From Atopobium fossor DSM 15642 (GTDB lineage Bacteria > Actinomycetota > Coriobacteriia > Coriobacteriales > Atopobiaceae), in NCBI RefSeq assembly GCF_000483125.1, contig NZ_KI519553.1, positions 469,124 to 533,123 of the forward strand: a stretch of 64,000 nt of DNA, given 5' to 3'. Below, in pieces: positions 1 through 64,000 of the stretch; positions within the stretch are counted from its first letter, which is position 1; each line of letters starts with the position of its first letter. The position numbers were made by a program, and so were the translations under genes. The notes under the pieces were generated by a model. The model saw only the letters and a list, made by a program, of their open reading frames with translations, searched no databases and had not been told where the DNA came from.

Positions 1-138
1 TACACACGTGCGCATGGCTTACATGGGGGCTCATCCACGCGCTCATTCATAAGGTTGCAGTCATAAGCTTGCATCCACCGTGCCTACATATTTGAATCAC
101 TAATATCATAAAAATTTTTTTAAGTCACCCACCGTCTA
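1..138. other. Intergenic left edge, no gene supported
   Basis: No coding region with a credible start and ribosome binding site is visible. An A/T-rich run lies near 108-121. A minus-strand reading frame is open from an ATG at 50-48 off the left edge, but only about 16 codons are present and no Shine-Dalgarno is seen. Confidence 0.4.
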
Positions 139-176
139 ACCCACTACTTAACCATACAAGTAGTGGGTCTTTTGTT
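139..176 (+). terminator. Rho-independent terminator upstream of the dcw cluster
   Basis: An 11-bp perfect stem (139-149 with 158-168), an 8-nt loop and a T-rich tail (CTTTTGTT) form a classic intrinsic terminator. It probably ends transcription from a gene left of the window and insulates the mraZ promoter. Confidence 0.75.
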
Positions 177-231
177 GCTTAACCACAATATATTGTGGTT
201 GAAAGGCTGAAAGCATTTTTATCATCCCAAA

Positions 232-295
232 GGTGGGGAATTTGGGGGATAAAGTGGGGGAAAGTGTTGAGAAATGTTGCAAAAGAACGTATAGT
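232..295 (+). promoter_or_regulatory. mraZ promoter with MraZ operator boxes
   Basis: TGGGG-type boxes occur at 234-238, 243-247 and 255-259, followed by a weaker TGTTG at 265-269, at a spacing of roughly 10 bp. MraZ is known to repress dcw operons by binding tandem TGGGN-like boxes at its own promoter. Immediately downstream lies a sigma-70-type promoter: TTGAGA (267-272), a 17-bp spacer and TATAGT (290-295). Boxes and promoter were found by eye; autoregulation is inferred. Confidence 0.65.
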
Positions 296-354
296 TATGT
301 ATACGCAACGTGGACACGACTCCACGCAGACCGCAAAGCGAAAGGAGGGTGAGT

Positions 355-786
355 ATGTATTTGACCGACCACTACAATCGAAACCTAGACGTCAAGTCCC
401 GTCTCACCCTTCCTGCGGACTTCCGCAAGCAGTTTGCTAATAAGGTTTGCTTGGTTCCTTTTCATGGCGCGTTGTGTGGTTTTACCCCTGAAGGACATCA
501 GGAGTGGATGCAAAGTTTCTTTCCTGAGGGCTTTGACCCAAAGGATAAGGAGCAGGACGCCATCCGTCGTAGGCTCTCGGCGCTTACTACTACAGTTGAT
601 ATTGATACTGCTGGTCGTATTGCCTTGAGTAAAGTCTCGGAACAAATTCGCGAGAAGTTCGAACTCGGCCGCGAACTCGAGATTGTGGGCAATGTGGATC
701 ACTTTGAGATCTTCAGTGCCTCTAAATGGGAGCAAATGCAAGCAAGCTTCCTGGATGACGACTTTGATTCACTCCTGTTTGGCTAG
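355..786 (+). CDS. mraZ: Transcriptional regulator MraZ
   Basis: First gene of the dcw cluster. MraZ is a small double AbrB-fold (SpoVT-like) DNA-binding protein that forms ring oligomers and controls its own operon. The 143-residue product starts MYLTDHYNRNLDVKSR, the typical N-terminus, and the second swapped-hairpin repeat (TTVDIDTAGRIALS) is clear in the middle. ATG 355 is chosen because GGAGGG at 344-349 sits 5 nt upstream; a longer frame from 310 would add residues unlike the family. The stop overlaps the first base of the most upstream possible start of rsmH by one base. Repeated boxes upstream suggest autoregulation. Confidence 0.93.
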   Translation: MYLTDHYNRNLDVKSRLTLPADFRKQFANKVCLVPFHGALCGFTPEGHQEWMQSFFPEGFDPKDKEQDAIRRRLSALTTTVDIDTAGRIALSKVSEQIREKFELGRELEIVGNVDHFEIFSASKWEQMQASFLDDDFDSLLFG

Positions 787-800
787 TGAAGGGGACCGCT

Positions 801-1772
801 TTGACAGAAGAATATCGGCACGTTCCCGTAATGCTTAATGAGGTCCTTCAAGCGTTGGACCCCCAAAAGGGAGACGTTGTATGCGACTGCACGCTGGGCG
901 GTGCTGGTCACACCATACAGATGGCTAAGCTGGTAGCTCCAGAAGGCTTATCTATAGGAATTGATCAGGACGATATGGCTCTAGCAGCAGCAACACAACG
1001 TTTTGAGAAGGAAGTTCCAGGCGCACATCATACGTTTCTTAAGGGAAACTTTGGCGATTTGGATAACCTCCTCTTGCAAGCCCACGTATCTGGTGTGGAT
1101 TGTTTCCTCTTTGACCTTGGAGTTTCATCTCCACAACTCGATATTCCCATGAGGGGTTTTTCGTATCACGAGGATGCCCCACTCGACATGCGTATGGATC
1201 CGGGTAATAACACCCTAACCGCAGCAGAGGTCGTAAACACCTATAACGAAGCAGATCTCGCTCGGATTCTTCGCGTGTATGGGGATGAGAGTTACGCAAA
1301 AAGCATTGCCAAGCAGATGATTTACCACAGAGCAAAAGCGCCAATTACAACAACGCTTGAGCTGGTGGAGGTTATCAAAGCAGGTATTCCTGCAGCTGCA
1401 CGGCGTCATGGTGGACATCCTGCACGTAAGAGCTTTCAAGCGCTTCGTATTGAAGTAAACCATGAACTTGAAGTACTTGAACAGGGGCTTCGCGCGGCAG
1501 TTCGCTGGGCAAATGAAGGTGGTAGGATTTGCGTCATTAGCTATCACTCGTTAGAAGACCGCATCGTTAAGCATATTTTTTCTCAGCTTTCTCAAGGCTG
1601 TGTATGTCCTCCGGAACTTCCGGTGTGCATGTGTGGCCAGGTGCCGATACTCAACGTTATAACGCGTAAACCACTTGTTGCAACGCAGCAAGAGATCGAG
1701 AAGAACCCTCGAGCTCGCAGTGCAAAGACGCGCGTAGCAGTAAAGCTTTTTGCTCCGCGTAACAACAAGTAG
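801..1772 (+). CDS. rsmH: 16S rRNA (cytosine(1402)-N4)-methyltransferase RsmH
   Basis: RsmH (formerly MraW) N4-methylates C1402 of 16S rRNA in the ribosomal P site using S-adenosylmethionine. Seen in the sequence: the SAM-binding glycine loop DCTLGGAGHT near residue 30, GVSSPQLD near 107 and SYHSLEDRIVK near 247, all family signatures. A C-terminal run of cysteines is present. The TTG at 801 is preferred because AAGGGG (789-794) lies about 6 nt upstream; a GTG at 786, overlapping the mraZ stop, is in frame and cannot be excluded. It is the second gene of the dcw operon. Confidence 0.93.
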   Translation: MTEEYRHVPVMLNEVLQALDPQKGDVVCDCTLGGAGHTIQMAKLVAPEGLSIGIDQDDMALAAATQRFEKEVPGAHHTFLKGNFGDLDNLLLQAHVSGVDCFLFDLGVSSPQLDIPMRGFSYHEDAPLDMRMDPGNNTLTAAEVVNTYNEADLARILRVYGDESYAKSIAKQMIYHRAKAPITTTLELVEVIKAGIPAAARRHGGHPARKSFQALRIEVNHELEVLEQGLRAAVRWANEGGRICVISYHSLEDRIVKHIFSQLSQGCVCPPELPVCMCGQVPILNVITRKPLVATQQEIEKNPRARSAKTRVAVKLFAPRNNK

Positions 1773-1846
1773 CCACACACTTGCTCTAACACACTATAAA
1801 CGCAGTATCACTACATTTGATTTACACCATAAGGAGCACCAACATC

Positions 1847-2365
1847 ATGGCTTATCCACTTACACAGGCGCAAAGCCTTGAGGCTCAGGAGAGTAGGCGC
1901 GTTGCGCGTCAGACTCGTCCTGCCTTTGAGGTTGTAGAGGGCGCCGGCCTTGATGCGCGTGTACGCCAAGGTGTATCCGATGTATTTTTGTCTCGCGTTC
2001 GTATGGCAGCTTTAGCAATTGTGGTTTTTGCAGTGCTGGCCATTACGCGTGTAACGCTTTACGCTGCTACCGCAAGCTCTTTACAGGCAAATGCAGAGCT
2101 TCGCAGCCAAATTAAAATGGCACAAAGTCTAGAAAATGACCTTAAGGTAACGTCCTCTGCACTTTCTAATAGTTCTCGTATTGATCGTATTGCTACACAA
2201 AATTACGGTATGGTACGTGCTTCTCAAACTGAAGTTATTAGTCTTGGTGGCAGCACACAGGATAGCTTTATAGCTTCTACCGGCGATAATGACAAGCAGA
2301 TTGAGGGCAGCAAAAAGAGCACTAACGAGTCCACTAAGACCAACGCTTCTACTAGCGTAAAGTAA
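1847..2365 (+). CDS. ftsL: FtsL-like septum formation protein
   Basis: A 172-residue bitopic membrane protein with a cytoplasmic N-terminus, one membrane segment at about residues 54-76, then a short heptad-like coiled coil (LQANAELRSQIKMAQSLEN) and a Ser/Thr/Lys-rich tail. Size, topology and position between rsmH and the septal penicillin-binding protein are those of FtsL, which forms a complex with FtsQ/DivIB and FtsB/DivIC and helps activate FtsW-FtsI. Sequence conservation in this family is low, so the call rests mainly on context. ATG 1847 follows AAGGAG at 1831-1836; an upstream in-frame start at 1817 lacks such a site. Confidence 0.75.
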   Translation: MAYPLTQAQSLEAQESRRVARQTRPAFEVVEGAGLDARVRQGVSDVFLSRVRMAALAIVVFAVLAITRVTLYAATASSLQANAELRSQIKMAQSLENDLKVTSSALSNSSRIDRIATQNYGMVRASQTEVISLGGSTQDSFIASTGDNDKQIEGSKKSTNESTKTNASTSVK

Positions 2366-2378
2366 TACAATCTTTGTT

Positions 2379-4157
2379 GTGGGTAGTAAAAATCGACAGA
2401 GAAACAAAAGACGTGTTCGCGGCTCCTCCTATGATGAGGTGCCGCGCACTTCTCGTAGGGGCTTAGGATCTAACGAGTCCTCTAATACATTACTTGCTGT
2501 AGGTCAGTTTGGTTGGGTTCCCGTTATTTTTGTGGGACTCTTTTTGCTTGTTATTTTGCGCCTAGTGTATCTACAGGTTATTGATGCACCTCGTTTAGCT
2601 GCAAAAGCTCATGCTAACCATACCAATGTTATTACCATTTCATACAAGCGCGGTACGATTTATGATCGCAATGGTAATGTGCTGGCTACGAGTGAGGATT
2701 GCCAAACTATTTACGTTAACCCCAAAGAGGTGGCTGATGTAGATATTACCTCTCAGATTTTGGCTCAAGACTTGGGTGGCAAACAGGAAGACTATAGGGC
2801 AGTTTTATCTCAAAATACCACTTTTGCCTACATTCAGCACAAAGTTGATTTACCACTTATAGAGCAGCTTAAAGAGGACCTTAAAAAGGCAAAGCAGACC
2901 GGTATTTATTACCTAGCAGATACTAAGCGTGTGTATCCCTATGGATCGCTTGCTGGTCAGATTTTGGGTGTTGTAGGTACCGATGGTAATGGTCTTACGG
3001 GTCTTGAGCTGTATTACGACAAGATTTTGAGTGGCACCAATGGCCAAATGACCATGGAAGTTGGTGCTGATGGTACTCCTATTGCAGGTGGAGCCAATCA
3101 AATCACCGAAGCAAAAAATGGTCAGGATATCGTATTGTCATTAGACGTAGATGTCCAACAAGTAGCAGAGAACAAAATTACTGAGGCTATCGAGACATAT
3201 GGTGCAGAGTCTGGCATGGTTATGGTTACAGACCCTAAATCCGGAGAAATTTTAGCTGCATGCTCTACGCCTCTTCTTAACATTACCGATCCTACATCCT
3301 ATACCGATGAACAGCTGGCCTTAAAGATGGTCTCGAGCTCGTATGAGCCTGGATCCATGTTTAAGGTTCTTACCATGTCCATTGCCATTGATAACGGCAT
3401 TTTGACGCCCGATTCTGTACTTACGGTACCTGCTGGTGTGAAGGTGGGAGACGATATCGTAAGGGATGACGATGGTCGTGACTACACGATGGATATGTCG
3501 CTCATAGAAATTCTGCGTCGCTCTTCTAACACAGGTTCAATTTTGGTTGGCCGTGCAAATGGTGCAGATACCTTTGCGGCGGGTGTGGAGAAGTTTGGCA
3601 TTGGCTCCAAGACTGGTATTGACTATCCCGGTGAGGTTGAAGGTTTGGTGCCCAAGCGCTCCGAATATACAGGTACTACGCTGGGAACTATGTCGTTTGG
3701 TCAAGGTACCGCAATGCCCATGGTACAAATCGTACGCGCTATAGGCGTTGTTGCTAACAAGGGTGTACTCACCACTCCTCACTTCTTAATCTCCAAGGGT
3801 GGTGAGAAGGTCGATTGGTCTGGCAATAACAAGCAGGTTATATCCGAAGAGACTGCTCAAAAGATGACAACAATGATGCAGGTTGTCGTAGATGAGGGTA
3901 CGGGTGCTGCTGGTAAGGTAGACGGTTATGCAGTTGCCGGCAAGACCGGTACAGGCGAGCAAGCTGGTGAGAACGGCTATAAGGAAAACGTCTACTTAAG
4001 CTCTTTAATTGGTTTTGCAAATGCCGATGACCCTCAAGTTATGGTTTACGTTGGTCTAAACGGAACGAGTTATCTGGCTTCAAGTTCTGCTGCGCCGGTT
4101 TTCTCGTCAATTATGAGTGAGGCGCTCAGCGATATGGGCGTACAGCCTGTTTCCTAA
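2379..4157 (+). CDS. ftsI: Septal penicillin-binding protein, class B (FtsI/PBP3 type)
   Basis: A class B penicillin-binding protein that crosslinks septal peptidoglycan with FtsW. The 592-residue product has a basic cytoplasmic N-terminus, one transmembrane helix at about 43-65, a dimerisation/pedestal domain (RGTIYDRNGNVLA) and a transpeptidase domain. All three active-site motifs are visible: SMFK with Ser326, SSN at 382-384 and KTG at 522-524. No PASTA domains follow the transpeptidase, unlike many Gram-positive homologues. The start is a GTG with no strong ribosome binding site, 13 nt after ftsL, so the exact start is uncertain. Confidence 0.92.
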   Translation: MGSKNRQRNKRRVRGSSYDEVPRTSRRGLGSNESSNTLLAVGQFGWVPVIFVGLFLLVILRLVYLQVIDAPRLAAKAHANHTNVITISYKRGTIYDRNGNVLATSEDCQTIYVNPKEVADVDITSQILAQDLGGKQEDYRAVLSQNTTFAYIQHKVDLPLIEQLKEDLKKAKQTGIYYLADTKRVYPYGSLAGQILGVVGTDGNGLTGLELYYDKILSGTNGQMTMEVGADGTPIAGGANQITEAKNGQDIVLSLDVDVQQVAENKITEAIETYGAESGMVMVTDPKSGEILAACSTPLLNITDPTSYTDEQLALKMVSSSYEPGSMFKVLTMSIAIDNGILTPDSVLTVPAGVKVGDDIVRDDDGRDYTMDMSLIEILRRSSNTGSILVGRANGADTFAAGVEKFGIGSKTGIDYPGEVEGLVPKRSEYTGTTLGTMSFGQGTAMPMVQIVRAIGVVANKGVLTTPHFLISKGGEKVDWSGNNKQVISEETAQKMTTMMQVVVDEGTGAAGKVDGYAVAGKTGTGEQAGENGYKENVYLSSLIGFANADDPQVMVYVGLNGTSYLASSSAAPVFSSIMSEALSDMGVQPVS

Positions 4158-4173
4158 GCGTGGGGAGGATAAC

Positions 4174-5622
4174 ATGTTTACTTGGGATGTTGCTTCTATT
4201 TGTGCAGCTACAGAAGCTACTTTGCTGACTGCCAATAGTGATCGTGTGGTTAGGGGTGTAGCAATTGATTCTCGTGAGGTAACCACAGACGGACTGTTTG
4301 TTGCATTTTCCGGAGAGCATGTAGATGGCAATGCATACGCACCTGCAGCAATACAAAACGGTGCTGGCTGTGTAGTGCTTACCTCAGCTCCCACAGACGA
4401 ACTTCTTGTGTTAGCAGCAGAGAAGAAATGCGCCATTGTTCGCGCAGCTCATGATGATGGGGAAGAATTCATGCTGCGCCTTGCACAAGCTTGGCGAGAA
4501 ATACACGCAAACTGGTTTGTAGTTGGCGTTACAGGATCGGTAGGCAAAACCACCACTAAGGATATGTTGGCAGCGGCTATCTCTGCTCGTTATACAACAC
4601 ATGCTACTAAGGGCAACTTTAATAACCTTATTGGCTTGCCGCTTACACTGCTTTCTGCTCCTGAGGATACGCAAGTTATTGTGGCCGAGATGGGCATGAA
4701 TCATTTTGGTGAGATTACTCGCTTGGCTGCTGTAGCTCATCCAACCTTAGCTGTTATTACCAATGTGGGAACTAGCCATATTGGTCTTCTTGGCTCGCGA
4801 GAAAATATTGCAAAAGCTAAGGCAGAAATAGTATCCGGAATGGTTCAAGACTCACTTGAGGGTATGCAAATTAAACCCTGTCTATACCTAGTGAGTTCTG
4901 ATGACTTTAGTACCTATATCGATACTCAGTATGCACAACCTTCTGGCATAGTTACCTCATATATTGGTACTTCTATAGATGATAATCTGAGTGCTCGTAA
5001 CATTAAGCTTACAGATGAGGGTTATGTTTCTTGTGATGTATATTATGAAAATGGCGATATTCAGCAAGCACAATTACCAATTCCAGGAAAACATTTGATA
5101 AGTGACTATCTTTTAGCGCTTGCAGTTGCCGATAAACTTAATATCAACCATCAAGCTAGTATTGAAGCTATACAAAATATGCCACAAACGCATATGCGCT
5201 TAGAAATTGTTGGTGGTAAAGATAAGCCACGCATGATTGATGATAGCTATAATGCAAGCCCTAGCTCCATGGCAGCTGCTCTTGACGTCTTAACTTCACT
5301 GCCTTGTAAGGGTAAGCGTGTGGCAGTTCTGGGAGAAATGGGCGAGATGGGGGATATGGCTGTACAGCTTCACAATTACGTTGGTGCCTATGCTGCTGCC
5401 AAACCTTTGGATATGCTCGTTCTTATCGGAAGTGAATTTGTGGGTGGGATGCGCGAAGCAGCTATCACAATGGGTATGTCTGACGATAAAATTGAAACGT
5501 TTGAAACTGTGGATGCAGCGGTTGGTGCACTCAAACCAATCTTGGAGTCCAACGATTTAGTGCTGGCTAAAGCTTCAAGATCGAGTGCGCTTGACCTATT
5601 TGTAAAGGGGGTGCTCGCATAG
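4174..5622 (+). CDS. murF: UDP-MurNAc-tripeptide--D-Ala-D-Ala ligase MurF
   Basis: MurF adds the D-Ala-D-Ala dipeptide to the UDP-MurNAc-tripeptide, the last cytoplasmic amino-acid addition in peptidoglycan precursor synthesis. Three Mur-ligase domains are present in 482 residues. The ATP loop GSVGKTTTKD lies at about 121, and MIDDSYNASPSSM in the C-terminal part is typical of MurF. ATG 4174 follows GGGGAGG; an earlier ATG at 4117 would overlap ftsI by 41 nt. murE, often the gene just before murF, is absent here and must be elsewhere. Its TAG overlaps the GTG start of mraY by one base. Confidence 0.93.
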   Translation: MFTWDVASICAATEATLLTANSDRVVRGVAIDSREVTTDGLFVAFSGEHVDGNAYAPAAIQNGAGCVVLTSAPTDELLVLAAEKKCAIVRAAHDDGEEFMLRLAQAWREIHANWFVVGVTGSVGKTTTKDMLAAAISARYTTHATKGNFNNLIGLPLTLLSAPEDTQVIVAEMGMNHFGEITRLAAVAHPTLAVITNVGTSHIGLLGSRENIAKAKAEIVSGMVQDSLEGMQIKPCLYLVSSDDFSTYIDTQYAQPSGIVTSYIGTSIDDNLSARNIKLTDEGYVSCDVYYENGDIQQAQLPIPGKHLISDYLLALAVADKLNINHQASIEAIQNMPQTHMRLEIVGGKDKPRMIDDSYNASPSSMAAALDVLTSLPCKGKRVAVLGEMGEMGDMAVQLHNYVGAYAAAKPLDMLVLIGSEFVGGMREAAITMGMSDDKIETFETVDAAVGALKPILESNDLVLAKASRSSALDLFVKGVLA

Positions 5623-6653
5623 TGTTTGGTAAGCCAAGCTATCCGAGCTATCAAGTCTTTTTGGCAATTGGACTTTCGGCAGTTATTGTCTTGGTTTTAA
5701 TGCCGTTATTTATTAGGCTCATGCGTCGTGAAGGAGTAGGCCAACAAATCCGCGCCGACGGTCCCCAGCGTCATCTGATTAAACAAGGAACTCCAACCAT
5801 GGGCGGGTTTATCATCTTGCTTGCCATGGGCATTACCTGTGTACTTCTTGCTCGTTGGACATCCGATTTGATTATTGGTTTTGGTGCAACTATCATCACG
5901 GCACTTTTGGGTATTGCGGATGACATAGAATCAGTTGCTCATGGGCGTTCGCTTGGCTTGACACCAAAACAAAAGATGATTGGCCTTTTTCTTATTTCTG
6001 TTTCTTTTGGTTTGCTTGCAGTAAATTTGTGTGGCATTGCACCACTTTTGCGCTTTCCTGGTGGCTTTGATATTGATCTTGGCATTTTAACCAGTACTTT
6101 TGTAGTTAATGGTATGAACATTGCTGTACCTTGGTTATATATCTTCTTTGTATTTCTACTTATGGCTGGTATGTCCAATGCAGTAAACCTGACTGACGGC
6201 TTGGATGGTTTATCTGGCGGTACGGTGCTTGTGGTTATGCTTATGATGGCTGCTGTTGCTTTTAGCTATTCCGAAGTAAATTTAGCGGTATTTGCAGCTT
6301 CCATTGCAGGTGGTTTGATTGGGTTTTTGTGGTTTAACTGCCATCCTGCATCCATCTTTATGGGAGATACGGGTTCGCTTGCCTTTGGCTCTGCCTTTGC
6401 TGCCTTGGCTGTGCTTACCAAGACCGAGGTTGTTTCGGTAGTTATGGGTGGCTTATTTGTAGTTGAAGCGCTGTCCGTTATGATTCAGGTCTGTAGCTTC
6501 AAGCTTACTGGTAAGCGTGTTTTCTTAATGGCGCCCATTCATCATCATTTTGAGAAGCTTGGCTGGAGCGAAACCAAAGTTGTTATCAGATTTTGGATTA
6601 TTTCGGCGGCATTTGCTGCCCTTGGCTTTGCTCTGTACTTCCAGCTAAAGTAA
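5622..6653 (+). CDS. mraY: Phospho-N-acetylmuramoyl-pentapeptide-transferase MraY
   Basis: An integral membrane enzyme that transfers phospho-MurNAc-pentapeptide from UDP to undecaprenyl phosphate, making lipid I. The 343-residue product is almost entirely membrane segments. Catalytic-loop motifs are seen: NLTDGLDGL near 189, FMGDTGSL near 246 and the histidine loop APIHHHFEKLGW near 306. The GTG start overlaps the murF stop by one base and follows AAAGGGGG, indicating translational coupling. Confidence 0.95.
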   Translation: MFGKPSYPSYQVFLAIGLSAVIVLVLMPLFIRLMRREGVGQQIRADGPQRHLIKQGTPTMGGFIILLAMGITCVLLARWTSDLIIGFGATIITALLGIADDIESVAHGRSLGLTPKQKMIGLFLISVSFGLLAVNLCGIAPLLRFPGGFDIDLGILTSTFVVNGMNIAVPWLYIFFVFLLMAGMSNAVNLTDGLDGLSGGTVLVVMLMMAAVAFSYSEVNLAVFAASIAGGLIGFLWFNCHPASIFMGDTGSLAFGSAFAALAVLTKTEVVSVVMGGLFVVEALSVMIQVCSFKLTGKRVFLMAPIHHHFEKLGWSETKVVIRFWIISAAFAALGFALYFQLK

Positions 6654-6676
6654 CTATTGAGGCAGGAAGACAATAC

Positions 6677-6727
6677 ATGAATGTATGTGCGCTTCTGTCC
6701 AAATTGGGCGGGAGCGCCTGTGCGTAA
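6677..6727 (+). other. Possible 16-codon leader ORF before murD
   Basis: ATG 6677 follows AGGAAG (6664-6669) at 7 nt and encodes a 16-residue peptide (MNVCALLSKLGGSACA) ending in TAA at 6725. The murD start proposed here (6753) lies 25 nt further on with a weak ribosome site of its own. The spacing suggests a translated leader coupled to murD, but chance cannot be excluded for so short a frame. Confidence 0.25.
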
Positions 6728-6752
6728 AAGAACAATAAAAGTTAGGTATAGC

Positions 6753-8159
6753 ATGGCTGTGTGGAACTTAGGAAACGTACTTGTACTCGGACTTGGCAAA
6801 ACAGGAGTTGCTGTTTGCGAGTACCTCTTAAGCCTTGGGCCTGCTCGCGTTGCGTCTATTACTTTGTATGGTGGCGCCTCGTCTGTTGCTACCAAGAAAA
6901 CCTCAGAACTTGAAGCTCAGGGTGTTTGTGTGGTTGTGGGAACCGATACGGTAAAGGGTAGGTATGACCTTGCCATCTCTTCACCTGGGATTTCTGAGTT
7001 TTGTGACTTCTTTCTAAGTGCTCAAGCTCATGCCACCCTCATTATGGGTGAACCTGAATTTGCGTATCGAGAAAGTCCTACCAATTGGATTGGTATTACG
7101 GGTACCAATGGTAAGACCACTACAACCCTGCTTACGTGCGCATTGTTGCAAAAAGCAGGCTTATCTGCGCAAACAGTGGGAAATATTGGCACCTTGAGCA
7201 TTAGCCAAGTTCCTTCTCGGCAGCAAAACGAGTGGTTTGTGGCAGAGCTTTCCAGCTTCCAGCTAGCGGGCACTTCTACTTTGCATCCTCGCGTGGCAGT
7301 GTTGCTTAATCTCACGCCTGACCATATTGCATGGCACCAGACCTGGGAACATTATGCAGGCTCTAAGGAGCGCATTTTTGCCAATCTCAACTCGGATGAT
7401 CTTGCAGTAATTTCTTCTGATGCCAACTTGGAGCCTATGGTAAAACGTCTTTTGGAGCGCAACATTCGTACGTGCATAATAGATGCTACATCAGATCCTC
7501 AAACCTATAACGCTGGTTTTGTTCGTAACAACATGCTGGTTGTACGTCTAAACGGAAAAGAACATACACTTATTTGTGTTGATGATTTGCTCATTAAGGG
7601 CGTTCATAATGTACAAAACGCTCTGGCTTCTGCTGCTGTTGCACTGGAAGTGGGTGTGTCTGCTACATGTATTTCTCAGACCTTGGTACAGTTTGGTGCG
7701 CTTGAGCATCGTATTGAGCCTGTGGGTCAGCTTAATGGCGTTCATTTTATAAATGATTCTAAGGCAACCAATACAGATGCTGTGATTAAAGCACTTACTG
7801 CTTTTGCACCTCAGACAGTGATTCTCATGGTCGGCGGACATGATAAGGGTACGGATCTTACCAGTTTTTGTAAGGCGGTATTGGCAGGTTGTAAAGCTGT
7901 TGTGTGCTTTGGAGAAGCTGGTAAACGTTTTGAATCTGAACTTACAGCAGCTGTTGCGGCTGCCGATATACCCGTTAAGCTAGAAGTGGTACACGCTCAG
8001 CATTTAGCAGATGCACTGGACTGTGCCTATGAACTTGCAACATCGGGAGATAGTATCTTATTTTCTCCTGCCTGCTCATCATTTGATGAGTTTTCCAGTT
8101 ATGAAGAACGTGGCCGTGTTTTTAAGCATTTGGTCGCAACCAAAATTCAGGAGCGCTAA
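6753..8159 (+). CDS. murD: UDP-N-acetylmuramoyl-L-alanine--D-glutamate ligase MurD
   Basis: MurD adds D-glutamate to UDP-MurNAc-L-alanine. The 468-residue protein begins with a nucleotide-binding fold (VLVLGLGKTGVAV), carries the ATP loop GTNGKTTTTL at about 117, LNLTPDHIAWH in the central domain and FINDSKATNTDA in the C-terminal domain, the family pattern. ATG 6753 gives the usual N-terminus; an in-frame ATG at 6681 would add 24 residues with no counterpart in the family. The 99-nt gap after mraY is the longest in this part of the operon and holds a possible leader ORF. Confidence 0.92.
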   Translation: MAVWNLGNVLVLGLGKTGVAVCEYLLSLGPARVASITLYGGASSVATKKTSELEAQGVCVVVGTDTVKGRYDLAISSPGISEFCDFFLSAQAHATLIMGEPEFAYRESPTNWIGITGTNGKTTTTLLTCALLQKAGLSAQTVGNIGTLSISQVPSRQQNEWFVAELSSFQLAGTSTLHPRVAVLLNLTPDHIAWHQTWEHYAGSKERIFANLNSDDLAVISSDANLEPMVKRLLERNIRTCIIDATSDPQTYNAGFVRNNMLVVRLNGKEHTLICVDDLLIKGVHNVQNALASAAVALEVGVSATCISQTLVQFGALEHRIEPVGQLNGVHFINDSKATNTDAVIKALTAFAPQTVILMVGGHDKGTDLTSFCKAVLAGCKAVVCFGEAGKRFESELTAAVAAADIPVKLEVVHAQHLADALDCAYELATSGDSILFSPACSSFDEFSSYEERGRVFKHLVATKIQER

Positions 8160-8161
8160 GT

Positions 8162-9679
8162 ATGGCAGCTTCCACACGTGGCACTTCTCAACAGCCTAAG
8201 CGCACTACAGCTAACAAGCGCAGTTCTGCTAAAGCATCGGGACGCAGCACGGCGCGTATAGATGCAGCTAGCAAACGTACAAACAACAAGAAACCATTTT
8301 TAGAGCGTATAACTGCCGGTGTTCCAGCTCGCTTTATGGAGCCTCGACTCATTTTGTCACTTATAACAGCTGCACTGGTAGTGTTTGGCTTGGTTATGAT
8401 TTATTCAGCAAGTTCCGTCAAGGCTCTTCAAACTACGGGTGATGCTGCTTACTTTTTTAAGCGCCAGCTTGTATATGCACTGGTGGGCGGTGGTGTAGCA
8501 ATTTTGCTTGGTATAAGCAATTATCATACTTTGCGTAAAGGTCTTCGTCTGGCATGGGTGGCATCGCTTCTGGTTTTGCTTTTAACGGCTGGTTTGGGTG
8601 CTGCTACTAAGGGTGCTGTACGCTGGCTTACCATTGCTGGTTTTTCTTTTCAGCCATCAGAATTTGTAAAGGTTGTTCTTGTTCTATATGCAGCAGATAT
8701 TTTGCACAGGTATTACGCAGAACACTCAATTGGTCTCACTACATTTGCTATAGAAGCTGGATTGCGCATAGCGGCCCCTCTACTTCTTATTTTGATTCAG
8801 CCCGATAAGGGAACTACGCTTATTTTGGGTGGTACCATTTTGGTAATGGCGTATCTGTCTGGCTTGTCCATGCGTTTTTTGGTTCCAGCTGTAGGTATAG
8901 CCGTAGCATTTATTGTTGTGCTTATCTTAGCGGACGATTATTCTCGTGCGCGTGTTATTACCATGTTTAATCCAGAAGCAGATCCCTATGGTGCTGGCTA
9001 TCAGTTGTTACAGGGATTTTATGCGTTTGGAAGTGGCAGCTTTATGGGTGCTGGTATTGGTATGTCACGCCAAAAATACGCCTACCTACCCGAGGCACAC
9101 AATGATTTTATCTTTGCTGTTGTTGGTGAGGAAACCGGTCTTATTGGCACAATTGGTGTAATTCTAGGTTTTTGTGCCTTTCTATATTATGGATACCGTA
9201 TTGCCAAAAATGCACCAGATTTGTGTGGAAAGCTCATTGCTGCTGGTTGTACATCTCTTATCATCATCCAGTTGTTTGTAAATGTCATGGGCATCTTAGG
9301 TATTGCTCCTATGACGGGCAAACCATTACCTTTTTTGTCCTATGGTGGCTCGTCCATTATGTCTACTTTGGCGCTGGTGGGACTTATCATATCGGTTTCC
9401 AAGCAAAGCGTTTTGCCCGAGACTGAGTTTGATCGTAGGCGCAGCCAAATGAGTCTGGCAAGTACACCCGAACAAAATCTCTCTACTGCTGAGTCATCTG
9501 CAGACAAGCCTCAGAAGGCTGGTGTTTTTACCTTCCACACAACAGCCGAGCGTATGGGCATTACCCGTACGCAATCAGGCCATCGCTCAAATAATCAACG
9601 TATAGACTTAGGACCCAGTCCTACAGAGCGCTTACGCTCGCGCCGCTCGGATTCGTCAAAGGATAATCGCAGGAGGTAA
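8162..9679 (+). CDS. ftsW: Lipid II glycan polymerase FtsW (SEDS family)
   Basis: A SEDS-family membrane glycosyltransferase that polymerises lipid II at the septum together with FtsI. The core of about 350 residues has the expected ten or so membrane helices and family motifs such as FQPSEFVKV, and the extracytoplasmic segment around QKYAYLPEAHNDFIFA. Unusual features are a basic, Ser/Thr/Lys-rich N-terminal extension of about 50 residues and a hydrophilic basic C-terminal tail of about 90 residues. Position between murD and murG identifies it as FtsW rather than RodA. The start follows AGGAG near 8149. Confidence 0.93.
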   Translation: MAASTRGTSQQPKRTTANKRSSAKASGRSTARIDAASKRTNNKKPFLERITAGVPARFMEPRLILSLITAALVVFGLVMIYSASSVKALQTTGDAAYFFKRQLVYALVGGGVAILLGISNYHTLRKGLRLAWVASLLVLLLTAGLGAATKGAVRWLTIAGFSFQPSEFVKVVLVLYAADILHRYYAEHSIGLTTFAIEAGLRIAAPLLLILIQPDKGTTLILGGTILVMAYLSGLSMRFLVPAVGIAVAFIVVLILADDYSRARVITMFNPEADPYGAGYQLLQGFYAFGSGSFMGAGIGMSRQKYAYLPEAHNDFIFAVVGEETGLIGTIGVILGFCAFLYYGYRIAKNAPDLCGKLIAAGCTSLIIIQLFVNVMGILGIAPMTGKPLPFLSYGGSSIMSTLALVGLIISVSKQSVLPETEFDRRRSQMSLASTPEQNLSTAESSADKPQKAGVFTFHTTAERMGITRTQSGHRSNNQRIDLGPSPTERLRSRRSDSSKDNRRR

Positions 9680-9684
9680 TCCAA

Positions 9685-10833
9685 TTGACAGATACTACGC
9701 ATTCACAGCAGCTTGAAGTTGCCATTGCTGCTGGTGGTACTGCTGGCCACGTTAATCCAGCTCTTGCTTTGGCAGAGGAACTTACACAACGTGGACATCA
9801 TGTTACGTTTTATGGGCAGCCCAATCGCCTAGAGGCCAAGCTTGTGCCTGAGGCAGGCTATGATTTTGTTCCTTTACGCGTGACTGGTTTTGATCGTTCT
9901 CGTCCTTGGACGCTTGCAACGGCGTTATGGCGTATCCACAAGGCAAAGATAGAGCTTGACCGCCGTTTTAGCACTACTGGCGCGCCTGATGTTGCTGTTG
10001 GCTTTGGTGCTTATGTAGAACTGCCACTTATTGATTGGTGCGCCGCTCATAAGGTTCCTGTGGTGTTGCACGAGCAAAACTCTGTTCCCGGTTTAGCTAA
10101 CAAGACTTCTGCAAAAAAGGCTTCTGCTGTTTGTGTAGCTTTTCCTGCGGCTACGGAAGCCTTCCAAAAAATCTTGGGTTCGCATGATGGTCGCATTAAG
10201 ATAACCGGCAATCCTGTACGCAAGTCCATAGTTTTGTCCACGCGTGAGGCTGGTCGTCAGGCCATTGGTATTCCGCAAGATGCCCGTTTGTTGGTAGTCT
10301 TTGGTGGAAGTTTGGGTGCTAAGCACCTTAATGCTGCTATTGCAGCGCTTAAGTCTAAGCTGCTAGCGCGACAAGATTTGTATGTTATTCACTCAACGGG
10401 TACTGCGGATTTTGATAAAACTGTACTGAATTTGGATCTTACCCCATCAGAACAGCAGCGCTATAGGGTTATGCCCTATATTTCCAATATGGGAGATATG
10501 CTTGCTGCGGCAGATTTTGTTATCTCACGTGCGGGAGCTTCTTCCATTGCAGAAATTGCTGCACTATCGGTTCCCTCTGTGTTGGTTCCGTATCCCTTTG
10601 CGACTGCCGATCATCAAACTACCAATGCGCACTTGCTGGTAGATTGTGGTGCCGCACACTTGGTGCCCGATAGCCAGTTGGACGAAAAGATTTTCTCGCA
10701 AACGGTTATATCGCTTATTGATAATCCCGCTCAGCTTGCCAGTATGCGTGCTGCTGCAGATGGCTTGGGTTCAGCTGGTGCTGCCGCCTTACTTGCCAAC
10801 GAAGTGGAGAGCGTGTCAAAGGCAGGAGCGTAG
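9685..10833 (+). CDS. murG: UDP-GlcNAc:lipid I N-acetylglucosaminyltransferase MurG
   Basis: MurG converts lipid I to lipid II on the inner face of the membrane. The 382-residue GT-B fold shows the N-terminal glycine loop GGTAGHVNPAL, the HEQNSVPGLANK segment, the second glycine loop VFGGSLGAKHLN and the donor-binding motif ISRAGASSIAEI. The start is TTG 9685, directed by AGGAGG at 9671-9676, 5 nt after the ftsW stop. It lies in the standard order ftsW-murG-murC. Confidence 0.94.
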   Translation: MTDTTHSQQLEVAIAAGGTAGHVNPALALAEELTQRGHHVTFYGQPNRLEAKLVPEAGYDFVPLRVTGFDRSRPWTLATALWRIHKAKIELDRRFSTTGAPDVAVGFGAYVELPLIDWCAAHKVPVVLHEQNSVPGLANKTSAKKASAVCVAFPAATEAFQKILGSHDGRIKITGNPVRKSIVLSTREAGRQAIGIPQDARLLVVFGGSLGAKHLNAAIAALKSKLLARQDLYVIHSTGTADFDKTVLNLDLTPSEQQRYRVMPYISNMGDMLAAADFVISRAGASSIAEIAALSVPSVLVPYPFATADHQTTNAHLLVDCGAAHLVPDSQLDEKIFSQTVISLIDNPAQLASMRAAADGLGSAGAAALLANEVESVSKAGA

Positions 10834-10899
10834 CTATCCGCACACCCTCAAGATAGGGTAGAGTTATACCGTACTTTTACTAAACCCATAGGAGATACT

Positions 10900-12321
10900 A
10901 TGTCCCAAACCGCATCCACTTTGCCTTTTTCAAGTGCACATTTTGTTGGTATTGGCGGTGCTGGTATGAGCGGCATTGCATTGGTATTACATCAGCGCGG
11001 AGCTAGTGTGAGTGGCTCTGATCTTAAGCAGTCCCATTATGTGCGTGAGCTCGTAGAGGCTGGTATTGAGGTTCGTGTGGGTCATGAAGCCAAAAACATT
11101 GATGACCTTATGCCAGACGTAGTTGTTATTTCTTCTGCTATTCCAGAGACCAATCCTGAGGTTATTCGCGCACGTGAGCTAGGTATTCAGATTTGGCCAC
11201 GCGCCAAGATGCTTGCTGCGTTGGGTCGCGGTCGTACAGAGATTGCTGTTGCTGGTACGCATGGCAAAACCACCACATCTTCCATGGTTTCTTCCATGTT
11301 AGACCACATGGGTAAGGATCCCGCATTTCTTATTGGTGGCATCGTAGAGGAGTATGGCACCAATGGTCGTGATGGTAAGGGCGGCTATTTTGTATGTGAG
11401 GCAGATGAGTCTGATGGCTCTTTCTTATATCTTGATCCTTCCATTGCGGTTATCACCAACATTGAGGCCGATCACCTTGATCACTATGGCACTATCGAGA
11501 ATGTCGAGAAAACCTTCTGCCAGTTTATGGACTTGGTAGGAGAAGCTGGTTGTGTAGTTATCAATGGTGATGACCCACATTTTGTAGAACTTGCGCGGTC
11601 TGTTGGTCGTAAGTTTGTGACCTATGGTTTTAAAGATTCCAATGACTATGTTGTAGCGGCTGGTCAGCGTGGAGCTGGCATTACCAGCAACTTTACGATA
11701 ACCACTCCTGCTGGTACAAGCGTTGCTGTAACTCTTACGGCTAATCCCGGCAATCATAATATGGCAAATGCTACAGCTGCTCTTGCTGTTGCAGACATAC
11801 TAGGTTTTGATGTATCTGAGGCAGCTGAGGCGTTGTCGCACTTTGGCGGTGCACATCGTCGCTTCACGCATGTGGGTGATGTGGCTGGCATTACCGTTGT
11901 GGATGACTATGGACATCACCCAACAGAGGTTGCTGCTACGCTTGCTGCTGCTAAGCCCTTGGACTTTAAACGCATTATTGTATGTTTCCAGCCTCATCGT
12001 TATTCTCGCACGCAGGCTTTGGCAGATCAGTTTGGCGTAGCGTTTAATGATGCAGACCTGCTCTTTGTTACCGATGTATTCTCTGCTGGCGAGATGCCCA
12101 TTCCAGGTGTTTCTGGCAAGACTATTTCTAATGCCGTAAAGAAGCTGGGGACTGTGTCCGAAGTATCTTTTGTACCAGTGCATCATGGTCTTATAGAAAA
12201 GCTGTGTGACGTATGTCAGGAAGGTGACCTGCTTATTACACAGGGAGCTGGTGATGTAACCTTGCTGGGGCCTCAGTTTATTGAGGCTATGCAGGCACGT
12301 CTTGATGGCGCTGTGCAGTAG
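10900..12321 (+). CDS. murC: UDP-N-acetylmuramate--L-alanine ligase MurC
   Basis: MurC adds L-alanine to UDP-MurNAc, the first step of stem-peptide assembly. The 473-residue product has the N-terminal IGGAGMSGIALVL loop, the ATP site GTHGKTTTSS near 118, EADESDGSFL and the C-terminal VDDYGHHPTEV, all MurC signatures. It starts at ATG 10900 after AGGAG, 66 nt downstream of murG. No murB is fused or adjacent. Confidence 0.95.
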   Translation: MSQTASTLPFSSAHFVGIGGAGMSGIALVLHQRGASVSGSDLKQSHYVRELVEAGIEVRVGHEAKNIDDLMPDVVVISSAIPETNPEVIRARELGIQIWPRAKMLAALGRGRTEIAVAGTHGKTTTSSMVSSMLDHMGKDPAFLIGGIVEEYGTNGRDGKGGYFVCEADESDGSFLYLDPSIAVITNIEADHLDHYGTIENVEKTFCQFMDLVGEAGCVVINGDDPHFVELARSVGRKFVTYGFKDSNDYVVAAGQRGAGITSNFTITTPAGTSVAVTLTANPGNHNMANATAALAVADILGFDVSEAAEALSHFGGAHRRFTHVGDVAGITVVDDYGHHPTEVAATLAAAKPLDFKRIIVCFQPHRYSRTQALADQFGVAFNDADLLFVTDVFSAGEMPIPGVSGKTISNAVKKLGTVSEVSFVPVHHGLIEKLCDVCQEGDLLITQGAGDVTLLGPQFIEAMQARLDGAVQ

Positions 12322-12347
12322 TGTAAGTAACGAGCAGTTAGCACATA

Positions 12348-13538
12348 ATGGCAGCCGATTTGGGTCGAAAGGGCTTAAAGCCTACACCCCGCAAAAAACC
12401 AACAAAGCGAGAAGAGAAACGCGCGGTTAAACAGCTCAAGAAGCGCGGTGCTAGTCCTGCGCGCATAGCAGCTAAGCAATCTATGCAGGCACGTATGCAA
12501 AACGTGAATGTACGTGATGCGGCGGCGGGCTTGAACAGTACTGGTACTGCAAAAACTGCAGCGGCTTCTAAAGGTTTCTCTTTTAGCTTGCCGCAGCTGT
12601 CATTTTCTCCTATCCGTGCACTGATTGGCATTGCCGTAACAGCAATTTCTTTGCTCTTATTGTTACTTATTTTGTCTCAACTGCCCGTGTTTGTAATCGA
12701 GTCCATCGATGCAGATTCTACTCAGCATATGGATTCTGAGTCTATTGCAAAGCTGGCATCTGTACCTGCGGGTACTACGCTACTTAATGTGAATACTTCA
12801 GAAATTGCCCAAAACATCCAAAAGAATCCTTGGGCGGGAGAAGTTCATATTAGGCGAGAATTTCCCAATAAGTTAAAAGTACAGGTGGAAGAGCGTAAGG
12901 CCTCTGCTATTGTGCTCATGAGCTCGGGTGATATTGCTTGGTATATTGGTGATGACGGTGTATGGATTGAGCCGTTTAAAATCACCACATCCAAAGATGA
13001 GTCTGCTACAGATGTAGCTTTGCGCCAGGCTAACCAGTTGGGTTGTTTGCTTATTACCAGCGTGCCTTCCTCTGTTACTCCTAAAGCTGCCAGTAAGACA
13101 ACGGATGCAACAGTGCTTGCAGTGCTTAAATATATCAATGGCTTTAGCTCAGACTTTTCCAAGAATATAGTGAGCTATTCAGCTGCGAGTACGGAATCTA
13201 TCTCCTGTGTATTATCCAGCGGGGTAGAGGTTTCCTTAGGTACCGCTTCAGATATTACTACTAAGGAAAGCGTAGTTTCTCAGCTCCTTACTCAATATCC
13301 CAATCAGATTACCTACATTAATGTACGTGTTCCTTCCAAGCCAAGTTATCGTAAAGTTGGTGCGGAATCGGTTAACCCTGGGTCTGGTGGTCGTGTGGTG
13401 AACGACGGTACGGGCAATCCTCCTTCAGATGCGGATGAAGCTGCTGCAAAGGCAAAAGAAGCGTCTGAGAATCAACAGTCCAAAAACTCCGATGACTCCA
13501 ATACTTCCGAGTCTGATAAGAACTCCAATAACGGTTAA
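12348..13538 (+). CDS. ftsQ: FtsQ/DivIB-type cell division protein
   Basis: A bitopic divisome protein that, with FtsL and FtsB, scaffolds and regulates FtsW-FtsI. The 396-residue product has a strongly basic cytoplasmic region of about 90 residues, one transmembrane helix (about 93-114), a POTRA domain directly after it (about 117-190) and a beta domain, then a Ser/Asp/Asn-rich low-complexity C-terminus. The gene order murC-ftsQ-ftsZ supports the name. A start at ATG 12348 lies 26 nt after murC, without a strong ribosome binding site. Confidence 0.87.
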   Translation: MAADLGRKGLKPTPRKKPTKREEKRAVKQLKKRGASPARIAAKQSMQARMQNVNVRDAAAGLNSTGTAKTAAASKGFSFSLPQLSFSPIRALIGIAVTAISLLLLLLILSQLPVFVIESIDADSTQHMDSESIAKLASVPAGTTLLNVNTSEIAQNIQKNPWAGEVHIRREFPNKLKVQVEERKASAIVLMSSGDIAWYIGDDGVWIEPFKITTSKDESATDVALRQANQLGCLLITSVPSSVTPKAASKTTDATVLAVLKYINGFSSDFSKNIVSYSAASTESISCVLSSGVEVSLGTASDITTKESVVSQLLTQYPNQITYINVRVPSKPSYRKVGAESVNPGSGGRVVNDGTGNPPSDADEAAAKAKEASENQQSKNSDDSNTSESDKNSNNG

Positions 13539-13810
13539 ACATAACGCTTGAGTATCTATAAGTCTCAAGTAGAAGGTTTGCTCTGTGCATAATTGCCCAA
13601 AATCATGCAAAGTCTGAGGTAACCCTTTAAGGTTGAGAATGTTAGAAAGCAAACAGCTTACCTGCAATTTTCATCTTTTATACAAATTGGTTGCATCTGA
13701 AGCGTGGCTGTGTAATTATTACGCGCTTTACCTCATGCTTTGAGTTTAAGTTGAACTTTAAGGTTTGCATACTTCATGGTGTGCGCAAGCTAAATGATTT
13801 AGGAGGAACC
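13539..13810 (+). other. ftsQ-ftsZ intergenic region
   Basis: A 272-nt gap within the cluster. It holds a short inverted repeat (CTTGAG at 13547-13552 with CTCAAG at 13564-13569) and A/T-rich sequence that could contain an ftsZ promoter. No -35/-10 pair convinced me. The size of the gap suggests independent control of ftsZ. Confidence 0.4.
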
Positions 13811-14947
13811 ATGGCAGACGTAGATACTCCAAACAACTACCTTGCAGTCATCAAGGTTGTTGGTGTAGGTGGCGGCGGTACCAACGCTGTTAACCGCATG
13901 ATTGAGGAGGGCATCCGTGGCGTTGAGTTTGTAGCGGTAAATACAGACGCACAGGCTCTTGCTATTTCTGAGGCAGACATCAAGGTGCACATTGGTACCG
14001 ATATTACTAAGGGTCTTGGTGCTGGTGCTAATCCTGAGGTTGGTGCAGAAGCTGCCGAGGAAAGCCGTGATGAGATTAAGCGTGCTCTTGCCGGTGCAGA
14101 CATGGTATTTATCACTGCTGGCGAGGGTGGTGGCACAGGAACTGGTGCTGCTCCCATTGTTGCTAACATCGCAAAAAATGATGTAGGTGCTCTTACTGTT
14201 GCTGTAGTAACCAAACCTTTTACCTTTGAGGGCCGCAAGCGCGCTGGTTCTGCTGTAGAGGGTATTAAGAATCTTGCAGAGGCAGTAGATACCCTGATTG
14301 TTATTCCTAATGATCGCCTGCTTTCCATTTCCGAGAAGAAGACCACCATGTTGGAAGCATTCCGCATGGCGGATGATGTTTTATGCCAGGGCACCCAGGG
14401 CATTACGGACCTCATTACCGTACCTGGTTTGATTAATCTTGACTTTGCAGATGTTTGCACTGTTATGCGCGGTGCTGGTTCTGCAATGATGGGTATTGGC
14501 CTTGCTTCTGGTGATAACCGTGCAGCAGATGCTGCTCAGCAGGCTATTTCCAGCCCCTTGTTGGAGAGCTCCATTGATGGTGCAACTCGCGTATTGCTGT
14601 CTGTTGCTGGAAACAAGGATCTTGGTATCCAGGAAATTAATGAGGCTGCAGATTTGGTAGCTTCTAATGTTGATCCCGAGGCAAATATCATCTTTGGTAC
14701 GGTTGTAGATGAGTCTTTGGGTGACCAGGTTCGTGTAACCGTCATTGCTACTGGCTTTGATGATGCCAATGCAACTCAAATGCCCGATTTGCTTGGTCGT
14801 AGGAGCGTAAGTCGTCCTGCAGCTCAGCCTCCTGTATCTGCACCTGCGCCTCGTCCAGTTCAGCCTGCTCGCCCTAGTCGTCCCGCTAACGACTTTGGCA
14901 ATCAGGCCTTTGATATCCCTGAGTTCCTCAGGAACAGCCGCGCATAA
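13811..14947 (+). CDS. ftsZ: Cell division protein FtsZ
   Basis: The tubulin-like GTPase that forms the Z ring. The 378-residue product has the GTP-binding [13 protein letters not shown] near the start, the tubulin signature [10 protein letters not shown] near 106 and the T7-loop region [12 protein letters not shown] linker rich in Pro/Ala/Arg leads to the conserved C-terminal peptide [11 protein letters not shown], the tail that binds SepF in bacteria without FtsA. ATG 13811 follows AGGAGG; an upstream in-frame start at 13691 would add 40 unconserved residues. The gene has a 272-nt leader and begins the pgeF-yggS-sepF-yggT-divIVA run. Confidence 0.97.
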
Positions 14948-14957
14948 GGGGAGCAAC

Positions 14958-15761
14958 GTGTTTCCTCGCGTGAGCGAATACGAATCGTGTGGCGTGACCC
15001 TGTTGGGCGATACTGCTTGCCCGGCTGGGGTCACGCTCGCTTTTTCTCAACGACATGGGGGCTTCTCGGCAGCACCGTATGCTTCGCTTAATGTGGGTGC
15101 GCATGTGGGGGATGACCCTAAAATGGTACAGAAAAACCGTGAGCTTGTACTTAAAGCCATGGGACACGAAGAGTTTGCTTCCAACTTGGTAGTACCTCAC
15201 CAGGTACACGGAAGCACGGTATGTACCATTTCCAGCATTGAGCAAATATCTGCGTTTCGTGAGCGTATTGCACAGGGTTGTGATGCCATAGTGTGCACTA
15301 CACCACAGGTGCCTGTATTGCTTTGCTATGCAGATTGCACACCAGTAATCCTTGTGGCAACTCAGGGCACCAAACCAGGCTTTGCGGTTATCCATTCTGG
15401 ATGGCGTGGTACGTTTGCTCGCATTGCTGCTGCGGCACTCCAAGAGCTTTGTGCTCAAACGGCAAGCATGCCCCAAAACGTACTGGCCTATATTGGCCCC
15501 CATATTTCTGGTGCAGATTATGAAGTATCGTCTGAACTTCTCCAGAAATTTGTGACCGAGTTTGGTCAGGATGTGTGCGTGGGACAGCATAACCTCAATA
15601 TGAGCGCTGCTATAAAGATTTCTTTGCTTGCTGTGGGTCTTAGCTCTAAACATTTTGTGGATTGCGAGCGTTCAACCGCGAGTGAAGTAGATAAGTTTTT
15701 CTCGTATCGTGCAGAGCAAGGCGTGTGTGGACGCCACGGCGCTCTAGCATTTTTAGCATAG
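14958..15761 (+). CDS. pgeF: Multicopper-type polyphenol oxidase/purine nucleoside phosphorylase family (PgeF/YfiH)
   Basis: A member of the DUF152/YfiH family. Homologues have been described both as purine nucleoside phosphorylases/deaminases and as a peptidoglycan editing factor. The metal-site residues VPHQVHGSTV, CYADCTPV and HSGWRG are all present in the 267-residue protein. The GTG at 14958 follows AAGGGGAG and gives a normal N-terminus. The gene stands between ftsZ and yggS, the usual place in Gram-positive dcw clusters. Physiological substrate is unproven here. Confidence 0.87.
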   Translation: MFPRVSEYESCGVTLLGDTACPAGVTLAFSQRHGGFSAAPYASLNVGAHVGDDPKMVQKNRELVLKAMGHEEFASNLVVPHQVHGSTVCTISSIEQISAFRERIAQGCDAIVCTTPQVPVLLCYADCTPVILVATQGTKPGFAVIHSGWRGTFARIAAAALQELCAQTASMPQNVLAYIGPHISGADYEVSSELLQKFVTEFGQDVCVGQHNLNMSAAIKISLLAVGLSSKHFVDCERSTASEVDKFFSYRAEQGVCGRHGALAFLA

Positions 15762-15826
15762 TCATAGCGTCAGTGTGGCTACAACGTAGTTCTTGAAGTG
15801 TTTTTGTAGTGCGAGGGGAGGGAAAG

Positions 15827-16549
15827 TTGGAGTATTCAGACTTTATTGCTGTAAGGCGCACACACATCATGGCAGATGTAGAGGCTGCTTGTGCCGTTGC
15901 TGGTCGTAAACCCAGCGAGGTAAGCGTAGTTGCGGTTTCCAAAACGGTAGATGTGCCACAGGTTCAGGCAGCCATTGCGGCTGGTTGGAACCATTTTGCA
16001 GAGAGCCGTCCTCAAGAGTTGGTTCGCAAGACAGATGCGTTGCCTGCTGTACGTTTTGACATGATTGGTAATTTACAAACCAACAAAATCAATCACGTGC
16101 TTAATCGTGCAACACTTATTCATTCGGTTTCATCACTTGATTTGGCGGATGCCATTAACAAGCGTGTGCTTACGCGCAATACTAATGCTACTCTGACTGC
16201 TTTGCAGCCGGTACTGGTTGAAGTCAATATTTCTGGCGAGCAAAGCAAGAGCGGTTTTACTCCCGCAGAGCTTTGTCAAACAGCACAACAGCTAATTGAT
16301 CTGAAGGGGCTAGACTGGCAAGGCCTCATGACCATGGCTCCAGCTCATAATCCCGATGCTGCAAAGCGCACTTTTGAGGGTTTGCGAGAACTGCGTGACA
16401 AGTTACAAGTACAGCTAGGCCATGAATTGCCGGTACTATCTTGCGGAATGAGTGATGATTTTAAGATTGCTATTGCGCAGGGTTCAACACTTATTAGGCT
16501 GGGTAGGATTGTGTTTGATCCAAATTATGCAAAGGGAGTAACACGATGA
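15827..16549 (+). CDS. yggS: YggS family pyridoxal 5'-phosphate-binding protein
   Basis: A PLP-homeostasis protein with a TIM-barrel alanine-racemase-like fold. The PLP-binding lysine is in VVAVSKTVD, and other family blocks are visible (WNHFAESRPQE, MIGNLQTNK, VNISGEQSKSGF, MSDDFKIAIAQGSTLIRLG). TTG 15827 lies 4-6 nt after a GGGGAGGG purine block; a GTG at 15809 is in frame but precedes this block. The last codon overlaps sepF by 4 nt (ATGA), indicating coupling. Linkage of yggS to sepF is common in Gram-positive bacteria. Confidence 0.9.
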   Translation: MEYSDFIAVRRTHIMADVEAACAVAGRKPSEVSVVAVSKTVDVPQVQAAIAAGWNHFAESRPQELVRKTDALPAVRFDMIGNLQTNKINHVLNRATLIHSVSSLDLADAINKRVLTRNTNATLTALQPVLVEVNISGEQSKSGFTPAELCQTAQQLIDLKGLDWQGLMTMAPAHNPDAAKRTFEGLRELRDKLQVQLGHELPVLSCGMSDDFKIAIAQGSTLIRLGRIVFDPNYAKGVTR

Positions 16550-17190
16550 GTTTTTTGGACACTATTAAGGACAAGCTTCGCTTGGAACCCCAAGAAGAGT
16601 ATTACGATGACATCTATGATGAGCAAGACTACGATGATACTCCAGATGCATATGATCAACCTCGATATGACCAATCTCGTGATGTAGCTGGAGCTGCAAG
16701 CAATGGTCTGCTAGGTAATACTCCTCGCCCCGAGGCAGATAGCGTGTCTGTATATACGCGCTCTGGCCGTCCTTTAGGTGGCAACGGTGGCTCTGCTGGT
16801 GCAACTACCTACACGCGCGATGAAGAGTATGAGGTTGCTTCTCGGCCAAGCTATGCACGCTCTACGCCCATCTCCGAGCGCGCGGCTGCCATTCCTCGTT
16901 CTGGCAGTCAACTTCCTGCCTATGTACTTACGCCACAGTCTTACGATGATTGTCAGACAGTTGTTCGTCGCGTACGTACTAACCAGCCTGTTGTTTTGTC
17001 GTTTAGAAACACCAATGTGGATGCAGCCAAGCGCATCTTTGATTTTTGTGCTGGTCTAGCTTGTGGTGTGGGTGGTCAGATTCAGGAATTAGGCACCCAA
17101 TGTTTTGTTGTTCTTCCTGCCGGTAAGGAGCTTTCGCAAAACGAGGTCGATAAGCTCATTGCAGATGGCACGATTGTTCGCAAGGATTAA
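16546..17190 (+). CDS. sepF: Cell division protein SepF
   Basis: SepF anchors FtsZ to the membrane where FtsA is absent, as is the case in this cluster. The product has 214 residues: an N-terminal amphipathic stretch (MSFLDTIKDKLRL) expected to bind membrane, an acidic Asp/Tyr-rich linker and a C-terminal SepF domain of about 80 residues (from YDDCQTVVRRVRTN to the end). It overlaps yggS by 4 nt and is followed 5 nt later by yggT. The FtsZ C-terminal peptide encoded upstream is its expected partner. Confidence 0.93.
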   Translation: MSFLDTIKDKLRLEPQEEYYDDIYDEQDYDDTPDAYDQPRYDQSRDVAGAASNGLLGNTPRPEADSVSVYTRSGRPLGGNGGSAGATTYTRDEEYEVASRPSYARSTPISERAAAIPRSGSQLPAYVLTPQSYDDCQTVVRRVRTNQPVVLSFRNTNVDAAKRIFDFCAGLACGVGGQIQELGTQCFVVLPAGKELSQNEVDKLIADGTIVRKD

Positions 17191-17195
17191 AACGC

Positions 17196-17459
17196 ATGAT
17201 TGCAAGTGGTATCTCCGCGCTTTTTAGATTTTACGAGTTCTTGATTATTGCCTGGTGTATCCTTTCGTGGTTTCCTCTGCGTAGTGAGTGGAGTCAGGAT
17301 TTAGGCAGTGCACTCAATGCACTCGTTGCTCCCTATATGAATTTGTTTAGACGTTTCATTCCTCCCATAGGCGGTATTGATTTCTCGCCAATCTTAGGAA
17401 TTATCGTCTTACAATTTATTGCACGTTTTGTAGTCCGTTTCTTTGTAGGTATACTTTAA
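17196..17459 (+). CDS. yggT: YggT family membrane protein
   Basis: A small protein of 87 residues with two hydrophobic segments flanking the family motif VAPYMNLFRRFIPPIGGIDFS. YggT proteins are found in dcw clusters next to sepF; their role is not firmly known, with links to osmotic tolerance and division. It lies 5 nt after sepF and is probably cotranscribed. Confidence 0.88.
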   Translation: MIASGISALFRFYEFLIIAWCILSWFPLRSEWSQDLGSALNALVAPYMNLFRRFIPPIGGIDFSPILGIIVLQFIARFVVRFFVGIL

Positions 17460-17520
17460 AAAGCACAGCTCTCTTTGCGTTGTTGCGCAAGCCGCCGCGC
17501 TCATATGAAAGGAACTAACA

Positions 17521-18201
17521 ATGGCTATTACTCCGGCAGATATTGATCAGCTTACCTTCTCGCCATCCAAGCATGGTTATGACACAGAAGAGGTAGATGC
17601 GTTTCTTGAGCAGCTCTCTGGTGAGCTTGATGCAATGCTCCAAAAGATTGCAGACCTTAAGGGCCGTCTTAACAATTCCGAGCAGCAGCTTGCTGCGGCT
17701 CAGGACCAGGTAGCACAGCTTACCGAGCAGGCAGCAGAGGCTTCCTCATACATGACACCCGAGGCGTCAGCCGTTGTTACTCCTGCTCAGTCCGATGTAA
17801 ATGCATCAGAAGCTCAGATTTCTCGCGTTCTTATTGTTGCTCAGCAGTCTGCGGATCAGATTGTTGCAGACGCTAAGGAATCTGCCGATAAAATCCGTAC
17901 CGAGGCAGATCAGCGTGCACGCGAGGTTATTCGTGCCGCGTTGGCAGAGAAGCAAAACGAGCTTGATGAGATTGATCGTCTTAAGGCTTCTCGTGAGGAG
18001 TTCCGTTCTGAGTATAAGACGCTGTTGCAGCACTTTATGGATGATGCAGACGCGGCATTTCCTAATCAGGTGCTTTCTAATTCCACCTCTTCCGAGTACC
18101 ACGCAGTCGCTCCTTCCGTAAGCGTTCCTAGCGCTATGGATGCAGCCTCTGTTTCTGTGCCAGAACAGACTCCTGCTATTAGTTTGGATGACTTGGACTA
18201 G
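17521..18201 (+). CDS. divIVA: DivIVA/Wag31-type polar growth and division protein
   Basis: A membrane-curvature-sensing coiled-coil protein. The N-terminal lipid-binding DivIVA domain is recognisable (ITPADIDQLTFSPSKHGYDT followed by EEVDAFLEQL), then comes a long heptad coiled coil (about 30-165) and a low-complexity tail; total 226 residues. In Actinobacteria DivIVA (Wag31) marks growth poles, in Firmicutes septa and poles. It is the last gene of the cluster and is followed by a terminator at 18275. AAAGGAAC precedes the ATG. Confidence 0.92.
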   Translation: MAITPADIDQLTFSPSKHGYDTEEVDAFLEQLSGELDAMLQKIADLKGRLNNSEQQLAAAQDQVAQLTEQAAEASSYMTPEASAVVTPAQSDVNASEAQISRVLIVAQQSADQIVADAKESADKIRTEADQRAREVIRAALAEKQNELDEIDRLKASREEFRSEYKTLLQHFMDDADAAFPNQVLSNSTSSEYHAVAPSVSVPSAMDAASVSVPEQTPAISLDDLD

Positions 18202-18274
18202 GCTTGTAGTTATTGCAATATTACTGAGCCATGCTCAAGTTTTTGAGAAATTAAAAAATGAAGATATGTTGTAC

Positions 18275-18325
18275 GTGCCTAGTGTTGGTTTCACATCAAC
18301 GCTAGGCACTTTAATAATATTTTCC
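18275..18325 (+). terminator. Terminator closing the dcw cluster
   Basis: GTGCCTAGTGTTG (18275-18287) pairs with CAACGCTAGGCAC (18297-18309), with one G-T type mismatch, followed by TTTAATAATATTTT. It lies 74 nt after divIVA and marks the end of the operon. Confidence 0.75.
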
Positions 18326-18541
18326 TTAAAAGTCCCTGTATTTAGGTACAAATAAGATATTCAGGTTAAAAGAATACAAAAAAGCTTTTTTACCTGCTTT
18401 TATAAGAGCATTGACAATATATATGATAGCTTTGATATACCTGAGTAGAAACTGCAAATTTTGTCTTGCGTTTGCCGCCAAGCTGTGAAGGCGGCTTTTC
18501 GCTGGCAACGGATGGGGCATTAAGAGCGGAGTGCAATCAAG
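18326..18541 (+). other. Leader region of the LPXTG protein gene, with hairpin
   Basis: A/T-rich at first, then a hairpin GCCGCC (18474-18479) with GGCGGC (18490-18495) followed by TTTT. An outer pair TTGCC/GGCAA could enclose it. It sits in the expected 5' leader about 45 nt before the start codon and might be an attenuator. No known riboswitch signature was recognised. No gene is seen. Confidence 0.4.
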
Positions 18542-21500
18542 ATGAACAACAAACTGAAGAAAACTATTGGTATCACTACGTCAGCAATGATGATAGCGGG
18601 CATGAGTGTGCCAACTACCACATATGCTGATGTTACTGCTTTGCCCGATACCACTACAGCTCCCAAAAAGACAACCACAGCTACTCATTGGAGGTCTGCG
18701 CCCACCACACAAACGGAGGCTCAGCAAAACGTTGATGCAGCCAAGGCGGATGTAGATGCCGCTAAGCAAGAGGTGGACAAGAAGAAGGCAGCAAACGATG
18801 CCGCTGCTGCAGAGGTTGATGCTGCCAAGGCAGATGTTGACAAAGCAAGTTCAGACATCAGTACTGCAGACGAAGGTATGAGCAAGGCTGTCTTAGACGC
18901 TCAGGATGTTGCAAAGAAGCAAGCAGATGCAGATGCTCAGGCTGCCACTAAAGCACAGCAGGAGTCCGAGGCTGCTCAGCAGGCGGTAGACGAGGCCCAA
19001 TCCAATGTTGATGCTGCAAACAATGAGCTCACGCAGGCACAATGCGATGTCAAAAATGCAAAGGCTGCAGTTGATGCTCTTGACGCCAACAAGGAGCAGA
19101 TTGCAAAAAAGGCCTATGACGATGCTGTTGCCAAAAGTGATGAGGCTGCTCGCAAGGTAACCGAAGCTGCAAAGGATGTTGAGTCAGCAAAGCATGATGT
19201 AGAGGTTGCAGCCGAGCGTAAGACTAACGCTGAATCTGAGGTCCAGAAGGCCAAGCAGTATAAACAAGATGCTGATGCTAACGTAACTACAGCACAGCAG
19301 GAGCTTGATAAGGCCAACGCTGCTCTGGAGAAGGCAAAGCAGGATGCAAAGGACAATGAGCGGGCCATCGCTCATGTTCAGTCTGCGATCCAGGACGCAA
19401 AACGTGCACTTGAAACTGCAAAGCAAGAGCAGGCTGATGCTGAGTCTACCTATAAGGCAGCGAGTGAGTCTGTAAAGAGTGCAAACAATGCTGTTGACGA
19501 GGCAAACAAAGTTCTTACAGAGGCAAGCAAACATAAGACTAAAGCCGAAGAAGCTGCTCAGAAGGCCCAAGAGGCTCTTGCTGCTGCGCAGGTTGATGCA
19601 AACAAAGATTTTGATCAGACCAAAGTTGGTAAAAATGTACTTAAGGCCTTGAATGATGCTAAGAATGAACTTCGTGATGCCGAGAATTCATTTACCAAGG
19701 CAGAAGAGAAGCTCACAAAGGCTGAGGAGACACTTAATAAGGCTAAGGAAAACTTACAGAAGGTTAAGGAAGCTGCTGGTCAAACTATCAATGCAGACGC
19801 TTCTAAGGGTTCTCTTGGTTTTTATGAATGGTTATTATCTAAGGATCCATCTGCTCAGAAGGCTATTGACTTGTTAACTGATTCTAGCAAGACTGGCGTT
19901 GATAAGAATAGCGGCAAGACATTCCTGTCTTTTACCAAGATGGGTGTTGATGGTGACGCGACTTCGCTTGAGAACATGAAGAAGGCGCTTGATTTTATTA
20001 AGCAGGGGAATAAGATTCGTACAACCTCTCCTGATAAGCCTGGTCTGGCTGATTGGAAGGTTAGTGCTTTTGCTATGGCTTTAGCCCAAATTAATGCTAA
20101 CTGGAGCTATCGTACTGTTCCAGATAGTAAGAATCCACATGCAGCTCACAATGGTGAAGCTGTTTATGCTGGCGAAAACATTGCTGCATCTTATGGAGAG
20201 AATAATGATTGGAATCCATATGATGGTTGGTATACTGAGGAGCGCAAGCTATGGCTCGCCGATCATAACACGAATAAGGCGGGTCATTATCACAATATCC
20301 TTGAATCTAGGAACAACCTTAATGCAGTAACTGGATTTGGGTATCATCAAAGTGCTGGAACGGAAGACGATTATAGAAATATTTTTGCCCAAGAGTTTTT
20401 CTATTATGGAAAAAATGGCGAAAGTATCAATGGCAAAGCTTATACCATTGACGAGTTTGTTGCTCTCTTTGAACAATATTACAACGCCGCAATGAACAAT
20501 TCTGGCAGTTCTAATGCTATTAAGGAAGCAGAGAAGCAGGTAGAAGTTGCTCAAAAGAATTATGAGCTGGCACAACAAGATCTTAAGAAGGTAATTGATC
20601 ATCTTAAGGATAGCCAGAATGTATTCAATAATGCCCAACGTTCTTACGATGACCAAAAGGCTGATTACGAGAGCAAGGCACAAGAGAATATTCTTACTGC
20701 TCAGAATAATTTGCAGGATGCTAATAATAAGGTAGCTGACGCTCAATCCAAGGTAGACGATGCCAAGTCTGAGCTTGATAAGGCAAATGACCTCCTCAAG
20801 AACGCTAATGAGCATCTTGCTACTGCAAAGAATGAGAAGAAAGCAGCTGACGCAAAAGTAACAGAGAAGCAAACTGTCCTTAAGGAAGCCGAGCAAAAGC
20901 TTGCTGATATTGAAGGCGGCGTTGATCTTGCTAAGGCTCAGGAGCGCGCAGCTTCCGCTCAGAAGGACTTTAACGTTGCCAAAGGTGCTGCTGTAACTGC
21001 AAGTACTGCATACAACAATGCATTAAATGAGGTACAGGATGCTGCTCAGGCACTTGGGCAAGCAAACAAGAAGTTTGCCGATGCAACCGTCGCACACGAA
21101 CAGGCAAAAACCAATGCCGAGACTGCAAAAACTGAACTTGCTACTGCTTTGAGTGAGTACAACGGTTACAAGTCTATCCATGATGCCTATAACAAGGCCC
21201 TAAAGACGCTTGACGAGAAAAATCACCTTCTTGCTGAGGTCAGGGGTAAATATGATGTAGCCATCAAGATGGGTAAAGAAAAAGAAGCTGCAGCTCTGGA
21301 CGCTACCAAGAAGGCACGTGAGTCTGCTGCCAAGCAACAGGTGCTCGCAAACGTTACTGTCGAAGGTATTCTTGATGGTACATACACCACGCCAGCAGCA
21401 CTTGTTGATGCAGTTAAGGCACTTGCTCAGAAGAAAGCCAATGCAACAATCCGTCTTGATGCTGCTAGGAAACGTCATGCGTTGGCTCAGGCGCGTTATG

Positions 21501-21745
21501 GTATTACTGCACAGGAATACTCAGATGCAAAGAATGCTTATTTGCAGGCGCTTGTTGTGGCATTTGAGGCCAACGAGACGTATGATAAATTCCGTGCTCA
21601 GCATCCACACGCCAAGACGGTCAAGCCACAAGAACTTCCTCAGACAGGTGAAGCATCCTTGCCTATAGCGGCTTATGCAGCTCTTGGTCTAGCTAGTCTT
21701 GGCACAGGTGTTGCAGCCGCTCATATGAGGCGCAAGTCGCAATAG
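18542..21745 (+). CDS. LPXTG-anchored coiled-coil surface protein with CAP-like domain
   Basis: A 1067-residue cell wall protein. Visible parts: a signal peptide (1-29, ending TTYA); a long Ala/Lys/Glu/Asp-rich coiled coil (about 55-420) with repeated DAAKADVDxA-like heptads; a globular domain (about 424-649) resembling CAP/SCP domains, with GENIAAS and HYHNIL-like blocks; a second coiled coil (about 650-950); and a sorting signal with LPQTG (1032-1036), a hydrophobic stretch and a basic tail, the substrate of sortase. Architecture resembles SEC10/PgrA-type surface exclusion and adhesin proteins. Target and function are unknown. It is a single-gene unit between two terminators. Confidence 0.85.
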   Translation: MNNKLKKTIGITTSAMMIAGMSVPTTTYADVTALPDTTTAPKKTTTATHWRSAPTTQTEAQQNVDAAKADVDAAKQEVDKKKAANDAAAAEVDAAKADVDKASSDISTADEGMSKAVLDAQDVAKKQADADAQAATKAQQESEAAQQAVDEAQSNVDAANNELTQAQCDVKNAKAAVDALDANKEQIAKKAYDDAVAKSDEAARKVTEAAKDVESAKHDVEVAAERKTNAESEVQKAKQYKQDADANVTTAQQELDKANAALEKAKQDAKDNERAIAHVQSAIQDAKRALETAKQEQADAESTYKAASESVKSANNAVDEANKVLTEASKHKTKAEEAAQKAQEALAAAQVDANKDFDQTKVGKNVLKALNDAKNELRDAENSFTKAEEKLTKAEETLNKAKENLQKVKEAAGQTINADASKGSLGFYEWLLSKDPSAQKAIDLLTDSSKTGVDKNSGKTFLSFTKMGVDGDATSLENMKKALDFIKQGNKIRTTSPDKPGLADWKVSAFAMALAQINANWSYRTVPDSKNPHAAHNGEAVYAGENIAASYGENNDWNPYDGWYTEERKLWLADHNTNKAGHYHNILESRNNLNAVTGFGYHQSAGTEDDYRNIFAQEFFYYGKNGESINGKAYTIDEFVALFEQYYNAAMNNSGSSNAIKEAEKQVEVAQKNYELAQQDLKKVIDHLKDSQNVFNNAQRSYDDQKADYESKAQENILTAQNNLQDANNKVADAQSKVDDAKSELDKANDLLKNANEHLATAKNEKKAADAKVTEKQTVLKEAEQKLADIEGGVDLAKAQERAASAQKDFNVAKGAAVTASTAYNNALNEVQDAAQALGQANKKFADATVAHEQAKTNAETAKTELATALSEYNGYKSIHDAYNKALKTLDEKNHLLAEVRGKYDVAIKMGKEKEAAALDATKKARESAAKQQVLANVTVEGILDGTYTTPAALVDAVKALAQKKANATIRLDAARKRHALAQARYGITAQEYSDAKNAYLQALVVAFEANETYDKFRAQHPHAKTVKPQELPQTGEASLPIAAYAALGLASLGTGVAAAHMRRKSQ

Positions 21746-21765
21746 TTTTGCTATAGTACCTAAAT

Positions 21766-21824
21766 AAAACCGCATCTTTTAGTCTTGGATTTTCTATCTC
21801 CAAGATTTGAGGGTGCGGTTTTTA
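21766..21824 (+). terminator. Terminator after the surface protein gene
   Basis: AAAACCGCATC (21766-21776) pairs with the segment GGTGCGGTTTT near 21812-21822, with an inner TTGGA/TCCAA stem, followed by T-rich sequence. It lies just before the convergent 21839 gene and may act on both strands. Confidence 0.7.
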
Positions 21825-21838
21825 TAGTTGGAGTTCTT

Positions 21839-22780
21839 TTATGGTTCTAGCTCGTGTAAGTTACTCCAAAAGCGCTTGGGCACCCAGCTTGTACGTAGGT
21901 CATAACCACGTTCCAATTGATTGCGTCCACTAAAACCAATCTTTTTATAAAACATCTTCCACATATCGCGAATATAGCGCTCTTCATCAGAGAGATGTTT
22001 TGCTTGTAAGAGTTCTTGTAACAATGCTTTGTCAAGTAGCGTTATGCTACAGCGTGTATCTCCAGCTATATGGCTTATAACTACGCTATGCTTTGGGTCT
22101 ACAATGGCAAAATTTTCCGTACGCAGTCTACCTGCAAAGTATGATGCTACTAGAGGAAGAACATTTGCCTTGCAACTAAAACGAGCAAAATATGATCCAT
22201 CTTCCATTTTGCTCATACGAATGAATTGACGAGCATGCTCACATTCATTGCGCCCCTTACGTACAAAGTTCAAAAATGCTTCCGACTGCGGTGCTGCTAG
22301 CATAGATCGCGATTGCTTTTTGCACTGTAGCACCATGCGTATCCATTCATATACTGCTTGCGGCATAGAAGGGTCATCATAGCTGCAGGCGTAGGCAACA
22401 AAATATCTTGCTGGTTTATCGTAGTTGCGCTGTAATTGCACAAGCAAACGTTGTACTAAACCTAAATCTTGTAGTCCATCAAGAGGGCCAAGCAAAACCT
22501 CATCCAGCTGTGGTTGACAGCGGTCTTCTAGGCATAGCCGTAGGCAGTTGCTTTTTACGTTGGCATAGTACGTAAGTGCCGTGGTAACAAGAATGGATTC
22601 GATTGAAGGTTTGCATAGTAATACAACCTGTTGGCCATAATCTACAGCCATCCTAATCTTTGTAACAAGCTCTTGTGCTTCTGTTGATAATTCACAGATG
22701 TGTACATCGTTAGAATAATCTAAGCTGCTGTTCTTCAAGTTCTTTTCTTCTTTGGTTGTATGTACTGGCTTTGGCATCAT
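21839..22780 (-). CDS. DUF4130 family protein, probable DNA metabolism/repair partner of the radical SAM protein
   Basis: A 313-residue protein of the family found encoded beside the putative DNA repair radical SAM enzyme (TIGR03915/DUF4130). Blocks such as EAFLNFVRKGRNECEHARQF and the C-terminal MWKMFYKKIGFSGRNQLER are in keeping with the family; the biochemical role is not established. The first ATG, after a GGTGG-type site, lies inside the upstream gene, giving a 71-nt overlap; a shorter form is possible. Both genes share the promoter at about 24130-24160 that carries LexA-like boxes. Confidence 0.78.
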   Translation of the reverse strand: MMPKPVHTTKEEKNLKNSSLDYSNDVHICELSTEAQELVTKIRMAVDYGQQVVLLCKPSIESILVTTALTYYANVKSNCLRLCLEDRCQPQLDEVLLGPLDGLQDLGLVQRLLVQLQRNYDKPARYFVAYACSYDDPSMPQAVYEWIRMVLQCKKQSRSMLAAPQSEAFLNFVRKGRNECEHARQFIRMSKMEDGSYFARFSCKANVLPLVASYFAGRLRTENFAIVDPKHSVVISHIAGDTRCSITLLDKALLQELLQAKHLSDEERYIRDMWKMFYKKIGFSGRNQLERGYDLRTSWVPKRFWSNLHELEP

Positions 22781-24098
22781 TCACCACCCGATGCCTAATG
22801 AGCTGTGGATCAAGTGGACTGTGAGGGTCGCGTTTACCACAGCAAGTCAAAAAATGCCGAGCCCTTTTAAGGGTAACATGCATGCGTTTTAAATCATCAA
22901 AGGTCAAGAGGGTAGTGTGCCGCGACTGTATAATACGCCTTGCACCAACAGGTCCTACTCCTGGAACGCGCAATAACAGCTCCAATGAAGCATCCATTAC
23001 CTCAATGGGAAAACAATCCAAATGTTTAAGTGCCCATGCAAGCTTGGGATCTACTTCCAAATCAAGCCACGGAGCATCGGGATTTACTAATTCATCAGCA
23101 TCAAAATTGTAATACCGCATAAGCCAGTCTGCTTGATAGAGCCTGTGCTCTCTGCGTAGAGGGACGGGTGTACCAAGTTCTGGTAAGCGTGCATCTTCGA
23201 GCATGGGCATATAGGCAGAGAAGAATACACGTTTAAGATCAAACTTTCTATACAGTGAACTCGAAAGTTTGAGAATATGATTATCATCTTCGGGACTGGC
23301 ACCCACGATAATCTGTGTAGATTGTCCTGCCGCAGCAAAGCTCCTAAGAGAGCTTCCTACACCTGAAGTTTTTCTCATGGTGCAGGAAGTCCCACGAGAG
23401 ATAAGTGCCTGCCCAGAGCATTTAGAGTAGCCGAGGTTTCCAAAGGATTGAGATTGTCTAGCAAAAGATCTTTGAGTACTTCCTAGCAAGTGAGTTTCTT
23501 CTTCAAGTCGCTTGCTGTGGATAAGCGCCATAGGCTCCAAGAGAGAAGCAGCAGTTTTATCTGGACACAGTATGTCTAAAGAGCTGGCACTTGGTAGTTC
23601 TAAGTTAATGGATAAACGGTCCGAGAGTTTGCCAACAATGTCTATCAATTCTGGACTGGTGCCAGGAATTATTTTGGTATGAATATAGCCATTAAACTGG
23701 AGTTCTTCTCGTAAGATATGCAAGCATGCAATCATGCGTTCTACGGTAGCATCTGCTGTTCCAAGAACGCCAGAAGACAAAAATAGACCTTCAATATAAT
23801 TGTGTTTGTAAAACTCAATTGTAAGTTCTGCGAGCTCACGCGGAGTAAAAGTAGCACGAGCACAGCTTGCACTCTTACGATTAACACAGTAGGCACAATC
23901 AAAGCTACAAGCGTTTGACATAAGGACTTTGAGCAGAGTAATGCAACGCCCATCTTCTGTAAAACTATGACAGCAGCCAGCAGCGTGAGTGGTACCAAGT
24001 TTGCCAGCCTTAGTGTTTTTATTGGAACCGGAAGACGTGCAGGCTACATCAAAGCGTGCAGCTTCTGCAAGAATCTCTAGCTTTGACATAGTATCCAC
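22710..24098 (-). CDS. Putative DNA modification/repair radical SAM protein
   Basis: A 462-residue radical SAM enzyme of the TIGR03916 type. The [4Fe-4S] cluster motif CX3CX2C is at Cys64, Cys68 and Cys71 (CSFDCAYC), and a helix-hairpin-helix segment (LLRVPGVGPVGARRII) near residue 375 suggests DNA binding. The family's reaction is unknown; its name rests on domain content and pairing with the DUF4130 gene, which follows with overlap. The GTG at 24098 is favoured by AAGGAG 7 nt upstream. Two GAAC-N4-GTTC-like boxes in the promoter suggest SOS control, in keeping with a role in DNA damage. Confidence 0.85.
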   Translation of the reverse strand: MDTMSKLEILAEAARFDVACTSSGSNKNTKAGKLGTTHAAGCCHSFTEDGRCITLLKVLMSNACSFDCAYCVNRKSASCARATFTPRELAELTIEFYKHNYIEGLFLSSGVLGTADATVERMIACLHILREELQFNGYIHTKIIPGTSPELIDIVGKLSDRLSINLELPSASSLDILCPDKTAASLLEPMALIHSKRLEEETHLLGSTQRSFARQSQSFGNLGYSKCSGQALISRGTSCTMRKTSGVGSSLRSFAAAGQSTQIIVGASPEDDNHILKLSSSLYRKFDLKRVFFSAYMPMLEDARLPELGTPVPLRREHRLYQADWLMRYYNFDADELVNPDAPWLDLEVDPKLAWALKHLDCFPIEVMDASLELLLRVPGVGPVGARRIIQSRHTTLLTFDDLKRMHVTLKRARHFLTCCGKRDPHSPLDPQLIRHRVVNDAKASTYNQRRKELEEQQLRLF

Positions 24099-24110
24099 GA
24101 TATACTCCTT

Positions 24111-24166
24111 ACTAGAACAAATGTTCTAGTAAGGATAACATGTAGATACATACAGTACAAGTGTTC
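24111..24166 (-). promoter_or_regulatory. Promoter with two LexA-like (SOS) boxes
   Basis: On the minus strand TTGTAC (24160-24155), a 17-bp spacer and TATCCT (24137-24132) form a promoter. A 20-bp perfect palindrome at 24111-24130 contains GAAC-N4-GTTC (24115-24126) just downstream of the -10. A second imperfect copy (24155-24166) covers the -35. GAAC-N4-GTTC is the core of Gram-positive LexA boxes, though the usual flanking C/G is replaced by A/T here. Confidence 0.65.
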
Positions 24167-24214
24167 TTATTTTGATAGTGGGATGTTGGACGCAGCATTA
24201 GAGCTTAATTTTTG

Positions 24215-24255
24215 TAACAAAAAGCGGCGACCCCCAAAGGAGCCGCCGTTACTCA
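24215..24255 (-). terminator. Terminator of the NADH oxidase gene
   Basis: Read on the minus strand, a GCGGC...GCCGC stem extended by TCC/GGG pairs is followed by TTTTTGTT. It lies about 45 nt after the stop codon of the NADH oxidase gene. Confidence 0.6.
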
Positions 24256-24296
24256 AAAAAGAACACCTTACAAGCAAGTCTTATCTAAGCGCAATT

Positions 24297-25658
24297 TTAT
24301 AGCTTAACAGCAGAAAGAGCAGCCATGGTAATGTAGTTGTAGGGTTCATTAAAGTGAGGCATAAAGAAAATGTCGCACAAAGCAAGGTGCTCAATGCTTA
24401 CATGCTCTTGGATGGCTAAAGAGAACATATGAATGGCAGCAGACATATCATGTTCGCTCATAAGCTGGGCACCAATAACAGCATGGTCATCTGTGCGATA
24501 CACAATGCGGATATGTACATCTGGATTAGCGCCTGTCTCATCCATAAAACCAGGTTTTTGTTTGGCGGTGTACTCGCACATCTGCGCTTCGATACCATGT
24601 GATGCTGCAGTTTCGACCGTTTGACCAGTGCAGACCATCTTAAGACCATAGAGACATAGGCCAGAAGAACCCTGTACGCCTAAGGAAGGAATCTCTACGC
24701 CACTAGCATTAAAAGCAGCAACAAGGCCAGAGCGAACAGCGTTGGTTGCAAGTGCAATGTAGTTAGCGGCACGAAGTGAGTTGTCGTAGACCGTAGCGCA
24801 GTCTCCAATGGCATACACATCAGGCATAGAGGTTTGTTGCTTTGTATCTACTAAAATGGCCCCATTGCTAAAGCGCTCAAGTTTGTCTGCACCAAGCTCA
24901 TTGTTAGGTCTAAAGCCAATGCACATCATAACAAGGTCAGCATCAAAGGTTTGTTGGTCAGTAACAACGCGACAAACGCGGCCCTGGTTGTCGCCTTCAA
25001 AAGACTGAACTTTTTGGCCAAGTGCTACCGCGATGCCATGAGATTCAAGACGTGTCTTCATAACGTCAGAGAAGTCTTTGTCAAAGTGGGTGCCCAAAAT
25101 ACGGTCCAGTGCATCTATAAGAACAACCTGCTTGCCAACACGCTCGTAAGCCTCTGCTAGTTCGGCACCAATGTAGCCAGCACCTACAACAACAACCTTA
25201 CGAATGTGGTCATCATGGGCAATTTGTTCTACGGCTAGTTGAGCGTCTTGGAAAAGCTTAGCGCGCTGAATATAGGCAAGATCAATGCCGGGAATGGATG
25301 GAATAATGGGGGAGGAACCAGTGGCGATAATAAGCTTATCAAAAGGGAGCTTTTGTGAAGTATTGCTCTTGTTTTGATGGTAGGTAATGGTTTTTGCCTG
25401 GTAGTTTATACAATCAACAGTGGTTTCCATATAGACATGGGCGCCCTTGGCTTCAAGGTCCTCTTTACTGGAATAAAAAAGTCCTTCACCTTTGGTAATT
25501 TGATTACCAATCCACAGTGCCATGCCACATCCCAAAAAACTAATGTTGGAGTTACGGTCAAATACGTATATCTCATCATCAGGATTGAGCGCAAGGAGCT
25601 GGTTAACGCAGGCAACACCTGCATGGTTTGCGCCAATAACAACAAATCGCTTACCCAT
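24297..25658 (-). CDS. nox: NADH oxidase (H2O-forming type), CoA-disulfide reductase family
   Basis: A 453-residue FAD/NAD(P)-disulfide oxidoreductase. It has an N-terminal FAD loop (VVIGANHAGVAC), a redox-active cysteine (Cys44, in FLGCGMALW), a central NAD loop (VVVGAGYIGAELAEAY), the second FAD motif (VYAIGDCATV) and a C-terminal dimerisation domain. The single active-site cysteine is typical of water-forming NADH oxidases, which regenerate NAD+ and detoxify oxygen in lactic acid bacteria and other microaerotolerant anaerobes. CoA-disulfide reductase is an alternative within the same family. It is monocistronic with its own terminator. Confidence 0.87.
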   Translation of the reverse strand: MGKRFVVIGANHAGVACVNQLLALNPDDEIYVFDRNSNISFLGCGMALWIGNQITKGEGLFYSSKEDLEAKGAHVYMETTVDCINYQAKTITYHQNKSNTSQKLPFDKLIIATGSSPIIPSIPGIDLAYIQRAKLFQDAQLAVEQIAHDDHIRKVVVVGAGYIGAELAEAYERVGKQVVLIDALDRILGTHFDKDFSDVMKTRLESHGIAVALGQKVQSFEGDNQGRVCRVVTDQQTFDADLVMMCIGFRPNNELGADKLERFSNGAILVDTKQQTSMPDVYAIGDCATVYDNSLRAANYIALATNAVRSGLVAAFNASGVEIPSLGVQGSSGLCLYGLKMVCTGQTVETAASHGIEAQMCEYTAKQKPGFMDETGANPDVHIRIVYRTDDHAVIGAQLMSEHDMSAAIHMFSLAIQEHVSIEHLALCDIFFMPHFNEPYNYITMAALSAVKL

Positions 25659-25780
25659 AAACTCTCTTTTCTTTTAATGGCTCATTATGCACGAACATGT
25701 ATATGCATATTTTGTCATAATCTTAATAACATTTATAGAAAAAATATAGAGAAAACTTTGTAAAGTTGTATATAAAAAGT

Positions 25781-26135
25781 GCGAAGTGAGCCTATGAGCC
25801 GGGTTCTGTCGAGGACGATCATTTATCTACGAACGTTGTTACCAACGCCCTCTAGCGCGCAACCCGAACGCTTAGCGGGCAGCTTCATAGCGTTCCTATT
25901 TGCGTTTGCTCCGGATGGGGCTTGCCAAGCCGCCGTATTACTACGACGCTGGTAGTCTCTTACACTACCGTTTCAGCTTTTCTCTTACTCGCAAGCGAGC
26001 AGTGGGAGTCTTCTTTTCTGCGGCGCTTTCCGTCGGGTCACCCCGCCTGGCCGTTAGCCAGCATCCTGCCCTATGGAGCCCGGACTTTCCTCATGGGTAG
26101 CGTTGCCACCCCCGCGATCGTCTAGCTCACTTCGC
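25781..26135 (-). ncRNA. rnpB: RNase P RNA (bacterial class A)
   Basis: The catalytic RNA of RNase P, which trims tRNA 5' leaders. Read on the minus strand, the terminal helix P1 is formed by GCGAAGTGAGC (26135-26125) and GCTCACTTCGC (from 25791 to 25781, opposite arm). The universally conserved GAGGAAAGTCCGGGCTCC block lies just after the 5' end (about 26075-26094), and the conserved 3' part reads ACAGAACCCGGCTCATAGG. Length of about 355 nt is normal. Confidence 0.93.
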
Positions 26136-26142
26136 ATGTGCG

Positions 26143-26171
26143 ATTGTAACACGCCTTGCTGCTTGCCAATA
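26143..26171 (-). promoter_or_regulatory. rnpB promoter
   Basis: On the minus strand a -10 element TACAAT (26148-26143) lies 7 nt upstream of the predicted RNA 5' end. A weak -35 (TATTGG, 17-bp spacer) precedes it. Confidence 0.45.
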
Positions 26172-26243
26172 AACCCTTGTAGTTTCAGTTGATATCATCG
26201 TAGCTATTCCATATGCTAGACACATGTAAAGGAGGTGGTGTGC

Positions 26244-26804
26244 ATGTCCATTGTTGAGTCTTCATTGTTGGGTTGGCTGATTGTACTTGTTTGGAGTGAC
26301 ATATTATTTCTTTTCAAAAAATGTTGCTTAGATAAAGTAGAAAATGGATTCTTAAAATATATGCTGGGCATGGTGTTTGCACATAGTTTAGTTCTGTTGC
26401 TTTATATTACAGCGATGCGCATCAGCTTCTTAAGAACGGTATTACAAAATTGGCGCTTTGGAATTATATACGGACCTCCGGGTGCACTCATGTTGTTTAT
26501 AATCCCTGGATTTTATTCCATCTTTTTAATAGGAAAAGGTTACTTCAATGAAGGTGGAAATCAGGCATCTTGGGAATGGAAATTAAAGATGATGGCTTCT
26601 CTATTTTTTAATGGATTTGCTACTCTTTTTGGTTTGCTATGGGTTTACCTTCTTCTGCAAGGAACAAGTTTTTCTGAGTTGGTTTTTATCATTCGAGATA
26701 GCTTTCAATACATGGATTGGTGGGGGATGCTTGCGTTTGCTGCTTCATGCATCCTTTTGGTGTTTGTCATGTGGGTTGATCATAAAAAATGCCATAGTAT
26801 TTAG
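26244..26804 (+). CDS. Unrecognised multi-pass membrane protein
   Basis: I do not recognise this 186-residue protein. It has about five hydrophobic segments (near residues 5-25, 40-60, 75-100, 118-140 and 155-178) with short hydrophilic loops and no clear signature residues. ATG 26244 follows AAAGGAGG at 8 nt, so translation is credible. Codon and base use look A/T-rich compared with the dcw genes. It stands alone between rnpB and the restriction-modification locus; no functional partner is suggested. Confidence 0.65.
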   Translation: MSIVESSLLGWLIVLVWSDILFLFKKCCLDKVENGFLKYMLGMVFAHSLVLLLYITAMRISFLRTVLQNWRFGIIYGPPGALMLFIIPGFYSIFLIGKGYFNEGGNQASWEWKLKMMASLFFNGFATLFGLLWVYLLLQGTSFSELVFIIRDSFQYMDWWGMLAFAASCILLVFVMWVDHKKCHSI

Positions 26805-27050
26805 AGTATCTTTCACAAAAGATTAAAGAAATAATTAATCCTTTCTGTCCTATTCAGAGGACAGTTGGAGTAAAAGCAGTGTATTACACTCTAAAATCAA
26901 CTTATAGAGTAAGTGAATAATAGGAGTATGAACATGTTTCTGCTTTAAGAATATTTTTGAATTACGTTTATCGAATAATCTAGCAGGTCATAAGGCTGTA
27001 ATGAGATAATTACGATTGTTTTCAGCGTAAGTATTCCAAAGGAGTTCAAG
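26805..27050 (+). other. Intergenic region before hsdM
   Basis: A/T-rich, 246 nt. It holds a short hairpin (CTGTCC/GGACAG, about 26848-26867) without a T-tract and GTGTATTACAC, an 11-nt near-palindrome. No convincing promoter or small gene was identified, though the hsdM promoter should lie here. Confidence 0.35.
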
Positions 27051-29630
27051 GTGAATAAGCAAGAATTATCTAATAATATTTGGAAGCAGGCAAACAAGAT
27101 GCGCGGCAAGATTGATGCTTCGGAATATAAAGATTTTATTCTTGGTTTTATCTTTTATAAGTTTTTGTCTGAGCGAGAAATAAGCTGTGCCCTTGCCAAT
27201 GAAATGGACAAGTCCGAGCTTGTGGAGCTTGAAGAAACCAATATAGAAGTTCGTGAGCTTATCCAAAGCGAGCTTGGATATTTTATTAATTACAAAGACC
27301 TCTTTAGCACTTGGATTTCGAGTGGTTACGATTTTGAAATTGCAAATGTTTATGACGCGCTTTCTGCGTTTAATCGTAATATTGTTCCATCTCATAAAAA
27401 AGTCTTTGAGAAGATTTTTGACAGCCTAGAGACTGGTCTTTCAAAGCTTGGTACTAGTGCGTCAGCTCAAACAAAATCTGCACGAGATATTATGCAGCTC
27501 ATTAACAAGATTCCCATGGATGGTAAGCAAGGCTATGACGTGCTTGGCTACATTTACGAGGATCTTATCAGTAAATTTGCTTCTACAGCAGGTAAAAAAG
27601 CTGGCGAATTTTATACCCCGCATGAAGTTTCAACGGTAATGGCAAATATCGTTGCTTATTATCTTCGCAATAAAGATAGTGTAGAGGTGTATGACCCCAC
27701 TTCTGGTTCTGGCTCGCTTCTCATTACTATTGGTAAAGCAGCTGCTCAGTATTCTGGCACACTTAATAGTATTAAGTTTTATGCTCAAGAGCTTAACCAG
27801 AACACCTACAATCTAACGCGTATGAATTTGATTATGCGTGGTATTGCACCAGATAACCTGTATACAAGAAATGCAGATACACTAGACGATGACTGGCCTT
27901 ATTTTGATGAAAATGACCCTAGTGGTACCTATAATCCTTTATTTGTAAATGCGGTTGTCTCTAATCCTCCGTATTCTCAAGATTGGCACTCAGAGAACAA
28001 AGAGAATGACCCTCGCTATAGCTTTGGTTTAGCTCCAAAATCTACTGCAGACTATGCATTCTTACTACATGACCTTTATCATCTTCAGCCAGATGGAGTT
28101 ATGACAATCGTTTTGCCTCATGGCGTGTTGTTCCGCGGAGGATCTGAGGGAGAAATTCGACGTAATCTGCTTGAGAATCATCATATCGAGGCAGTAATTG
28201 GTTTACCAGCAAACATTTTCTTTGGTACGGGAATTCCTACTATTATTATGGTTTTGCGTAAGCAGCGAGTTGCAGATAACGTTCTATTCATTGATGCCTC
28301 AAAAGGTTTTGAGAAAAAGGGAACACAAAATGTGCTGCGCGCCTGCGATATTAAGCGTATTACAGACACCATTATTGCCCATGAAACTGTTGAGGGTTAT
28401 TCGCGTGTAGTGCCCTTGGAAGAGATTCGTAATAACGATTACAACCTTAATATCCCTCGTTATATTGACACATCAGAAAAAGCTGAGTCGTGGGATATAT
28501 ATGCTTCGATGTTTGGTGGAATTCCAAATTCAGAAATTGATGCTTTAAAGGATTACTGGGATGCATTTTCTGGTCTACGCGAAACTCTATTTACTAGCCT
28601 TAATGAAAAGTACTCGAAAGCCAGTCTTGATACATCAGATGCTTTTGCACTAGAAGATAAGATTACTAACTATGCAAAAGTAAAGGATTATGAAGCTGTT
28701 TATAAATCGAAACTTTCTGGAATTCAGCAGATACTTCAAGAGTCTCTAATCAATAATCTTATGTCTATAGAGCCTAATGTCGAAAAAAATAGCATTTCAG
28801 ATGCTTTGTTCACCATGCTTGATGGTATTCCTCTGGTTGATAAATATGACGTGTATCAAGTGTTTGCAGCAGTTTGGGAGCATGTAGAGCAGGATATAGA
28901 AGTCATTCATGCAGATGGTTTTGAGTCAATTAAAACTGTAGAGCCAAATATGGTTACTAAAACCAAGGGTGGTGAAGAAGTAGACGTACAAGAAGGATGG
29001 AAGGGTCATATTTTCCCCTATGAGTTTGTGCAGCAGCGCTATCTTAAAGATGACTTGGCTCGATTAACAGCATTGACGCAACGTCTTGATGAAATAAACT
29101 CCGAGCGTAATGACATTTTTGAATCTCTTTCCGAAGAAGAGAAAAGTCATGATGTTGTGAATGATTCAAGTACCGCATTTGTTACTGCCGCTATAAAGAA
29201 ATATGCAAAAGAATTCAAGAAAGATTTTATTGAAGAAGATTCGTTTGAAGAGAAAATTATTAATGTATCAGCTCTTGCTAATGAGGAAACAACGCTCAAA
29301 AGAACTATTAAAGAGATGAACGCATTACTTGAAGCAAACACACGTAAGCAAATTGAAAACCTTACTGACGACCAGATATATATACTTTTAAAAGATAAGT
29401 GGATTACTCCAATTATCGATGGCGTATTTGAATTACCGCAGGTAGTAATTACTGATTTGTCAAAGAAGGTATCTGGGTTATGCAAAAAGTACGCAACTAC
29501 TCTTAGTGATTTGCAACAAGAGATTAATACTGCTGAAGCTGAGCTAATTGGCTCCCTTGATCAGCTTGTTGGTGATGAGTATGACATGCTTGGTCTTGAG
29601 CAATTTAAAAAATTGCTCGGAGGTGAGTAA
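27051..29630 (+). CDS. hsdM: Type I restriction-modification system DNA methyltransferase subunit HsdM
   Basis: The modification subunit, which with HsdS methylates adenine in a split target sequence. An N-terminal HsdM helical domain (1-130) precedes an N6-adenine methyltransferase domain with the SAM motif DPTSGSGSL near 215 and catalytic NPPY at 305. At 859 residues it is far longer than the usual 500-550; the extra C-terminal part (about 480-859) is helical and coiled-coil-like. The GTG start follows AAAGGAG at 6 nt. The stop is 2 nt before hsdS, so the two are coupled. Confidence 0.93.
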   Translation: MNKQELSNNIWKQANKMRGKIDASEYKDFILGFIFYKFLSEREISCALANEMDKSELVELEETNIEVRELIQSELGYFINYKDLFSTWISSGYDFEIANVYDALSAFNRNIVPSHKKVFEKIFDSLETGLSKLGTSASAQTKSARDIMQLINKIPMDGKQGYDVLGYIYEDLISKFASTAGKKAGEFYTPHEVSTVMANIVAYYLRNKDSVEVYDPTSGSGSLLITIGKAAAQYSGTLNSIKFYAQELNQNTYNLTRMNLIMRGIAPDNLYTRNADTLDDDWPYFDENDPSGTYNPLFVNAVVSNPPYSQDWHSENKENDPRYSFGLAPKSTADYAFLLHDLYHLQPDGVMTIVLPHGVLFRGGSEGEIRRNLLENHHIEAVIGLPANIFFGTGIPTIIMVLRKQRVADNVLFIDASKGFEKKGTQNVLRACDIKRITDTIIAHETVEGYSRVVPLEEIRNNDYNLNIPRYIDTSEKAESWDIYASMFGGIPNSEIDALKDYWDAFSGLRETLFTSLNEKYSKASLDTSDAFALEDKITNYAKVKDYEAVYKSKLSGIQQILQESLINNLMSIEPNVEKNSISDALFTMLDGIPLVDKYDVYQVFAAVWEHVEQDIEVIHADGFESIKTVEPNMVTKTKGGEEVDVQEGWKGHIFPYEFVQQRYLKDDLARLTALTQRLDEINSERNDIFESLSEEEKSHDVVNDSSTAFVTAAIKKYAKEFKKDFIEEDSFEEKIINVSALANEETTLKRTIKEMNALLEANTRKQIENLTDDQIYILLKDKWITPIIDGVFELPQVVITDLSKKVSGLCKKYATTLSDLQQEINTAEAELIGSLDQLVGDEYDMLGLEQFKKLLGGE

Positions 29631-29632
29631 AC

Positions 29633-30766
29633 ATGCTGGAAAAGAGGGATGTTCCACAGATTCGTTTTTCTGGTTTTACTGACCCTTGGGAACAGCGTAA
29701 GTTCTCTGATTTCGCTCAACGTGAATCTACTTTTCAATCGTCATCATCTGAATATCCAAGCATTGAGTATGAAGATGTTGTCGCCGAGGAAGGACGCCTA
29801 AATAAAGATGTCCGAAAGAAAGAAATACAGAAAAAGGGTATAGCTTTCGATGGAACTCAGGTGCTATATGGAAAGCTCCGTCCGTATCTACATAACTGGC
29901 TAAGCCCTGATTTTACAGGCGTTGCTGCTGGTGACTGGTGGGTTTTGAGACCGGTTGGAATGGATAAGAAATTCCTTTATAGACTGATTCAGACGCAGCA
30001 ATTTGATAAAATTGCCAATCAATCATCTGGCTCAAAAATGCCTCGTGCAGACTGGAATCTTGTATCAAATACGGAATTTGTCGTTCCCGTTTCGCTTGGT
30101 GAACAACGACAGATAGCGGAGACTTTTGACAGCCTCGACTCCCTCATCACCCTTCATCAGCGTAAGTGTGACAAATTGGTTGACTTCAAGAAGTCTATGC
30201 TTGAAAAGATGTTTCCAAAAGAAGGAGAAGTAGAACCTGAAATACGTTTTTCTGGTTTTACTGACCCTTGGGAACAGCGTAAGCTGGGGGAGTTGTTTAG
30301 TTACGAGCGTCCCGATGCTTATATTGTTAATGACGAAGAATATGACGACTCAAATCCGACTCCAGTGCTCACAGCGAATAAAGGTTTTATTCTCGGATAC
30401 ACTGCAGAAAGGCAAACACATAAAGAACCCTGTGTAATTTTTGATGACTTTACGCTCAACTGCAAGCTTGTGACCTTTCCTTTTATGGTTAAGTCTTCAG
30501 CAATAAAAATTCTTCATGCCTATGACGATGTTGATCTAACTTTCGCATACGAGCGTCTTTGTTCATCGAATATAGAAGTTTTGGGACATGCTCGACACTA
30601 CATTAATGTTGTTCAAAATACCGAAGTTGCAGTTTCTACTTACACTGAGCAGCGTGCCATTGGCAAAGTATTTAGCAACCTCAATTCCCTCATCACCCTT
30701 CATCAGCGTAAGTTAGAAATGCTTAAAAAAATGAAACAAGCAATGCTCGAAAAGATGTTCGTATAA
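29633..30766 (+). CDS. hsdS: Type I specificity subunit HsdS, two TRDs, presumed expressed copy
   Basis: HsdS dictates the DNA target of the HsdM/HsdR complex. The 377-residue protein has two target recognition domains, TRD1 (about 24-165) and TRD2 (about 217-345). Each begins with DPWEQRK and ends with a conserved coiled-coil helix containing SLITLHQRK. It is coupled to hsdM (2-nt gap), so this is the copy expected to be expressed. Both TRDs are bounded by short DNA repeats that also flank three spare TRD cassettes downstream, suggesting that its TRDs can be exchanged by recombination. Confidence 0.92.
   Translation: MLEKRDVPQIRFSGFTDPWEQRKFSDFAQRESTFQSSSSEYPSIEYEDVVAEEGRLNKDVRKKEIQKKGIAFDGTQVLYGKLRPYLHNWLSPDFTGVAAGDWWVLRPVGMDKKFLYRLIQTQQFDKIANQSSGSKMPRADWNLVSNTEFVVPVSLGEQRQIAETFDSLDSLITLHQRKCDKLVDFKKSMLEKMFPKEGEVEPEIRFSGFTDPWEQRKLGELFSYERPDAYIVNDEEYDDSNPTPVLTANKGFILGYTAERQTHKEPCVIFDDFTLNCKLVTFPFMVKSSAIKILHAYDDVDLTFAYERLCSSNIEVLGHARHYINVVQNTEVAVSTYTEQRAIGKVFSNLNSLITLHQRKLEMLKKMKQAMLEKMFV
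29663..29701 (+). repeat. Repeat R1, copy A (start of TRD1)
   Basis: A 39-nt sequence encoding RFSGFTDPWEQRK, identical to copy B at 30245-30283. Its 3' core (CTTGGGAACAGCGTAAG) recurs in all five copies. Confidence 0.88.
30140..30201 (+). repeat. Repeat R2, copy A (end of TRD1)
   Basis: A 62-nt sequence identical to 32110-32171. Its first 27 nt (TCCCTCATCACCCTTCATCA and following) recur after every TRD of the locus. It encodes the conserved central helix SLITLHQRK. Confidence 0.88.
30245..30283 (+). repeat. Repeat R1, copy B (start of TRD2)
   Basis: Identical over 39 nt with copy A. Continues as CTGGGGGAG, shared with copy D. Confidence 0.88.
30686..30712 (+). repeat. Repeat R2, copy B (end of TRD2)
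   Basis: The 27-nt core shared with copies A, C and D without mismatch. Confidence 0.88.
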
Positions 30767-30796
30767 ATTCAAATCACAACAGTAGGAGGTTTTTCA

Positions 30797-30982
30797 ATGG
30801 ATCGCAAGCGTGCAGTTGAGGAATCCGTTCACTCAAGCGAAATGGAGGGTGCTTACGTGTCTGCCGAGTTCCGCAAGGATGCTGAGGAATACGTGAAGGG
30901 TGACATCCCTATAGAGGAGCTCATGCGCAGGACAAAACGTCGTTGGGACCCTGGTAGGAAGGGTGAGGCGGCGCATGTCTGA
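30797..30982 (+). CDS. VbhA-like antitoxin of a Fic toxin
   Basis: A 61-residue protein matching antitoxins of class I Fic systems. The inhibitory motif S-x-x-x-E-G is present as SSEMEG (about residues 12-17), within the helix expected to block the Fic ATP site by its glutamate. AGGAGG precedes the ATG. It overlaps fic by 8 nt (ATGTCTGA), the arrangement expected for tightly coupled toxin and antitoxin. It lies 30 nt after hsdS, inside the type I restriction-modification locus. Confidence 0.82.
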   Translation: MDRKRAVEESVHSSEMEGAYVSAEFRKDAEEYVKGDIPIEELMRRTKRRWDPGRKGEAAHV

Positions 30983-31631
30983 CGAGTTTGTCGATCCCTA
31001 TATTGATCCAAATACAGGCATTCTGCAAAATCTTGTTGGTGCAAGAACATGGGACGAGTTGAACAACGCTGAAGGTGAGCTTGTCTCTGCTCGCATGAGC
31101 GAGTTTCTCAAGGAGCTTCCCATTAATCCGACAGGCACACTTGATGACCTGATGTACATTCACTGGTGGCTGTTCCAAGATGTGTTTGAGTGGGCGGGAA
31201 AAATTAGAACCATCGAAATTCGTAAGGCGAGTGAGGAGTCACAGTTCTTTCTTCCGTCAGCAAACATAACAACAGGCGCTGCTTGGGCGTGTGGCGAGCT
31301 TGAAAAGGACGGTTTTTTCAGGGAAGTGTCACTGGAAGACTTTCCTAGACGTATGGCCTATCACTATGACAACTACAACTTTATTCATCCATTTCGCGAA
31401 GGTAACGGCCGAACCCAGCGTCTGTTCTGGTCTCTTCTTTGTCACAAAGCGGGTTTTGACCTCGATTGGAGGGGAGTCTCTGGTGTGGAGAATGACGAAG
31501 CGAGTCGCATGGCAACGGAGGACCGCGATATGGGGCCGCTAGAATCCATCTTTGCAAGGATTGTCACCCCATGTGATCCATCCGTGTCTCTCAACGCTGA
31601 GATGATACGAGCAGGGCATCTTGATGGGTAG
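30975..31631 (+). CDS. fic: Fic family protein (AMP transferase toxin, class I)
   Basis: Fic proteins usually transfer AMP from ATP to a target hydroxyl; VbhT-type toxins modify type II topoisomerases. The 218-residue protein has the complete core motif HPFREGNGR from His138, with the catalytic histidine and anion-binding loop intact, so activity is expected. ATG 30975 overlaps the antitoxin by 8 nt. Its TAG overlaps the ATG of the following half-hsdS gene by another 8 nt. Base composition appears higher in GC than neighbouring hsdR, suggesting separate acquisition. The target is unknown. Confidence 0.88.
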   Translation: MSDEFVDPYIDPNTGILQNLVGARTWDELNNAEGELVSARMSEFLKELPINPTGTLDDLMYIHWWLFQDVFEWAGKIRTIEIRKASEESQFFLPSANITTGAAWACGELEKDGFFREVSLEDFPRRMAYHYDNYNFIHPFREGNGRTQRLFWSLLCHKAGFDLDWRGVSGVENDEASRMATEDRDMGPLESIFARIVTPCDPSVSLNAEMIRAGHLDG

Positions 31632-32190
31632 GAAATCGATTGACCCTTGGGAACAGCGTAAGCTGGAAAATTTTCTTTCATTGAGTCGAATACCGGGGCA
31701 TACGGGTATCGATGCAAGAAAATTAACGGTAAAGCTCTGGTCTAAAGGAGTTGTCGAAAAAATAGATACTTATTCCGGAAGTGAAAATACACAGTACTAC
31801 ATTCGTCATGCCGGTCAGTTTATGTATGGGAAGCTAGATTTCTTACATGCGGCATTCGGGATTGTACCCGATAGCCTTGATGGATATGAATCTACCTTGG
31901 ATTCTCCCGCGTTCGATATGCGAGATATAGACAGTTCTTTTTTACTGAATCGCGTAAGTAAGGTGGACTTCTATATTCGACAAGGTAACATTGCAAATGG
32001 TAGTCGGAAGGCAAAGCGCATACATGAAGATACGTTCCTCGCAATGCCAATAACGATTCCCTCGCTTGAAGAGCAAAGACTCATCGGATTGATGTTCGTC
32101 CACCTCGATTCCCTCATCACCCTTCATCAGCGTAAGTGTGACAAATTGGTTGACTTCAAGAAGTCTATGCTCGAAAAGATGTTCGTATAG
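31624..32190 (+). CDS. Single-TRD (half) HsdS, cassette TRD3
   Basis: A 188-residue HsdS fragment with one TRD followed by the conserved SLITLHQRK helix and the same end (KSMLEKMFV) as the full hsdS. It has its own ATG, overlapping the fic stop (ATGGGTAG), so it could be translated by coupling to fic. Half-HsdS proteins are known to dimerise into working specificity subunits in some systems; whether this one does is inference. Alternatively it is a donor cassette for recombination into hsdS. Copies of R1 and R2 bound the TRD. Confidence 0.8.
   Translation: MGRKSIDPWEQRKLENFLSLSRIPGHTGIDARKLTVKLWSKGVVEKIDTYSGSENTQYYIRHAGQFMYGKLDFLHAAFGIVPDSLDGYESTLDSPAFDMRDIDSSFLLNRVSKVDFYIRQGNIANGSRKAKRIHEDTFLAMPITIPSLEEQRLIGLMFVHLDSLITLHQRKCDKLVDFKKSMLEKMFV
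31641..31664 (+). repeat. Repeat R1, copy C (start of TRD3)
   Basis: A 24-nt match to copies A and B starting at TGACCCTTGGGAACAGCG. Sequence further upstream differs, so the repeat is shorter here. Confidence 0.85.
32110..32171 (+). repeat. Repeat R2, copy C (end of TRD3)
   Basis: A 62-nt match to copy A, including the conserved C-terminal helix codons. Confidence 0.88.
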
Positions 32191-32206
32191 GAAGGAAAGC
32201 CAAAAA

Positions 32207-35200
32207 ATGGTTTTCGAGAGTGAAGCAGCGTTTGAAAATGCGGTTATCGAAAGTCTGATTCAACATGGCTGGAGTTCAGAGATTCTAAAAAATCCAACCA
32301 AACAGGATCTTCTCGATAATTGGGCTGATATTCTATATCGCAATAATATAGATATTGATCGTCTTAATGGTCAGCCGTTAACTGCTTCCGAGATGAATCA
32401 GGTTATTGAGCAAATTAATGTTCTTCGTACACCAAGTCAGTTAAATGAGTTCATTAATGGTAAGAGCGTATCTATCAAACGTGATAATCCAGCTGATAAG
32501 CTTCATCTTGGCAAGATTGTTAGTCTTCAAATTTATAATCGTAACGAAGTTGCTGGTGGAAAAAGTATTTATCAAATTGCTCAGCAGCCAATTTTTGATA
32601 CTCCAATAAAAGAGGTTCACAATAGGAGGGGAGACTTACTCCTTCTGATTTGTGGTATGCCTGTCATTCATATTGAGCTTAAAGGCTCAAATGTTCCTAT
32701 TAGTCAGGCAGTAACTCAGATTAAAAAGTATATGCATGAAGGTGTTTATCACGGCATTTACTCTCTTGTGCAGGTCTTTTTTGCAATGAATCCAAATGAA
32801 ACAAAATACTTTGCAAACCCTGGTTCTGAGGATGCCTTCAAGCCTGAGTTTCAGTTTCATTGGGGAGATTTCTACAACAATCCAATTAATGACTGGAAAG
32901 AAATCACTTCTACGATCTTGAGTATCCCCATGGCTCATCAGCTTATTGGTTTTTATATTATTGCAGATAGTTCTGATGGCGTTTTAAAAGTTATGCGCAG
33001 CTATCAAATTAAAGCTGTTGAGAAAATTACAGATCGCGTAATTACACAGCGTTGGGGAGAGAAGAATCAGCGTGGTGGCTACATTTGGCATACTACTGGT
33101 TCTGGTAAGACAATGACGAGCTTTAAAGCAGCTGAGCTTATTGCTAATTCTCATGCTGCAGATAAAGTCATTTTCTTGATGGATCGAATTGAGCTCAGTA
33201 CACAGTCCTTGCGTCAATATAACGACTTTACTTCCTTAAACGAAGAGGTTCAAGGCACTAATAACACCTATGACTTACGCAATAAGCTGCGCAGTACAGA
33301 TCCAAGTAACACACTTATTGTTACTTCAATCCAAAAAATGAGTAACATTCATTTGGACGCTAATGGCATTACGGATGAAGAAATTGCAATACTCAATAAA
33401 AAACGTATGGTTGTAATTGTTGATGAATGCCATCGTTCCACTTTTGGTGATGAAATGGCAATTATTAAGAGAACATTCCCATTCGCTCTGTTTTTTGGCT
33501 TTACAGGTACTCCTATTCAAGGCGAAAATGAAAAAAATAAGTCTCAAACGTCAGATATTTTTGGCAATGAGCTCCATCGCTACAGTATTGCAGACGGAAT
33601 CCGAGATAAGAATGTATTGGGTTTTGACCCCTACATGATCTGTGTGTATAAAGATAAAGATATACGTAGAGAAGTTGCTCTTCATCAGGCTAAAGCTAGT
33701 TCTGTCAAAGAGGCTCTGTCTGACCTAAATAAGAAAAAAATATACCTTCATTTTATGAATAAGAATGTGGTTCCAGAAGCTGGTTATAGAGATGCTAGTG
33801 GTGAATACCATAAGGGAATTGAGGACTATATTCCTAAATCTCAATTTGATAATGATGACTATAGAAGTGCAGTAGTAAAAGATATTGCAGAGAGTTTTGA
33901 AACTCACAGTTTAAACCATCGTTATCATGCAATTTTTGCAACTAGCAGCATTCATGAAGCAATTGCGTACTATCGTCTATTTAAGCAGCTTGCACCTGAG
34001 ATTGTAACGACTGCACTATTTGACCCAAATATTGATAATAATGAGGGTGCTATAGAAAAAAGTGATGGGCTTGCAGAACTAATCAAAGATTATAATCAGC
34101 GATTTGATCGTGAATATACGGCAGCCAAATTCCAGGATATGAAAAAGGACATTTCTTCCCGCTTAGCTCATAAGAGTCCTTATAAAGGTATTGAAAAAGA
34201 TAAGAGTCAGCAAATTGATATTCTGATAGTTGTAGACCAGATGTTAACTGGTTTTGACTCAAAATGGGTTAACACGTTGTACCTTGACAAAGTATTAAAG
34301 TATGAAGGGTTAATTCAGGCATTTTCTCGTACAAACCGTCTGTTCAGAAGCGATGAAAAACCTTATGGCATAATCCGCTATTACCGACTTCCTCATACAA
34401 TGAAGAGAAACGTCAAAGATGCAATTAAACTTTACTCTGGAGACGTTCCTTTTGGTCTTTTTGTTGATAAATTGCATGTCAATTTGAAGAAGATTGATTC
34501 TCTATTTTTGGAGATAGAGAGCTTGTTTAATTCGAACGGGGTAGAGAATTTTGCATCATTGCCAGAATCTTATGAATCTCGTGCTAAGTTTTCCCAGTTA
34601 TTTAGAGATCTTTTTCAAACAGTTGCCGCAGCAAAATTGCAGGGTTTTGTTTGGAGAGATGATTTTCACTACGAAATTAATATTGAAACTGAAACCAATG
34701 ACGATAGTGATACGGAAGTTATTGAACTTTCTATTGATGAAAGAGCTTATGAAACGCTTATTCAACGTTATAAGGAGTTGCAATCAAATGAGGCTACTGG
34801 CTCAGACAGCAGCAGTTCATATGCTTCTTATGAGCTAGATCCCTATATCACTGAGTATGATTTGGTTCGAATTGATGCTGATTATATGAACCATAATTTC
34901 AAAAAATGGATCAAAGCAAAAAATGATGACAAGGTATCAGTTGAACGAGTGCAACAAGTTTTACAACAGCTTCACCGCTCATATGCCTCTTTATCTCAAG
35001 AGCTACAAGAGATAGCAAATCTTGTAATTCATGATATTGATGCCGGTGACCTAGAAGTTGAATCTGATAAGGATTTCATGACTTATATAACTCAGTATCA
35101 GGCAAAAGCTTTTGAAGATGAAGTTACAAAAATTGTTGATAACTTTGGATTAGATGAGCAGCTCTTTAGATCAATTATTGCAACAAATGTGACCGAAGCA

Positions 35201-35365
35201 AATCTTAATGAATACGAGCGTTTTGATAAGCTAAAGGCTTCTGTTGATAAGGGAAAAGCTGCAAATTATATAGAGTCCGTAGATGGAGAAACACTTAAAG
35301 GTTTTCGCTTAAATGCGCGAATAAACAAGCTGTTAAAGTCGATTCTTTTGGAGTGGAATAAGTAA
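32207..35365 (+). CDS. hsdR: Type I restriction endonuclease subunit HsdR
   Basis: The translocation and cleavage subunit. The 1052-residue protein has an N-terminal nuclease domain (the E-x-K pair is Glu157-Leu-Lys159 in HIELKGSN), a superfamily 2 helicase core with Walker A GSGKT at 298-302 and the DEAD-like box DECH at 406-409, helicase motif FTGTPIQ and a helical C-terminal domain that docks on HsdM. All catalytic motifs look intact. ATG 32207 follows GGAAGG; an earlier in-frame ATG at 32138 lies in the tail of the half-hsdS gene. It is separated from hsdM-hsdS by the Fic module. Confidence 0.93.
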   Translation: MVFESEAAFENAVIESLIQHGWSSEILKNPTKQDLLDNWADILYRNNIDIDRLNGQPLTASEMNQVIEQINVLRTPSQLNEFINGKSVSIKRDNPADKLHLGKIVSLQIYNRNEVAGGKSIYQIAQQPIFDTPIKEVHNRRGDLLLLICGMPVIHIELKGSNVPISQAVTQIKKYMHEGVYHGIYSLVQVFFAMNPNETKYFANPGSEDAFKPEFQFHWGDFYNNPINDWKEITSTILSIPMAHQLIGFYIIADSSDGVLKVMRSYQIKAVEKITDRVITQRWGEKNQRGGYIWHTTGSGKTMTSFKAAELIANSHAADKVIFLMDRIELSTQSLRQYNDFTSLNEEVQGTNNTYDLRNKLRSTDPSNTLIVTSIQKMSNIHLDANGITDEEIAILNKKRMVVIVDECHRSTFGDEMAIIKRTFPFALFFGFTGTPIQGENEKNKSQTSDIFGNELHRYSIADGIRDKNVLGFDPYMICVYKDKDIRREVALHQAKASSVKEALSDLNKKKIYLHFMNKNVVPEAGYRDASGEYHKGIEDYIPKSQFDNDDYRSAVVKDIAESFETHSLNHRYHAIFATSSIHEAIAYYRLFKQLAPEIVTTALFDPNIDNNEGAIEKSDGLAELIKDYNQRFDREYTAAKFQDMKKDISSRLAHKSPYKGIEKDKSQQIDILIVVDQMLTGFDSKWVNTLYLDKVLKYEGLIQAFSRTNRLFRSDEKPYGIIRYYRLPHTMKRNVKDAIKLYSGDVPFGLFVDKLHVNLKKIDSLFLEIESLFNSNGVENFASLPESYESRAKFSQLFRDLFQTVAAAKLQGFVWRDDFHYEINIETETNDDSDTEVIELSIDERAYETLIQRYKELQSNEATGSDSSSSYASYELDPYITEYDLVRIDADYMNHNFKKWIKAKNDDKVSVERVQQVLQQLHRSYASLSQELQEIANLVIHDIDAGDLEVESDKDFMTYITQYQAKAFEDEVTKIVDNFGLDEQLFRSIIATNVTEANLNEYERFDKLKASVDKGKAANYIESVDGETLKGFRLNARINKLLKSILLEWNK

Positions 35366-35402
35366 ACATAAAAGCGAGCCTGTTGACTCGCTTTTATGTT
35401 TC
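35365..35402 (+). terminator. Terminator of hsdR
   Basis: A 14-bp perfect stem (35365-35378 with 35387-35400) with an 8-nt loop and TTTT within and after the descending arm. It starts at the last base of the hsdR stop codon, and the next cassette's R1 repeat begins immediately after it. Confidence 0.7.
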
Positions 35403-35940
35403 TTGGGAACAGCGTAAGCTGGGGGAGCTCGGAACAACTTACGGCGGTCTGACCGGCAAGACAAAGGACGACTTTGGGCATGGCGAGGCGAGATTCGTTC
35501 CTTATATGAATGTTTTCGACAACCCTATTGGCGACCCAACGCGACTTGGAGAGGTCGAAATCGACACAAGCCAAAATCGCGTTTTGCGTGGTGATACCCT
35601 GTTCACGGTGTCATCTGAGACTTCTGAAGAGGTTGGCATGTCATCCGTTTGGCTCTCTGAACTCGAGAACCTTTACCTGAACAGCTTCTGTTTCGGGTAT
35701 AGGCAAAACGGTAGTTTCTACCCATATTACCTTGCTTACATGTTGAGATCCCATTTCGTTCGCAAAGCCATTGAATTGCTTGCCCAAGGAATATCGCGTT
35801 TCAACATTTCCAAGGGAAAGGTTATGGAGGTAGAAGTGCCTGTGCCAGATATGATCGAGCAGAGGCAGATTGGCAACTTCTTCTATCAGCTTGATTCCCT
35901 CATCACCCTTCATCAGCGTAAGCGTATAGATATGAGGTGA
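35383..35940 (+). CDS. Silent single-TRD HsdS cassette (TRD4)
   Basis: An open frame of 185 codons encoding one TRD between R1 and R2. The only in-frame start is a TTG in the loop of the hsdR terminator hairpin with no ribosome binding site, so it is probably a silent donor rather than an expressed gene. The frame ends soon after SLITLHQRK and lacks the C-terminal helix of complete copies. It appears GC-richer than hsdR. The recombinase gene follows 4 nt later. Confidence 0.7.
   Translation: MTRFYVSWEQRKLGELGTTYGGLTGKTKDDFGHGEARFVPYMNVFDNPIGDPTRLGEVEIDTSQNRVLRGDTLFTVSSETSEEVGMSSVWLSELENLYLNSFCFGYRQNGSFYPYYLAYMLRSHFVRKAIELLAQGISRFNISKGKVMEVEVPVPDMIEQRQIGNFFYQLDSLITLHQRKRIDMR
35402..35427 (+). 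repeat. Repeat R1, copy D (start of TRD4)
   Basis: A 26-nt match to copy B (CTTGGGAACAGCGTAAGCTG and six further bases), directly abutting the hsdR terminator. Confidence 0.87.
35896..35922 (+). repeat. Repeat R2, copy D (end of TRD4)
   Basis: A perfect 27-nt copy of the R2 core. Confidence 0.87.
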
Positions 35941-35944
35941 ATAA

Positions 35945-36871
35945 TTGTTCGGCTGGAAAAAGAACACCTTACTGTTTTGTGACTATTATGAGCAATGGGT
36001 TTCAACATATAAAGAAGGTGCAATTCGCGATATTACAATGCGCAAATATGCGCTAACTCAGAGATGGATTAGAGATCTAGTTCCAAATCTTTATGTTCAT
36101 GACCTTGATAGGGTAGTGTACCAAGGAATTATTAATGCATATGCTCTTTCTCATGAGAGGCAAACGGTCATGGATTTTCATCATCAGCTTAAAGGTGCAA
36201 TCTTAGATGCTGTTGATGAAGGAATGATTGCAAGAGATCCAACAAGAAAAGTGATAATAAAGGGCAGGGAAGCGAGACAAAAGAAGCCAAAATATCTCAA
36301 TCAGTTTGAACTTCATAAATTGCTAGAGGTTCTTCATTTGGGTAATCAATTAAATTGGGATTGGATGCTATTGCTTATAGCAAAAACCGGTATTCGTTTT
36401 TCTGAAGCACTGGCCTTAACTCCCGCAGATTTTGATTTTTCAAGACAAACACTTTTGATTAATAAAACGTGGAATTACAAGGGGAGTGGGGGATACCTGC
36501 CCACAAAAAATAAATCTTCTATCCGAAAAGTACCCATTGATTGGCAACTAATCGTTCAATTTTCAGAACTTTCCAAAGGATTGCCTGATGATAAGCCTAT
36601 TTTTGTAAAAGGTAAAACGTACAACTCAACAGTTAACTCAATCTTGACGCGTAGATGCAAAGAAGCTGGAGTACCTGCAATTTCTATTCATGGTCTGAGG
36701 CATACGCACGCATCTATCTTGTTATTTGCAGGGGTTTCTATTGCAAGTGTGGCGCGCAGATTAGGTCATGCAAGCATGAATACGACTCAAAAGACATATC
36801 TGCACGTTATTCAAGAATTAGAAAATAAAGATATTGATGTAGTAATGAGAACATTATCGAGTTTGACTTAA
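35945..36871 (+). CDS. Tyrosine recombinase, probable hsdS invertase
   Basis: A 308-residue phage-integrase-family recombinase with an N-terminal SAM-like core-binding domain (1-110) and a complete catalytic set: Arg151 (GIRFSEAL), a beta-hairpin lysine near SIRKVP, His249-x-x-Arg252 (HGLRH), His275 and Tyr285. The TTG start follows GAGGTG in the end of the TRD4 cassette. Lying between two oppositely oriented TRD cassettes, it is the likely enzyme for rearranging hsdS through the R1/R2 repeats. Similar genes sit beside phase-variable type I systems in other Gram-positive bacteria. A role as a generic element integrase is possible but no att sites were seen. Confidence 0.88.
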   Translation: MFGWKKNTLLFCDYYEQWVSTYKEGAIRDITMRKYALTQRWIRDLVPNLYVHDLDRVVYQGIINAYALSHERQTVMDFHHQLKGAILDAVDEGMIARDPTRKVIIKGREARQKKPKYLNQFELHKLLEVLHLGNQLNWDWMLLLIAKTGIRFSEALALTPADFDFSRQTLLINKTWNYKGSGGYLPTKNKSSIRKVPIDWQLIVQFSELSKGLPDDKPIFVKGKTYNSTVNSILTRRCKEAGVPAISIHGLRHTHASILLFAGVSIASVARRLGHASMNTTQKTYLHVIQELENKDIDVVMRTLSSLT

Positions 36872-36891
36872 TGAATCATAAATACAAGAGG

Positions 36892-36918
36892 CTTACGCTG
36901 ATGAAGGGTGATAAGGGA
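36892..36918 (-). repeat. Repeat R2, copy E, inverted (end of TRD5)
   Basis: Reverse complement of the 27-nt R2 core with one mismatch. Confidence 0.85.
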
Positions 36919-37384
36919 ATCCAAGTTGAGCACAAGAGACGTAATGACTTGTTGCTCCTCTATCGTTGGATAGGTTAATTCGACATCAGCAATGTCGTCG
37001 CCATGAACATGAACGACCGATTTCCCCTGTGCTCTCTTTGCAAGGTCTTCGTGGGCTTTGCCATATGTAATGCCAATCGCAGTGTAGTCCGGGTCTAAGC
37101 TGTTGTCTGGCGTAACAACATTTAGGTCGCCACCTAAAATAATCCCTGACCTGCGAACTGACGACGCAACGGCAATATCTTCCGCTGTCTCTCCGGATGC
37201 AGGTACGATCACTTCGACGCCCTTCGACAGCAAGGAGCCTTCTTGTTCGACGGCAAAGGTATCGACCTCTTCGATGCGAGATTCGTATTGAGTATATAGA
37301 CGTCCATAGAGGATTAAGGGCGTTCCAGAATCTCGTATATCAGCCTTGCTGTAACCGTGGCCTTTCGTAAACGTACAAAGCTCA

Positions 37385-37408
37385 CCCAGCTTACGCTGTT
37401 CCCAAGGG
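37385..37408 (-). repeat. Repeat R1, copy E, inverted (start of TRD5)
   Basis: Reverse complement of R1 (24 nt, CCCTTGGGAACAGCGTAAGC and four further bases). Its outer end is the boundary with the truncated GIY-YIG gene. Confidence 0.85.
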
Positions 37409-37416
37409 TAATCTGA

Positions 37417-38127
37417 CTAATAAAGAAATTACCCGATTTACCACGTCGAGGTATTTATTTTTTACTTGACGAAGACCATGGAGTTTTAAGTAGAGTATAT
37501 GCTGGTCAGACTACACAGGGGTTATCGCGACTTGATGCTCATAAATCAAAGAAAGAGTTTTGGAACAGGGCAGTAATGTTTCTGGATGTTGATAGCAACA
37601 TTGATCGTGATGTGCTAGATGCATTGGAAGCAAAGGCAATCAAATATGTAAACGAACATGGTTCTTACGAGACTGATAACTCAGTTATTCCGAGCACACA
37701 TAGCAATCCTTATAAAGAAGAGGCTGTTGATAATTTATTTGAACGAATTCTTTTTCGTATGGAAGTGCTTGGCTATGATTTAAATCGAATTGAAAGTACC
37801 TATGTGGTTGAAGAAAGCATATTCCATACAAAGAGAAATGGCATTCGGGCACAAGGTCGTTATGATGTAAACACGGGACGCTTTACCGTTTTGCCAGAAT
37901 CCGATATTGATTTGAGTCGAGACGTAATAAAAAATCAAACTGCAGCAATTATGCGTGAGCAGATTTTTGGTAATCAAAAGGTCAAAGCAGTGCTTAATTG
38001 TGAGATAGAGTTTTCAAGTCCTTCTACAGCTGCAGTATTTGTACTTGGTGGTAGCCAAAATGGTTGGACAGAATGGATTAATGCACGGAATCAGACACTT
38101 GATTTTGTGTATAGGCAGCAGAACTAA
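37417..38127 (+). pseudogene. 5'-truncated GIY-YIG nuclease with DUF4357 domain
   Basis: The frame is open from 37417, directly after an in-frame TGA at 37414 and 9 nt from repeat R1. It encodes RRGIYFLLDED and VYAGQTTQGLSRL, the GIY-YIG nuclease pattern, and ends in a DUF4357-like block (FVLGGSQNGWTEWINA). DUF4357 proteins usually carry this nuclease domain and more sequence before it. No start codon precedes the GIY motif; the first ATG (37576) would delete the nuclease core. The gene looks severed by the hsdS cassette array, though a short product from 37576 could still be made. Confidence 0.72.
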
Positions 38128-38196
38128 TAGACGTCTGGCAAGAAGTCCAAGTTGTTGTATGTAAACAGCAATTGTTTTAATAGTGAGTATCGAGTG

Positions 38197-38850
38197 CTAC
38201 CAAGATAAATACTTGGCATTATCCAACGACCAGTGCACATCACGAATATATTTTTGCAAACTACTACCATCACGCTTTTTGAATAACGCAACAATATGAG
38301 CATGTTCTTTATTTGCCTTGCGAGCATTTGCTTCCAAAATTTCGGGTTTCTCTTGTAAATAAGCGCGCTTCATAAAAAAGCGATTGAGATCTTCTATGTA
38401 ATGAGAAAGGCGTGTGTTGCCACACTTACATACATAAGTCTGATGGAACTCACGTTGTAGGTCATCATAGCGGTCATACAGTCCACTATTTATAGCCAGT
38501 TGCATGCTATTGCACAAAAATCCGAGCTGAGCAATGTCATTATCGCTCATACGTCCTGCCGCTAATAAAGCTGCACGACCATCTAAAGGTCCTAAAATTT
38601 CAAATACTTCTCTGGCGGCGGATTCATCAAAGCCACGCACTACAAAGCCCTTGCGCGGAACGCGCTCCAAATAGCCTTCATCAGAAAGCTGCATCAGTGC
38701 TTCTCTGACAGGAGTACGGCTTACAGACAGAGCATCTGCAATGCTTTGCTCGCTAACATGTTCAAACTCGCCGAGCATACCTTCGTTTATGAGATCAGTA
38801 ATGTGTGCGTATACGTGGTCTTTGAGGGAGAGGTATCTGTCTTTTGCCAT
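38197..38850 (-). CDS. GntR family transcriptional regulator (FCD subfamily)
   Basis: A 217-residue regulator with an N-terminal winged helix (SEQSIADALSVSRTPVREAL is the recognition region) and a helical effector domain of the FadR C-terminal (FCD) kind, with typical EILGPLDGRAALLAA and HIVALFKKRD blocks. ATG 38850 is chosen since it gives the standard N-terminus; an earlier start at 38904 adds 18 unconserved residues and runs into the operator. It is divergent from the DDAH-antiporter genes, whose substrate or product is the probable effector. Confidence 0.88.
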   Translation of the reverse strand: MAKDRYLSLKDHVYAHITDLINEGMLGEFEHVSEQSIADALSVSRTPVREALMQLSDEGYLERVPRKGFVVRGFDESAAREVFEILGPLDGRAALLAAGRMSDNDIAQLGFLCNSMQLAINSGLYDRYDDLQREFHQTYVCKCGNTRLSHYIEDLNRFFMKRAYLQEKPEILEANARKANKEHAHIVALFKKRDGSSLQKYIRDVHWSLDNAKYLSW

Positions 38851-38880
38851 GGGAAACCCTATTCCATTAAATGTATTTAA

Positions 38881-38911
38881 AGCAATATTGTATACAATCA
38901 ACAATATTGCT
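38881..38911. promoter_or_regulatory. Palindromic operator of the GntR regulator
   Basis: AGCAATATTGT (38881-38891) and ACAATATTGCT (38901-38911) form an 11-bp perfect inverted repeat, with a second palindrome ATTGTATACAAT (38887-38898) inside it. FCD-type GntR regulators often bind TTGTATACAA-like sites. Position 31 nt from the regulator start supports autoregulation and control of the divergent genes. Confidence 0.65.
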
Positions 38912-39102
38912 TATATAAACAAAAAAGTAAAGGTAAAAAGTACTTTTTAAACCGTTTACAGTTCAAAATATACCACTTAAGTTCACAGTGTACATAGGTG
39001 AAGGACCATCAAGATATGTTGGGATTGCAAGCACACAGTGCAAGCAAATCTATGCGATCGCAAGTAACAGTTGAGGTAGTTCTTTGGAAAAGAGGTTTTA
39101 AA

Positions 39103-39879
39103 ATGACCAAGTTTACGCACTGCATCGTTCGTCGTCCAAGCCACTCTTTGCTCGATGGTATCACCTCTGCTCCTGAGTTGGGCAAACCTGATTATGATCG
39201 CGCTTTAGAAGAGCATAATGACTACATTGATGCACTTACGCGCTGTGGTGTAGACGTTACCGTTTTGCCTGCTTCTGAAGAGTATCCAGATAGCTGCTTT
39301 GTCGAGGATACCTGTGTAATTACACGCTGTGGTGTCATTGTAGATAACCCTGGTGCAGACAGCCGTCGTGGTGAAGCTGCGCTACTTGAGCCTGTTTTAC
39401 ATCGCTTCTTTGACTATGACAAGATTCGTCACATTACCTCACCTGGCACTCTTGAAGGCGGAGATGTCATGATGGTAGGAGACACTTTCTATGTAGGTAG
39501 GTCTAAGCGTACCAACGAAGAGGGTATTCGTCAGTTTTCTGCCATCTTGGAAGAGTGGGGGCTTAGGTGTGTAGAGGTTCCTCTTGAGAAGGTTTTGCAC
39601 CTTAAGACAGGCGTTAACTACATCGAAGATAACAATATGCTGGTTTCCGGTGAGTTTATCGACAAACCCGAGTTTGCTCAATACAACAAGATTGTGGTAC
39701 CAGAAGAAGAAGCCTATGGTGCCAACTGCATCTGGATGAATGGCACTGTTATTGTTGCAGAGGGTTATCCCACGGTGCTGAAGGCTGTTCAGGATGCTGG
39801 CTATAAGACCATCGTGGTTGATACCTCTGAGTATCGCAAACTTGATGGCGGTCTATCTTGTCTCGGCCTGCGTTTCTAA
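39103..39879 (+). CDS. Dimethylarginine dimethylaminohydrolase-like amidinohydrolase
   Basis: A 258-residue single-domain member of the guanidino-modifying superfamily. Catalytic residues are visible: the CFVEDTCV segment, His in VLHLKTGVNY and nucleophile Cys253 in SCLGLRF at the C-terminus. DDAH enzymes hydrolyse methylated arginines to citrulline and methylamines; arginine or agmatine-like substrates are alternatives in this superfamily. ATG 39103 gives the usual N-terminus (MTKFTHCIVRRPS); an in-frame GTG at 38998 is less likely. The next gene encodes an ArcD-like exchanger, pointing to arginine derivative uptake and citrulline or ornithine export. Confidence 0.83.
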   Translation: MTKFTHCIVRRPSHSLLDGITSAPELGKPDYDRALEEHNDYIDALTRCGVDVTVLPASEEYPDSCFVEDTCVITRCGVIVDNPGADSRRGEAALLEPVLHRFFDYDKIRHITSPGTLEGGDVMMVGDTFYVGRSKRTNEEGIRQFSAILEEWGLRCVEVPLEKVLHLKTGVNYIEDNNMLVSGEFIDKPEFAQYNKIVVPEEEAYGANCIWMNGTVIVAEGYPTVLKAVQDAGYKTIVVDTSEYRKLDGGLSCLGLRF

Positions 39880-39898
39880 CATGAGTTTGTAATCCCCA

Positions 39899-39945
39899 AG
39901 GGCTGCATGGATCTTTTCTGGACGGGTTCGTGCAGCTCTTTTTAC
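39899..39945 (+). terminator. Intercistronic terminator-like hairpin
   Basis: GGGCTGCA pairs with TGCAGCTC (one G-T pair), followed by TTTTT. It lies between the DDAH-like gene and the antiporter and may reduce read-through. GGAAAGGGG follows as the ribosome binding region of the permease. Confidence 0.55.
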
Positions 39946-39961
39946 GGAAAGGGGCTTTACG

Positions 39962-41464
39962 ATGGAAAAATCCCATATACCAACAAGTGATGCAGACAAT
40001 CTTTTGGTGGATGAGCAAGGCAATAAGATTATTGATCCTCATGGCATGGGTCTGCTGCGTCTTTCCATGATGGTTATTACCGCAAGTATTTGTGGTGGCA
40101 TATTTTCGCTTGCAGGAGATTTAGCTGCGGGTGGAGCTAATACAGCTGCCGTACTGGTAAGTTGGGGTATTTGTTTTGTAGGTGTGTTAGCTTTGGCTAT
40201 GTGTTTCTTTGGATTATCGCGGGCTCGTCCTGATCTTACGGGTGGAATATATGCCTATGCGGCGGCTGGCTTTGGTGACTTTGTTGGATTTATTTCTGCG
40301 TATGGTTACTGGATTTCTGGTTGCTTATCCAATGTTTCGTTTGCCTTGTTGCTCTTCTCGGCATTGGGATACTTTTTTAAGCCGTTTGAGAGCGGTAACA
40401 ATTTACTTTCTTGTATTTGTGCCTCTGCCTATGTTTGGTTTTTGGTGTGGCTGGCAGCCAAGGGCGTTAAGGAGGCGGCAAAACTCAATATTTTTGTAAC
40501 GATTGCGAAGATTATTCCGTTAGGCCTGTTTGTAGTATCTATTTTGCTGTTGGGAAAGTTTGATCCTGCCATTTTTATGGATAACTTTATAGGTGAACCT
40601 GGCGGGCCTGGCTTTTACGAGCAGATTGTTTCTACTATGGTGGCATTGGTCTGGATCTTTACCGGTATTGAGGCTTCAGTTGTTATTTCTGGTCGTGCCC
40701 GCTTAGCTAAAGATGTTGGACGATCTACCATTATTGGATTTGTATTTATCTTTGTGCTCTACATGTTTATTTCGGTATTGAGTATGGGTGTGGTACCTCG
40801 TGCTCAAATGGCAGAGTTGTCAACGCCTTCCATGGCAGGAGTGTTGGAAGCTGCTATTGGTCCTGTGGGTGCTGCCGTTGTTAACCTAGCTGTTGTGTTG
40901 TCCTTATTGGGCGCTATGCTGGGTTACGTCATTATTAATGCAGAGACTCCCTACGAAGCAGCAAAGAAGGGCACATTTCCCAAAGTGTTTGCACGCTCAA
41001 ACGAAGCAGGATCTCCCATTGTTACCCTGATTGTTTCCTCTGGCATTACGCAGTTGTTCTTGGTTTTGGCGGTATTTGCTACATCTACCTATCAGTTTAT
41101 GTACAACTGTGCTGTGTGTACAATCCTAGTTCCCTATGTGGCATCTGCTTTGTATTTTGCAAAGATTGCTTGGCAAAACAAGTATATGGGGGACGATGGT
41201 GCTGGTAGTGTAGCTAAGGCACGCTTCTTTGGTACCTTAGGATGTATCTATAGTATCTTTTTGGTGTGGTCTTGTGGTGTCACAGGCATCATGATTACTA
41301 CCATTTTGTTTACGCCAGGCATTTTGTTATACGCTTGGGGAGAAAAGACACAGGACAAGAAAATTTTGCCAACTACTACCGATAAGATCATTGCCCTTCT
41401 TATTGTTGGCACTATGTTGGTATCCGTATATCAAATTGCAACAGGCGCTATTTCTGTAATCTAG
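39962..41464 (+). CDS. APC family amino acid antiporter (ArcD/arginine-ornithine type)
   Basis: A 500-residue integral membrane transporter with about twelve to thirteen helices and the APC signature near the start (ITASICGGIFSLAGDLAAG). Over its length it resembles basic amino acid/polyamine antiporters (ArcD and relatives), including the segment PYEAAKKGTFPKVFARSNE. Placement after the DDAH-like gene suggests exchange of an arginine derivative for citrulline or ornithine. Substrate cannot be read from sequence. Confidence 0.85.
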   Translation: MEKSHIPTSDADNLLVDEQGNKIIDPHGMGLLRLSMMVITASICGGIFSLAGDLAAGGANTAAVLVSWGICFVGVLALAMCFFGLSRARPDLTGGIYAYAAAGFGDFVGFISAYGYWISGCLSNVSFALLLFSALGYFFKPFESGNNLLSCICASAYVWFLVWLAAKGVKEAAKLNIFVTIAKIIPLGLFVVSILLLGKFDPAIFMDNFIGEPGGPGFYEQIVSTMVALVWIFTGIEASVVISGRARLAKDVGRSTIIGFVFIFVLYMFISVLSMGVVPRAQMAELSTPSMAGVLEAAIGPVGAAVVNLAVVLSLLGAMLGYVIINAETPYEAAKKGTFPKVFARSNEAGSPIVTLIVSSGITQLFLVLAVFATSTYQFMYNCAVCTILVPYVASALYFAKIAWQNKYMGDDGAGSVAKARFFGTLGCIYSIFLVWSCGVTGIMITTILFTPGILLYAWGEKTQDKKILPTTTDKIIALLIVGTMLVSVYQIATGAISVI

Positions 41465-41508
41465 CTATTTGTCTTTAGCATTACCTTTTTGATAGTTTTT
41501 CTTAGATG

Positions 41509-41555
41509 AGTACCTATACCTTGTTTGGGTTAATCTCAAGCAAGGCATAGGTACT
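41509..41555. repeat. Inverted repeat, possible terminator
   Basis: A 15-bp inverted repeat (41509-41523 with 41541-41555) with one mismatch, 45 nt after the antiporter gene. No T-tract follows on either strand, so it is only a weak terminator candidate. Confidence 0.45.
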
Positions 41556-41625
41556 ATTGGCATAATGTATCTGGAATAATGCATGAGGACAGCTTTATTT
41601 TAGAAATGCTGGTGTGAGGTAGGAT

Positions 41626-42264
41626 ATGCAGCAAGAATATAAAACCTTGGCACAAGAGGTAGTGCATATGGCAGAAGTTATAGATCGCCGTAGTCGTTTT
41701 ATTGCCGCGCTTACTCATGTTTCTTCGGAAGCAGCAGCACAGGCGTTTATTGCCTCTGTAAAGTCACAGCATTACGATGCTCGCCATAACGTTTTTGCTT
41801 GGGTGTTGGCAGATGGTCGTGAACGTTTTTCTGATGATGGTGAACCTTCGCGTACAGCGGGTATGCCTGTACTCGATGTGCTTCATGGTGCTGGTTTAGC
41901 AGATGTGTGTTGTGTTGTTACGCGCTATTTTGGTGGCACGCTGTTGGGGCCTGGTGGTCTGGTGCGTGCATATGCTGCTGCTACACAAGCCGCACTCACC
42001 AAAGCTCAAGAGGCAAATCACATAGTTAGCATGGGGCTTACCACGCGCGTAACCTGCTGTATCCCATATTCTTTATATGATCGCGTAGTACATATGGCAA
42101 CTTCTACTGGCGGCAAGCAGTATGATGCAATCTTTACTAATGAAGTGCAGCTTACGTTGAGTTTTGCCACGGGTACAGAGCAAGCCTTTCTTGCTGCCAT
42201 GTACGAGTTTGCTAATGGAGAAGACCTCTGCGTGGTGGCAGATCCCGTTTTTACTGCACGATAA
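41626..42264 (+). CDS. yigZ: YigZ/IMPACT family protein
   Basis: A 212-residue protein of the UPF0029/IMPACT family. The conserved N-terminal block is clear (FSDDGEPSRTAGMPVLDVL and VTRYFGGTLLGPGGLVRAY) and is followed by a smaller ferredoxin-like domain. Homologues have been linked to translation control, but the bacterial function is not settled. Its 3' end overlaps the convergent cysteine hydrolase gene by 14 nt. Confidence 0.88.
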   Translation: MQQEYKTLAQEVVHMAEVIDRRSRFIAALTHVSSEAAAQAFIASVKSQHYDARHNVFAWVLADGRERFSDDGEPSRTAGMPVLDVLHGAGLADVCCVVTRYFGGTLLGPGGLVRAYAAATQAALTKAQEANHIVSMGLTTRVTCCIPYSLYDRVVHMATSTGGKQYDAIFTNEVQLTLSFATGTEQAFLAAMYEFANGEDLCVVADPVFTAR

Positions 42265-42784
42265 TCTGACAGGTCTCCATAGCGGCTAATGCGCGTTCGT
42301 GGCTTTGAGGAGTAACGCCTGCGCAGCAGTTTTTCTCTACAACAATGCGTGCTTCGGGTAAAGCTGCCTTGGCGAGCAGGGCATTGGAAATAACGCAAAT
42401 ATCTGTACAAAGACCAATAAGTGTAATGGTGTCAATATGCTCGGTGGTGTTGAGCTGCTGTAAATAGCTAGCAAGCTCTATGCTGCCAAAGCTGGGTTTA
42501 TCAAAAATGTGTACACCGGCAGTCTGGACAGCATCTGCAAGTTCGGGAATAATCTGCCAGCCTTCACTATTCTTTATGCAATGTTCTATTGGAAGATTGA
42601 TGCCTTCTTGTGTAGATAAGTAATCAACTGGGTGGGTATCGCGTGTAAAGATGATTTTCTCATTATGCCTTTGAGCTGCATTAATACGAGCTTTAACGGC
42701 GGGCACTATGGTAACTGCTTCGGGTGTGCCCAACGCATGGGTTACAAAGTCGTTTTGCATATCAACCACAATCAAAATGTCCAT
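42251..42784 (-). CDS. Isochorismatase/nicotinamidase-like cysteine hydrolase
   Basis: A 177-residue cysteine hydrolase. The family's triad is visible: Asp8 in VVDMQNDF, a lysine in FDKPSFGS and nucleophile Cys130 in GLCTDICV. The TDxCV pattern and the metal-binding region FTRDTHP are close to nicotinamidase (PncA), which turns nicotinamide into nicotinate for NAD salvage, but other amidases share this fold. ATG 42784 follows a GGAG site. It converges on yigZ with 14 nt overlap. Confidence 0.83.
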   Translation of the reverse strand: MDILIVVDMQNDFVTHALGTPEAVTIVPAVKARINAAQRHNEKIIFTRDTHPVDYLSTQEGINLPIEHCIKNSEGWQIIPELADAVQTAGVHIFDKPSFGSIELASYLQQLNTTEHIDTITLIGLCTDICVISNALLAKAALPEARIVVEKNCCAGVTPQSHERALAAMETCQIIVQ

Positions 42785-42953
42785 GTCATACTCCTCAAAT
42801 CATTGTGAGGTTGTTAGCGCCATATGCGCATGTTTCCAGTAGAGTGTTTGAGCAAAAAATTGCAGGTTAAACGTGCTTTTGTAGCTACGACTAGTATAAT
42901 TATTCAAATGCTTAAACGCAGGTAAAACACACTAAAAGGATGAGGAGTTCATT

Positions 42954-43322
42954 ATGAAGGCACGCTTTGTTCATCGTTGTACACATGTTATCGATCGTGA
43001 GGCTACCGTTGCATTTTATGAGAAGGCACTTGGTTTAGTTGTAAACCGCGTTCAGGGACCAGAGGACGGTAGTTGGTCAAACACGTTTATGGTTGACCCT
43101 CAGTCTGGTTTTGAAATTGAGCTTACATGGAATCGTGGTCAGGTAGAGCCATACGATAATGGCGGTATGGATACCCACATTGCCTTTAGGGTGGATGATT
43201 TTGAGGCTGCTCATAAGTTGCATGAAGAGATGGGCTGCATTCAAAAGGAGAATCCCAAAATGGGCTTGTACTTTATTGTGGACCCCGATGGCCAGCGTAT
43301 AGAAATTTTGCCCGAGAACTAA
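42954..43322 (+). CDS. VOC family protein, lactoylglutathione lyase-like
   Basis: A 122-residue vicinal-oxygen-chelate protein. HCTHVIDREATVAFYEKALGL-like start (RCTHVIDREATVAFYEK), the central FEIELTWNRG and the terminal DPDGQRIEILPEN give the two beta-alpha-beta modules and metal ligands of glyoxalase I. In organisms without glutathione the true substrate may be another thiol adduct. AGGATGAGGAG precedes the ATG. It is monocistronic. Confidence 0.82.
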   Translation: MKARFVHRCTHVIDREATVAFYEKALGLVVNRVQGPEDGSWSNTFMVDPQSGFEIELTWNRGQVEPYDNGGMDTHIAFRVDDFEAAHKLHEEMGCIQKENPKMGLYFIVDPDGQRIEILPEN

Positions 43323-43502
43323 CTGAAGTGCAGTATGCATCCTATTTTGACTTTATGTAAAAAATGTCGGTCTTCTCTGTAATTCTTGGCTTTAACAAAG
43401 TTAGTTGATTATTACTTAAGATAGCTGTACTAGGATGAATAGTTACAAGCAATACGTCCTGAGAGTTTGCAGGTTTAGGCCTGCAATGGGATTCGGAGCA
43501 CT
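43323..43502 (+). other. Leader region of the autolysin gene
   Basis: A 180-nt gap. A candidate -35 (TTGACT) occurs near 43350 but its -10 is weak. A small hairpin (TTGCAGG 43467-43473 with CCTGCAA 43480-43486) lies 16 nt before the start codon and close to the ribosome binding site (GGAGCACT). No known riboswitch class was recognised. Confidence 0.35.
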
Positions 43503-46500
43503 ATGAAACATTTAGACAGACAAGGTATAAACAAAACACTACGAGCGCTACGTGCGTTACTTTTTGGCGTGTCGTTACTCGTAGTGTTAGGCCTGCCTAG
43601 TACGGCGCTTGCTACAGAGATATCTACAGGGGTGGTATTAGCCTCGCCAGATACTACAACATCTGATGTTGTGGTAAAAAAGGGTACTGCTGCAGATCAA
43701 GCTAATGCAGTAGTGGAAGAGGCAGTTTCTACAACTGAGCCTGCAACAGCAGATAAAGCAGACAATGCTGAGAGCGAAGATGCTACCACAAGCGCTGCTC
43801 CTGAGGCGCCCAAGCAAGATGATCAGCCTGCATCAGAAGAGCGCTCGGCAGCTCCAGTTGCTGCGGATTCTGCTGCAAGCGCTGCCGATGGTCTTGTTGC
43901 GGGGGATACCTACTATATCCGTTCGGCGATAGATTCGGATAAGGTCTTGGATGTATCTGGTGGTTCTGCTGCAAATGGTGCTAATGTGCAGTTGTGGGAT
44001 AAGAATAATACTGCAGCGCAACGTTGGAAACTTATTCGCAGTGGTCAGTATTACATGCTTATTAATGAAGGTTCCAATAAGGCTTTGGACATCTATGCTG
44101 GCCGTGTCTTTAATGAAGCTAATGTACAGCAGTATCAAACCAACTATACAAATGCGCAAAAATGGATTTTGAGGCGCATGACTGATGGTAGTTTTGCTAT
44201 TGTATCCGTACAAGATCCAAGGTATGCCCTTGATTTGTATGCTGGCAAGACTGCCAATGGCACCAATATTCAAATGTTTATGTATGCTGGTGGTTCCAAC
44301 CAAAGATGGTGGCTAGAAAATGCATCGGCATCCTTACGTGAAGCAAAACAGGCTCAAGATGCCGACCGCCTACCTGAAGGCGATTATCTGATAGAGACTA
44401 ACGTAACTACTGGTAAAGCCATGGATGTGGATTATCCTACCGCTGATTCCGGTTCGAGCGTATTATTGTGGCAGACTACTCGCCACAAGACTCAGGTTTG
44501 GCATGTTTCTTACGATAAAGAAGGTCTAGCCAAACTTACCAATAAGTATTCCGGCAAGGTTTTGGATGCGTATGGCGGAAAAGCTGCAAATGGTATAAAC
44601 GTTCAGCAGTTCAATTCCAATGATGGTAGGGCTCAGCGCTGGCTTATTGTTAAGATGGCCGATGGCACACACAAGATTTTGTCGGCAATCGATCCTAGCT
44701 ATGCTATTGACCTGCATGGTTCTTATACAGCAAACAATACCAATATTGAGTTGTTTGCTGTTCATAATGGTGCTAACCAGCGTTGGCGTTTTATTTCGCT
44801 TGATATTGCCGTTCCTGGCACACAGCCTGATGTAGCAGGTTCGCTTGAGTCTGACGCAATGTACACTATTGCGAGTGCTCAAAATACGGATTATGTCATG
44901 GATGTTGCAGGCGGAAAGACGGATAACGGCACCAATGCGCAGCTCTACAGTGCAAACGGAACATCTTCTCAGGCCTTTAGTTTTGTTTCTGCAGGTAATG
45001 GTTATTATCTTTTGAAGTCTGCTCGTGGCAATATTGCTCTGGCTTCTACGGATGGTATTCCCACGTCTGGCAACAATGCTCAGTTTTGGCAGGTCAATAC
45101 TACCGATGAGAACCTGCAGTTTGCAATAATCCGCAATGCAGATGGAACTTACTCCTTTAGGAATGTTGCTACAGGATTGTTATTAGATGTGCAGGGTTCA
45201 CTGCGTAGTGGTGCAAACTTGTATTTGACGAGTTTTAGTGCCAATCCTTCGGATACCCAAAGATTTTCGCTGCAAAAAATTACCAATATTATTCCGAGCG
45301 GTTTGTTTACTCTTAATGCTGCTGGCAATAACTCAATGGCGCTTACCACAGATGGTTCTGCTTTGTCCATTGCTTCCAATAGTAAGCGCTTGAATCAAAA
45401 GTGGGCTATTAAAAAGGTTGAGGGGAAGGACAATACCTATACGCTTCAATCTTTGGATAGCGGCAAGTTTTTGACTACGATGAATAATCGTGTGGCATTT
45501 TCTGGCTCTTCTACTACATCTGCCGCTCACTGGCTTGTAAGTTTTAATGGGGCAAATTTGCAGTTTAAAAATGTGTTGTCGGGTACTGTTTTAGATATCA
45601 ACAATAGTAAGTACACCTCGGGTACTTCTGTTGCTGTTTGGAAGGCTCACGGTGGAGTTAATCAGCAATGGATTATAGTTCAGGCAATTGAGCTGGAAAA
45701 CGGTACGTATGAGCTTATGTCTGGTGTTGGTAACAATATGGCACTCGATGTAGACAATGCATCTAAGGAAGATGGTGCAAACGTCCAAATTTATACCAGC
45801 AACCATACGGGTGCTCAGAAGTGGAATGTATACCGTCTGTCGAGTGGCTCTTATGTGATTATTAATATTAATAGTGGCAAGACGCTTGATTTGCAAAACA
45901 GCCAAGTCAAAAATGGCTCCAATATTTTGCAGTTTAGGCACACTGGTAATTCTAATCAGCATTGGTATGTAGAGTGGAACGCTAAGGGCTACTTCGTCTT
46001 GCGCTCAGCGCTTGACCCTAATTTTGTTATAGATGTAGCTGGCGATAAAGCAGCTAACCAGACCAATGTACAGCTTGATAAATACAGGGGTTCCTCTGCT
46101 CAAGGTTGGAACTTTAAACAAGTATCTTCCTTTGGCAATAACGATGACAATCAGCAATATAATGGCACCTTCCGTTTGTATTTGGATGCTGGTCATGGTT
46201 ATAGTGCACCAAAGGGCTGGGATCCTGGTGCTATAGGCAACGGCTATAGGGAAGCAGATCTTACGCATGAGTTGGTAAATCTTATTGCTCAGCGCTTGGA
46301 TAAAAAGGGTATCGATTACCGCAAGTCTGAGGCAGATGGCGTTAATTACGACCGTAGACAGGAAGCCGCAGCTAGTCACGGTTGTACCACCTTGCTATCA
46401 ATCCACTTCAACTCGAATCCCAATGCAAGTGCCTCTGGTTTTGAGAGCTATAGGCATACCTATAATGCAGAACCTGGTTCTATCGATCTTCAGCGTTACA

Positions 46501-47399
46501 TGCATCAAGCTCTAAGAGCTTCTGTTGGTCTATCTGATCGCGGTATGAAAACACAGGAAATTGCTGTAATCAGTGGTAAGAAGGGGCATTTACCTGCAAC
46601 ACTGCTGGAGATTGCGTTTGTCTCGAATGCATATGACATGCGTGTATATCAGCAGCGTAAATATATAATTGCAGATGCATTGGCCGATGCTATAGAGAAG
46701 TACGCCAAGGACTTCTTTAAAGGTAATTCGCCTGAACCAGATGTTCCTTACCCTGGTTTTGATGAGGGTCCCAACAACGATGTTCCCTTTACGCCGGATT
46801 ATTCTTCTGATGATTCTTCACAGCCCCTTCCTCCCACGGAAGAGGACTTGAGTGCACAGACCTATACCATTATGGGTAGCTCAAGCGTAACAGCCAATCA
46901 AATGGTTGCTTTATTTAAGCAATCAGGCAAGACATATCCCAGCTCCGTATACACTCGTTATGGTGCGTCCTCTATAGAGGAGTTTTGTGGACTGGTAATA
47001 CAAGAGGCTGCTGCAGAGGGCGTTCGTGCTGAGGTTGTATTTGCTCAGGCCATGCATGAGACGGGTTGGTTGCAGTTTGGCGGCGATGTTAAGAATTGGC
47101 AGTGCAATTTTGCAGGACTTGGTGCTACCGGTAATGGTGTACAGGGTGAGGATTTTAGTACGTACGGTAGTCAGGCCGTACGCTATGGCCTTCGTGCTCA
47201 AGTGCAGCATCTTAAGGGTTATGCAAGTACGGATGCCCTTAATAACGCCTGTGTAGACAATCGCTTTAAATACCTTACCAATAAGCGTGGTTCTGCTCCA
47301 ACTATCTCGGGTCTTACGGGTACCTGGGCAATGGATCCTAATTATGGGAATGCATTGTTTGACCTCGTTAAGCGACTCAGGGCAATGCCTTCACGTTAG
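43503..47399 (+). CDS. Secreted bifunctional autolysin: ricin-type beta-trefoils, N-acetylmuramoyl-L-alanine amidase and glucosaminidase
   Basis: A 1298-residue secreted wall hydrolase. In order: a signal peptide (about 1-38); an Ala/Thr/Asp-rich linker; five ricin-type beta-trefoils starting near 133, 290, 451, 596 and 731, each with three QxW-type repeats (AQRWKL, NQRWWL and others); a zinc amidase_3 domain (about 889-1072) with LDAGHG, SIHFNSN and ATLLEIAFVSN, which cuts between MurNAc and L-alanine; and a GH73-like glucosaminidase domain (about 1126-1298) with AQAMHETGW, which cuts the glycan. No wall-sorting motif; the trefoils probably bind carbohydrate. Likely roles are daughter-cell separation and wall turnover. 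Confidence 0.87.
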   Translation: MKHLDRQGINKTLRALRALLFGVSLLVVLGLPSTALATEISTGVVLASPDTTTSDVVVKKGTAADQANAVVEEAVSTTEPATADKADNAESEDATTSAAPEAPKQDDQPASEERSAAPVAADSAASAADGLVAGDTYYIRSAIDSDKVLDVSGGSAANGANVQLWDKNNTAAQRWKLIRSGQYYMLINEGSNKALDIYAGRVFNEANVQQYQTNYTNAQKWILRRMTDGSFAIVSVQDPRYALDLYAGKTANGTNIQMFMYAGGSNQRWWLENASASLREAKQAQDADRLPEGDYLIETNVTTGKAMDVDYPTADSGSSVLLWQTTRHKTQVWHVSYDKEGLAKLTNKYSGKVLDAYGGKAANGINVQQFNSNDGRAQRWLIVKMADGTHKILSAIDPSYAIDLHGSYTANNTNIELFAVHNGANQRWRFISLDIAVPGTQPDVAGSLESDAMYTIASAQNTDYVMDVAGGKTDNGTNAQLYSANGTSSQAFSFVSAGNGYYLLKSARGNIALASTDGIPTSGNNAQFWQVNTTDENLQFAIIRNADGTYSFRNVATGLLLDVQGSLRSGANLYLTSFSANPSDTQRFSLQKITNIIPSGLFTLNAAGNNSMALTTDGSALSIASNSKRLNQKWAIKKVEGKDNTYTLQSLDSGKFLTTMNNRVAFSGSSTTSAAHWLVSFNGANLQFKNVLSGTVLDINNSKYTSGTSVAVWKAHGGVNQQWIIVQAIELENGTYELMSGVGNNMALDVDNASKEDGANVQIYTSNHTGAQKWNVYRLSSGSYVIININSGKTLDLQNSQVKNGSNILQFRHTGNSNQHWYVEWNAKGYFVLRSALDPNFVIDVAGDKAANQTNVQLDKYRGSSAQGWNFKQVSSFGNNDDNQQYNGTFRLYLDAGHGYSAPKGWDPGAIGNGYREADLTHELVNLIAQRLDKKGIDYRKSEADGVNYDRRQEAAASHGCTTLLSIHFNSNPNASASGFESYRHTYNAEPGSIDLQRYMHQALRASVGLSDRGMKTQEIAVISGKKGHLPATLLEIAFVSNAYDMRVYQQRKYIIADALADAIEKYAKDFFKGNSPEPDVPYPGFDEGPNNDVPFTPDYSSDDSSQPLPPTEEDLSAQTYTIMGSSSVTANQMVALFKQSGKTYPSSVYTRYGASSIEEFCGLVIQEAAAEGVRAEVVFAQAMHETGWLQFGGDVKNWQCNFAGLGATGNGVQGEDFSTYGSQAVRYGLRAQVQHLKGYASTDALNNACVDNRFKYLTNKRGSAPTISGLTGTWAMDPNYGNALFDLVKRLRAMPSR

Positions 47400-47436
47400 T
47401 AGCTACACTCTGTCGTGCAGCAAAAATAGTAATAAA

Positions 47437-47478
47437 AATTCAGCCGTCTCTCTTGTGAGGGGCGGCTGAATTGTATTG
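47437..47478. terminator. Bidirectional terminator between convergent genes
   Basis: AATTCAGCCG (47437-47446) pairs perfectly with CGGCTGAATT (47463-47472), with further CTC/GAG pairing inside. A/T-rich flanks on both sides allow termination of the autolysin gene and of the convergent aminopeptidase gene. Confidence 0.75.
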
Positions 47479-47495
47479 TACAAGAATGTAATTTC

Positions 47496-48932
47496 TTATT
47501 TGCCTTGGCCTACACCTAGAGCAAATCCACTCCAAGGAGCGCATTCTTCAGCAGGGGCGTTATCCCAAAGATCGCGAATCTCGCTAGGCAGGAACTCACG
47601 ACGAACAACAACCTCACCGCCGTAGATACAAAACCACTCAGCGCTCATGTATAGATAACCATCCTTGCCAGAATCCTTACCCCAGCTGTTTTCTACACGC
47701 CAAGCAACAGGAGCGCCTTTCTCGTCAAGCTCTACGCCTTGGAAGGTCATAGCGTGGGTGAGGGATGTTTCGCCCATGTCTAGCATGTCAGTGCGGCTCA
47801 TACCCAACTCCATGCCAAACAGGCCATCCAAATCTACGCCATCCATGGCTAAAACGCCCTTGAAGTCCTCAATGTTTCGAGGATACTCCTGCATAACATC
47901 GCAGGCCATACTTACGGGCTCACCAGCCTTAAGCTGAGCGATGGCTGCTTGTTCCAGTACAGATTGCTCTACATTAAGGAAGCGGTTAGGACGACCACCT
48001 TCAACGCTGTCAATAGAGCAAACGTGATAGGGGGTATTGAGCTTGGAATCACTGGAAGGAATGCAAACGAGCTCTGCATAGTCGTAGGGATTAAAAGGAA
48101 CGTAGCGCTGGGCAAACTCCTGAGGAGTAATGTTGAGGTCGCGCAACATACGCTTGGGGTCTTTAGCGTCCGTGTCTTCTTGGGTGGGAAGAATAGTGAC
48201 AAGTTTAGAAGTATCCACCTTACAGTTTTTGCCTACACGAGTTTCCAGATTAAAATGTGTAGGAGGCTCGCCTAAGCAGATGGAGAGCAGCTTATACACG
48301 TCTGCAAGCATTTGCTGTTTGTGCTTTTGGAGTTGCTCTGTTGTAAAACCCGCAGCAAATTCCTTGCGAAGAATAGAAGCATCCTTGCGTAGTAGGCGTT
48401 CTAGCTGAGCATTCATCTGAGCAGAGGATTTAGAGCTGGCGGTTTCCGGCATAACATCTTTAGGAACCATACCCCACTTGTTAATGAGGTTCATAGCAAA
48501 AATCCAGTAACCGCCATCGCCCATGCCATCGGATAAGACGCTCATAAGCTCGCGATCATCATTGGGTTTATCGGCAAGACGAATAATGTTCTCTAGCATT
48601 GCATTGGCTTTTTCGAGCTTGTCATAAAACATGCCGTATGCCTGAGAGAACTCAAAGCTATCTACATCAAGAAGCTTCATAGTGGCAGTACGGGCTACGT
48701 TGTAGGCACTAAAGAGCCAGCATCGTCCGCTTTGGCGCTGATTGGTAATGGGTGCAGTTTTAAGCTCTACGCTGTAGCTGTCATGGTACGTGCGCATACG
48801 GTTATAATCACGTGCGGCAGCCATCACATTCATGCTGGTAACGGCATTGCGAGCTACGCGATTGGCACGCTCAGATGCAAAGGACTCGTTTTGTGTAGCA
48901 GCCCAAGCAGGATCAACGGTATGTAAACTCAT
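47496..48932 (-). CDS. pepC: Aminopeptidase C-type cysteine peptidase (C1B family)
   Basis: A 478-residue cytoplasmic cysteine aminopeptidase of the bleomycin hydrolase family, which forms hexameric barrels and trims small peptides. The catalytic Cys71 (QSGRCWLF), the histidine in SLTHAMTFQGVELD and the asparagine in WRVENSWGKDSG are present. ATG 48932 follows AAGGAG. It lies 12 nt downstream of a second, related gene and both are probably cotranscribed, with the terminator at 47437 at the end. Confidence 0.92.
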   Translation of the reverse strand: MSLHTVDPAWAATQNESFASERANRVARNAVTSMNVMAAARDYNRMRTYHDSYSVELKTAPITNQRQSGRCWLFSAYNVARTATMKLLDVDSFEFSQAYGMFYDKLEKANAMLENIIRLADKPNDDRELMSVLSDGMGDGGYWIFAMNLINKWGMVPKDVMPETASSKSSAQMNAQLERLLRKDASILRKEFAAGFTTEQLQKHKQQMLADVYKLLSICLGEPPTHFNLETRVGKNCKVDTSKLVTILPTQEDTDAKDPKRMLRDLNITPQEFAQRYVPFNPYDYAELVCIPSSDSKLNTPYHVCSIDSVEGGRPNRFLNVEQSVLEQAAIAQLKAGEPVSMACDVMQEYPRNIEDFKGVLAMDGVDLDGLFGMELGMSRTDMLDMGETSLTHAMTFQGVELDEKGAPVAWRVENSWGKDSGKDGYLYMSAEWFCIYGGEVVVRREFLPSEIRDLWDNAPAEECAPWSGFALGVGQGK

Positions 48933-48944
48933 ATAAAACTCTCC

Positions 48945-50297
48945 TTAACGGGCTAGTGAACCCATGGGGTCCCAAGGGGCGAGCTCAATATCATCATGAG
49001 CGTCATAGATTGCACGTTGCTCTTCGGTTAGATACTTCTTGTCTACTACAATTTGGTAAACATACTCATCAAACCATGCATCTGAGAGAGTATCAAAGCC
49101 ATTACGACCATGATCTTTACCCCAGCTGTTTTCTACCTTCCACATGGCAGGCTTGCCCTTATCATCAAAGCGCACACCCTCCAAAACCATGGCGTGTGTC
49201 ATAAGAGACTCACCATAGTCAAGACGCTCTTCTCGGTTAAGGGCGGCTTCGATAGCAAAACCAAACAAGCCGTCTACATCTATCGCAGCGGTGTCCATAA
49301 TGCCCTCATCTTGCAGGTAAGACTGCATAACGTCACAGCCAAACCATACGGGTAGGTTGTCTTGCATCTGTGCAATGGCTACATGCTTAAGTTCCTCAAT
49401 GGGGAGGTTAAGGTGGCGTACCTGACCAAATTCAACTACATTACCCAAGCGAGAAACGGTAAAGGTGCGATTATAAGGTTTGTCCGCAGTGGGAGCAGAA
49501 ATCAAGGAGATGTAATCATCAAGATTGGTTTGAACGGTCTTCTCAAAGAATTCTACAGGTGTGAAGTTGCCAGAAAGTACGAGCTTATCGTCCTTATCGC
49601 GCAGACGAACATCAAAGTTTACAGGTGGTTCACCCAAAGAAATTACAAGCAAACGGTAAATCTCACTCATCATTTCTTTCTTCATAGCAATAAGGTCCTC
49701 ATGAGAGGAACCAGCTGCTTTAGTCTCGCGCAAACGTTTGGCGGCACCGCGCAAATAACGAGTGAGGTAGGTGTCTAAATCGTGGGTATTGCAGGAGTTA
49801 GCGGTTTCTGGCATTGCCTCTTTGGGGACTACACCATATTTCTTTACCAAACCCTTAAACATGTCCCATTGACCACCATCGCAAATGGGGTCAAACAAAA
49901 GATAGCTCATGAGACGGCCATTAAGCGGCTCATCCGTGGTGTCTAAAATGTTTTCCAAGAACCAGTTGCACTTTTCCAGCTTGTCCCAAAACAGGGGATA
50001 GGCTTGCGACAACTCAAACGTTTTAAGGTTGTAGTTTTGCATGATGCGAATACGAAAGGTGTTAAGGGATGCAAACATCCAGCAACGGCCAGAGCGCTCC
50101 TGGTTGGTACGATCGCCCTGCTTTACCTCCACGTCAAAGGCTAAGGCATTGTGTGCAATGGCCTCGGGCACGCGGGCAACAGTGCGAATACCCTTGGCAG
50201 TTGCAGCATTTTTAGCAACAACATTGGCACGCTCTGCAGCAAAATCCTGGCGAGCGGCAGCAATGTCGTCAAAGGTGACAGACATATTTTGATCCAT
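48945..50297 (-). CDS. pepC: Aminopeptidase C-type cysteine peptidase, second copy
   Basis: A 450-residue paralogue of the adjacent gene. Cys72 (RSGRCWMF), the histidine in LMTHAMVLEG and the asparagine in WKVENSWGKDHG are all kept. The copies share blocks throughout but differ in many positions, so this is an old duplication rather than a recent one. GGAGGA precedes ATG 50297. First gene of the two-gene minus-strand unit. Confidence 0.92.
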   Translation of the reverse strand: MDQNMSVTFDDIAAARQDFAAERANVVAKNAATAKGIRTVARVPEAIAHNALAFDVEVKQGDRTNQERSGRCWMFASLNTFRIRIMQNYNLKTFELSQAYPLFWDKLEKCNWFLENILDTTDEPLNGRLMSYLLFDPICDGGQWDMFKGLVKKYGVVPKEAMPETANSCNTHDLDTYLTRYLRGAAKRLRETKAAGSSHEDLIAMKKEMMSEIYRLLVISLGEPPVNFDVRLRDKDDKLVLSGNFTPVEFFEKTVQTNLDDYISLISAPTADKPYNRTFTVSRLGNVVEFGQVRHLNLPIEELKHVAIAQMQDNLPVWFGCDVMQSYLQDEGIMDTAAIDVDGLFGFAIEAALNREERLDYGESLMTHAMVLEGVRFDDKGKPAMWKVENSWGKDHGRNGFDTLSDAWFDEYVYQIVVDKKYLTEEQRAIYDAHDDIELAPWDPMGSLAR

Positions 50298-50480
50298 GAA
50301 AATCCTCCATACAAATAGGGTTTTAACATAAGAAGAATACCATGTCTTTTTTGGGTGACATGCACTTGTATATGCCCGTTAACATTCATTTATTCTGCGC
50401 GCTATACTATGTACATACTGTCTGCTGTTTATCTGTTGTTTGTCTGTTGTATATCCGTTGTTTGAGCCAAAGGTTCATCT

Positions 50481-51878
50481 ATGAGCCATTACATTTTGCC
50501 AGCTAGTTTGCCCGCATATGCTCTAGCTGTGTTGTCTACTTTAGAAAAAGGTGGATATGAGGCCTGGGTGGTTGGTGGCTGGGTACGAGATGCCCTTTTA
50601 GGCATGCCTTCGCATGACGTAGATGTGTGTACCAATGCACCCTGGCAAGAGTCTGTACGTTTGCTCAAGGCGGCAGATATAGAGGTGCACTGCACGGGTA
50701 TTCAACACGGGACCGTAACGGCTGTGTTGGAAGGTCATCCAGTAGAGGTAACCACGTACCGCGTGGAGTCTGGATATTCTGATTTACGTCATCCAGATAG
50801 CGTGCAATTTGTGGATTCAATTTTTGACGATCTTGCACGCAGAGATCTCACTATCAATGCTATGGCCTATCATCCTATACGCGGCCTTCTTGATCCTTAT
50901 GCTGGCGAGAAAGACCTTACGTTACGGCTTATTCGTGCCGTGGGAGATCCATATCGTCGCTTTAGCGAGGACGCCTTGCGTGTGCTTAGGGCTGTGCGCT
51001 TTGCCGCGCGTTTAGGTTTTGAAGTAGAGCCAGCTACACAAACCGCGTTGCAGCAGTGTGCGCCCGAGTTGGCACACATTGCGCGCGAGCGTATTGGTCA
51101 CGAGCTCACGGGTATTATCGCCACCGGACACCTTGCTTGGGCTATGCGTACTCAGCGTTGTGTGTTGTTGGCGGCACTACCTTCACTTGCTCCTATGGTA
51201 GGTTTTGAGCAAAACAGTCCCTACCATTGCTACGATGTGTACGAGCACACCATGCAGGTGGTTGCTGCAACAGAGTGCTTTGCAGGCGGTCATGCATCTA
51301 TGCGCTTACGCTGGGCTTCTTTGTTGCATGATATTGGCAAGCCGCATACCTTTACTATGGACGAGAAGGGCCAAGGTCACTTTTTTGGTCACCCTTCTGC
51401 AGGTGCTCAAATGTCCGAGTCTATTTTGCGCATGCTTGCTCTTCCAACAAGCCTTATTACGCCTTGCCTAGATTTAGTACGTTTTCACGATAGGCCTGTT
51501 AAAGCCACACGTCACTCCGTGCTTCGTATGATGAGCGATCTTGATAGCCGTTGCCCTGGTCAGGCCGTGCCACTTGCTTTTGAAACACTTATACTTAAGC
51601 GCGCGGATGCTATGGGTAAGGCAGCTCCTTATCGTTCGTATGCCATAGAGATAGATAAAATTGAACTAATATTGCGTGAGCTAGTGGGTCAGCAGGCTCC
51701 ATATCGTGTAAAGGATTTGGCTATAAGCGGTGCCGATGTTGTGGAAGTTTTGGGTGGACGTCCTGGTCCCTGGATTGGCACCATCCTAGAAAGTGTGCTG
51801 CGTGAGGTGGTACATGGTCGTCTGGATAACTCAAAGTCCGCTCAAGTAGCTTGGATTTTGGGCGAGAAAAGCGTGTAA
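50481..51878 (+). CDS. cca: CCA tRNA nucleotidyltransferase
   Basis: Adds or repairs the CCA end of tRNAs. The 465-residue class II enzyme begins with the nucleotidyltransferase head (VGGWVRDALLG with the metal-binding DVDV around 46-49), the RRDLTINAMAYHP motif (written here as ARRDLTINAMAYHP) and the tRNA-binding RFSEDALRVLRAVRFAARL. An HD-type domain follows (LLHDIGKPHTF), as in longer bacterial homologues. The two tRNA genes just downstream already encode CCA, so repair may be the main task for those. Confidence 0.93.
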   Translation: MSHYILPASLPAYALAVLSTLEKGGYEAWVVGGWVRDALLGMPSHDVDVCTNAPWQESVRLLKAADIEVHCTGIQHGTVTAVLEGHPVEVTTYRVESGYSDLRHPDSVQFVDSIFDDLARRDLTINAMAYHPIRGLLDPYAGEKDLTLRLIRAVGDPYRRFSEDALRVLRAVRFAARLGFEVEPATQTALQQCAPELAHIARERIGHELTGIIATGHLAWAMRTQRCVLLAALPSLAPMVGFEQNSPYHCYDVYEHTMQVVAATECFAGGHASMRLRWASLLHDIGKPHTFTMDEKGQGHFFGHPSAGAQMSESILRMLALPTSLITPCLDLVRFHDRPVKATRHSVLRMMSDLDSRCPGQAVPLAFETLILKRADAMGKAAPYRSYAIEIDKIELILRELVGQQAPYRVKDLAISGADVVEVLGGRPGPWIGTILESVLREVVHGRLDNSKSAQVAWILGEKSV

Positions 51879-51954
51879 TTGTTGCTTAATACTACTTTTG
51901 ACCTGATGTTTCAATAAATTTTCCAAAACTTGGTAATTTTTTTCAAATTAGGAC

Positions 51955-51983
51955 TTGCACTTAAGTCATATATCCCGTAAAGT
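51955..51983 (+). promoter_or_regulatory. Promoter of the tRNA-Gln/tRNA-Glu unit
   Basis: TTGCAC (51955-51960), a 17-bp spacer and TAAAGT (51978-51983) lie about 36 nt before tRNA-Gln. Confidence 0.6.
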
Positions 51984-52018
51984 ACTTTCTTGCGTTAAGG
52001 CGCGTAGGACGTATCCCT

Positions 52019-52092
52019 TGGGACGTCGTCTAATGGTAGGACAACGGATTCTGGTTCCGTCAGTGGGGGTTCGACTCCCTCCGTCCCAGCCA
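52019..52092 (+). tRNA. tRNA-Gln (anticodon CTG), CCA encoded
   Basis: The acceptor stem TGGGACG pairs with CGTCCCA (52082-52088). The anticodon arm ACGGA-TTCTGGT-TCCGT gives anticodon CTG. The T-loop GTTCGACTC is normal and GCCA completes the 3' end. Confidence 0.93.
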
Positions 52093-52112
52093 AGAGTCCT
52101 ACCTTATAGTTT

Positions 52113-52189
52113 GGCCCGTTCGTCTAGCGGTTCAGGACGCCGCCCTCTCAAGGCGGAGATCACCGGTTCGAATCCGGTACGGGCTACCA
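52113..52189 (+). tRNA. tRNA-Glu (anticodon CTC), CCA encoded
   Basis: The acceptor stem GGCCCGT pairs with ACGGGCT (52179-52185) including one G-T pair. The anticodon arm CCGCC-CTCTCAA-GGCGG gives anticodon CTC. T-arm CCGGTTCGAATCCGG is standard; discriminator A and CCA follow. It lies 20 nt after tRNA-Gln and shares its promoter and terminator. Confidence 0.93.
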
Positions 52190-52196
52190 CATGTTC

Positions 52197-52224
52197 AAGG
52201 GTCGGTTATCCGACCCTTTTTTCA
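52197..52224 (+). terminator. Terminator of the tRNA unit
   Basis: A 9-bp stem AAGGGTCGG/CCGACCCTT with a TTAT loop and TTTTTT tail. Confidence 0.85.
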
Positions 52225-52343
52225 TAGCTCTTACGCACTTATAGTGGGTTTACTTGCCCTGGGGTGGGCGAGTGTTGCGTGCTCCTGTATCATTTAAGTA
52301 CTACAACTTAAACGAAGCACTTAGTTCTATCAACTGGAGATTC

Positions 52344-53603
52344 ATGTCCAACAAGGTTACTCATACTTCTGAACCCCAGAAGTCCAAAATAAAGTTTGGC
52401 TCAAAACCAAAAACGCGTGTTACGTCCAAGGATGAAGAGACGTCAAGTGTGCGAAGAGGAGCTCAATTCTTAGCAGTAGTTGTGGCTGCTTATATCATTT
52501 TCCTTATTGTAACGGGACAAATGGCAACTTTTATTGATGCGCTTGCTCATGCAAATCGTGCCTGGATTTTTGGGGCAGTAGTATGTTTTGTGCTCTACTT
52601 TGTTTTTGGCGTTATTGCATATGCTATTGCGGTTTGGCTCGATCCAGATTCTCCCGTTGGCATTCGTGACCTTATGAGTGTTGAAGCCTCGGGTATTTTT
52701 TTTGGTAACCTCACGCCCATGATGGCGGGTGCAGTTCCTTCTCAGATTTTGCGTCTCACGCGTACGGGGTTAGATGCAGGTGAGGCATCTGCCACGCAGT
52801 TTACACGCTTCATTATGTTTCAGTTTGGTGTTGTTCTCTTTGCTGCGCTTGCGCTGCTAGGTAAGTTTGAGTTCTTTTTGCATACCTATGGTGATATTGT
52901 CATTTTAAATCTGTTTGTGTTTGGTATGCATGCTGTCGAGCTCATTGTTCTTTTTGTAGTGTGCTTGTGCCCAGGTTTTGTTAAGCGCTTTGGAAATGGC
53001 TTTTTACGCTGGATTAAAAAGCGCGGTCTGGTTAAGGACACTTCCAAGTTTGATGATCTTATCAATCGCCAAGTAGATGAGTTTGCAGATGCCTTTAAAC
53101 GTGCTGCTGTTCATATCCCTAGCATGGCGTTAACCTTGCTTGTTACCATGTTGCAGCTTGCTGCGTTTTACACCATTCCATGGTTTGTTTTGAATGCTTT
53201 TGGTCAGACTGCGGACTTTTGGGCCTGTTTGGCTGCAGGTTCCATGGTACAAATGGTTGCAACTGCAGTACCTTTGCCTGGTGGAACTGGCGGTGTAGAA
53301 TCTGGCTTTGCCCTGTTTTATGGTCCGTTGTTTGGCGCTTCTGCAACGGCTGGTTATTTGGTATGGCGTATCGTTACCTTTTTTGCACCTACAATTCTTG
53401 CTGCTCCTTTATTGGGGTTGCGTTCTAACAACCCCGTGTCTATCCGTCATAGATGTGATCGTATGATGGGTAGGCGTTTTGTAGCTGAGCCTGGTAATAA
53501 GCGCAACTATGGTGGCGCTGGTATGAGTGGTGCTACGGCTGCTAAATTGGCTGCTCGTGCCCATAAGCAGTCCTCTGGCAAGAAGCACGATAAATCTAAC
53601 TAA
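52344..53603 (+). CDS. Flippase-like (LPG synthase TM/UPF0104) membrane protein
   Basis: A 419-residue integral membrane protein of the lysylphosphatidylglycerol-synthase transmembrane (flippase-like) family. A basic N-terminus of about 45 residues precedes about eight hydrophobic segments; family motifs ANLTPMMAGAVPSQ-like (FGNLTPMMAGAVPSQILRL) and PLPGGTGGVESGF are clear. No catalytic aminoacyl-transfer domain is attached, so a lipid transport role is possible. ATG 52344 is preferred to an upstream frame start at 52254 inside the leader. Its stop lies within a palindrome shared with the convergent gene. Confidence 0.8.
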   Translation: MSNKVTHTSEPQKSKIKFGSKPKTRVTSKDEETSSVRRGAQFLAVVVAAYIIFLIVTGQMATFIDALAHANRAWIFGAVVCFVLYFVFGVIAYAIAVWLDPDSPVGIRDLMSVEASGIFFGNLTPMMAGAVPSQILRLTRTGLDAGEASATQFTRFIMFQFGVVLFAALALLGKFEFFLHTYGDIVILNLFVFGMHAVELIVLFVVCLCPGFVKRFGNGFLRWIKKRGLVKDTSKFDDLINRQVDEFADAFKRAAVHIPSMALTLLVTMLQLAAFYTIPWFVLNAFGQTADFWACLAAGSMVQMVATAVPLPGGTGGVESGFALFYGPLFGASATAGYLVWRIVTFFAPTILAAPLLGLRSNNPVSIRHRCDRMMGRRFVAEPGNKRNYGGAGMSGATAAKLAARAHKQSSGKKHDKSN

Positions 53604-53621
53604 AACCGTACGGTTTTAGTT
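53598..53621. terminator. Perfect 24-bp palindrome, bidirectional terminator
   Basis: A perfect palindrome centred at 53609/53610, with runs of A and T that give a U-rich end on both strands. It contains the stop codon of the flippase-like gene (53601-53603) and that of the convergent serine dehydratase gene (53618-53616). Confidence 0.65.
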
Positions 53622-55196
53622 ACAGCCACCGCACGCAAGGCAAGAAGGAGCTTGTGCAAGACCGCCTAAGGCTGTTTCTCGCAACGTTGCAGGAATGGAC
53701 TTGCCAACGGAGTACATAACAGCTACAGCCTCATCAAAGGGGATGGGGCAACCCACGTTGGAAAGAGCAAGCTGAGCAGCACTAAAAGCATCAGAAACAC
53801 CAATGGCATTGCGATCTTGGCAAGGAAATTCCACTAATCCACGTACGGGGTCACAAACTAAACCTAAGAGATTAGCAATAGCTATAGAGGCCGCTTCCAA
53901 GGCTTGTTGCGGACTTCCGCCGTGTAACTCCACTAGAGCTGATGCTGCCATAGCAGCCGCAGCACCAACCTCTGCTTGACAACCACCCTCTGCACCAGCA
54001 ACAGTTGCATTACGAGAGATAATGGCACCAATAGCTGCAGAATTCCAAAGGGCATTGAGCAGTTCTGCTTGGCTTGCCTGTCTAGCTTGAACGCTTGCGA
54101 GTACAGCTCCTGGGACTACGCCTGCAGATCCTGCGGTGGGAGCAGCAACAATAACACCCATTGCAGCTGAGCGTTCAAGTACTGCCATTGCGCGTGCCAC
54201 TGCACGGCTGAGTGTGTCACCCAAAAGTGTGGATGCATAGGTAGATGTATTATTAGCAACAGCCTTAGCCTGACCATTTAAAAAACCACCAAGAGAAAGC
54301 TGGGGTTCTGTCAAAGGCTTAGTGGACTCTTCTTCCATGACTTCTGCTACGTGGACCATACGCTTATTTTGAGAAGTAAGGTCAGTATGTTCCAGCTCGG
54401 CCTCACGTAAAGCCATAATCTCGCCAATGGTTTTATCGGTTTTCTCACAAAGAGCAAGAAGTTCTGCTCCACTATCAAAGCCATAGGCAAGCTGAGCATC
54501 GGGAGCTACTTCGCTGGTGCCAGGTACCTTTACCATGGCGGTTTCCACTACATTGTCCATAGAGCGAATGGAATCAAGATATGATTCGGGCAGTGCTTCG
54601 TCCGTCTCGATAATCGTATAAGCACGGCCACCCTTAGCAGTGCGGTAGGTACGAATAGTAGCAATATTTGCCTTAACATCGGCAAAGAAACCAGTAAGAG
54701 AAGCCAGAACGCCGGGGCGGTCCCAATGGCCTACAAACAATGTGGGGTAGTCACCTGTAAGGTCCACTTCAACACCATTGATGGAGCTCAAACGTACACG
54801 ACCTCCACCAAGAGATTCACCACGAACTTCTAGGGAGCTCCCATCAGTGCAGGTCATACAAATATCTACGGTGTTGGGATGTAGACCAGGATCGTCTCCA
54901 GCCTCTACAAACTCTACCTCTACGCCAGCTTCTTTTGCTAAAGCAAAAGAAGTGCGCATGCGTGTGTCATCTGGCATGAGACCTAAAATGCCAGCTACCA
55001 AGGCACGATCGGAGCCGTGACCCTGGTAGGTATGAGAAAACGAATTATGTAAAATAAAACGTACGCTCGCCAGCGGTGCGTTGATGAGCGAGCGAGCGAC
55101 CAAAGACAAACGAGCGGCACCAGCTGTATGAGAGCTGGAGGGGCCAACCATAATGGGGCCAAGAATCTCAAATGCCGATGTTGTCATCATGGGCAT
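53616..55196 (-). CDS. sdaA: L-serine ammonia-lyase, iron-sulfur dependent, single chain
   Basis: Converts L-serine to pyruvate and ammonia. The 526-residue protein fuses the beta domain (GPSSSHTAGAARL at the start), an ACT-like segment (about 150-225) and the alpha domain, in one chain. Fe-S ligands occur in the alpha part, including the terminal LACGGC cluster. Such enzymes support serine fermentation in anaerobes. ATG 55196 is used; a nearby in-frame ATG would shorten it by two residues. It is convergent with the flippase-like gene and 16 nt after gltX, likely cotranscribed with it. Confidence 0.92.
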   Translation of the reverse strand: MPMMTTSAFEILGPIMVGPSSSHTAGAARLSLVARSLINAPLASVRFILHNSFSHTYQGHGSDRALVAGILGLMPDDTRMRTSFALAKEAGVEVEFVEAGDDPGLHPNTVDICMTCTDGSSLEVRGESLGGGRVRLSSINGVEVDLTGDYPTLFVGHWDRPGVLASLTGFFADVKANIATIRTYRTAKGGRAYTIIETDEALPESYLDSIRSMDNVVETAMVKVPGTSEVAPDAQLAYGFDSGAELLALCEKTDKTIGEIMALREAELEHTDLTSQNKRMVHVAEVMEEESTKPLTEPQLSLGGFLNGQAKAVANNTSTYASTLLGDTLSRAVARAMAVLERSAAMGVIVAAPTAGSAGVVPGAVLASVQARQASQAELLNALWNSAAIGAIISRNATVAGAEGGCQAEVGAAAAMAASALVELHGGSPQQALEAASIAIANLLGLVCDPVRGLVEFPCQDRNAIGVSDAFSAAQLALSNVGCPIPFDEAVAVMYSVGKSIPATLRETALGGLAQAPSCLACGGCN

Positions 55197-55212
55197 GTGT
55201 CCTAACTATGCG

Positions 55213-56703
55213 TTACGCTTGGGCTAGCTCATAAGCTTGCTCAAGGCGTGCCAATACAAGATCACGGCCAAGGAGCTGCAAAGACTCGCCCATAGGAGGC
55301 GATACTTGGTTGCCGCACTCGGCTACGCGAACCGCAGCATAAAACTTACGCTTATTTGCCTCAAGCTTCTCGGGAAGTGGTGCTAATGCCTCATCTAGGT
55401 TTGAAGCTGTCCACCCATCTGCATCAATAGAGCTTAAAGCCTCATAAGCGGACTTAAGGTAGACAAGCGTACCTGGTTTAGCAAGGTTTTTGGTTACGCT
55501 CTTTTCGTCATATGAAAGTGCACTGCCTTCGTACAAGAAGCGAGACTTTTCCACTACCTCAGGCGCAAGCTTAATACGTGGCTTGAGGATAGAAGCTAAA
55601 AGCTCGTACCACGCATCCTCATGTGCACGTTCACCATCCTTCTCAAACCCTGCGGCTACCAGTTGAGGGATGAGCACATCACGGGCAAAATCTGCATCAG
55701 TCTTTGCTGCAAGATACTCACCATTTACCCAATCCAGTTTGGTTTGATCAAAGGTTGCAGGATTTTTTGATACATGCTCAAGAGAAAACTCACGCGCAAG
55801 TACGTCACGCGGAATGATGGTTGTCTTACCGTCGAGTGCCCAACCCAGCAATGCTAGGTAGTTTACAAAGGCATCGGAGTCATAACCTGCCTCACGATAT
55901 TCTTCTACGCTGGTAGCGCCGTGACGCTTGGAGAGCTTCTTGCCATCTGCACCCAAAATCATAGAGATATGAGCAAAGGTGGGGATGGGTGCGCCAAGAG
56001 CCTCGTACACCATAACTTGACGTGGTGTATTGGATAGATGATCGTCGCCACGAATAATGTGAGTAATGCGCATATCTGCATCATCCACAACGGTGGCAAA
56101 GTTGTAAGTAGGGGTGCCGTCAGAGCGGAAGAGAATAAAGTCATCCAGTTCTTTAGCGTTAAAAGTAACATCACCATGAACTGCATCATGGATTATTACA
56201 TCGCCACGATCTTCAGGTACTTTAATGCGAATGGTATAAGGTTCACCTGCTTCTGCACGAGCACGAGCTTGATCGGGATTAATGTTGCGGCAGGTACGTT
56301 GATAGCCCTGGAAGGAATCATGACGTTCTTGGGCTGCCTTGCGGTCTGCCTCGAGCTTATCGGGAGTACAGAAACAATAGTAAGCCTTGCCCTCATCCAC
56401 CAGGCCTTGAGCAGCATTGCGATATATATCTAGGCGTTCGGTCTGCCAATAGGGACCGCAGTCTCCACCAACCTCAGGACCTTCATCCCAGTCCAAACCA
56501 AGCCAACGCATGGCACGCAAAATAATTTGAGTGTTCTCATCTGTGGAACGAGTTGGATCGGTGTCATCAATACGCAGAATAAAAGTACCGCCGTTAGCAC
56601 GTGCAAAAGCCCAGTTATAAATGGCTGTACGAGCACCACCAATGTGAAGTTTGCCAGTAGGTGAGGGTGCAAAGCGAACGCGAATTGGTGTGGTGTTGGA
56701 CAT
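55213..56703 (-). CDS. gltX: Glutamyl-tRNA synthetase
   Basis: A class I aminoacyl-tRNA synthetase charging tRNA-Glu. The 496-residue protein shows the HIGH-type motif HIGGART from His20 and the KMSKS-type KLSKRHGA, with a C-terminal helical anticodon-binding domain. A tRNA-Glu gene is found about 3 kb away. Bacteria with GatCAB often use a non-discriminating form; that cannot be judged here. GAGGAG precedes ATG 56703, and a strong hairpin lies in its leader at 56730-56755. Confidence 0.95.
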   Translation of the reverse strand: MSNTTPIRVRFAPSPTGKLHIGGARTAIYNWAFARANGGTFILRIDDTDPTRSTDENTQIILRAMRWLGLDWDEGPEVGGDCGPYWQTERLDIYRNAAQGLVDEGKAYYCFCTPDKLEADRKAAQERHDSFQGYQRTCRNINPDQARARAEAGEPYTIRIKVPEDRGDVIIHDAVHGDVTFNAKELDDFILFRSDGTPTYNFATVVDDADMRITHIIRGDDHLSNTPRQVMVYEALGAPIPTFAHISMILGADGKKLSKRHGATSVEEYREAGYDSDAFVNYLALLGWALDGKTTIIPRDVLAREFSLEHVSKNPATFDQTKLDWVNGEYLAAKTDADFARDVLIPQLVAAGFEKDGERAHEDAWYELLASILKPRIKLAPEVVEKSRFLYEGSALSYDEKSVTKNLAKPGTLVYLKSAYEALSSIDADGWTASNLDEALAPLPEKLEANKRKFYAAVRVAECGNQVSPPMGESLQLLGRDLVLARLEQAYELAQA

Positions 56704-56729
56704 GCGTAACTCCTCTAATGATAAAAGCG

Positions 56730-56755
56730 GCCGCTGGAAAATATGTTCCAGCGGC
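56730..56755 (-). other. Hairpin in the gltX leader
   Basis: A 10-bp perfect stem (GCCGCTGGAA/TTCCAGCGGC) with a 6-nt loop, followed on the minus strand by CGCTTTT. It sits about 27 nt upstream of the gltX start codon. It looks like a terminator or attenuator, but the T-box consensus is not present. Confidence 0.55.
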
Positions 56756-57121
56756 AGTTGTACAGTTTATTGCACAAACCTAATCGACTTATTATAACGC
56801 GCTACCTAGGCACTGTGTGGTGTAGTCATGCGTGTGTAGATAGACGGTAGGTGCTTTACATTGCCTGAGTACAATCTGAATATACCTGATATCTTTGTTT
56901 TATACAAAAAGAAGAAATTAATATGCCAATTGTTACCTACTAATGCAATAGGATTATGTACAATTCTGTTTATCTTTAGGTTAAATACAGCTTTGTTGTT
57001 TTGCGGATTTTATGACTTCTTAGTATAAGAGGTTTTATCTGGGTAAAACGGTGGCATTACTGTATTTTTGATACGGAGTTAATTTTTTACATGCAGGGTT
57101 TTTAAAGTTCTGGAGAGATAC
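56756..57121. other. gltX-tetR divergent intergenic region
   Basis: 366 nt, A/T-rich. A TATAAT-like element for gltX lies on the minus strand near 56796-56791. Toward tetR, a repeat TTTGT...ACAAA and several A/T tracts are present, and GGAGAG precedes the tetR ATG. No gene or known RNA motif was seen. Confidence 0.4.
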
Positions 57122-57736
57122 ATGTCAGAAGCTACAAAGCAAAAAACAGCAAAGAGTATGCGTACTCGTAAAACTATTCTTGCAGCTGCAGCAGACATCA
57201 TTTCCGAGCGTGGACGCGTTGAGTTCCAAATGACGGAGGTGGCGCAGCGTTGCAACATCACCAAAGGCGCCTTGTATTATTACTTTGCAGATCATGACAT
57301 GATTGTGGATGAAGTACTGGACGATGCCTTTGCGGGCTTTTTGGAGCTGTTAAGTCAAGCTGCCGAGAAGGGCGATGGTTCGTTTGAGTCTTTGCGCAAT
57401 CTTTGTTTGGTATTTTGTGAAAGTTTGTACGACAGTCCTACCATTGCAATTGCTCTAGCAGATGACATTGCTGAGTCTGATGCCTTGGTGCGTGACCCTA
57501 ATTCTCGTTTTGCTTTGACATCTAAGATTATTCAAACTGCGCTCGAGAAGGGCAAAGAGACTGGCAGTGTACGGGCAGATCTTAACAGCCAACTTACAGC
57601 AGATTGCCTAGTAGGATCATTTTTCTTTGCCGCACGTAGTGTGGCAGAACAAAGCGATAGCGTTCATGTGTCTGATTTTGCACGCAGAGTAGTAAATGTT
57701 GTGACATACGGTATTGCAGAGCCAGAAAAGAAATAA
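57122..57736 (+). CDS. TetR family transcriptional regulator
   Basis: A 204-residue regulator with an N-terminal TetR helix-turn-helix (TRKTILAAAADIISERGRVE and VAQRCNITKGALYYYFADHD) and a helical ligand domain without clear signature. GGAGAG precedes ATG 57122. It stands alone between gltX and metK; its target is unknown. The promoter -10 of metK lies just past its stop codon. Confidence 0.85.
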   Translation: MSEATKQKTAKSMRTRKTILAAAADIISERGRVEFQMTEVAQRCNITKGALYYYFADHDMIVDEVLDDAFAGFLELLSQAAEKGDGSFESLRNLCLVFCESLYDSPTIAIALADDIAESDALVRDPNSRFALTSKIIQTALEKGKETGSVRADLNSQLTADCLVGSFFFAARSVAEQSDSVHVSDFARRVVNVVTYGIAEPEKK

Positions 57737-57742
57737 CCTAGC

Positions 57743-57748
57743 TATAAT
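57743..57748 (+). promoter_or_regulatory. metK -10 element
   Basis: TATAAT about 8 nt before the riboswitch start. No good -35 was found at 16-18 nt spacing. Confidence 0.45.
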
Positions 57749-57754
57749 TTAGGT

Positions 57755-57920
57755 ATTCTCGTCAAGAGGCGCTTGTATGTATGCCATCAGCCATGGCGGC
57801 ACACATACATGAGCGCATAGAGCTGAGGGACCGAGCCCTGTGAAGCTCCGGCAACCGACTCCAAAAGTGGGGCGCGGTGCCAAATCTCGGCAGATTGTAT
57901 CTGGAAGACGGGGGAATATA
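57755..57920 (+). ncRNA. SAM riboswitch (SAM-I/S-box type) upstream of metK
   Basis: S-adenosylmethionine-sensing leader RNA. Conserved pieces occur in order: TCAAGAG in the 5' P1/J1-2 part, GAGGGACCGAGCCCTGTGAAG, CCGGCAACC (P2-P3 core), GGTGCCAAATC, and a closing GGAAGACGGGGGAA that can pair with the 5' TTCTCGTC. This is the SAM-I pattern rather than SAM-II or SAM-III; SAM-IV shares part of the core. A terminator follows, so high SAM should stop transcription of metK. Confidence 0.88.
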
Positions 57921-57930
57921 CACGCGGATG

Positions 57931-57966
57931 TATGCTGCCCCCACGTTATAGAGCTGGGGGCTTTTT
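57931..57966 (+). terminator. Riboswitch expression-platform terminator
   Basis: CCCCC (57938-57942) pairs with GGGGG (57956-57960) with flanking pairs G-C/A-T, then CTTTTTGC. It lies between the SAM aptamer and metK. Confidence 0.75.
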
Positions 57967-58030
57967 GCTTTCTAGCTACAGACTTACTGACGCTTGCTGC
58001 GTTAGAAGACTGCATGAAAGGGTGTTTTGC

Positions 58031-59272
58031 ATGGCTGGAAAAAGCTATTTGTTTACGTCAGAAAGTGTGACAGAGGGTCATCCCGACAAAATGTGCGATC
58101 AGATTTCTGACGCAATTGTAGACGCTATTCTCACTAAGGAGACCCAGCTCGAAGCAGCTGGCTATGTGGACTGTGATGGTGTGCCTGCGCGCGTGGAGAA
58201 TGTACGTTGTGCGGTAGAAACCTTTACTACCACGGGAACCATTGTGGTTATGGGTGAAGTTCGTACCCAGGGATATGTTGATATTCCAGCTGTGGTACGC
58301 AATACAGTTCGCGAGATTGGCTATGACCGCGCCAAGTATGGTTTTGACTGCGAAACCTGCGGTGTCCTTAATCTTATTCATGATCAGAGTCCTGATATTG
58401 CACAAGGTGTGGATGGAACCTATGCGGATAAGAACTGCGATCCGCTGGACAAGATTGGTGCTGGAGACCAAGGTATGATGTTTGGTTATGCCTCTAATGA
58501 GACAGAGGCACTTATGCCCATGCCAGCATACCTAGCTCAGCGTATGGCTGCACGTCTGACTGCTGCACGCAAAAATCATGTGGTTGACTATTTGCGTCCC
58601 GATGGCAAAACCCAAGTAACTGTGCGTTATGAGGACGATAAGCCCGTGGAGGTGACAGCCATTGTTGTTTCCACTCAACATGACAGCGCCGTTGAAGATA
58701 TGAATATCATTCGTCAAGATATGATTGAGCATGTGATTGCCCCTGTTTTGGATGAGGTTGGCATTGTTTGGGACAATGCTCATATATACGTTAACCCTAC
58801 TGGTCGCTTTGTTATTGGTGGTCCCATGGGAGATACTGGTTTGACGGGCCGCAAGATTATTGTGGACACCTATGGCGGTATGGGTCGTCATGGTGGAGGC
58901 GCGTTTTCCGGTAAGGATTGCACGAAGGTAGACCGCTCTGCTGCATATGCTGCACGTTGGGTTGCCAAAAATGTTGTTGCCGCAGGCTTGGCTTGTCGTT
59001 GCGAGATTCAACTAGCCTATGCCATTGGTGTTTCTCAGCCACTATCCATTATGGTGGATACGTTTGGCACAGGTATAGTAGATGATACTCAGATTGAGCA
59101 AGCTGTCGAGAAGGTTTTTGATTTACGCCCCGGTGCTATTATCCGTGATTTAGACTTGTTCCGTCCTATCTTTAAGAAGACAGCTGCTTATGGTCATTTT
59201 GGTCGCATGGATGCAGACTTTACTTGGGAACAAACCAACCGTACGCAAGAATTGCTCAATGCTCTAAAGTAG
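58031..59272 (+). CDS. metK: S-adenosylmethionine synthetase
   Basis: Makes S-adenosylmethionine from methionine and ATP. The 413-residue protein has [20 protein letters not shown] at the start, [12 protein letters not shown] and [19 protein letters not shown], the standard motifs. ATG 58031 gives this N-terminus; an open frame begins upstream inside the riboswitch and is not coding. It is controlled by the SAM-I riboswitch, so product represses synthesis. The stop is 8 nt from the convergent phosphodiesterase gene. Confidence 0.96.
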
Positions 59273-59280
59273 GTGTGTGC

Positions 59281-61116
59281 CTACTGTCCAATCATGTAGT
59301 AGTACATCTCGTTAAGAAGCGAGTCCACGGTAATCTCGGAAGAGCGGGTTTCTACCATATGCTTGGCTGTAGGAACATCATCGGTAATGATGTTGTCCAC
59401 ACCGTTTTCTAGAACGCGTTCCATATTAGCAGGCTTATTAATGGTCCATGCTAATACCTGCTTGCCATTCTCATGAGCAAAATTGACAAAGCGCTTGGTG
59501 CAGCTGTTTTCTTCTACAGAATAAATGTTTGCTGCATCAAGCTCGTCAATCTTGCCATATACCAAGCTCATGACATACACGCGGGGCATATCAGGTGCTA
59601 CTTGTGCAATATTTTTGACGCACTCGTAGTTTTGAGAGGTTACAATTACGTTTTTGGTCATGCCTGCATCGCGGATTTCTTGGGCTGTTTGCGCTTCAAG
59701 ATTAGTGTAATGTTTGTTGGGCTTGAGTTCTATATTAAGACGCATATCATTGGTTTTAGCCCAAGCAAGTACTTGTTTGAGAGTGGGGTAACGCTCACCC
59801 TTGTATTGCTTATTCAAGAGCCCACTTGCATCGAGCTTGGCAATTTCTGAGTAGTCCATATCCCAGGCATTTTTATTAACGCCAGAGATTCTAATAAAGT
59901 TAGAGTCATGAGAAATAAAGAGCACGCCATCTTTACTTTGTTGGACGTCTAATTCCACCCAATCTGCACCCTGCAGTTTTGCACCGCGAAACGCTGCCAT
60001 AGTGTTTTCTGGGTAGTACTTACTGGCGCCACGATGAGCGGTCACTTCAACCTCAGACAATTGTTTTTCAGTATCTAAATCTTCGGTGGTAATGGAATAT
60101 TGTGCAAATGAAGTGGCGCTTACACAGAGGATTAAGTAACACGCAGCAGCAATGCCAATAATCCAGCGGTTGGTTGGCGTGGTAGGAAGTCTAATCCATT
60201 GAGGAGGTTCTGGATTAGGGATTTCTTCTTCAAGTAAAGTTAAATGGTTCCAATAACGTGTACAGACAATGGCATAACTGGTAGCGGAGCCTAATACAAT
60301 GGTGAGTAGCATAATGGCAGCTGCGGTTGCTGCAACAATACCGACAACAACAGATTTGATAAATACGCCTGCATTACTGAGAAAAGCCATCATGGCAATG
60401 ATGCTTGGTATGGCCACAATAACAAGAAGCATGCCATCAAAGAGAAATTTCAACCCAACAATAGAGACAAGATCTCCCCAAAAATGTTTCTTGGTTAAGC
60501 AAAAAGAGCGTTTTACAGACTTAACAAAAGACTGTCCTTCTAGTAGGAAGCTTGGAAAGGTATAAATCAAGCGAATGAAGATATAACCCATTACAAGGGC
60601 AATGCATACATACGCAGCAGTGAATGCTTGATTTTCCAGAATATAGTCCATGATAAATTCTGGAATGGGAATTGAATTGATTACGTTGGAGGTAATACCT
60701 AAGTTAAGGAGGGGTACCAGCAACAATGCATACAAGGGCAGCATGATGTTACGTGGATAAAACGTACGTACAGACTGCTGAAGACCAAAGGTAAAGGCCT
60801 CACGTATAGTAATGTCTTTATCTTCTCGAGATTGATCAAAGATGAGCAATACAGCCGAAACATCAAAGATTGAGATAGCAGATAGTATCAGTAACAGGAT
60901 GAGTATGGCTAATAGTACGCCGGGATGTGCCAAGAAAGCAGGAAGACTTTCCAGCGTAATAAATGAGTAGCCATAAAAAGCCATAAGACGATCTATAAAT
61001 AGCTGAACTACAGGCACAAGAGCAAGGGTGGTAAGCAGTCTGAGCACTGCCTCAAAGCCAAGCAGTGTCCAAAAGTTACGAGCCAATAAATGAATAACAT
61101 AGCGAATCGTTTTCAT
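59281..61116 (-). CDS. Membrane glycerophosphodiester phosphodiesterase
   Basis: A 611-residue protein. The first about 340 residues hold several membrane helices with the glycerophosphodiesterase membrane-domain pattern; the C-terminal part (from His361, TAHRGASKYYPENT) is a GDPD catalytic TIM barrel with the second motif ADWVELDVQQSKDGVLFISHD. GDPD enzymes cleave glycerophosphodiesters to glycerol 3-phosphate and alcohol; membrane-fused versions may act on teichoic or lipid head groups. Topology would place the catalytic domain outside the cell. It is convergent with metK. Confidence 0.9.
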   Translation of the reverse strand: MKTIRYVIHLLARNFWTLLGFEAVLRLLTTLALVPVVQLFIDRLMAFYGYSFITLESLPAFLAHPGVLLAILILLLILSAISIFDVSAVLLIFDQSREDKDITIREAFTFGLQQSVRTFYPRNIMLPLYALLLVPLLNLGITSNVINSIPIPEFIMDYILENQAFTAAYVCIALVMGYIFIRLIYTFPSFLLEGQSFVKSVKRSFCLTKKHFWGDLVSIVGLKFLFDGMLLVIVAIPSIIAMMAFLSNAGVFIKSVVVGIVAATAAAIMLLTIVLGSATSYAIVCTRYWNHLTLLEEEIPNPEPPQWIRLPTTPTNRWIIGIAAACYLILCVSATSFAQYSITTEDLDTEKQLSEVEVTAHRGASKYYPENTMAAFRGAKLQGADWVELDVQQSKDGVLFISHDSNFIRISGVNKNAWDMDYSEIAKLDASGLLNKQYKGERYPTLKQVLAWAKTNDMRLNIELKPNKHYTNLEAQTAQEIRDAGMTKNVIVTSQNYECVKNIAQVAPDMPRVYVMSLVYGKIDELDAANIYSVEENSCTKRFVNFAHENGKQVLAWTINKPANMERVLENGVDNIITDDVPTAKHMVETRSSEITVDSLLNEMYYYMIGQ

Positions 61117-61274
61117 AGATTCCTTCTAATCAAATCCGAGTCAATATAGTGTACCAGTAGCCTTATATATCTTTGTCATATTTAGCAACTATTACGAATT
61201 TGTAAGTAGAATAAAAAGACCTAATTTGAGGTAGAGCTTTGAGGTATACAAACCTAAAGAGGTAGGGAGGGGAC

Positions 61275-63575
61275 ATGTTTGCATCGGTAGTGCTGGATAT
61301 TCCAACACGCTCTATTAGCACTGCGTTTGATTATGTTGTTCCCGCCAATTTGGAATCTAGCTGCAAGGTTGGAACAACCGTATTGGTTACTTTTTCTGGT
61401 CGCGCTGCGGTTGGATATGTAATTGCTCTGGTACAGCATGCACCAGCGGGTGTGCCGGCAGGTAAAATCAAGCCCATTGAACGCGTTCTTACAGATTCTG
61501 CTTTTGATGAGAAATCCGTTGAGCTTGCTTGGTGGATGTGTGAAGAATATGCCGCTCCACTCTCTGATTGCTTACGCTTGTTTATTGCGCCTGGTCAATC
61601 CATGCGTGTGCATCGAGAAAATGCGTCAAGTCCCTGGGAGCTTATCTGTGAAGCAACAGGTGCTGTGGACGACCGTTGGATTGAGCTTAGTTCTACTGCT
61701 CAAGAGTTTATTCCTCGCAAAAATGCTGCACGTCAACGTGCGGTGCTTGCTGCACTTACATCAGGTTCTTTGCGTATGTCAGAGCTCAACGCAACTATTG
61801 TAGGGGCTTCATCTGCAGTTCGTACACTTGAGGCTAAGGGTGTTGTGCGTATTTTTACCAAGCGTCGAGTGCGTGGATATGCCAACACTACACTCTCGAG
61901 CGCTCAGGCTGCTCAACCTGAGCAACTCACACGCGGCCAGCAAGATGCTCTTGCAGCTATTAATGCTGCCTGTAAGAGTGGCAGAGGAGATGTTGTTTTA
62001 GTAGATGGCGTTACAGGCTCTGGAAAAACAGAAGTGTATCTTGCTGCTATTCAAAAAGTACGCGAACAAGGCAAAGGTGCCCTCGTATTGGTGCCAGAAA
62101 TTTCTTTGACAGCTCAGACGGTTGGCCGCTTCCGCTCTCGTTTTGGAGATGATGTTGCGGTTCTCCACTCTCGTCTTTCTGCGGGAGAGCGTTTTGACCA
62201 GTGGGATATGGTGCGCCAGGGTCAGGCGCACGTAGTGGTAGGAGCACGGTCTGCTTTATTTGCACCGCTACGTAATGTAGGGCTTATCATCATTGATGAG
62301 GAGCATGAAAGCTCCTACAAACAAGATTCGAGTCCACGCTACCATGCACGTGAAGTAGCTGCACGCCTAGCTCAACTTTGTGAGTGCGCACTGGTTTTGG
62401 GTAGTGCTACGCCATCCTTAGAGAGCCTAGCTCGTACACAACACGGCACCCATGCAGGTGTTAGTTGGGTACGCTCGAGCATGAATGAGCGTCCCGGCAC
62501 TGCGGTATTGCCTCGTGTGCAAATTGTAGATATGACTCAGCAATTTGGTGCGGGTAACCGTTCCATTTTTTCGGAACCGCTTGTGTCTGCCTTGCATGAT
62601 GCTGTTTCGCATGGCGAGAAGGCCGTACTCATGCTTAATCGTCGTGGTTTTGCTAATTTTTTAATGTGTCGCGAGTGTGGTTGCGTACCCACTTGTCCAC
62701 ACTGCTCAACCTCTCTGACTTACCACGAGCGTACGCATGAGCTTATGTGTCACAGCTGTGGGCGCACCTGGCCAGTACGAGCATTTCCAGACCCTTCCAC
62801 CAAGTGTCCAAGTTGTGGAAGCCGCTATTTGGCGCAGTTTGGTGTAGGTACTCAGCGCGTCGAAGATGAGCTTGCTATGCTGCTGGGTCCAGATGTGGAT
62901 ATTATTCGCATGGATGCAGATACCACTAAGGGCAAGGGTGCACATCAACGTCTACTCGAACAGTTTGATGCAAGTCCTTGCGCAGTGCTTATTGGCACGC
63001 AAATGATTGCTAAGGGTCTGGATTTTCCGGATGTTACGCTTGTAGGGGTTATTAATGCAGATACCACACTTAAATTGCCGGATTTTCGTGCAGCAGAGCG
63101 AACGTATAACTTGCTAGAACAAGTTGCAGGTCGTGCGGGTCGTGGTAGTAAGCCAGGGCGGGTCATTGTGCAAACCTACTGGGCTTCTCATCCAGCTATT
63201 CAGGCTGTTTTAGCACATGACCGTAGATTGTTTTTAGAGCCAGAACTTCTCGATCGTAAAGAAGCAAACTATCCGCCCTACACTCGACTGTCCAATGTGG
63301 TGGTATGGGGTAAAAACGAACGAGCGGTCAAACAAACAGTAGCAAACTTTGCCGCTGTTTTGCGTGAGGAAGTGCACGATATGGACAACTGGCATGTTTT
63401 GGGTCCTGCGCCATGTGTAAAAGCCAAGGTTAAAGACCGTTTTCGTTGGCATATTCTTGTAAAATCGCCTGTAACTTCTAATCCTGGTTCTGTGCTCAGT
63501 ACGTGTGCTGCACAAATTGGACCAAAGTTGGGTATTAACATGGCATTGGATATTGACGCGTATGACCTGCTGTAA
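61275..63575 (+). CDS. priA: Primosomal protein N' (PriA helicase)
   Basis: The replication restart helicase. The 766-residue protein has an N-terminal DNA-binding domain, a superfamily 2 helicase core with Walker A (GVTGSGKTE, near 248) and DEEH at 341-344, and a zinc-binding region with paired cysteines (CRECGCVPTCPHC, CHSCG, CPSCGS) in the middle. The motif MIAKGLDFPDVTLVG and AGRAGRG are also present. ATG 61275 follows GGGAGGGG. def follows about 80 nt later. Confidence 0.94.
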   Translation: MFASVVLDIPTRSISTAFDYVVPANLESSCKVGTTVLVTFSGRAAVGYVIALVQHAPAGVPAGKIKPIERVLTDSAFDEKSVELAWWMCEEYAAPLSDCLRLFIAPGQSMRVHRENASSPWELICEATGAVDDRWIELSSTAQEFIPRKNAARQRAVLAALTSGSLRMSELNATIVGASSAVRTLEAKGVVRIFTKRRVRGYANTTLSSAQAAQPEQLTRGQQDALAAINAACKSGRGDVVLVDGVTGSGKTEVYLAAIQKVREQGKGALVLVPEISLTAQTVGRFRSRFGDDVAVLHSRLSAGERFDQWDMVRQGQAHVVVGARSALFAPLRNVGLIIIDEEHESSYKQDSSPRYHAREVAARLAQLCECALVLGSATPSLESLARTQHGTHAGVSWVRSSMNERPGTAVLPRVQIVDMTQQFGAGNRSIFSEPLVSALHDAVSHGEKAVLMLNRRGFANFLMCRECGCVPTCPHCSTSLTYHERTHELMCHSCGRTWPVRAFPDPSTKCPSCGSRYLAQFGVGTQRVEDELAMLLGPDVDIIRMDADTTKGKGAHQRLLEQFDASPCAVLIGTQMIAKGLDFPDVTLVGVINADTTLKLPDFRAAERTYNLLEQVAGRAGRGSKPGRVIVQTYWASHPAIQAVLAHDRRLFLEPELLDRKEANYPPYTRLSNVVVWGKNERAVKQTVANFAAVLREEVHDMDNWHVLGPAPCVKAKVKDRFRWHILVKSPVTSNPGSVLSTCAAQIGPKLGINMALDIDAYDLL

Positions 63576-63653
63576 TGTTGGACTCTCTTGATGTGTCAGT
63601 CCAAACAACCAGTTTACCTGATGGTCGTACGAGATAAGACATAAGGAGAAACC

Positions 63654-64000
63654 ATGAGTGCACTCGATGACATTGTATTGTCACCAGATCCACGCTTGAA
63701 GCAAGAATGTGCTCCCATTGAGCATATTGATGCCAATATCAAACAACTCGCCAAGCGCATGCTTAAGGATATGTATGCTGCTGAAGGCTGTGGTTTAGCT
63801 GCGCCACAAATTGGCGAGAACATCCAGATGGTTGTTATTGACGTAGATTATGCGGAAGACAAACCAAATCCCTATGTTTTGATAAACCCAGAAATTATTA
63901 AGGCCGATGGCGCTCTAAGTGTCTACAACGAGGGTTGCTTAAGTTTTCCAGGCATTAGCGTTCCCGTAGAGCGTCCTTCTCACGTAGTGGTTCGCGCTCT
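63654..64000 (+). CDS. def: Peptide deformylase (partial, runs off the window)
   Basis: Removes the N-formyl group from nascent proteins. The first 115 codons are present, with motif 1 GCGLAAPQ from residue 45 and motif 2 EGCLSFPG from residue 93, which supplies the metal-binding cysteine. The HEXXH motif lies beyond the window. AAGGAG precedes ATG 63654. Next to priA, the usual order in this neighbourhood in many bacteria (priA-def). Confidence 0.93.
   Translation, partial: MSALDDIVLSPDPRLKQECAPIEHIDANIKQLAKRMLKDMYAAEGCGLAAPQIGENIQMVVIDVDYAEDKPNPYVLINPEIIKADGALSVYNEGCLSFPGISVPVERPSHVVVRA

Follow-up and report, generated by a model that had tools for sequence, protein, structure and literature searches.

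The window analysed here is a 64-kb stretch of the Atopobium fossor DSM 15642 genome. Its minus strand carries a gene for a radical SAM protein of family TIGR03916 (rSAM_link_UDG), followed by a partner gene for a DUF4130 protein of family TIGR03915. The partner gene overlaps the radical SAM gene by 71 bp, and the two are therefore probably carried on one transcript. Both families are widespread and annotated as "putative DNA repair"; to our knowledge, no reaction has been described for either of them. The next gene upstream on the same strand encodes an NADH oxidase, as judged by a family profile match. A terminator-like hairpin ends that gene, which leaves room for the operon to have a promoter of its own.

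The promoter region of the radical SAM operon

Read along the minus strand, the region upstream of the radical SAM gene contains, in order, TTGTAC, a 17-bp spacer, TATCCT, a first box (box 1, GAACAAATGTTC), AAGGAG and the GTG start codon at 24098, which lies 16 bp from box 1. A second box (box 2, GTACAAGTGTTC) lies further up, and the centres of the two boxes are 40 bp apart, or about four helical turns. A preliminary description of this DNA had placed a GAAC-N4-GTTC site just after the -10 element and an imperfect second copy over the -35 element of a promoter with 17-bp spacing. Both boxes are confirmed, the first as an exact match and the second with one mismatch. Box 1 also forms the core of a longer perfect palindrome, which reads CCTTACTAGAACA-AA-TGTTCTAGTAAGG. 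Coordinates are collected in Table 1.

The -35 hexamer is poor, agreeing with consensus at 3 of 6 positions; the hexamers are weak, and a consensus promoter scan called no promoter at the operon. The promoter call is based on conservation. The same geometry recurs as TTGTAC-N17-TATTCT in Atopobium minutum and as TTGTAC-N17-TATACT in another orthologous locus (L021), and TATTCT, TATACT or TATAAT is found immediately 5′ of box 1 in many orthologues.

Table 1. Features of the radical SAM operon and its promoter region (window coordinates), and lexA upstream regions carrying a shifted motif (locus numbers)
Feature	Position	Strand	Remarks
Radical SAM protein gene, TIGR03916 (rSAM_link_UDG)	22710-24098	minus	462 aa; 566 bits, cut-off 343.5
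Partner protein gene, TIGR03915/DUF4130	21839-22780	minus	313 aa; 116 bits, cut-off 112.25; DUF4130 E 4.5e-29
Predicted LexA box 1	24115-24126	.	exact GAAC-N4-GTTC; adjoins -10, spans inferred transcription start
Predicted LexA box 2	24155-24166	.	one mismatch; overlaps inferred -35
Perfect 28-bp palindrome	24107-24134	.	13-bp arms, AA centre; overlaps Shine-Dalgarno and -10
Inferred -35, TTGTAC	24155-24160	minus (24160-24155)	hexamer and 17-bp spacing recur at L018 and L021
Inferred -10, TATCCT	24132-24137	minus (24137-24132)	17 bp from -35
Shine-Dalgarno, AAGGAG	24105-24110	minus (24110-24105)	6 nt 5′ of GTG start; read directly
Intrinsic terminator-like hairpin	24225-24248	minus	10 pairs, 8 of them G-C, T tail; 3′ of NADH oxidase gene
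Coiled-coil surface protein gene	18542-21745		1067 aa; convergent with operon
lexA upstream regions with TAAAC-N4-GTTTA	L185-L195		G015, G043, G065, G076, G118, G167, G177, G187, G203, G211, G227

The palindrome reaches into the ribosome binding site and could work at the RNA level, as a hairpin masking the Shine-Dalgarno sequence and start codon for translational control, rather than as a binding site for a protein on DNA. The minus-strand RNA of 24060-24150 does have a stable predicted fold (-36 kcal/mol, z -6.1), with AAGGAG in the stem, and transcripts that read through from upstream would form a strong hairpin over the Shine-Dalgarno sequence and start codon. Against this, the inferred transcription start falls inside the palindrome, so that the promoter's own transcript would lack the 5′ arm. 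Moreover, Atopobium minutum and other orthologues keep the core of the box but not the long arms, and the same core is present at recA, lexA and ruvC. We consider it improbable that RNA folding accounts for the palindrome, although a hairpin might act on read-through transcripts alone.

Box scores and related sites in the genome

Considered as a bare 8-base core, the box is not enriched. One exact match is found in the window, where 0.69 are expected, and with up to one mismatch there are 16 matches, against 18.8 in shuffled sequences. These figures would be compatible with chance matches to a short palindrome, and we therefore judged the boxes by a longer matrix, by where they lie and by comparison with orthologues. 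We derived an 18-bp matrix from 125 lexA and radical SAM promoter sites, none of them from this genome but all from Coriobacteriia. With it, box 1 reaches 18.0 bits, the highest value in the window, and only 0.02 such scores are expected per 64 kb; the site moreover lies next to a start codon. Box 2 scores 12.3 bits, for which 1.15 occurrences are expected per 64 kb. By score alone this is chance level, so box 2 gains credibility only through its position and the conservation of double boxes. Elsewhere in the genome, exact AGAAC-N4-GTTCT sites occur within coding sequence twice (L003, L005) and once between convergent genes, as part of a long palindrome that resembles a terminator (L007), and an exact match is thus no proof of an operator.

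Absence of the box from the lexA and recA promoters was one of the things that, in the preliminary description, would have spoken against its reading; boxes are found at both. The lexA gene (TIGR00498, 223.8 bits) encodes an intact LexA, with the LexA DNA-binding domain and, in alignment with solved LexA structures, the VAAG (Ala-Gly) cleavage site and the GDSM and TVK motifs that supply the Ser and Lys residues. Its promoter region contains boxes of 19.4, 18.4 and 17.3 bits, including AGAACAAATGTTCG and AGAACAAATGTTCT; two of the lexA boxes have a core identical to that of box 1. This region is shared with a divergent gene for a LysM protein whose score falls slightly short of the YneA cut-off. 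At recA, CGAACAGATGTTCG (20.3 bits) sits between the -35 and -10 elements, the promoter reading TTGACA-TCGAACAGATGTTCGTA-TATTCT. Further boxes are present at ruvC (16.2 bits) and at a gene for a Y-family polymerase (15.1 bits). Neither uvrA nor L154, the second gene for a Y-family polymerase, showed a box in a search of this genome with the 18-bp matrix.

The Gram-positive SOS box, as known from Bacillus and actinobacteria, is CGAAC-N4-GTTCG. Box 1 is flanked by A/T, and the preliminary description, which had correctly remarked on the missing C/G flanks, suggested a lineage-specific LexA motif. This second part did not hold up. The recA promoter of the same genome has the classic CGAAC-N4-GTTCG in its spacer, and of the 125 sites from Coriobacteriia, 61% have C and 28% have A as the flanking base. 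C/G flanks are typical of the box but are no requirement in Coriobacteriia, in which lexA sites themselves vary. We therefore regard the motif as the SOS box common in Gram-positive bacteria, with some freedom in its flanks. It resembles that system in its GAAC-N4-GTTC core, in its presence at the promoters of lexA, recA, ruvC and a Y-family polymerase, and in a LexA with DNA-binding domain and self-cleavage residues; it differs in the tolerance of the flanks.

The boxes might instead be used by another S24/HTH repressor, for example one of prophage type. The genome does encode a second S24 protein, and at another locus (L001) a box lies in the neighbourhood of a gene for an S24/HTH protein. 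But matching boxes stand at the promoters of lexA and recA, the genes that LexA usually controls, and boxes at the radical SAM gene follow boxes at lexA across 39 genomes. A repressor other than LexA is, in our estimation, very improbable, even more so than control by an RNA hairpin, and we retain LexA as the predicted regulator.

Two other loci deserve mention. On contig C3 of this genome (about 87.1 kb), a 104-aa ORF (L008:1562-1876) with no Pfam or NCBIfam match is preceded by an 18.5-bit box, CTAGAACATATGTTCTGT. Its homologue in Atopobium minutum (L201, 66% identity) has an identical box upstream. Judged by these sequences, the ORF is probably an undescribed small SOS gene. At L001:1499-1516, a 17.1-bit box lies between two genes for HTH regulators, one of which has a weak S24 peptidase domain. 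This suggests a mobile or regulatory locus under predicted LexA control.

Conservation in Coriobacteriia and other bacteria

Orthologues of the radical SAM gene allow the boxes to be judged across a whole class. Allowing up to one mismatch and searching the 130 bp upstream of the gene, we find a box at all 27 Coriobacteriia orthologues on GenBank contigs (58 sites in all) and at 24 of 26 Coriobacteriia loci from GTDB. Eleven controls with permuted half-sites match 0–5 of the GenBank loci and 0–8 of the GTDB loci, and the highest count belongs to ACGA-N4-TCGT, which overlaps the true motif with a one-base offset. With this comparison, the possibility that the boxes are chance matches is refuted, and we give it practically no weight. 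Many orthologues have two boxes, one just 3′ of the -10 element and the other roughly 28–58 bp further up, and in most Coriobacteriia orthologues the second box is at a place similar to that of box 2. A spacing of 40–42 bp is common to Atopobium minutum and most Olsenella/Tractidigestivibacter loci.

One caveat to these counts is that related sequences are not independent of one another. We therefore made two more tests, one pairing lexA with the radical SAM gene within each genome, the other examining promoters from Bacillota. In Coriobacteriia, boxes are present at both lexA and the radical SAM gene in 25 of 25 genomes. Among 14 other Actinomycetota, genome G229 stands alone, both in having a box at the radical SAM gene and in having an exact one at lexA; two further genomes in this group have a single one-mismatch site at lexA, which is background level. 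In Bacillota, which lie outside the training set, 11 of 31 radical SAM promoters score at least 15 bits, against 3 of 558 control 200-mers, and the promoter scores split into one high and one low group. None of 20 radical SAM promoters from other phyla reaches 15 bits.

One other actinomycete lineage has boxes of a different form at lexA. In 11 of its 11 genomes, which are among the 14 Actinomycetota just described, these read TAAAC-N4-GTTTA (Table 1), a shifted LexA motif. No such box is found at the radical SAM promoters of this lineage, even when two mismatches are allowed. The idea that lexA and the radical SAM gene share a motif there as well, in place of the GAAC box, was accordingly rejected. 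All sampled Bacteroidota and Spirochaetota loci, and many of those from Bacillota, are without the box, and published Bacteroidetes motifs matched 1 of 6 loci when sought at the radical SAM genes of Bacteroidota. Since the box is missing from many Bacillota, from other phyla and from the TAAAC lineage, SOS control is not a requirement for the enzyme in every lineage.

Predicted LexA control and the encoded proteins

We conclude that LexA very probably uses the two palindromes as operators to control the promoter of this two-gene repair operon, which LexA would block and damage would release. Since the same sites stand at lexA and recA, and at the same operon throughout Coriobacteriia, the operon is very probably induced by damage. 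The tie between the radical SAM cassette and DNA damage that the preliminary description had drawn from the boxes is thereby strengthened. As long as the cell is free of damage, RNA polymerase would be blocked by LexA dimers bound to box 1, across the transcription start, and to box 2, across the -35 element. Upon DNA damage, RecA filaments would form and promote self-cleavage of LexA, and the radical SAM/DUF4130 operon would be transcribed. Beyond the existence of the sites and their conservation with lexA, the steps of repression and induction are taken from the established SOS circuit; it is by analogy with that circuit that we infer LexA binding, repression, induction and action of the products on damaged DNA.

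Operators that keep step with lexA across a whole class constitute homology-independent evidence that the TIGR03916/TIGR03915 pair serves DNA damage. The absence side of this pattern comes from the lineage in which the LexA box has changed and the operon has no such box. The boxes also indicate when the enzyme should be sought, namely after damage, and Atopobium minutum is a cultivable relative in which the prediction can be tested.

Several related systems bear on this proposal. In Clostridium acetobutylicum, the CAC3343-CAC3344 operon was predicted in 2013 to be under LexA, based on footprinting and stress arrays (PMC3828012). That organism belongs to another phylum, and its operon is equated with that of Atopobium by annotation. 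Given this earlier prediction, the Atopobium operon adds a further, well-supported example to a known type of control. The support differs in kind, consisting here of a whole class of genomes, co-variation with lexA, double operators and similar promoter geometry, and what is added is the class-wide conservation test. LexA boxes of Coriobacteriia were not the subject of any paper in a literature search of limited coverage. A second parallel involves COG4277, which we take to be the helix-hairpin-helix radical SAM family of TIGR03916. The COG1573-COG4277 operon, which pairs this family with a uracil-DNA glycosylase, is SOS-controlled in Bacteroidetes, with earlier reports from Verrucomicrobia and Alphaproteobacteria (PMC8565304). 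It, too, is a two-gene repair operon with control of LexA type, but its LexA motifs are CTAA-N5-TTAG and GGA-N5-TCC and its partner is the glycosylase. DUF4130 itself has been linked through gene neighbourhood to SplB-like enzymes and glycosylases (PMC3765255). SplB, the spore photoproduct lyase, is likewise a radical SAM enzyme (an SOS-linked photolyase) tied to DNA damage. The window protein, by contrast, matches TIGR03916 only; no spore photoproduct lyase family of NCBIfam or Pfam matches it at E 0.001. None appears among the structure matches listed for its model, which excludes nothing.

The radical SAM protein has the invariant CX3CX2C motif (C64, C68 and C71; alignment A1) and a C-terminal helix-hairpin-helix of the DNA-binding type, seen as a weak Pfam HHH match below its cut-off. 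Its structural model (pLDDT 83.7) contains a partial barrel; its nearest structural matches are lipoyl synthase (VIA Z 18.1, rmsd 3.3, 227 residues) and HydE (Z 17.5), which are tied. Three further invariant cysteines, C20, C43 and C52, precede the radical SAM motif, C20 within a low-confidence stretch of the model. In lipoyl synthase, N-terminal cysteines hold an auxiliary cluster, and by analogy C20, C43 and C52 could hold an auxiliary iron-sulphur cluster.

Of 79 loci, 61 encode a DUF4130 relative beside the radical SAM gene, and a contig edge cuts off some of the remainder. The model of the window's own DUF4130 protein (pLDDT 85.5) shows a weak likeness to DHH phosphoesterases, RecJ and Cdc45. 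The leading Foldseek matches are mostly DHH proteins, with a weak best E of 6.8e-4, and the best VIA match is also weak (Z 8.1, rmsd 5.6 over 202 residues). The alignment of DUF4130 proteins contains no invariant DHH motif. Consistent as the modelled resemblance is, it may be taken as a lead, not a result. We may speculate, with considerable doubt, that the two products are induced in the SOS response and together process lesions by a new chemistry, in which a lipoyl synthase/HydE-like barrel, possibly with a second cluster at C20/C43/C52, would work with a RecJ/Cdc45-like partner that has no invariant DHH metal motif and perhaps holds DNA ends uncut.

Finally, the gene convergent with the operon encodes a coiled-coil surface protein that matches no Pfam family and bears an LPQTG sorting motif at its C terminus.

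Follow-up and report, generated by a model that had tools for sequence, protein, structure and literature searches.

A type I restriction-modification (R-M) locus with several target recognition domains (TRDs) lies in a 64,000-nt stretch of DNA, referred to below as the window, from Atopobium fossor DSM 15642 (GCF_000483125.1, NZ_KI519553.1, positions 469,124-533,123 of the forward strand). The type I R-M operon is intact and is accompanied by a tyrosine recombinase gene; the locus carries five different TRDs, each between two short repeats, R1 and R2. As the preliminary description had claimed, TRD1 and TRD2 are in hsdS, TRD3 is in a half gene after fic and TRD4 follows hsdR, all on the forward strand, and TRD5 is inverted on the far side of the recombinase gene. 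That description set the bounds at 29633-37408; the full unit is larger, reaching from hsdM (27051) to a 5'-truncated DUF4357/GIY-YIG-like gene (38127). The features, in window coordinates, are as follows.

27023..27031, +: orphan copy of CAGCGTAAG, 20 nt upstream of the hsdM start codon
27051..29630, +: hsdM, type I DNA methyltransferase subunit, GTG start (TIGR00497 above cut-off; PF02384, E 9.3e-101)
29633..30766, +: expressed hsdS for the specificity subunit, comprising TRD1 and TRD2 (PF01420, E 1.9e-11)
29685..29701, +: R1 copy A, 17-nt core
29702..30139, +: TRD1, N slot of hsdS
30140..30166, +: R2 copy A, 27-nt core
30267..30283, +: R1 copy B
30284..30685, +: TRD2, C slot of hsdS
30686..30712, +: R2 copy B
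30797..30982, +: VbhA-type antitoxin gene, 61 aa (PF18495 VbhA, E 1.2e-14)
30975..31631, +: fic, Fic/Doc-family, motif HPFREGNGRTQR, possible GTG start at 30963 (PF02661, E 4.1e-12)
31624..32190, +: half hsdS, 188 aa, TRD3 plus C-terminal tail (PADLOC type I specificity models, E 8.4e-27)
31646..31662, +: R1 copy C
32110..32136, +: R2 copy C
32207..35365, +: hsdR, type I restriction subunit, EcoR124-type C terminus (TIGR00348 above cut-off; PF12008, E 6.7e-22)
35363..35404, +: strong hairpin between hsdR and TRD4 (-21.4 kcal/mol, z -5.8, 0/200 shuffles as good)
35402..35418, +: R1 copy D
35419..35895, +: TRD4, silent cassette (PF01420, E 3.6e-8; no stop)
35896..35922, +: R2 copy D
35945..36871, +: tyrosine recombinase, 308 aa, hsdS-associated family (PF00589, E 4.1e-21)
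36892..36918, -: R2 copy E, inverted, one mismatch
36919..37389, -: TRD5, silent inverted cassette (PF01420, E 1.4e-8; no stop)
37390..37406, -: R1 copy E, inverted
37417..38127, +: 5'-truncated DUF4357/GIY-YIG-like gene (PF14267, E 7.4e-14)

The nearest solved chain to hsdS is the EcoR124II specificity protein (E 4e-19), and the profile searches for hsdR covered the open reading frame from 32138. The half hsdS, whose ATG overlaps the fic stop, matched Pfam Methylase_S at an E of only 0.0053, below the cut-off. All five R1-TRD-R2 cassettes passed a reading-frame check as open. The fic product scored 1.2e-32 against the VbhT model, yet under that model's cut-off, and the VbhA-Fic pair is located between TRD2 and TRD3. 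The hairpin is a possible terminator or attenuator ahead of the recombinase gene; it is not among the sites given by the terminator scan, which was itself uninformative (11 sites versus 7.5 expected), as was the promoter scan (23 versus 29.0 expected). The DUF4357/GIY-YIG-like gene matched PF01541 (GIY-YIG) at an E of only 0.024, below the cut-off. In its relatives the N-terminal ~40 residues stop at the point where R1 starts; the 5' end is lost here, a loss at R1 which could reflect decay of part of the locus.

The recombinase is full length with conserved catalytic residues: R151, H249, R252 and H275 are invariant in 93 aligned relatives, and Y285, the predicted catalytic tyrosine, is present in 92 of the 93. 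Plasmid and phage searches with this protein (E 1e-5) returned 641 plasmid and 1960 phage records, and the idea of a mobile-element enzyme was rejected because these were mostly generic integrases. Among them the best full-length matches came from E. raffinosus (63% identity) and from Enterococcus/Listeria records (61-62%). Viral contigs contained 56 relatives of the recombinase and, in an exact search, no match to R2.

R1 and R2 as DNA sites

The two repeats encode conserved HsdS borders in frame (WEQRK and SLITLHQRK). R1 is common to all five copies over 17 nt (CTTGGGAACAGCGTAAG), so the minimum of 24 nt first proposed applies only to some pairs; the identity of copies A and B over exactly 39 nt was reproduced. 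The range of 27-62 nt given for R2 agrees with its 27-nt core and with the identity of copies A and C over exactly 62 nt, and the single mismatch ascribed to copy E does fall within that core. With three mismatches allowed, the 1.65-Mb genome contains five R2 and five R1 sites, every one inside the locus, and further copies elsewhere in the genome were thereby rejected; the reversed-pattern control, in the same genome and the same search, gave no matches. A core common to R1 and R2, CAGCGTAAG, occurs 12 times in the window against 0.49 expected, a count reached in none of 100 shuffles. Ten of these copies are TRD borders, one precedes hsdM and one lies elsewhere (51305). The copy at 27023 may be a chance occurrence; among relatives 19 of 257 cores are orphans, against about 8.6 expected by chance as computed from 1,121,448 bases.

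Codon choice at the borders was compared across 80 loci, retrieved by recombinase alone and including loci of Actinomycetota and Bacillota. Sites encoding WEQRK read TGGGAACAGCGTAAG in 123 of 143 cases and those encoding LHQRK read CTTCATCAGCGTAAG in 83 of 103, where the codon use of the same loci's recombinase genes predicts about 2.2% and 0.5%, respectively, copies inside one locus not being independent. Across 100 whole genomes there were 23 ITLHQRK-type sites, 20 identical to R2 and three, all from one genome, one base off; of the 11 genomes encoding a close recombinase of nearly full length, 8 had such sites, as did 1 of the other 89 (Fisher p 7.7e-9). Since silent positions are near-fixed and R2 follows the recombinase from genome to genome, R1 and R2 behave as DNA sites, and the sequence comparisons support the view that they are recombinase-linked, beyond protein conservation. 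Neither exact R1 nor exact R2 was found in 23 of the 80 loci, among these all four Rodentibacter loci and the Spirochaetales locus, and the site is therefore not universal.

The recombinase is accompanied by hsdM/hsdR or a cassette in 61 of the 80 loci; the other 19 comprise at most 11.2 kb of sequence each and so are without at least one flank. That such loci are known from other Gram-positive bacteria, as remarked earlier, is correct but too narrow: Rodentibacter and one Desulfovibrionaceae genome also encode related recombinases beside type I genes. Among relatives a silent cassette is the usual condition. Of the cassettes judged, 136 are intact, two are out of frame and none has a stop, a count which omits 26 more R1 copies without an R2 partner. 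By a crude slot-labelling pattern, eye-checked for the window and two other loci (L065 and L097), 18 of 29 TRD families (138 cassettes) occur in more than one slot type.

Exchange of TRDs between relatives

Near-identical TRDs in relatives end at R1 and R2. The swaps observed are between strains or species, none coming from within one culture. Two E. raffinosus strains, with a recombinase 63% identical to that of A. fossor, have exchanged two TRD segments around the recombinase, although one flank is 99.98% identical across 12.7 kb and the opposite flank 98.4% identical. In Bifidobacterium, a 97.5%-identical TRD occupies the N slot in one and the C slot in the other of B. ramosum and B. simiiventris; at the N slot of these two species the flanks are 88-100% identical and the TRDs 41-58%. 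Near-identical TRDs ending at the repeats are also shared by a Lachnospiraceae MAG and Clostridium sp. MSJ-8, whose HsdM proteins are only 47% identical, and by Adlercreutzia caecimuris and A. muris, between which HsdM is 43% but the recombinase 99.7% identical. The TRD is more alike than HsdM in 129 of 151 pairs, duplicate records of single genomes (L044/L090, L045/L108) and several copies per locus included. Against the recombinase the picture is mixed: of 185 TRD pairs with at least 60% identity, 41 have a TRD more similar than the recombinase.

It is attractive to consider that R1 and R2 are near-universal joints of a cross-genus pool of TRD cassettes, comparable to integron cassettes, from which the recombinase, besides reshuffling resident TRDs, would let a locus take foreign ones into either HsdS half, even with an unrelated HsdM; the Lachnospiraceae-Clostridium and Adlercreutzia pairs are leads in this direction, but the extension is offered tentatively and is perhaps more doubtful than not. 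The near-fixed DNA joints do let one ask whether TRDs spread between genera as cassettes.

Probable shuffling of specificity and its alternatives

Among the marks of a phase-variable type I R-M locus are a single operon containing hsdM, hsdR and a full hsdS, extra TRD segments bounded by repeats common to the expressed hsdS, and a site-specific tyrosine recombinase encoded within the locus; each of these is found here. A further mark, different arrangements in one clone or in near-identical strains, is seen in the related E. raffinosus locus. The locus is very probably, judged from its sequence, a phase-variable type I R-M locus in which the recombinase drives TRD shuffling. This reading, already put forward in the preliminary description, gains support from the recombinase-linked sites, from core sequences shared with Listeria and from swaps bounded at R1 and R2 in relatives. 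Given five interchangeable cassettes, standard joints and a recombinase of its own, A. fossor is probably able to vary which DNA is marked and cut. Where a recombinase switches type I specificity, phage restriction as well as gene expression can change within a clonal population.

The recombinase would pair two R1 or two R2 copies, with exchange presumably at or near the shared core. Any TRD could then be inserted in either half of hsdS without a frame break, because R1 and R2 flank all five in the same frame and both halves share the joints. Sites in opposite orientation (cassette 5 versus cassettes 1-4) would give inversions, and those in the same orientation (cassettes 1-4) would permit excision and re-integration. 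The products would be HsdS proteins with other bipartite target sequences, which would change the patterns of methylation and restriction. Like tvrAT of pneumococcal tvr, the VbhA-Fic pair may hold the recombinase in check or make the loss of an excised circle costly. For A. fossor itself we infer the activity of the locus, its effect on methylation and the roles of Fic and the half gene. In a topological model, all of the up to 20 ordered TRD pairs foreseen at the outset are reachable on paper by inversions alone. Four of the eight single inversions of the present arrangement leave hsdS unchanged and four give an incomplete hsdS; none yields another full-length hsdS with either of the two C-terminal tails.

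In the same model, one excision and re-integration produces five new full-length pairs. This would suit a mechanism in which shuffling is mainly tvr-like, circles being excised and re-integrated among the four directly oriented copies while the inverted one forms a side branch, and so would the direct orientation of four of the five cassettes and the location of a Fic-family toxin-antitoxin pair between direct copies, as reported for Phd-Doc in tvr (PMC6265443). However, the cassettes on either side of the recombinase gene face opposite ways, an arrangement shared with the inverting Listeria locus, 23 of the 80 relatives have cassettes on both strands, and the difference between the E. raffinosus strains is an exchange of inverted segments; a mainly tvr-like route is rather unlikely.

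It is more improbable still that a formerly shuffling locus is now locked, with one arrangement fixed and TRD3-5 as remnants. The assembly does contain a single arrangement, with no alternative junction in the own-genome repeat searches, the DUF4357/GIY-YIG-like gene is partly lost at an R1 joint, and TRD4 and TRD5 are without a normal start and C-terminal tail. Against this, the recombinase has kept its length and catalytic residues, the five cassettes are open with exact joints, and silent cassettes are usual in relatives.

That the repeats are merely conserved HsdS codons, TRD diversity having built up over evolutionary time as strains underwent ordinary homologous recombination with one another, fits their coding for HsdS borders and the movement of Helicobacter pylori TRDs between HsdS halves by recombination at repeats (as reported in PMC3077401), yet is scarcely credible and was rejected on the fixation of silent codons across genera and the near-confinement of the R2 sequence to genomes with the recombinase, whilst opposite-strand silent cassettes outside any hsdS retain both joints and an open frame.

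Relation to known shuffling loci

The kind of locus is already known, the A. fossor variant being distinguished by single-TRD cassettes which fit both HsdS halves, by mixed direct and inverted copies and by the VbhA-Fic pair inside. A close parallel is the hsd locus of Listeria monocytogenes ST8/CC8 (LMR479A_0528-0532), for which recombination sequences agcttgggaacagcgt and ctatcgctcttcatcagcgtaagttagat and four arrangements (variants A-D), several of them seen in near-identical genomes, have been published (PMC4783014); the type I system Lmo0320I of CC4 (PMC7662400) is a parallel of the same kind. Both organisms have type I hsdRMS genes, with an integrase reported between oppositely oriented hsdS genes in Listeria ST8/CC8 and CC4. 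The ST8 sequences contain CTTGGGAACAGCGT of R1 (14 nt, 5/5 copies) and CTTCATCAGCGTAAG of R2 (15-20 nt, 5/5 copies), so that the cores of the Listeria recombination sequences recur in the A. fossor locus. The Listeria locus is described as having two full hsdS genes and four TRDs, each keeping to its own half, and the available text of both reports (PMC4783014, PMC7662400) describes no direct copies, Fic pair or half gene. The recombinase of A. fossor, by contrast, is flanked not by two oppositely oriented two-TRD hsdS genes but by two single TRDs, with the full hsdS 5 kb away. Recombinases 60-61% identical to it occur in Listeria records and may be those of the ST8/CC4 hsd loci.

The SpnIV/tvr locus of Streptococcus pneumoniae is reported (PMC6265443) to have single-TRD segments spread over the locus, a tyrosine recombinase, two kinds of direct repeats with a common ~11-bp core, a Fic-family toxin (Doc) with its antitoxin, and a hairpin limiting recombinase expression, which is counted here as a further likeness. 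In that account, however, tvr segments are fixed to the 5' or 3' position and the repeats all have one orientation, whereas in A. fossor the same joints border both slots and one of the five cassettes runs in the opposite direction. The antitoxin is VbhA instead of Phd, and Fic does not adjoin the recombinase as described for tvr. In SpnIII/cod/ivr of the same species a tyrosine recombinase, PsrA (CreX), likewise inverts hsdS segments at short sites, the 15-bp inversions being wholly PsrA-dependent (PMC7096588, PMC6620402). Its conserved 10-bp site, ATTATGGGAA, has only TGGGAA in common with R1, and the locus as reported differs in its long repeats of 85 and 333 bp, its fixed slots and its six HsdS forms (PMC7096588, PMC6620402). 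The general class also includes the type I loci in REBASE with duplicated inverted hsdS genes, several of which carry inverted repeats and are often accompanied by a recombinase or integrase (PMC7394358); that survey sought inverted repeats in duplicated hsdS genes, and its available text does not describe single-TRD cassettes or joints fitting both halves.

Among known loci of its kind that of A. fossor is unusually large and flexible. On paper it allows 20 specificities, compared with four to six in the inverting loci of Listeria and the pneumococcus, because its five single-TRD cassettes share one pair of joints fitting both HsdS halves. R1 (CTTGGGAACAGCGTAAG) and R2 (ATCACCCTTCATCAGCGTAAG) provide a signature with which such loci can be searched for in long-read methylome data.

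The locus and its island

The type I restriction-modification locus lies in the window (G000:C1:469124-533123), part of a 1.65-Mb genome assembled into 4 contigs. Its genes are ordered hsdM, hsdS (TRD1, TRD2), vbhA, fic, a half hsdS (TRD3), hsdR, TRD4, the tyrosine recombinase gene, an inverted TRD5 and a truncated DUF4357/GIY-YIG-like gene. The HsdM and HsdR proteins score above their NCBIfam cut-offs. A match to EcoR124_C covers the C terminus of HsdR, and the closest HsdS of solved structure is that of EcoR124II. The start codon (ATG) of the half hsdS overlaps the stop codon of fic, which suggests that the half gene is translationally coupled to fic. In G001, a genome of the same genus, window positions 26,790 to 38,197 are absent and 13 nt separate the two flanking matches; thus the locus is an 11.4-kb island, situated near the RNase P RNA gene. 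In G002 the two flanks fall on separate contigs.

Features of the locus and its border (window positions)
25779-26133, minus strand: RNase P RNA gene (RF00010), adjoining the island
30975-31631: Fic protein, matching PADLOC candidate defence family PDC-S04 (E 2.6e-59)
37390-38127: DUF4357/GIY-YIG-like gene, after TRD5, matching PADLOC candidate defence family PDC-S14 (E 3.3e-43)

R1 and R2 as DNA sites

Sequence comparison identifies the repeats R1 and R2, which bound each TRD, as DNA sites. All five copies of R1 have 17 nt in common, CTTGGGAACAGCGTAAG. R2 is exact over 27 nt in four copies, with a single difference in copy E, in agreement with the preliminary description. The core CAGCGTAAG is common to R1 and R2 in the same frame (QRK); the window contains 12 copies of it, where 0.49 would be expected. 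Both repeats are confined to the locus, with 5 copies of each in the whole genome and 0 matches in the control.

Loci from named genomes were collected using the recombinase protein as sole bait, taking the best 80 of 330 relatives (68-76% identical). hsdM/hsdR or a TRD cassette is present in 61 of the 80; the other 19 are each covered by at most 11.2 kb of sequence, with at least one flank missing. Across these 80 loci, WEQRK is written with identical codons at 123 of 143 sites (about 2.2% expected) and LHQRK at 83 of 103 (about 0.5% expected), the expectations being derived from the codon use of recombinase genes. As a control free of the recombinase bait, an any-codon ITLHQRK pattern was sought in 100 whole genomes of relatives. 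It gave 23 sites in 9 genomes, of which 20 are exactly R2 and 3, from a single genome, are one base off. Such a site is found in 8 of 11 genomes that encode a close recombinase of nearly full length, versus 1 of 89 others, two of these 89 containing a recombinase fragment. The site is not universal, since exact R1 or R2 is missing from part of the loci in a manner that varies by phylum.

Exact R1 and R2 in the 80 loci, with phylum assigned from record titles
Actinomycetota (n=30): R1 in 25, R2 in 19
Bacillota (n=42): R1 in 24, R2 in 24
Desulfobacterota (n=1): R1 in 1, R2 in 1
Pseudomonadota (n=5): R1 in 0, R2 in 1
Spirochaetota (n=1): R1 in 0, R2 in 0
No phylum assignment (n=1): R1 in 0, R2 in 0

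Orphan cores (CAGCGTAAG) precede the recombinase gene by 30-80 nt in L068, L074, L114, L115 and L123, and one stands just 3' of it in L065; these are possibly extra sites or regulatory sites.

Movement of TRD cassettes

Two strains of Enterococcus raffinosus, whose recombinase is 63% identical to that of the window, share 99.98% identity along 12.7 kb to one side and 98.4% along 6.1 kb to the other side. Between them two flanking TRD segments are swapped and inverted, whilst the recombinase segment keeps its orientation. The upstream borders of the swap lie at R1. In one cassette that was followed, identity is 100% inside and about 50-60% just upstream; downstream it fades over about 100 nt past R2. 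Bifidobacterium ramosum and B. simiiventris (HsdM 96%, recombinase 94% identical) have in common a 97.5%-identical TRD, of the window TRD4 family (71% identical), which occupies the N slot of HsdS in one and the C slot in the other. Around the N slot the identity of their DNA is 88-100% as far as the joint and 41-58% within the slot. Similar TRDs also accompany divergent HsdM: a Lachnospiraceae MAG and Clostridium sp. MSJ-8 (TRD 97.4%, HsdM 47%, recombinase 73% identical), and Adlercreutzia caecimuris and A. muris (98.6%, 43% and 99.7%, respectively). Of 35 loci with both genes, 5 have hsdM and hsdR on opposite strands, an outcome expected of inversions that span the operon.

Silent cassettes remain usable: counting the window together with the 80 loci, the reading frame is open in 136 cassettes, shifted in 2 and interrupted by a stop in 0, a count that covers R1 sites with an R2 in range; 26 further R1 sites had none. 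In each of L113 (N slot and silent cassette), L116, L120, L121 and L045 a TRD is present twice. A cassette is not duplicated by conservative site-specific recombination alone.

Recombination was modelled as inversions between like sites, any two recombining equally. The model reached 5760 orders and placed all 20 ordered TRD pairs next to hsdM, as many as had been proposed; 19 of them are new and take between 2 and 5 inversions to reach. A single inversion in the model never yields a new hsdS that is full-length and carries either of the two C-terminal tails. By one modelled excision followed by re-integration, acting between direct copies, 5 new pairs arise.

The DUF4357/GIY-YIG-like gene lies directly 5' of hsdM in 7 of 9 named loci holding it at 55% identity or more. 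In the window its first 40 or so residues are gone exactly at the start of the inverted R1. This truncation suggests that a rearrangement once took place at R1; it is also the best sign of possible decay in part of the locus.

Known systems, possible control and other type I loci

This kind of system is already known. For the Listeria monocytogenes ST8 hsd locus, two named recombination sequences and four arrangements are reported (PMC4783014), and for Listeria CC4, isolable single colonies with differing hsdS alleles, whose methylation motifs differ by allele (PMC7662400). CTTGGGAACAGCGT and CTTCATCAGCGTAAG, which lie within the ST8 recombination sequences (PMC4783014), are present here in 5/5 R1 and 5/5 R2 copies. 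In the Listeria and pneumococcal inverting loci, however, TRDs stay in one HsdS half (PMC4783014, PMC7662400, PMC7394358, PMC7096588, PMC6620402). In the window locus, by contrast, R1 and R2 border the TRD in both halves, and so cassettes can move from one half to the other; the Bifidobacterium case shows such a move in a relative. The window locus combines direct with inverted copies, and it contains 5 cassettes against at most 4 in relatives, within the flanks covered. No report of such a locus in Coriobacteriales, including Collinsella, was found in searches of an open-access library.

The antitoxin and toxin of the locus match VbhA (E 1.2e-14) and Fic, the family to which Doc belongs. A Fic of at least 55% identity is encoded in 7 of the 80 related loci, and a less similar one (26-31%) in 6 others; in loci of Bifidobacterium and Adlercreutzia, homologues of about 60% identity are placed between hsdS and hsdR. 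Shuffling of the pneumococcal tvr locus is repressed by Phd-Doc (PMC6265443), and by analogy VbhA-Fic may repress it here. A strong hairpin stands between hsdR and TRD4, the position expected for a recombinase-gene attenuator; it is not among the sites of the terminator scan.

Two further places in the same genome hold hsdS-like sequences. L209 (G000:C1:97000-115000, about 8200-9520) has a pair of hsdS-like matches, of which one contains an internal TAA, and direct repeats of at least 14 nt are absent from the 4.5 kb examined. The second type I locus, L208 (G000:C2:131000-150000, 7344-14739), encodes a tyrosine recombinase (PF00589, E 2.9e-34), with hsdM and hsdR after the hsdS genes. Its full and partial hsdS, in opposite orientation, have a 22-bp inverted repeat in common, CAGCGCACAAATGATAATTTAG, and it appears to be a further hsdS locus of the classical inverting kind, whose sites are different.
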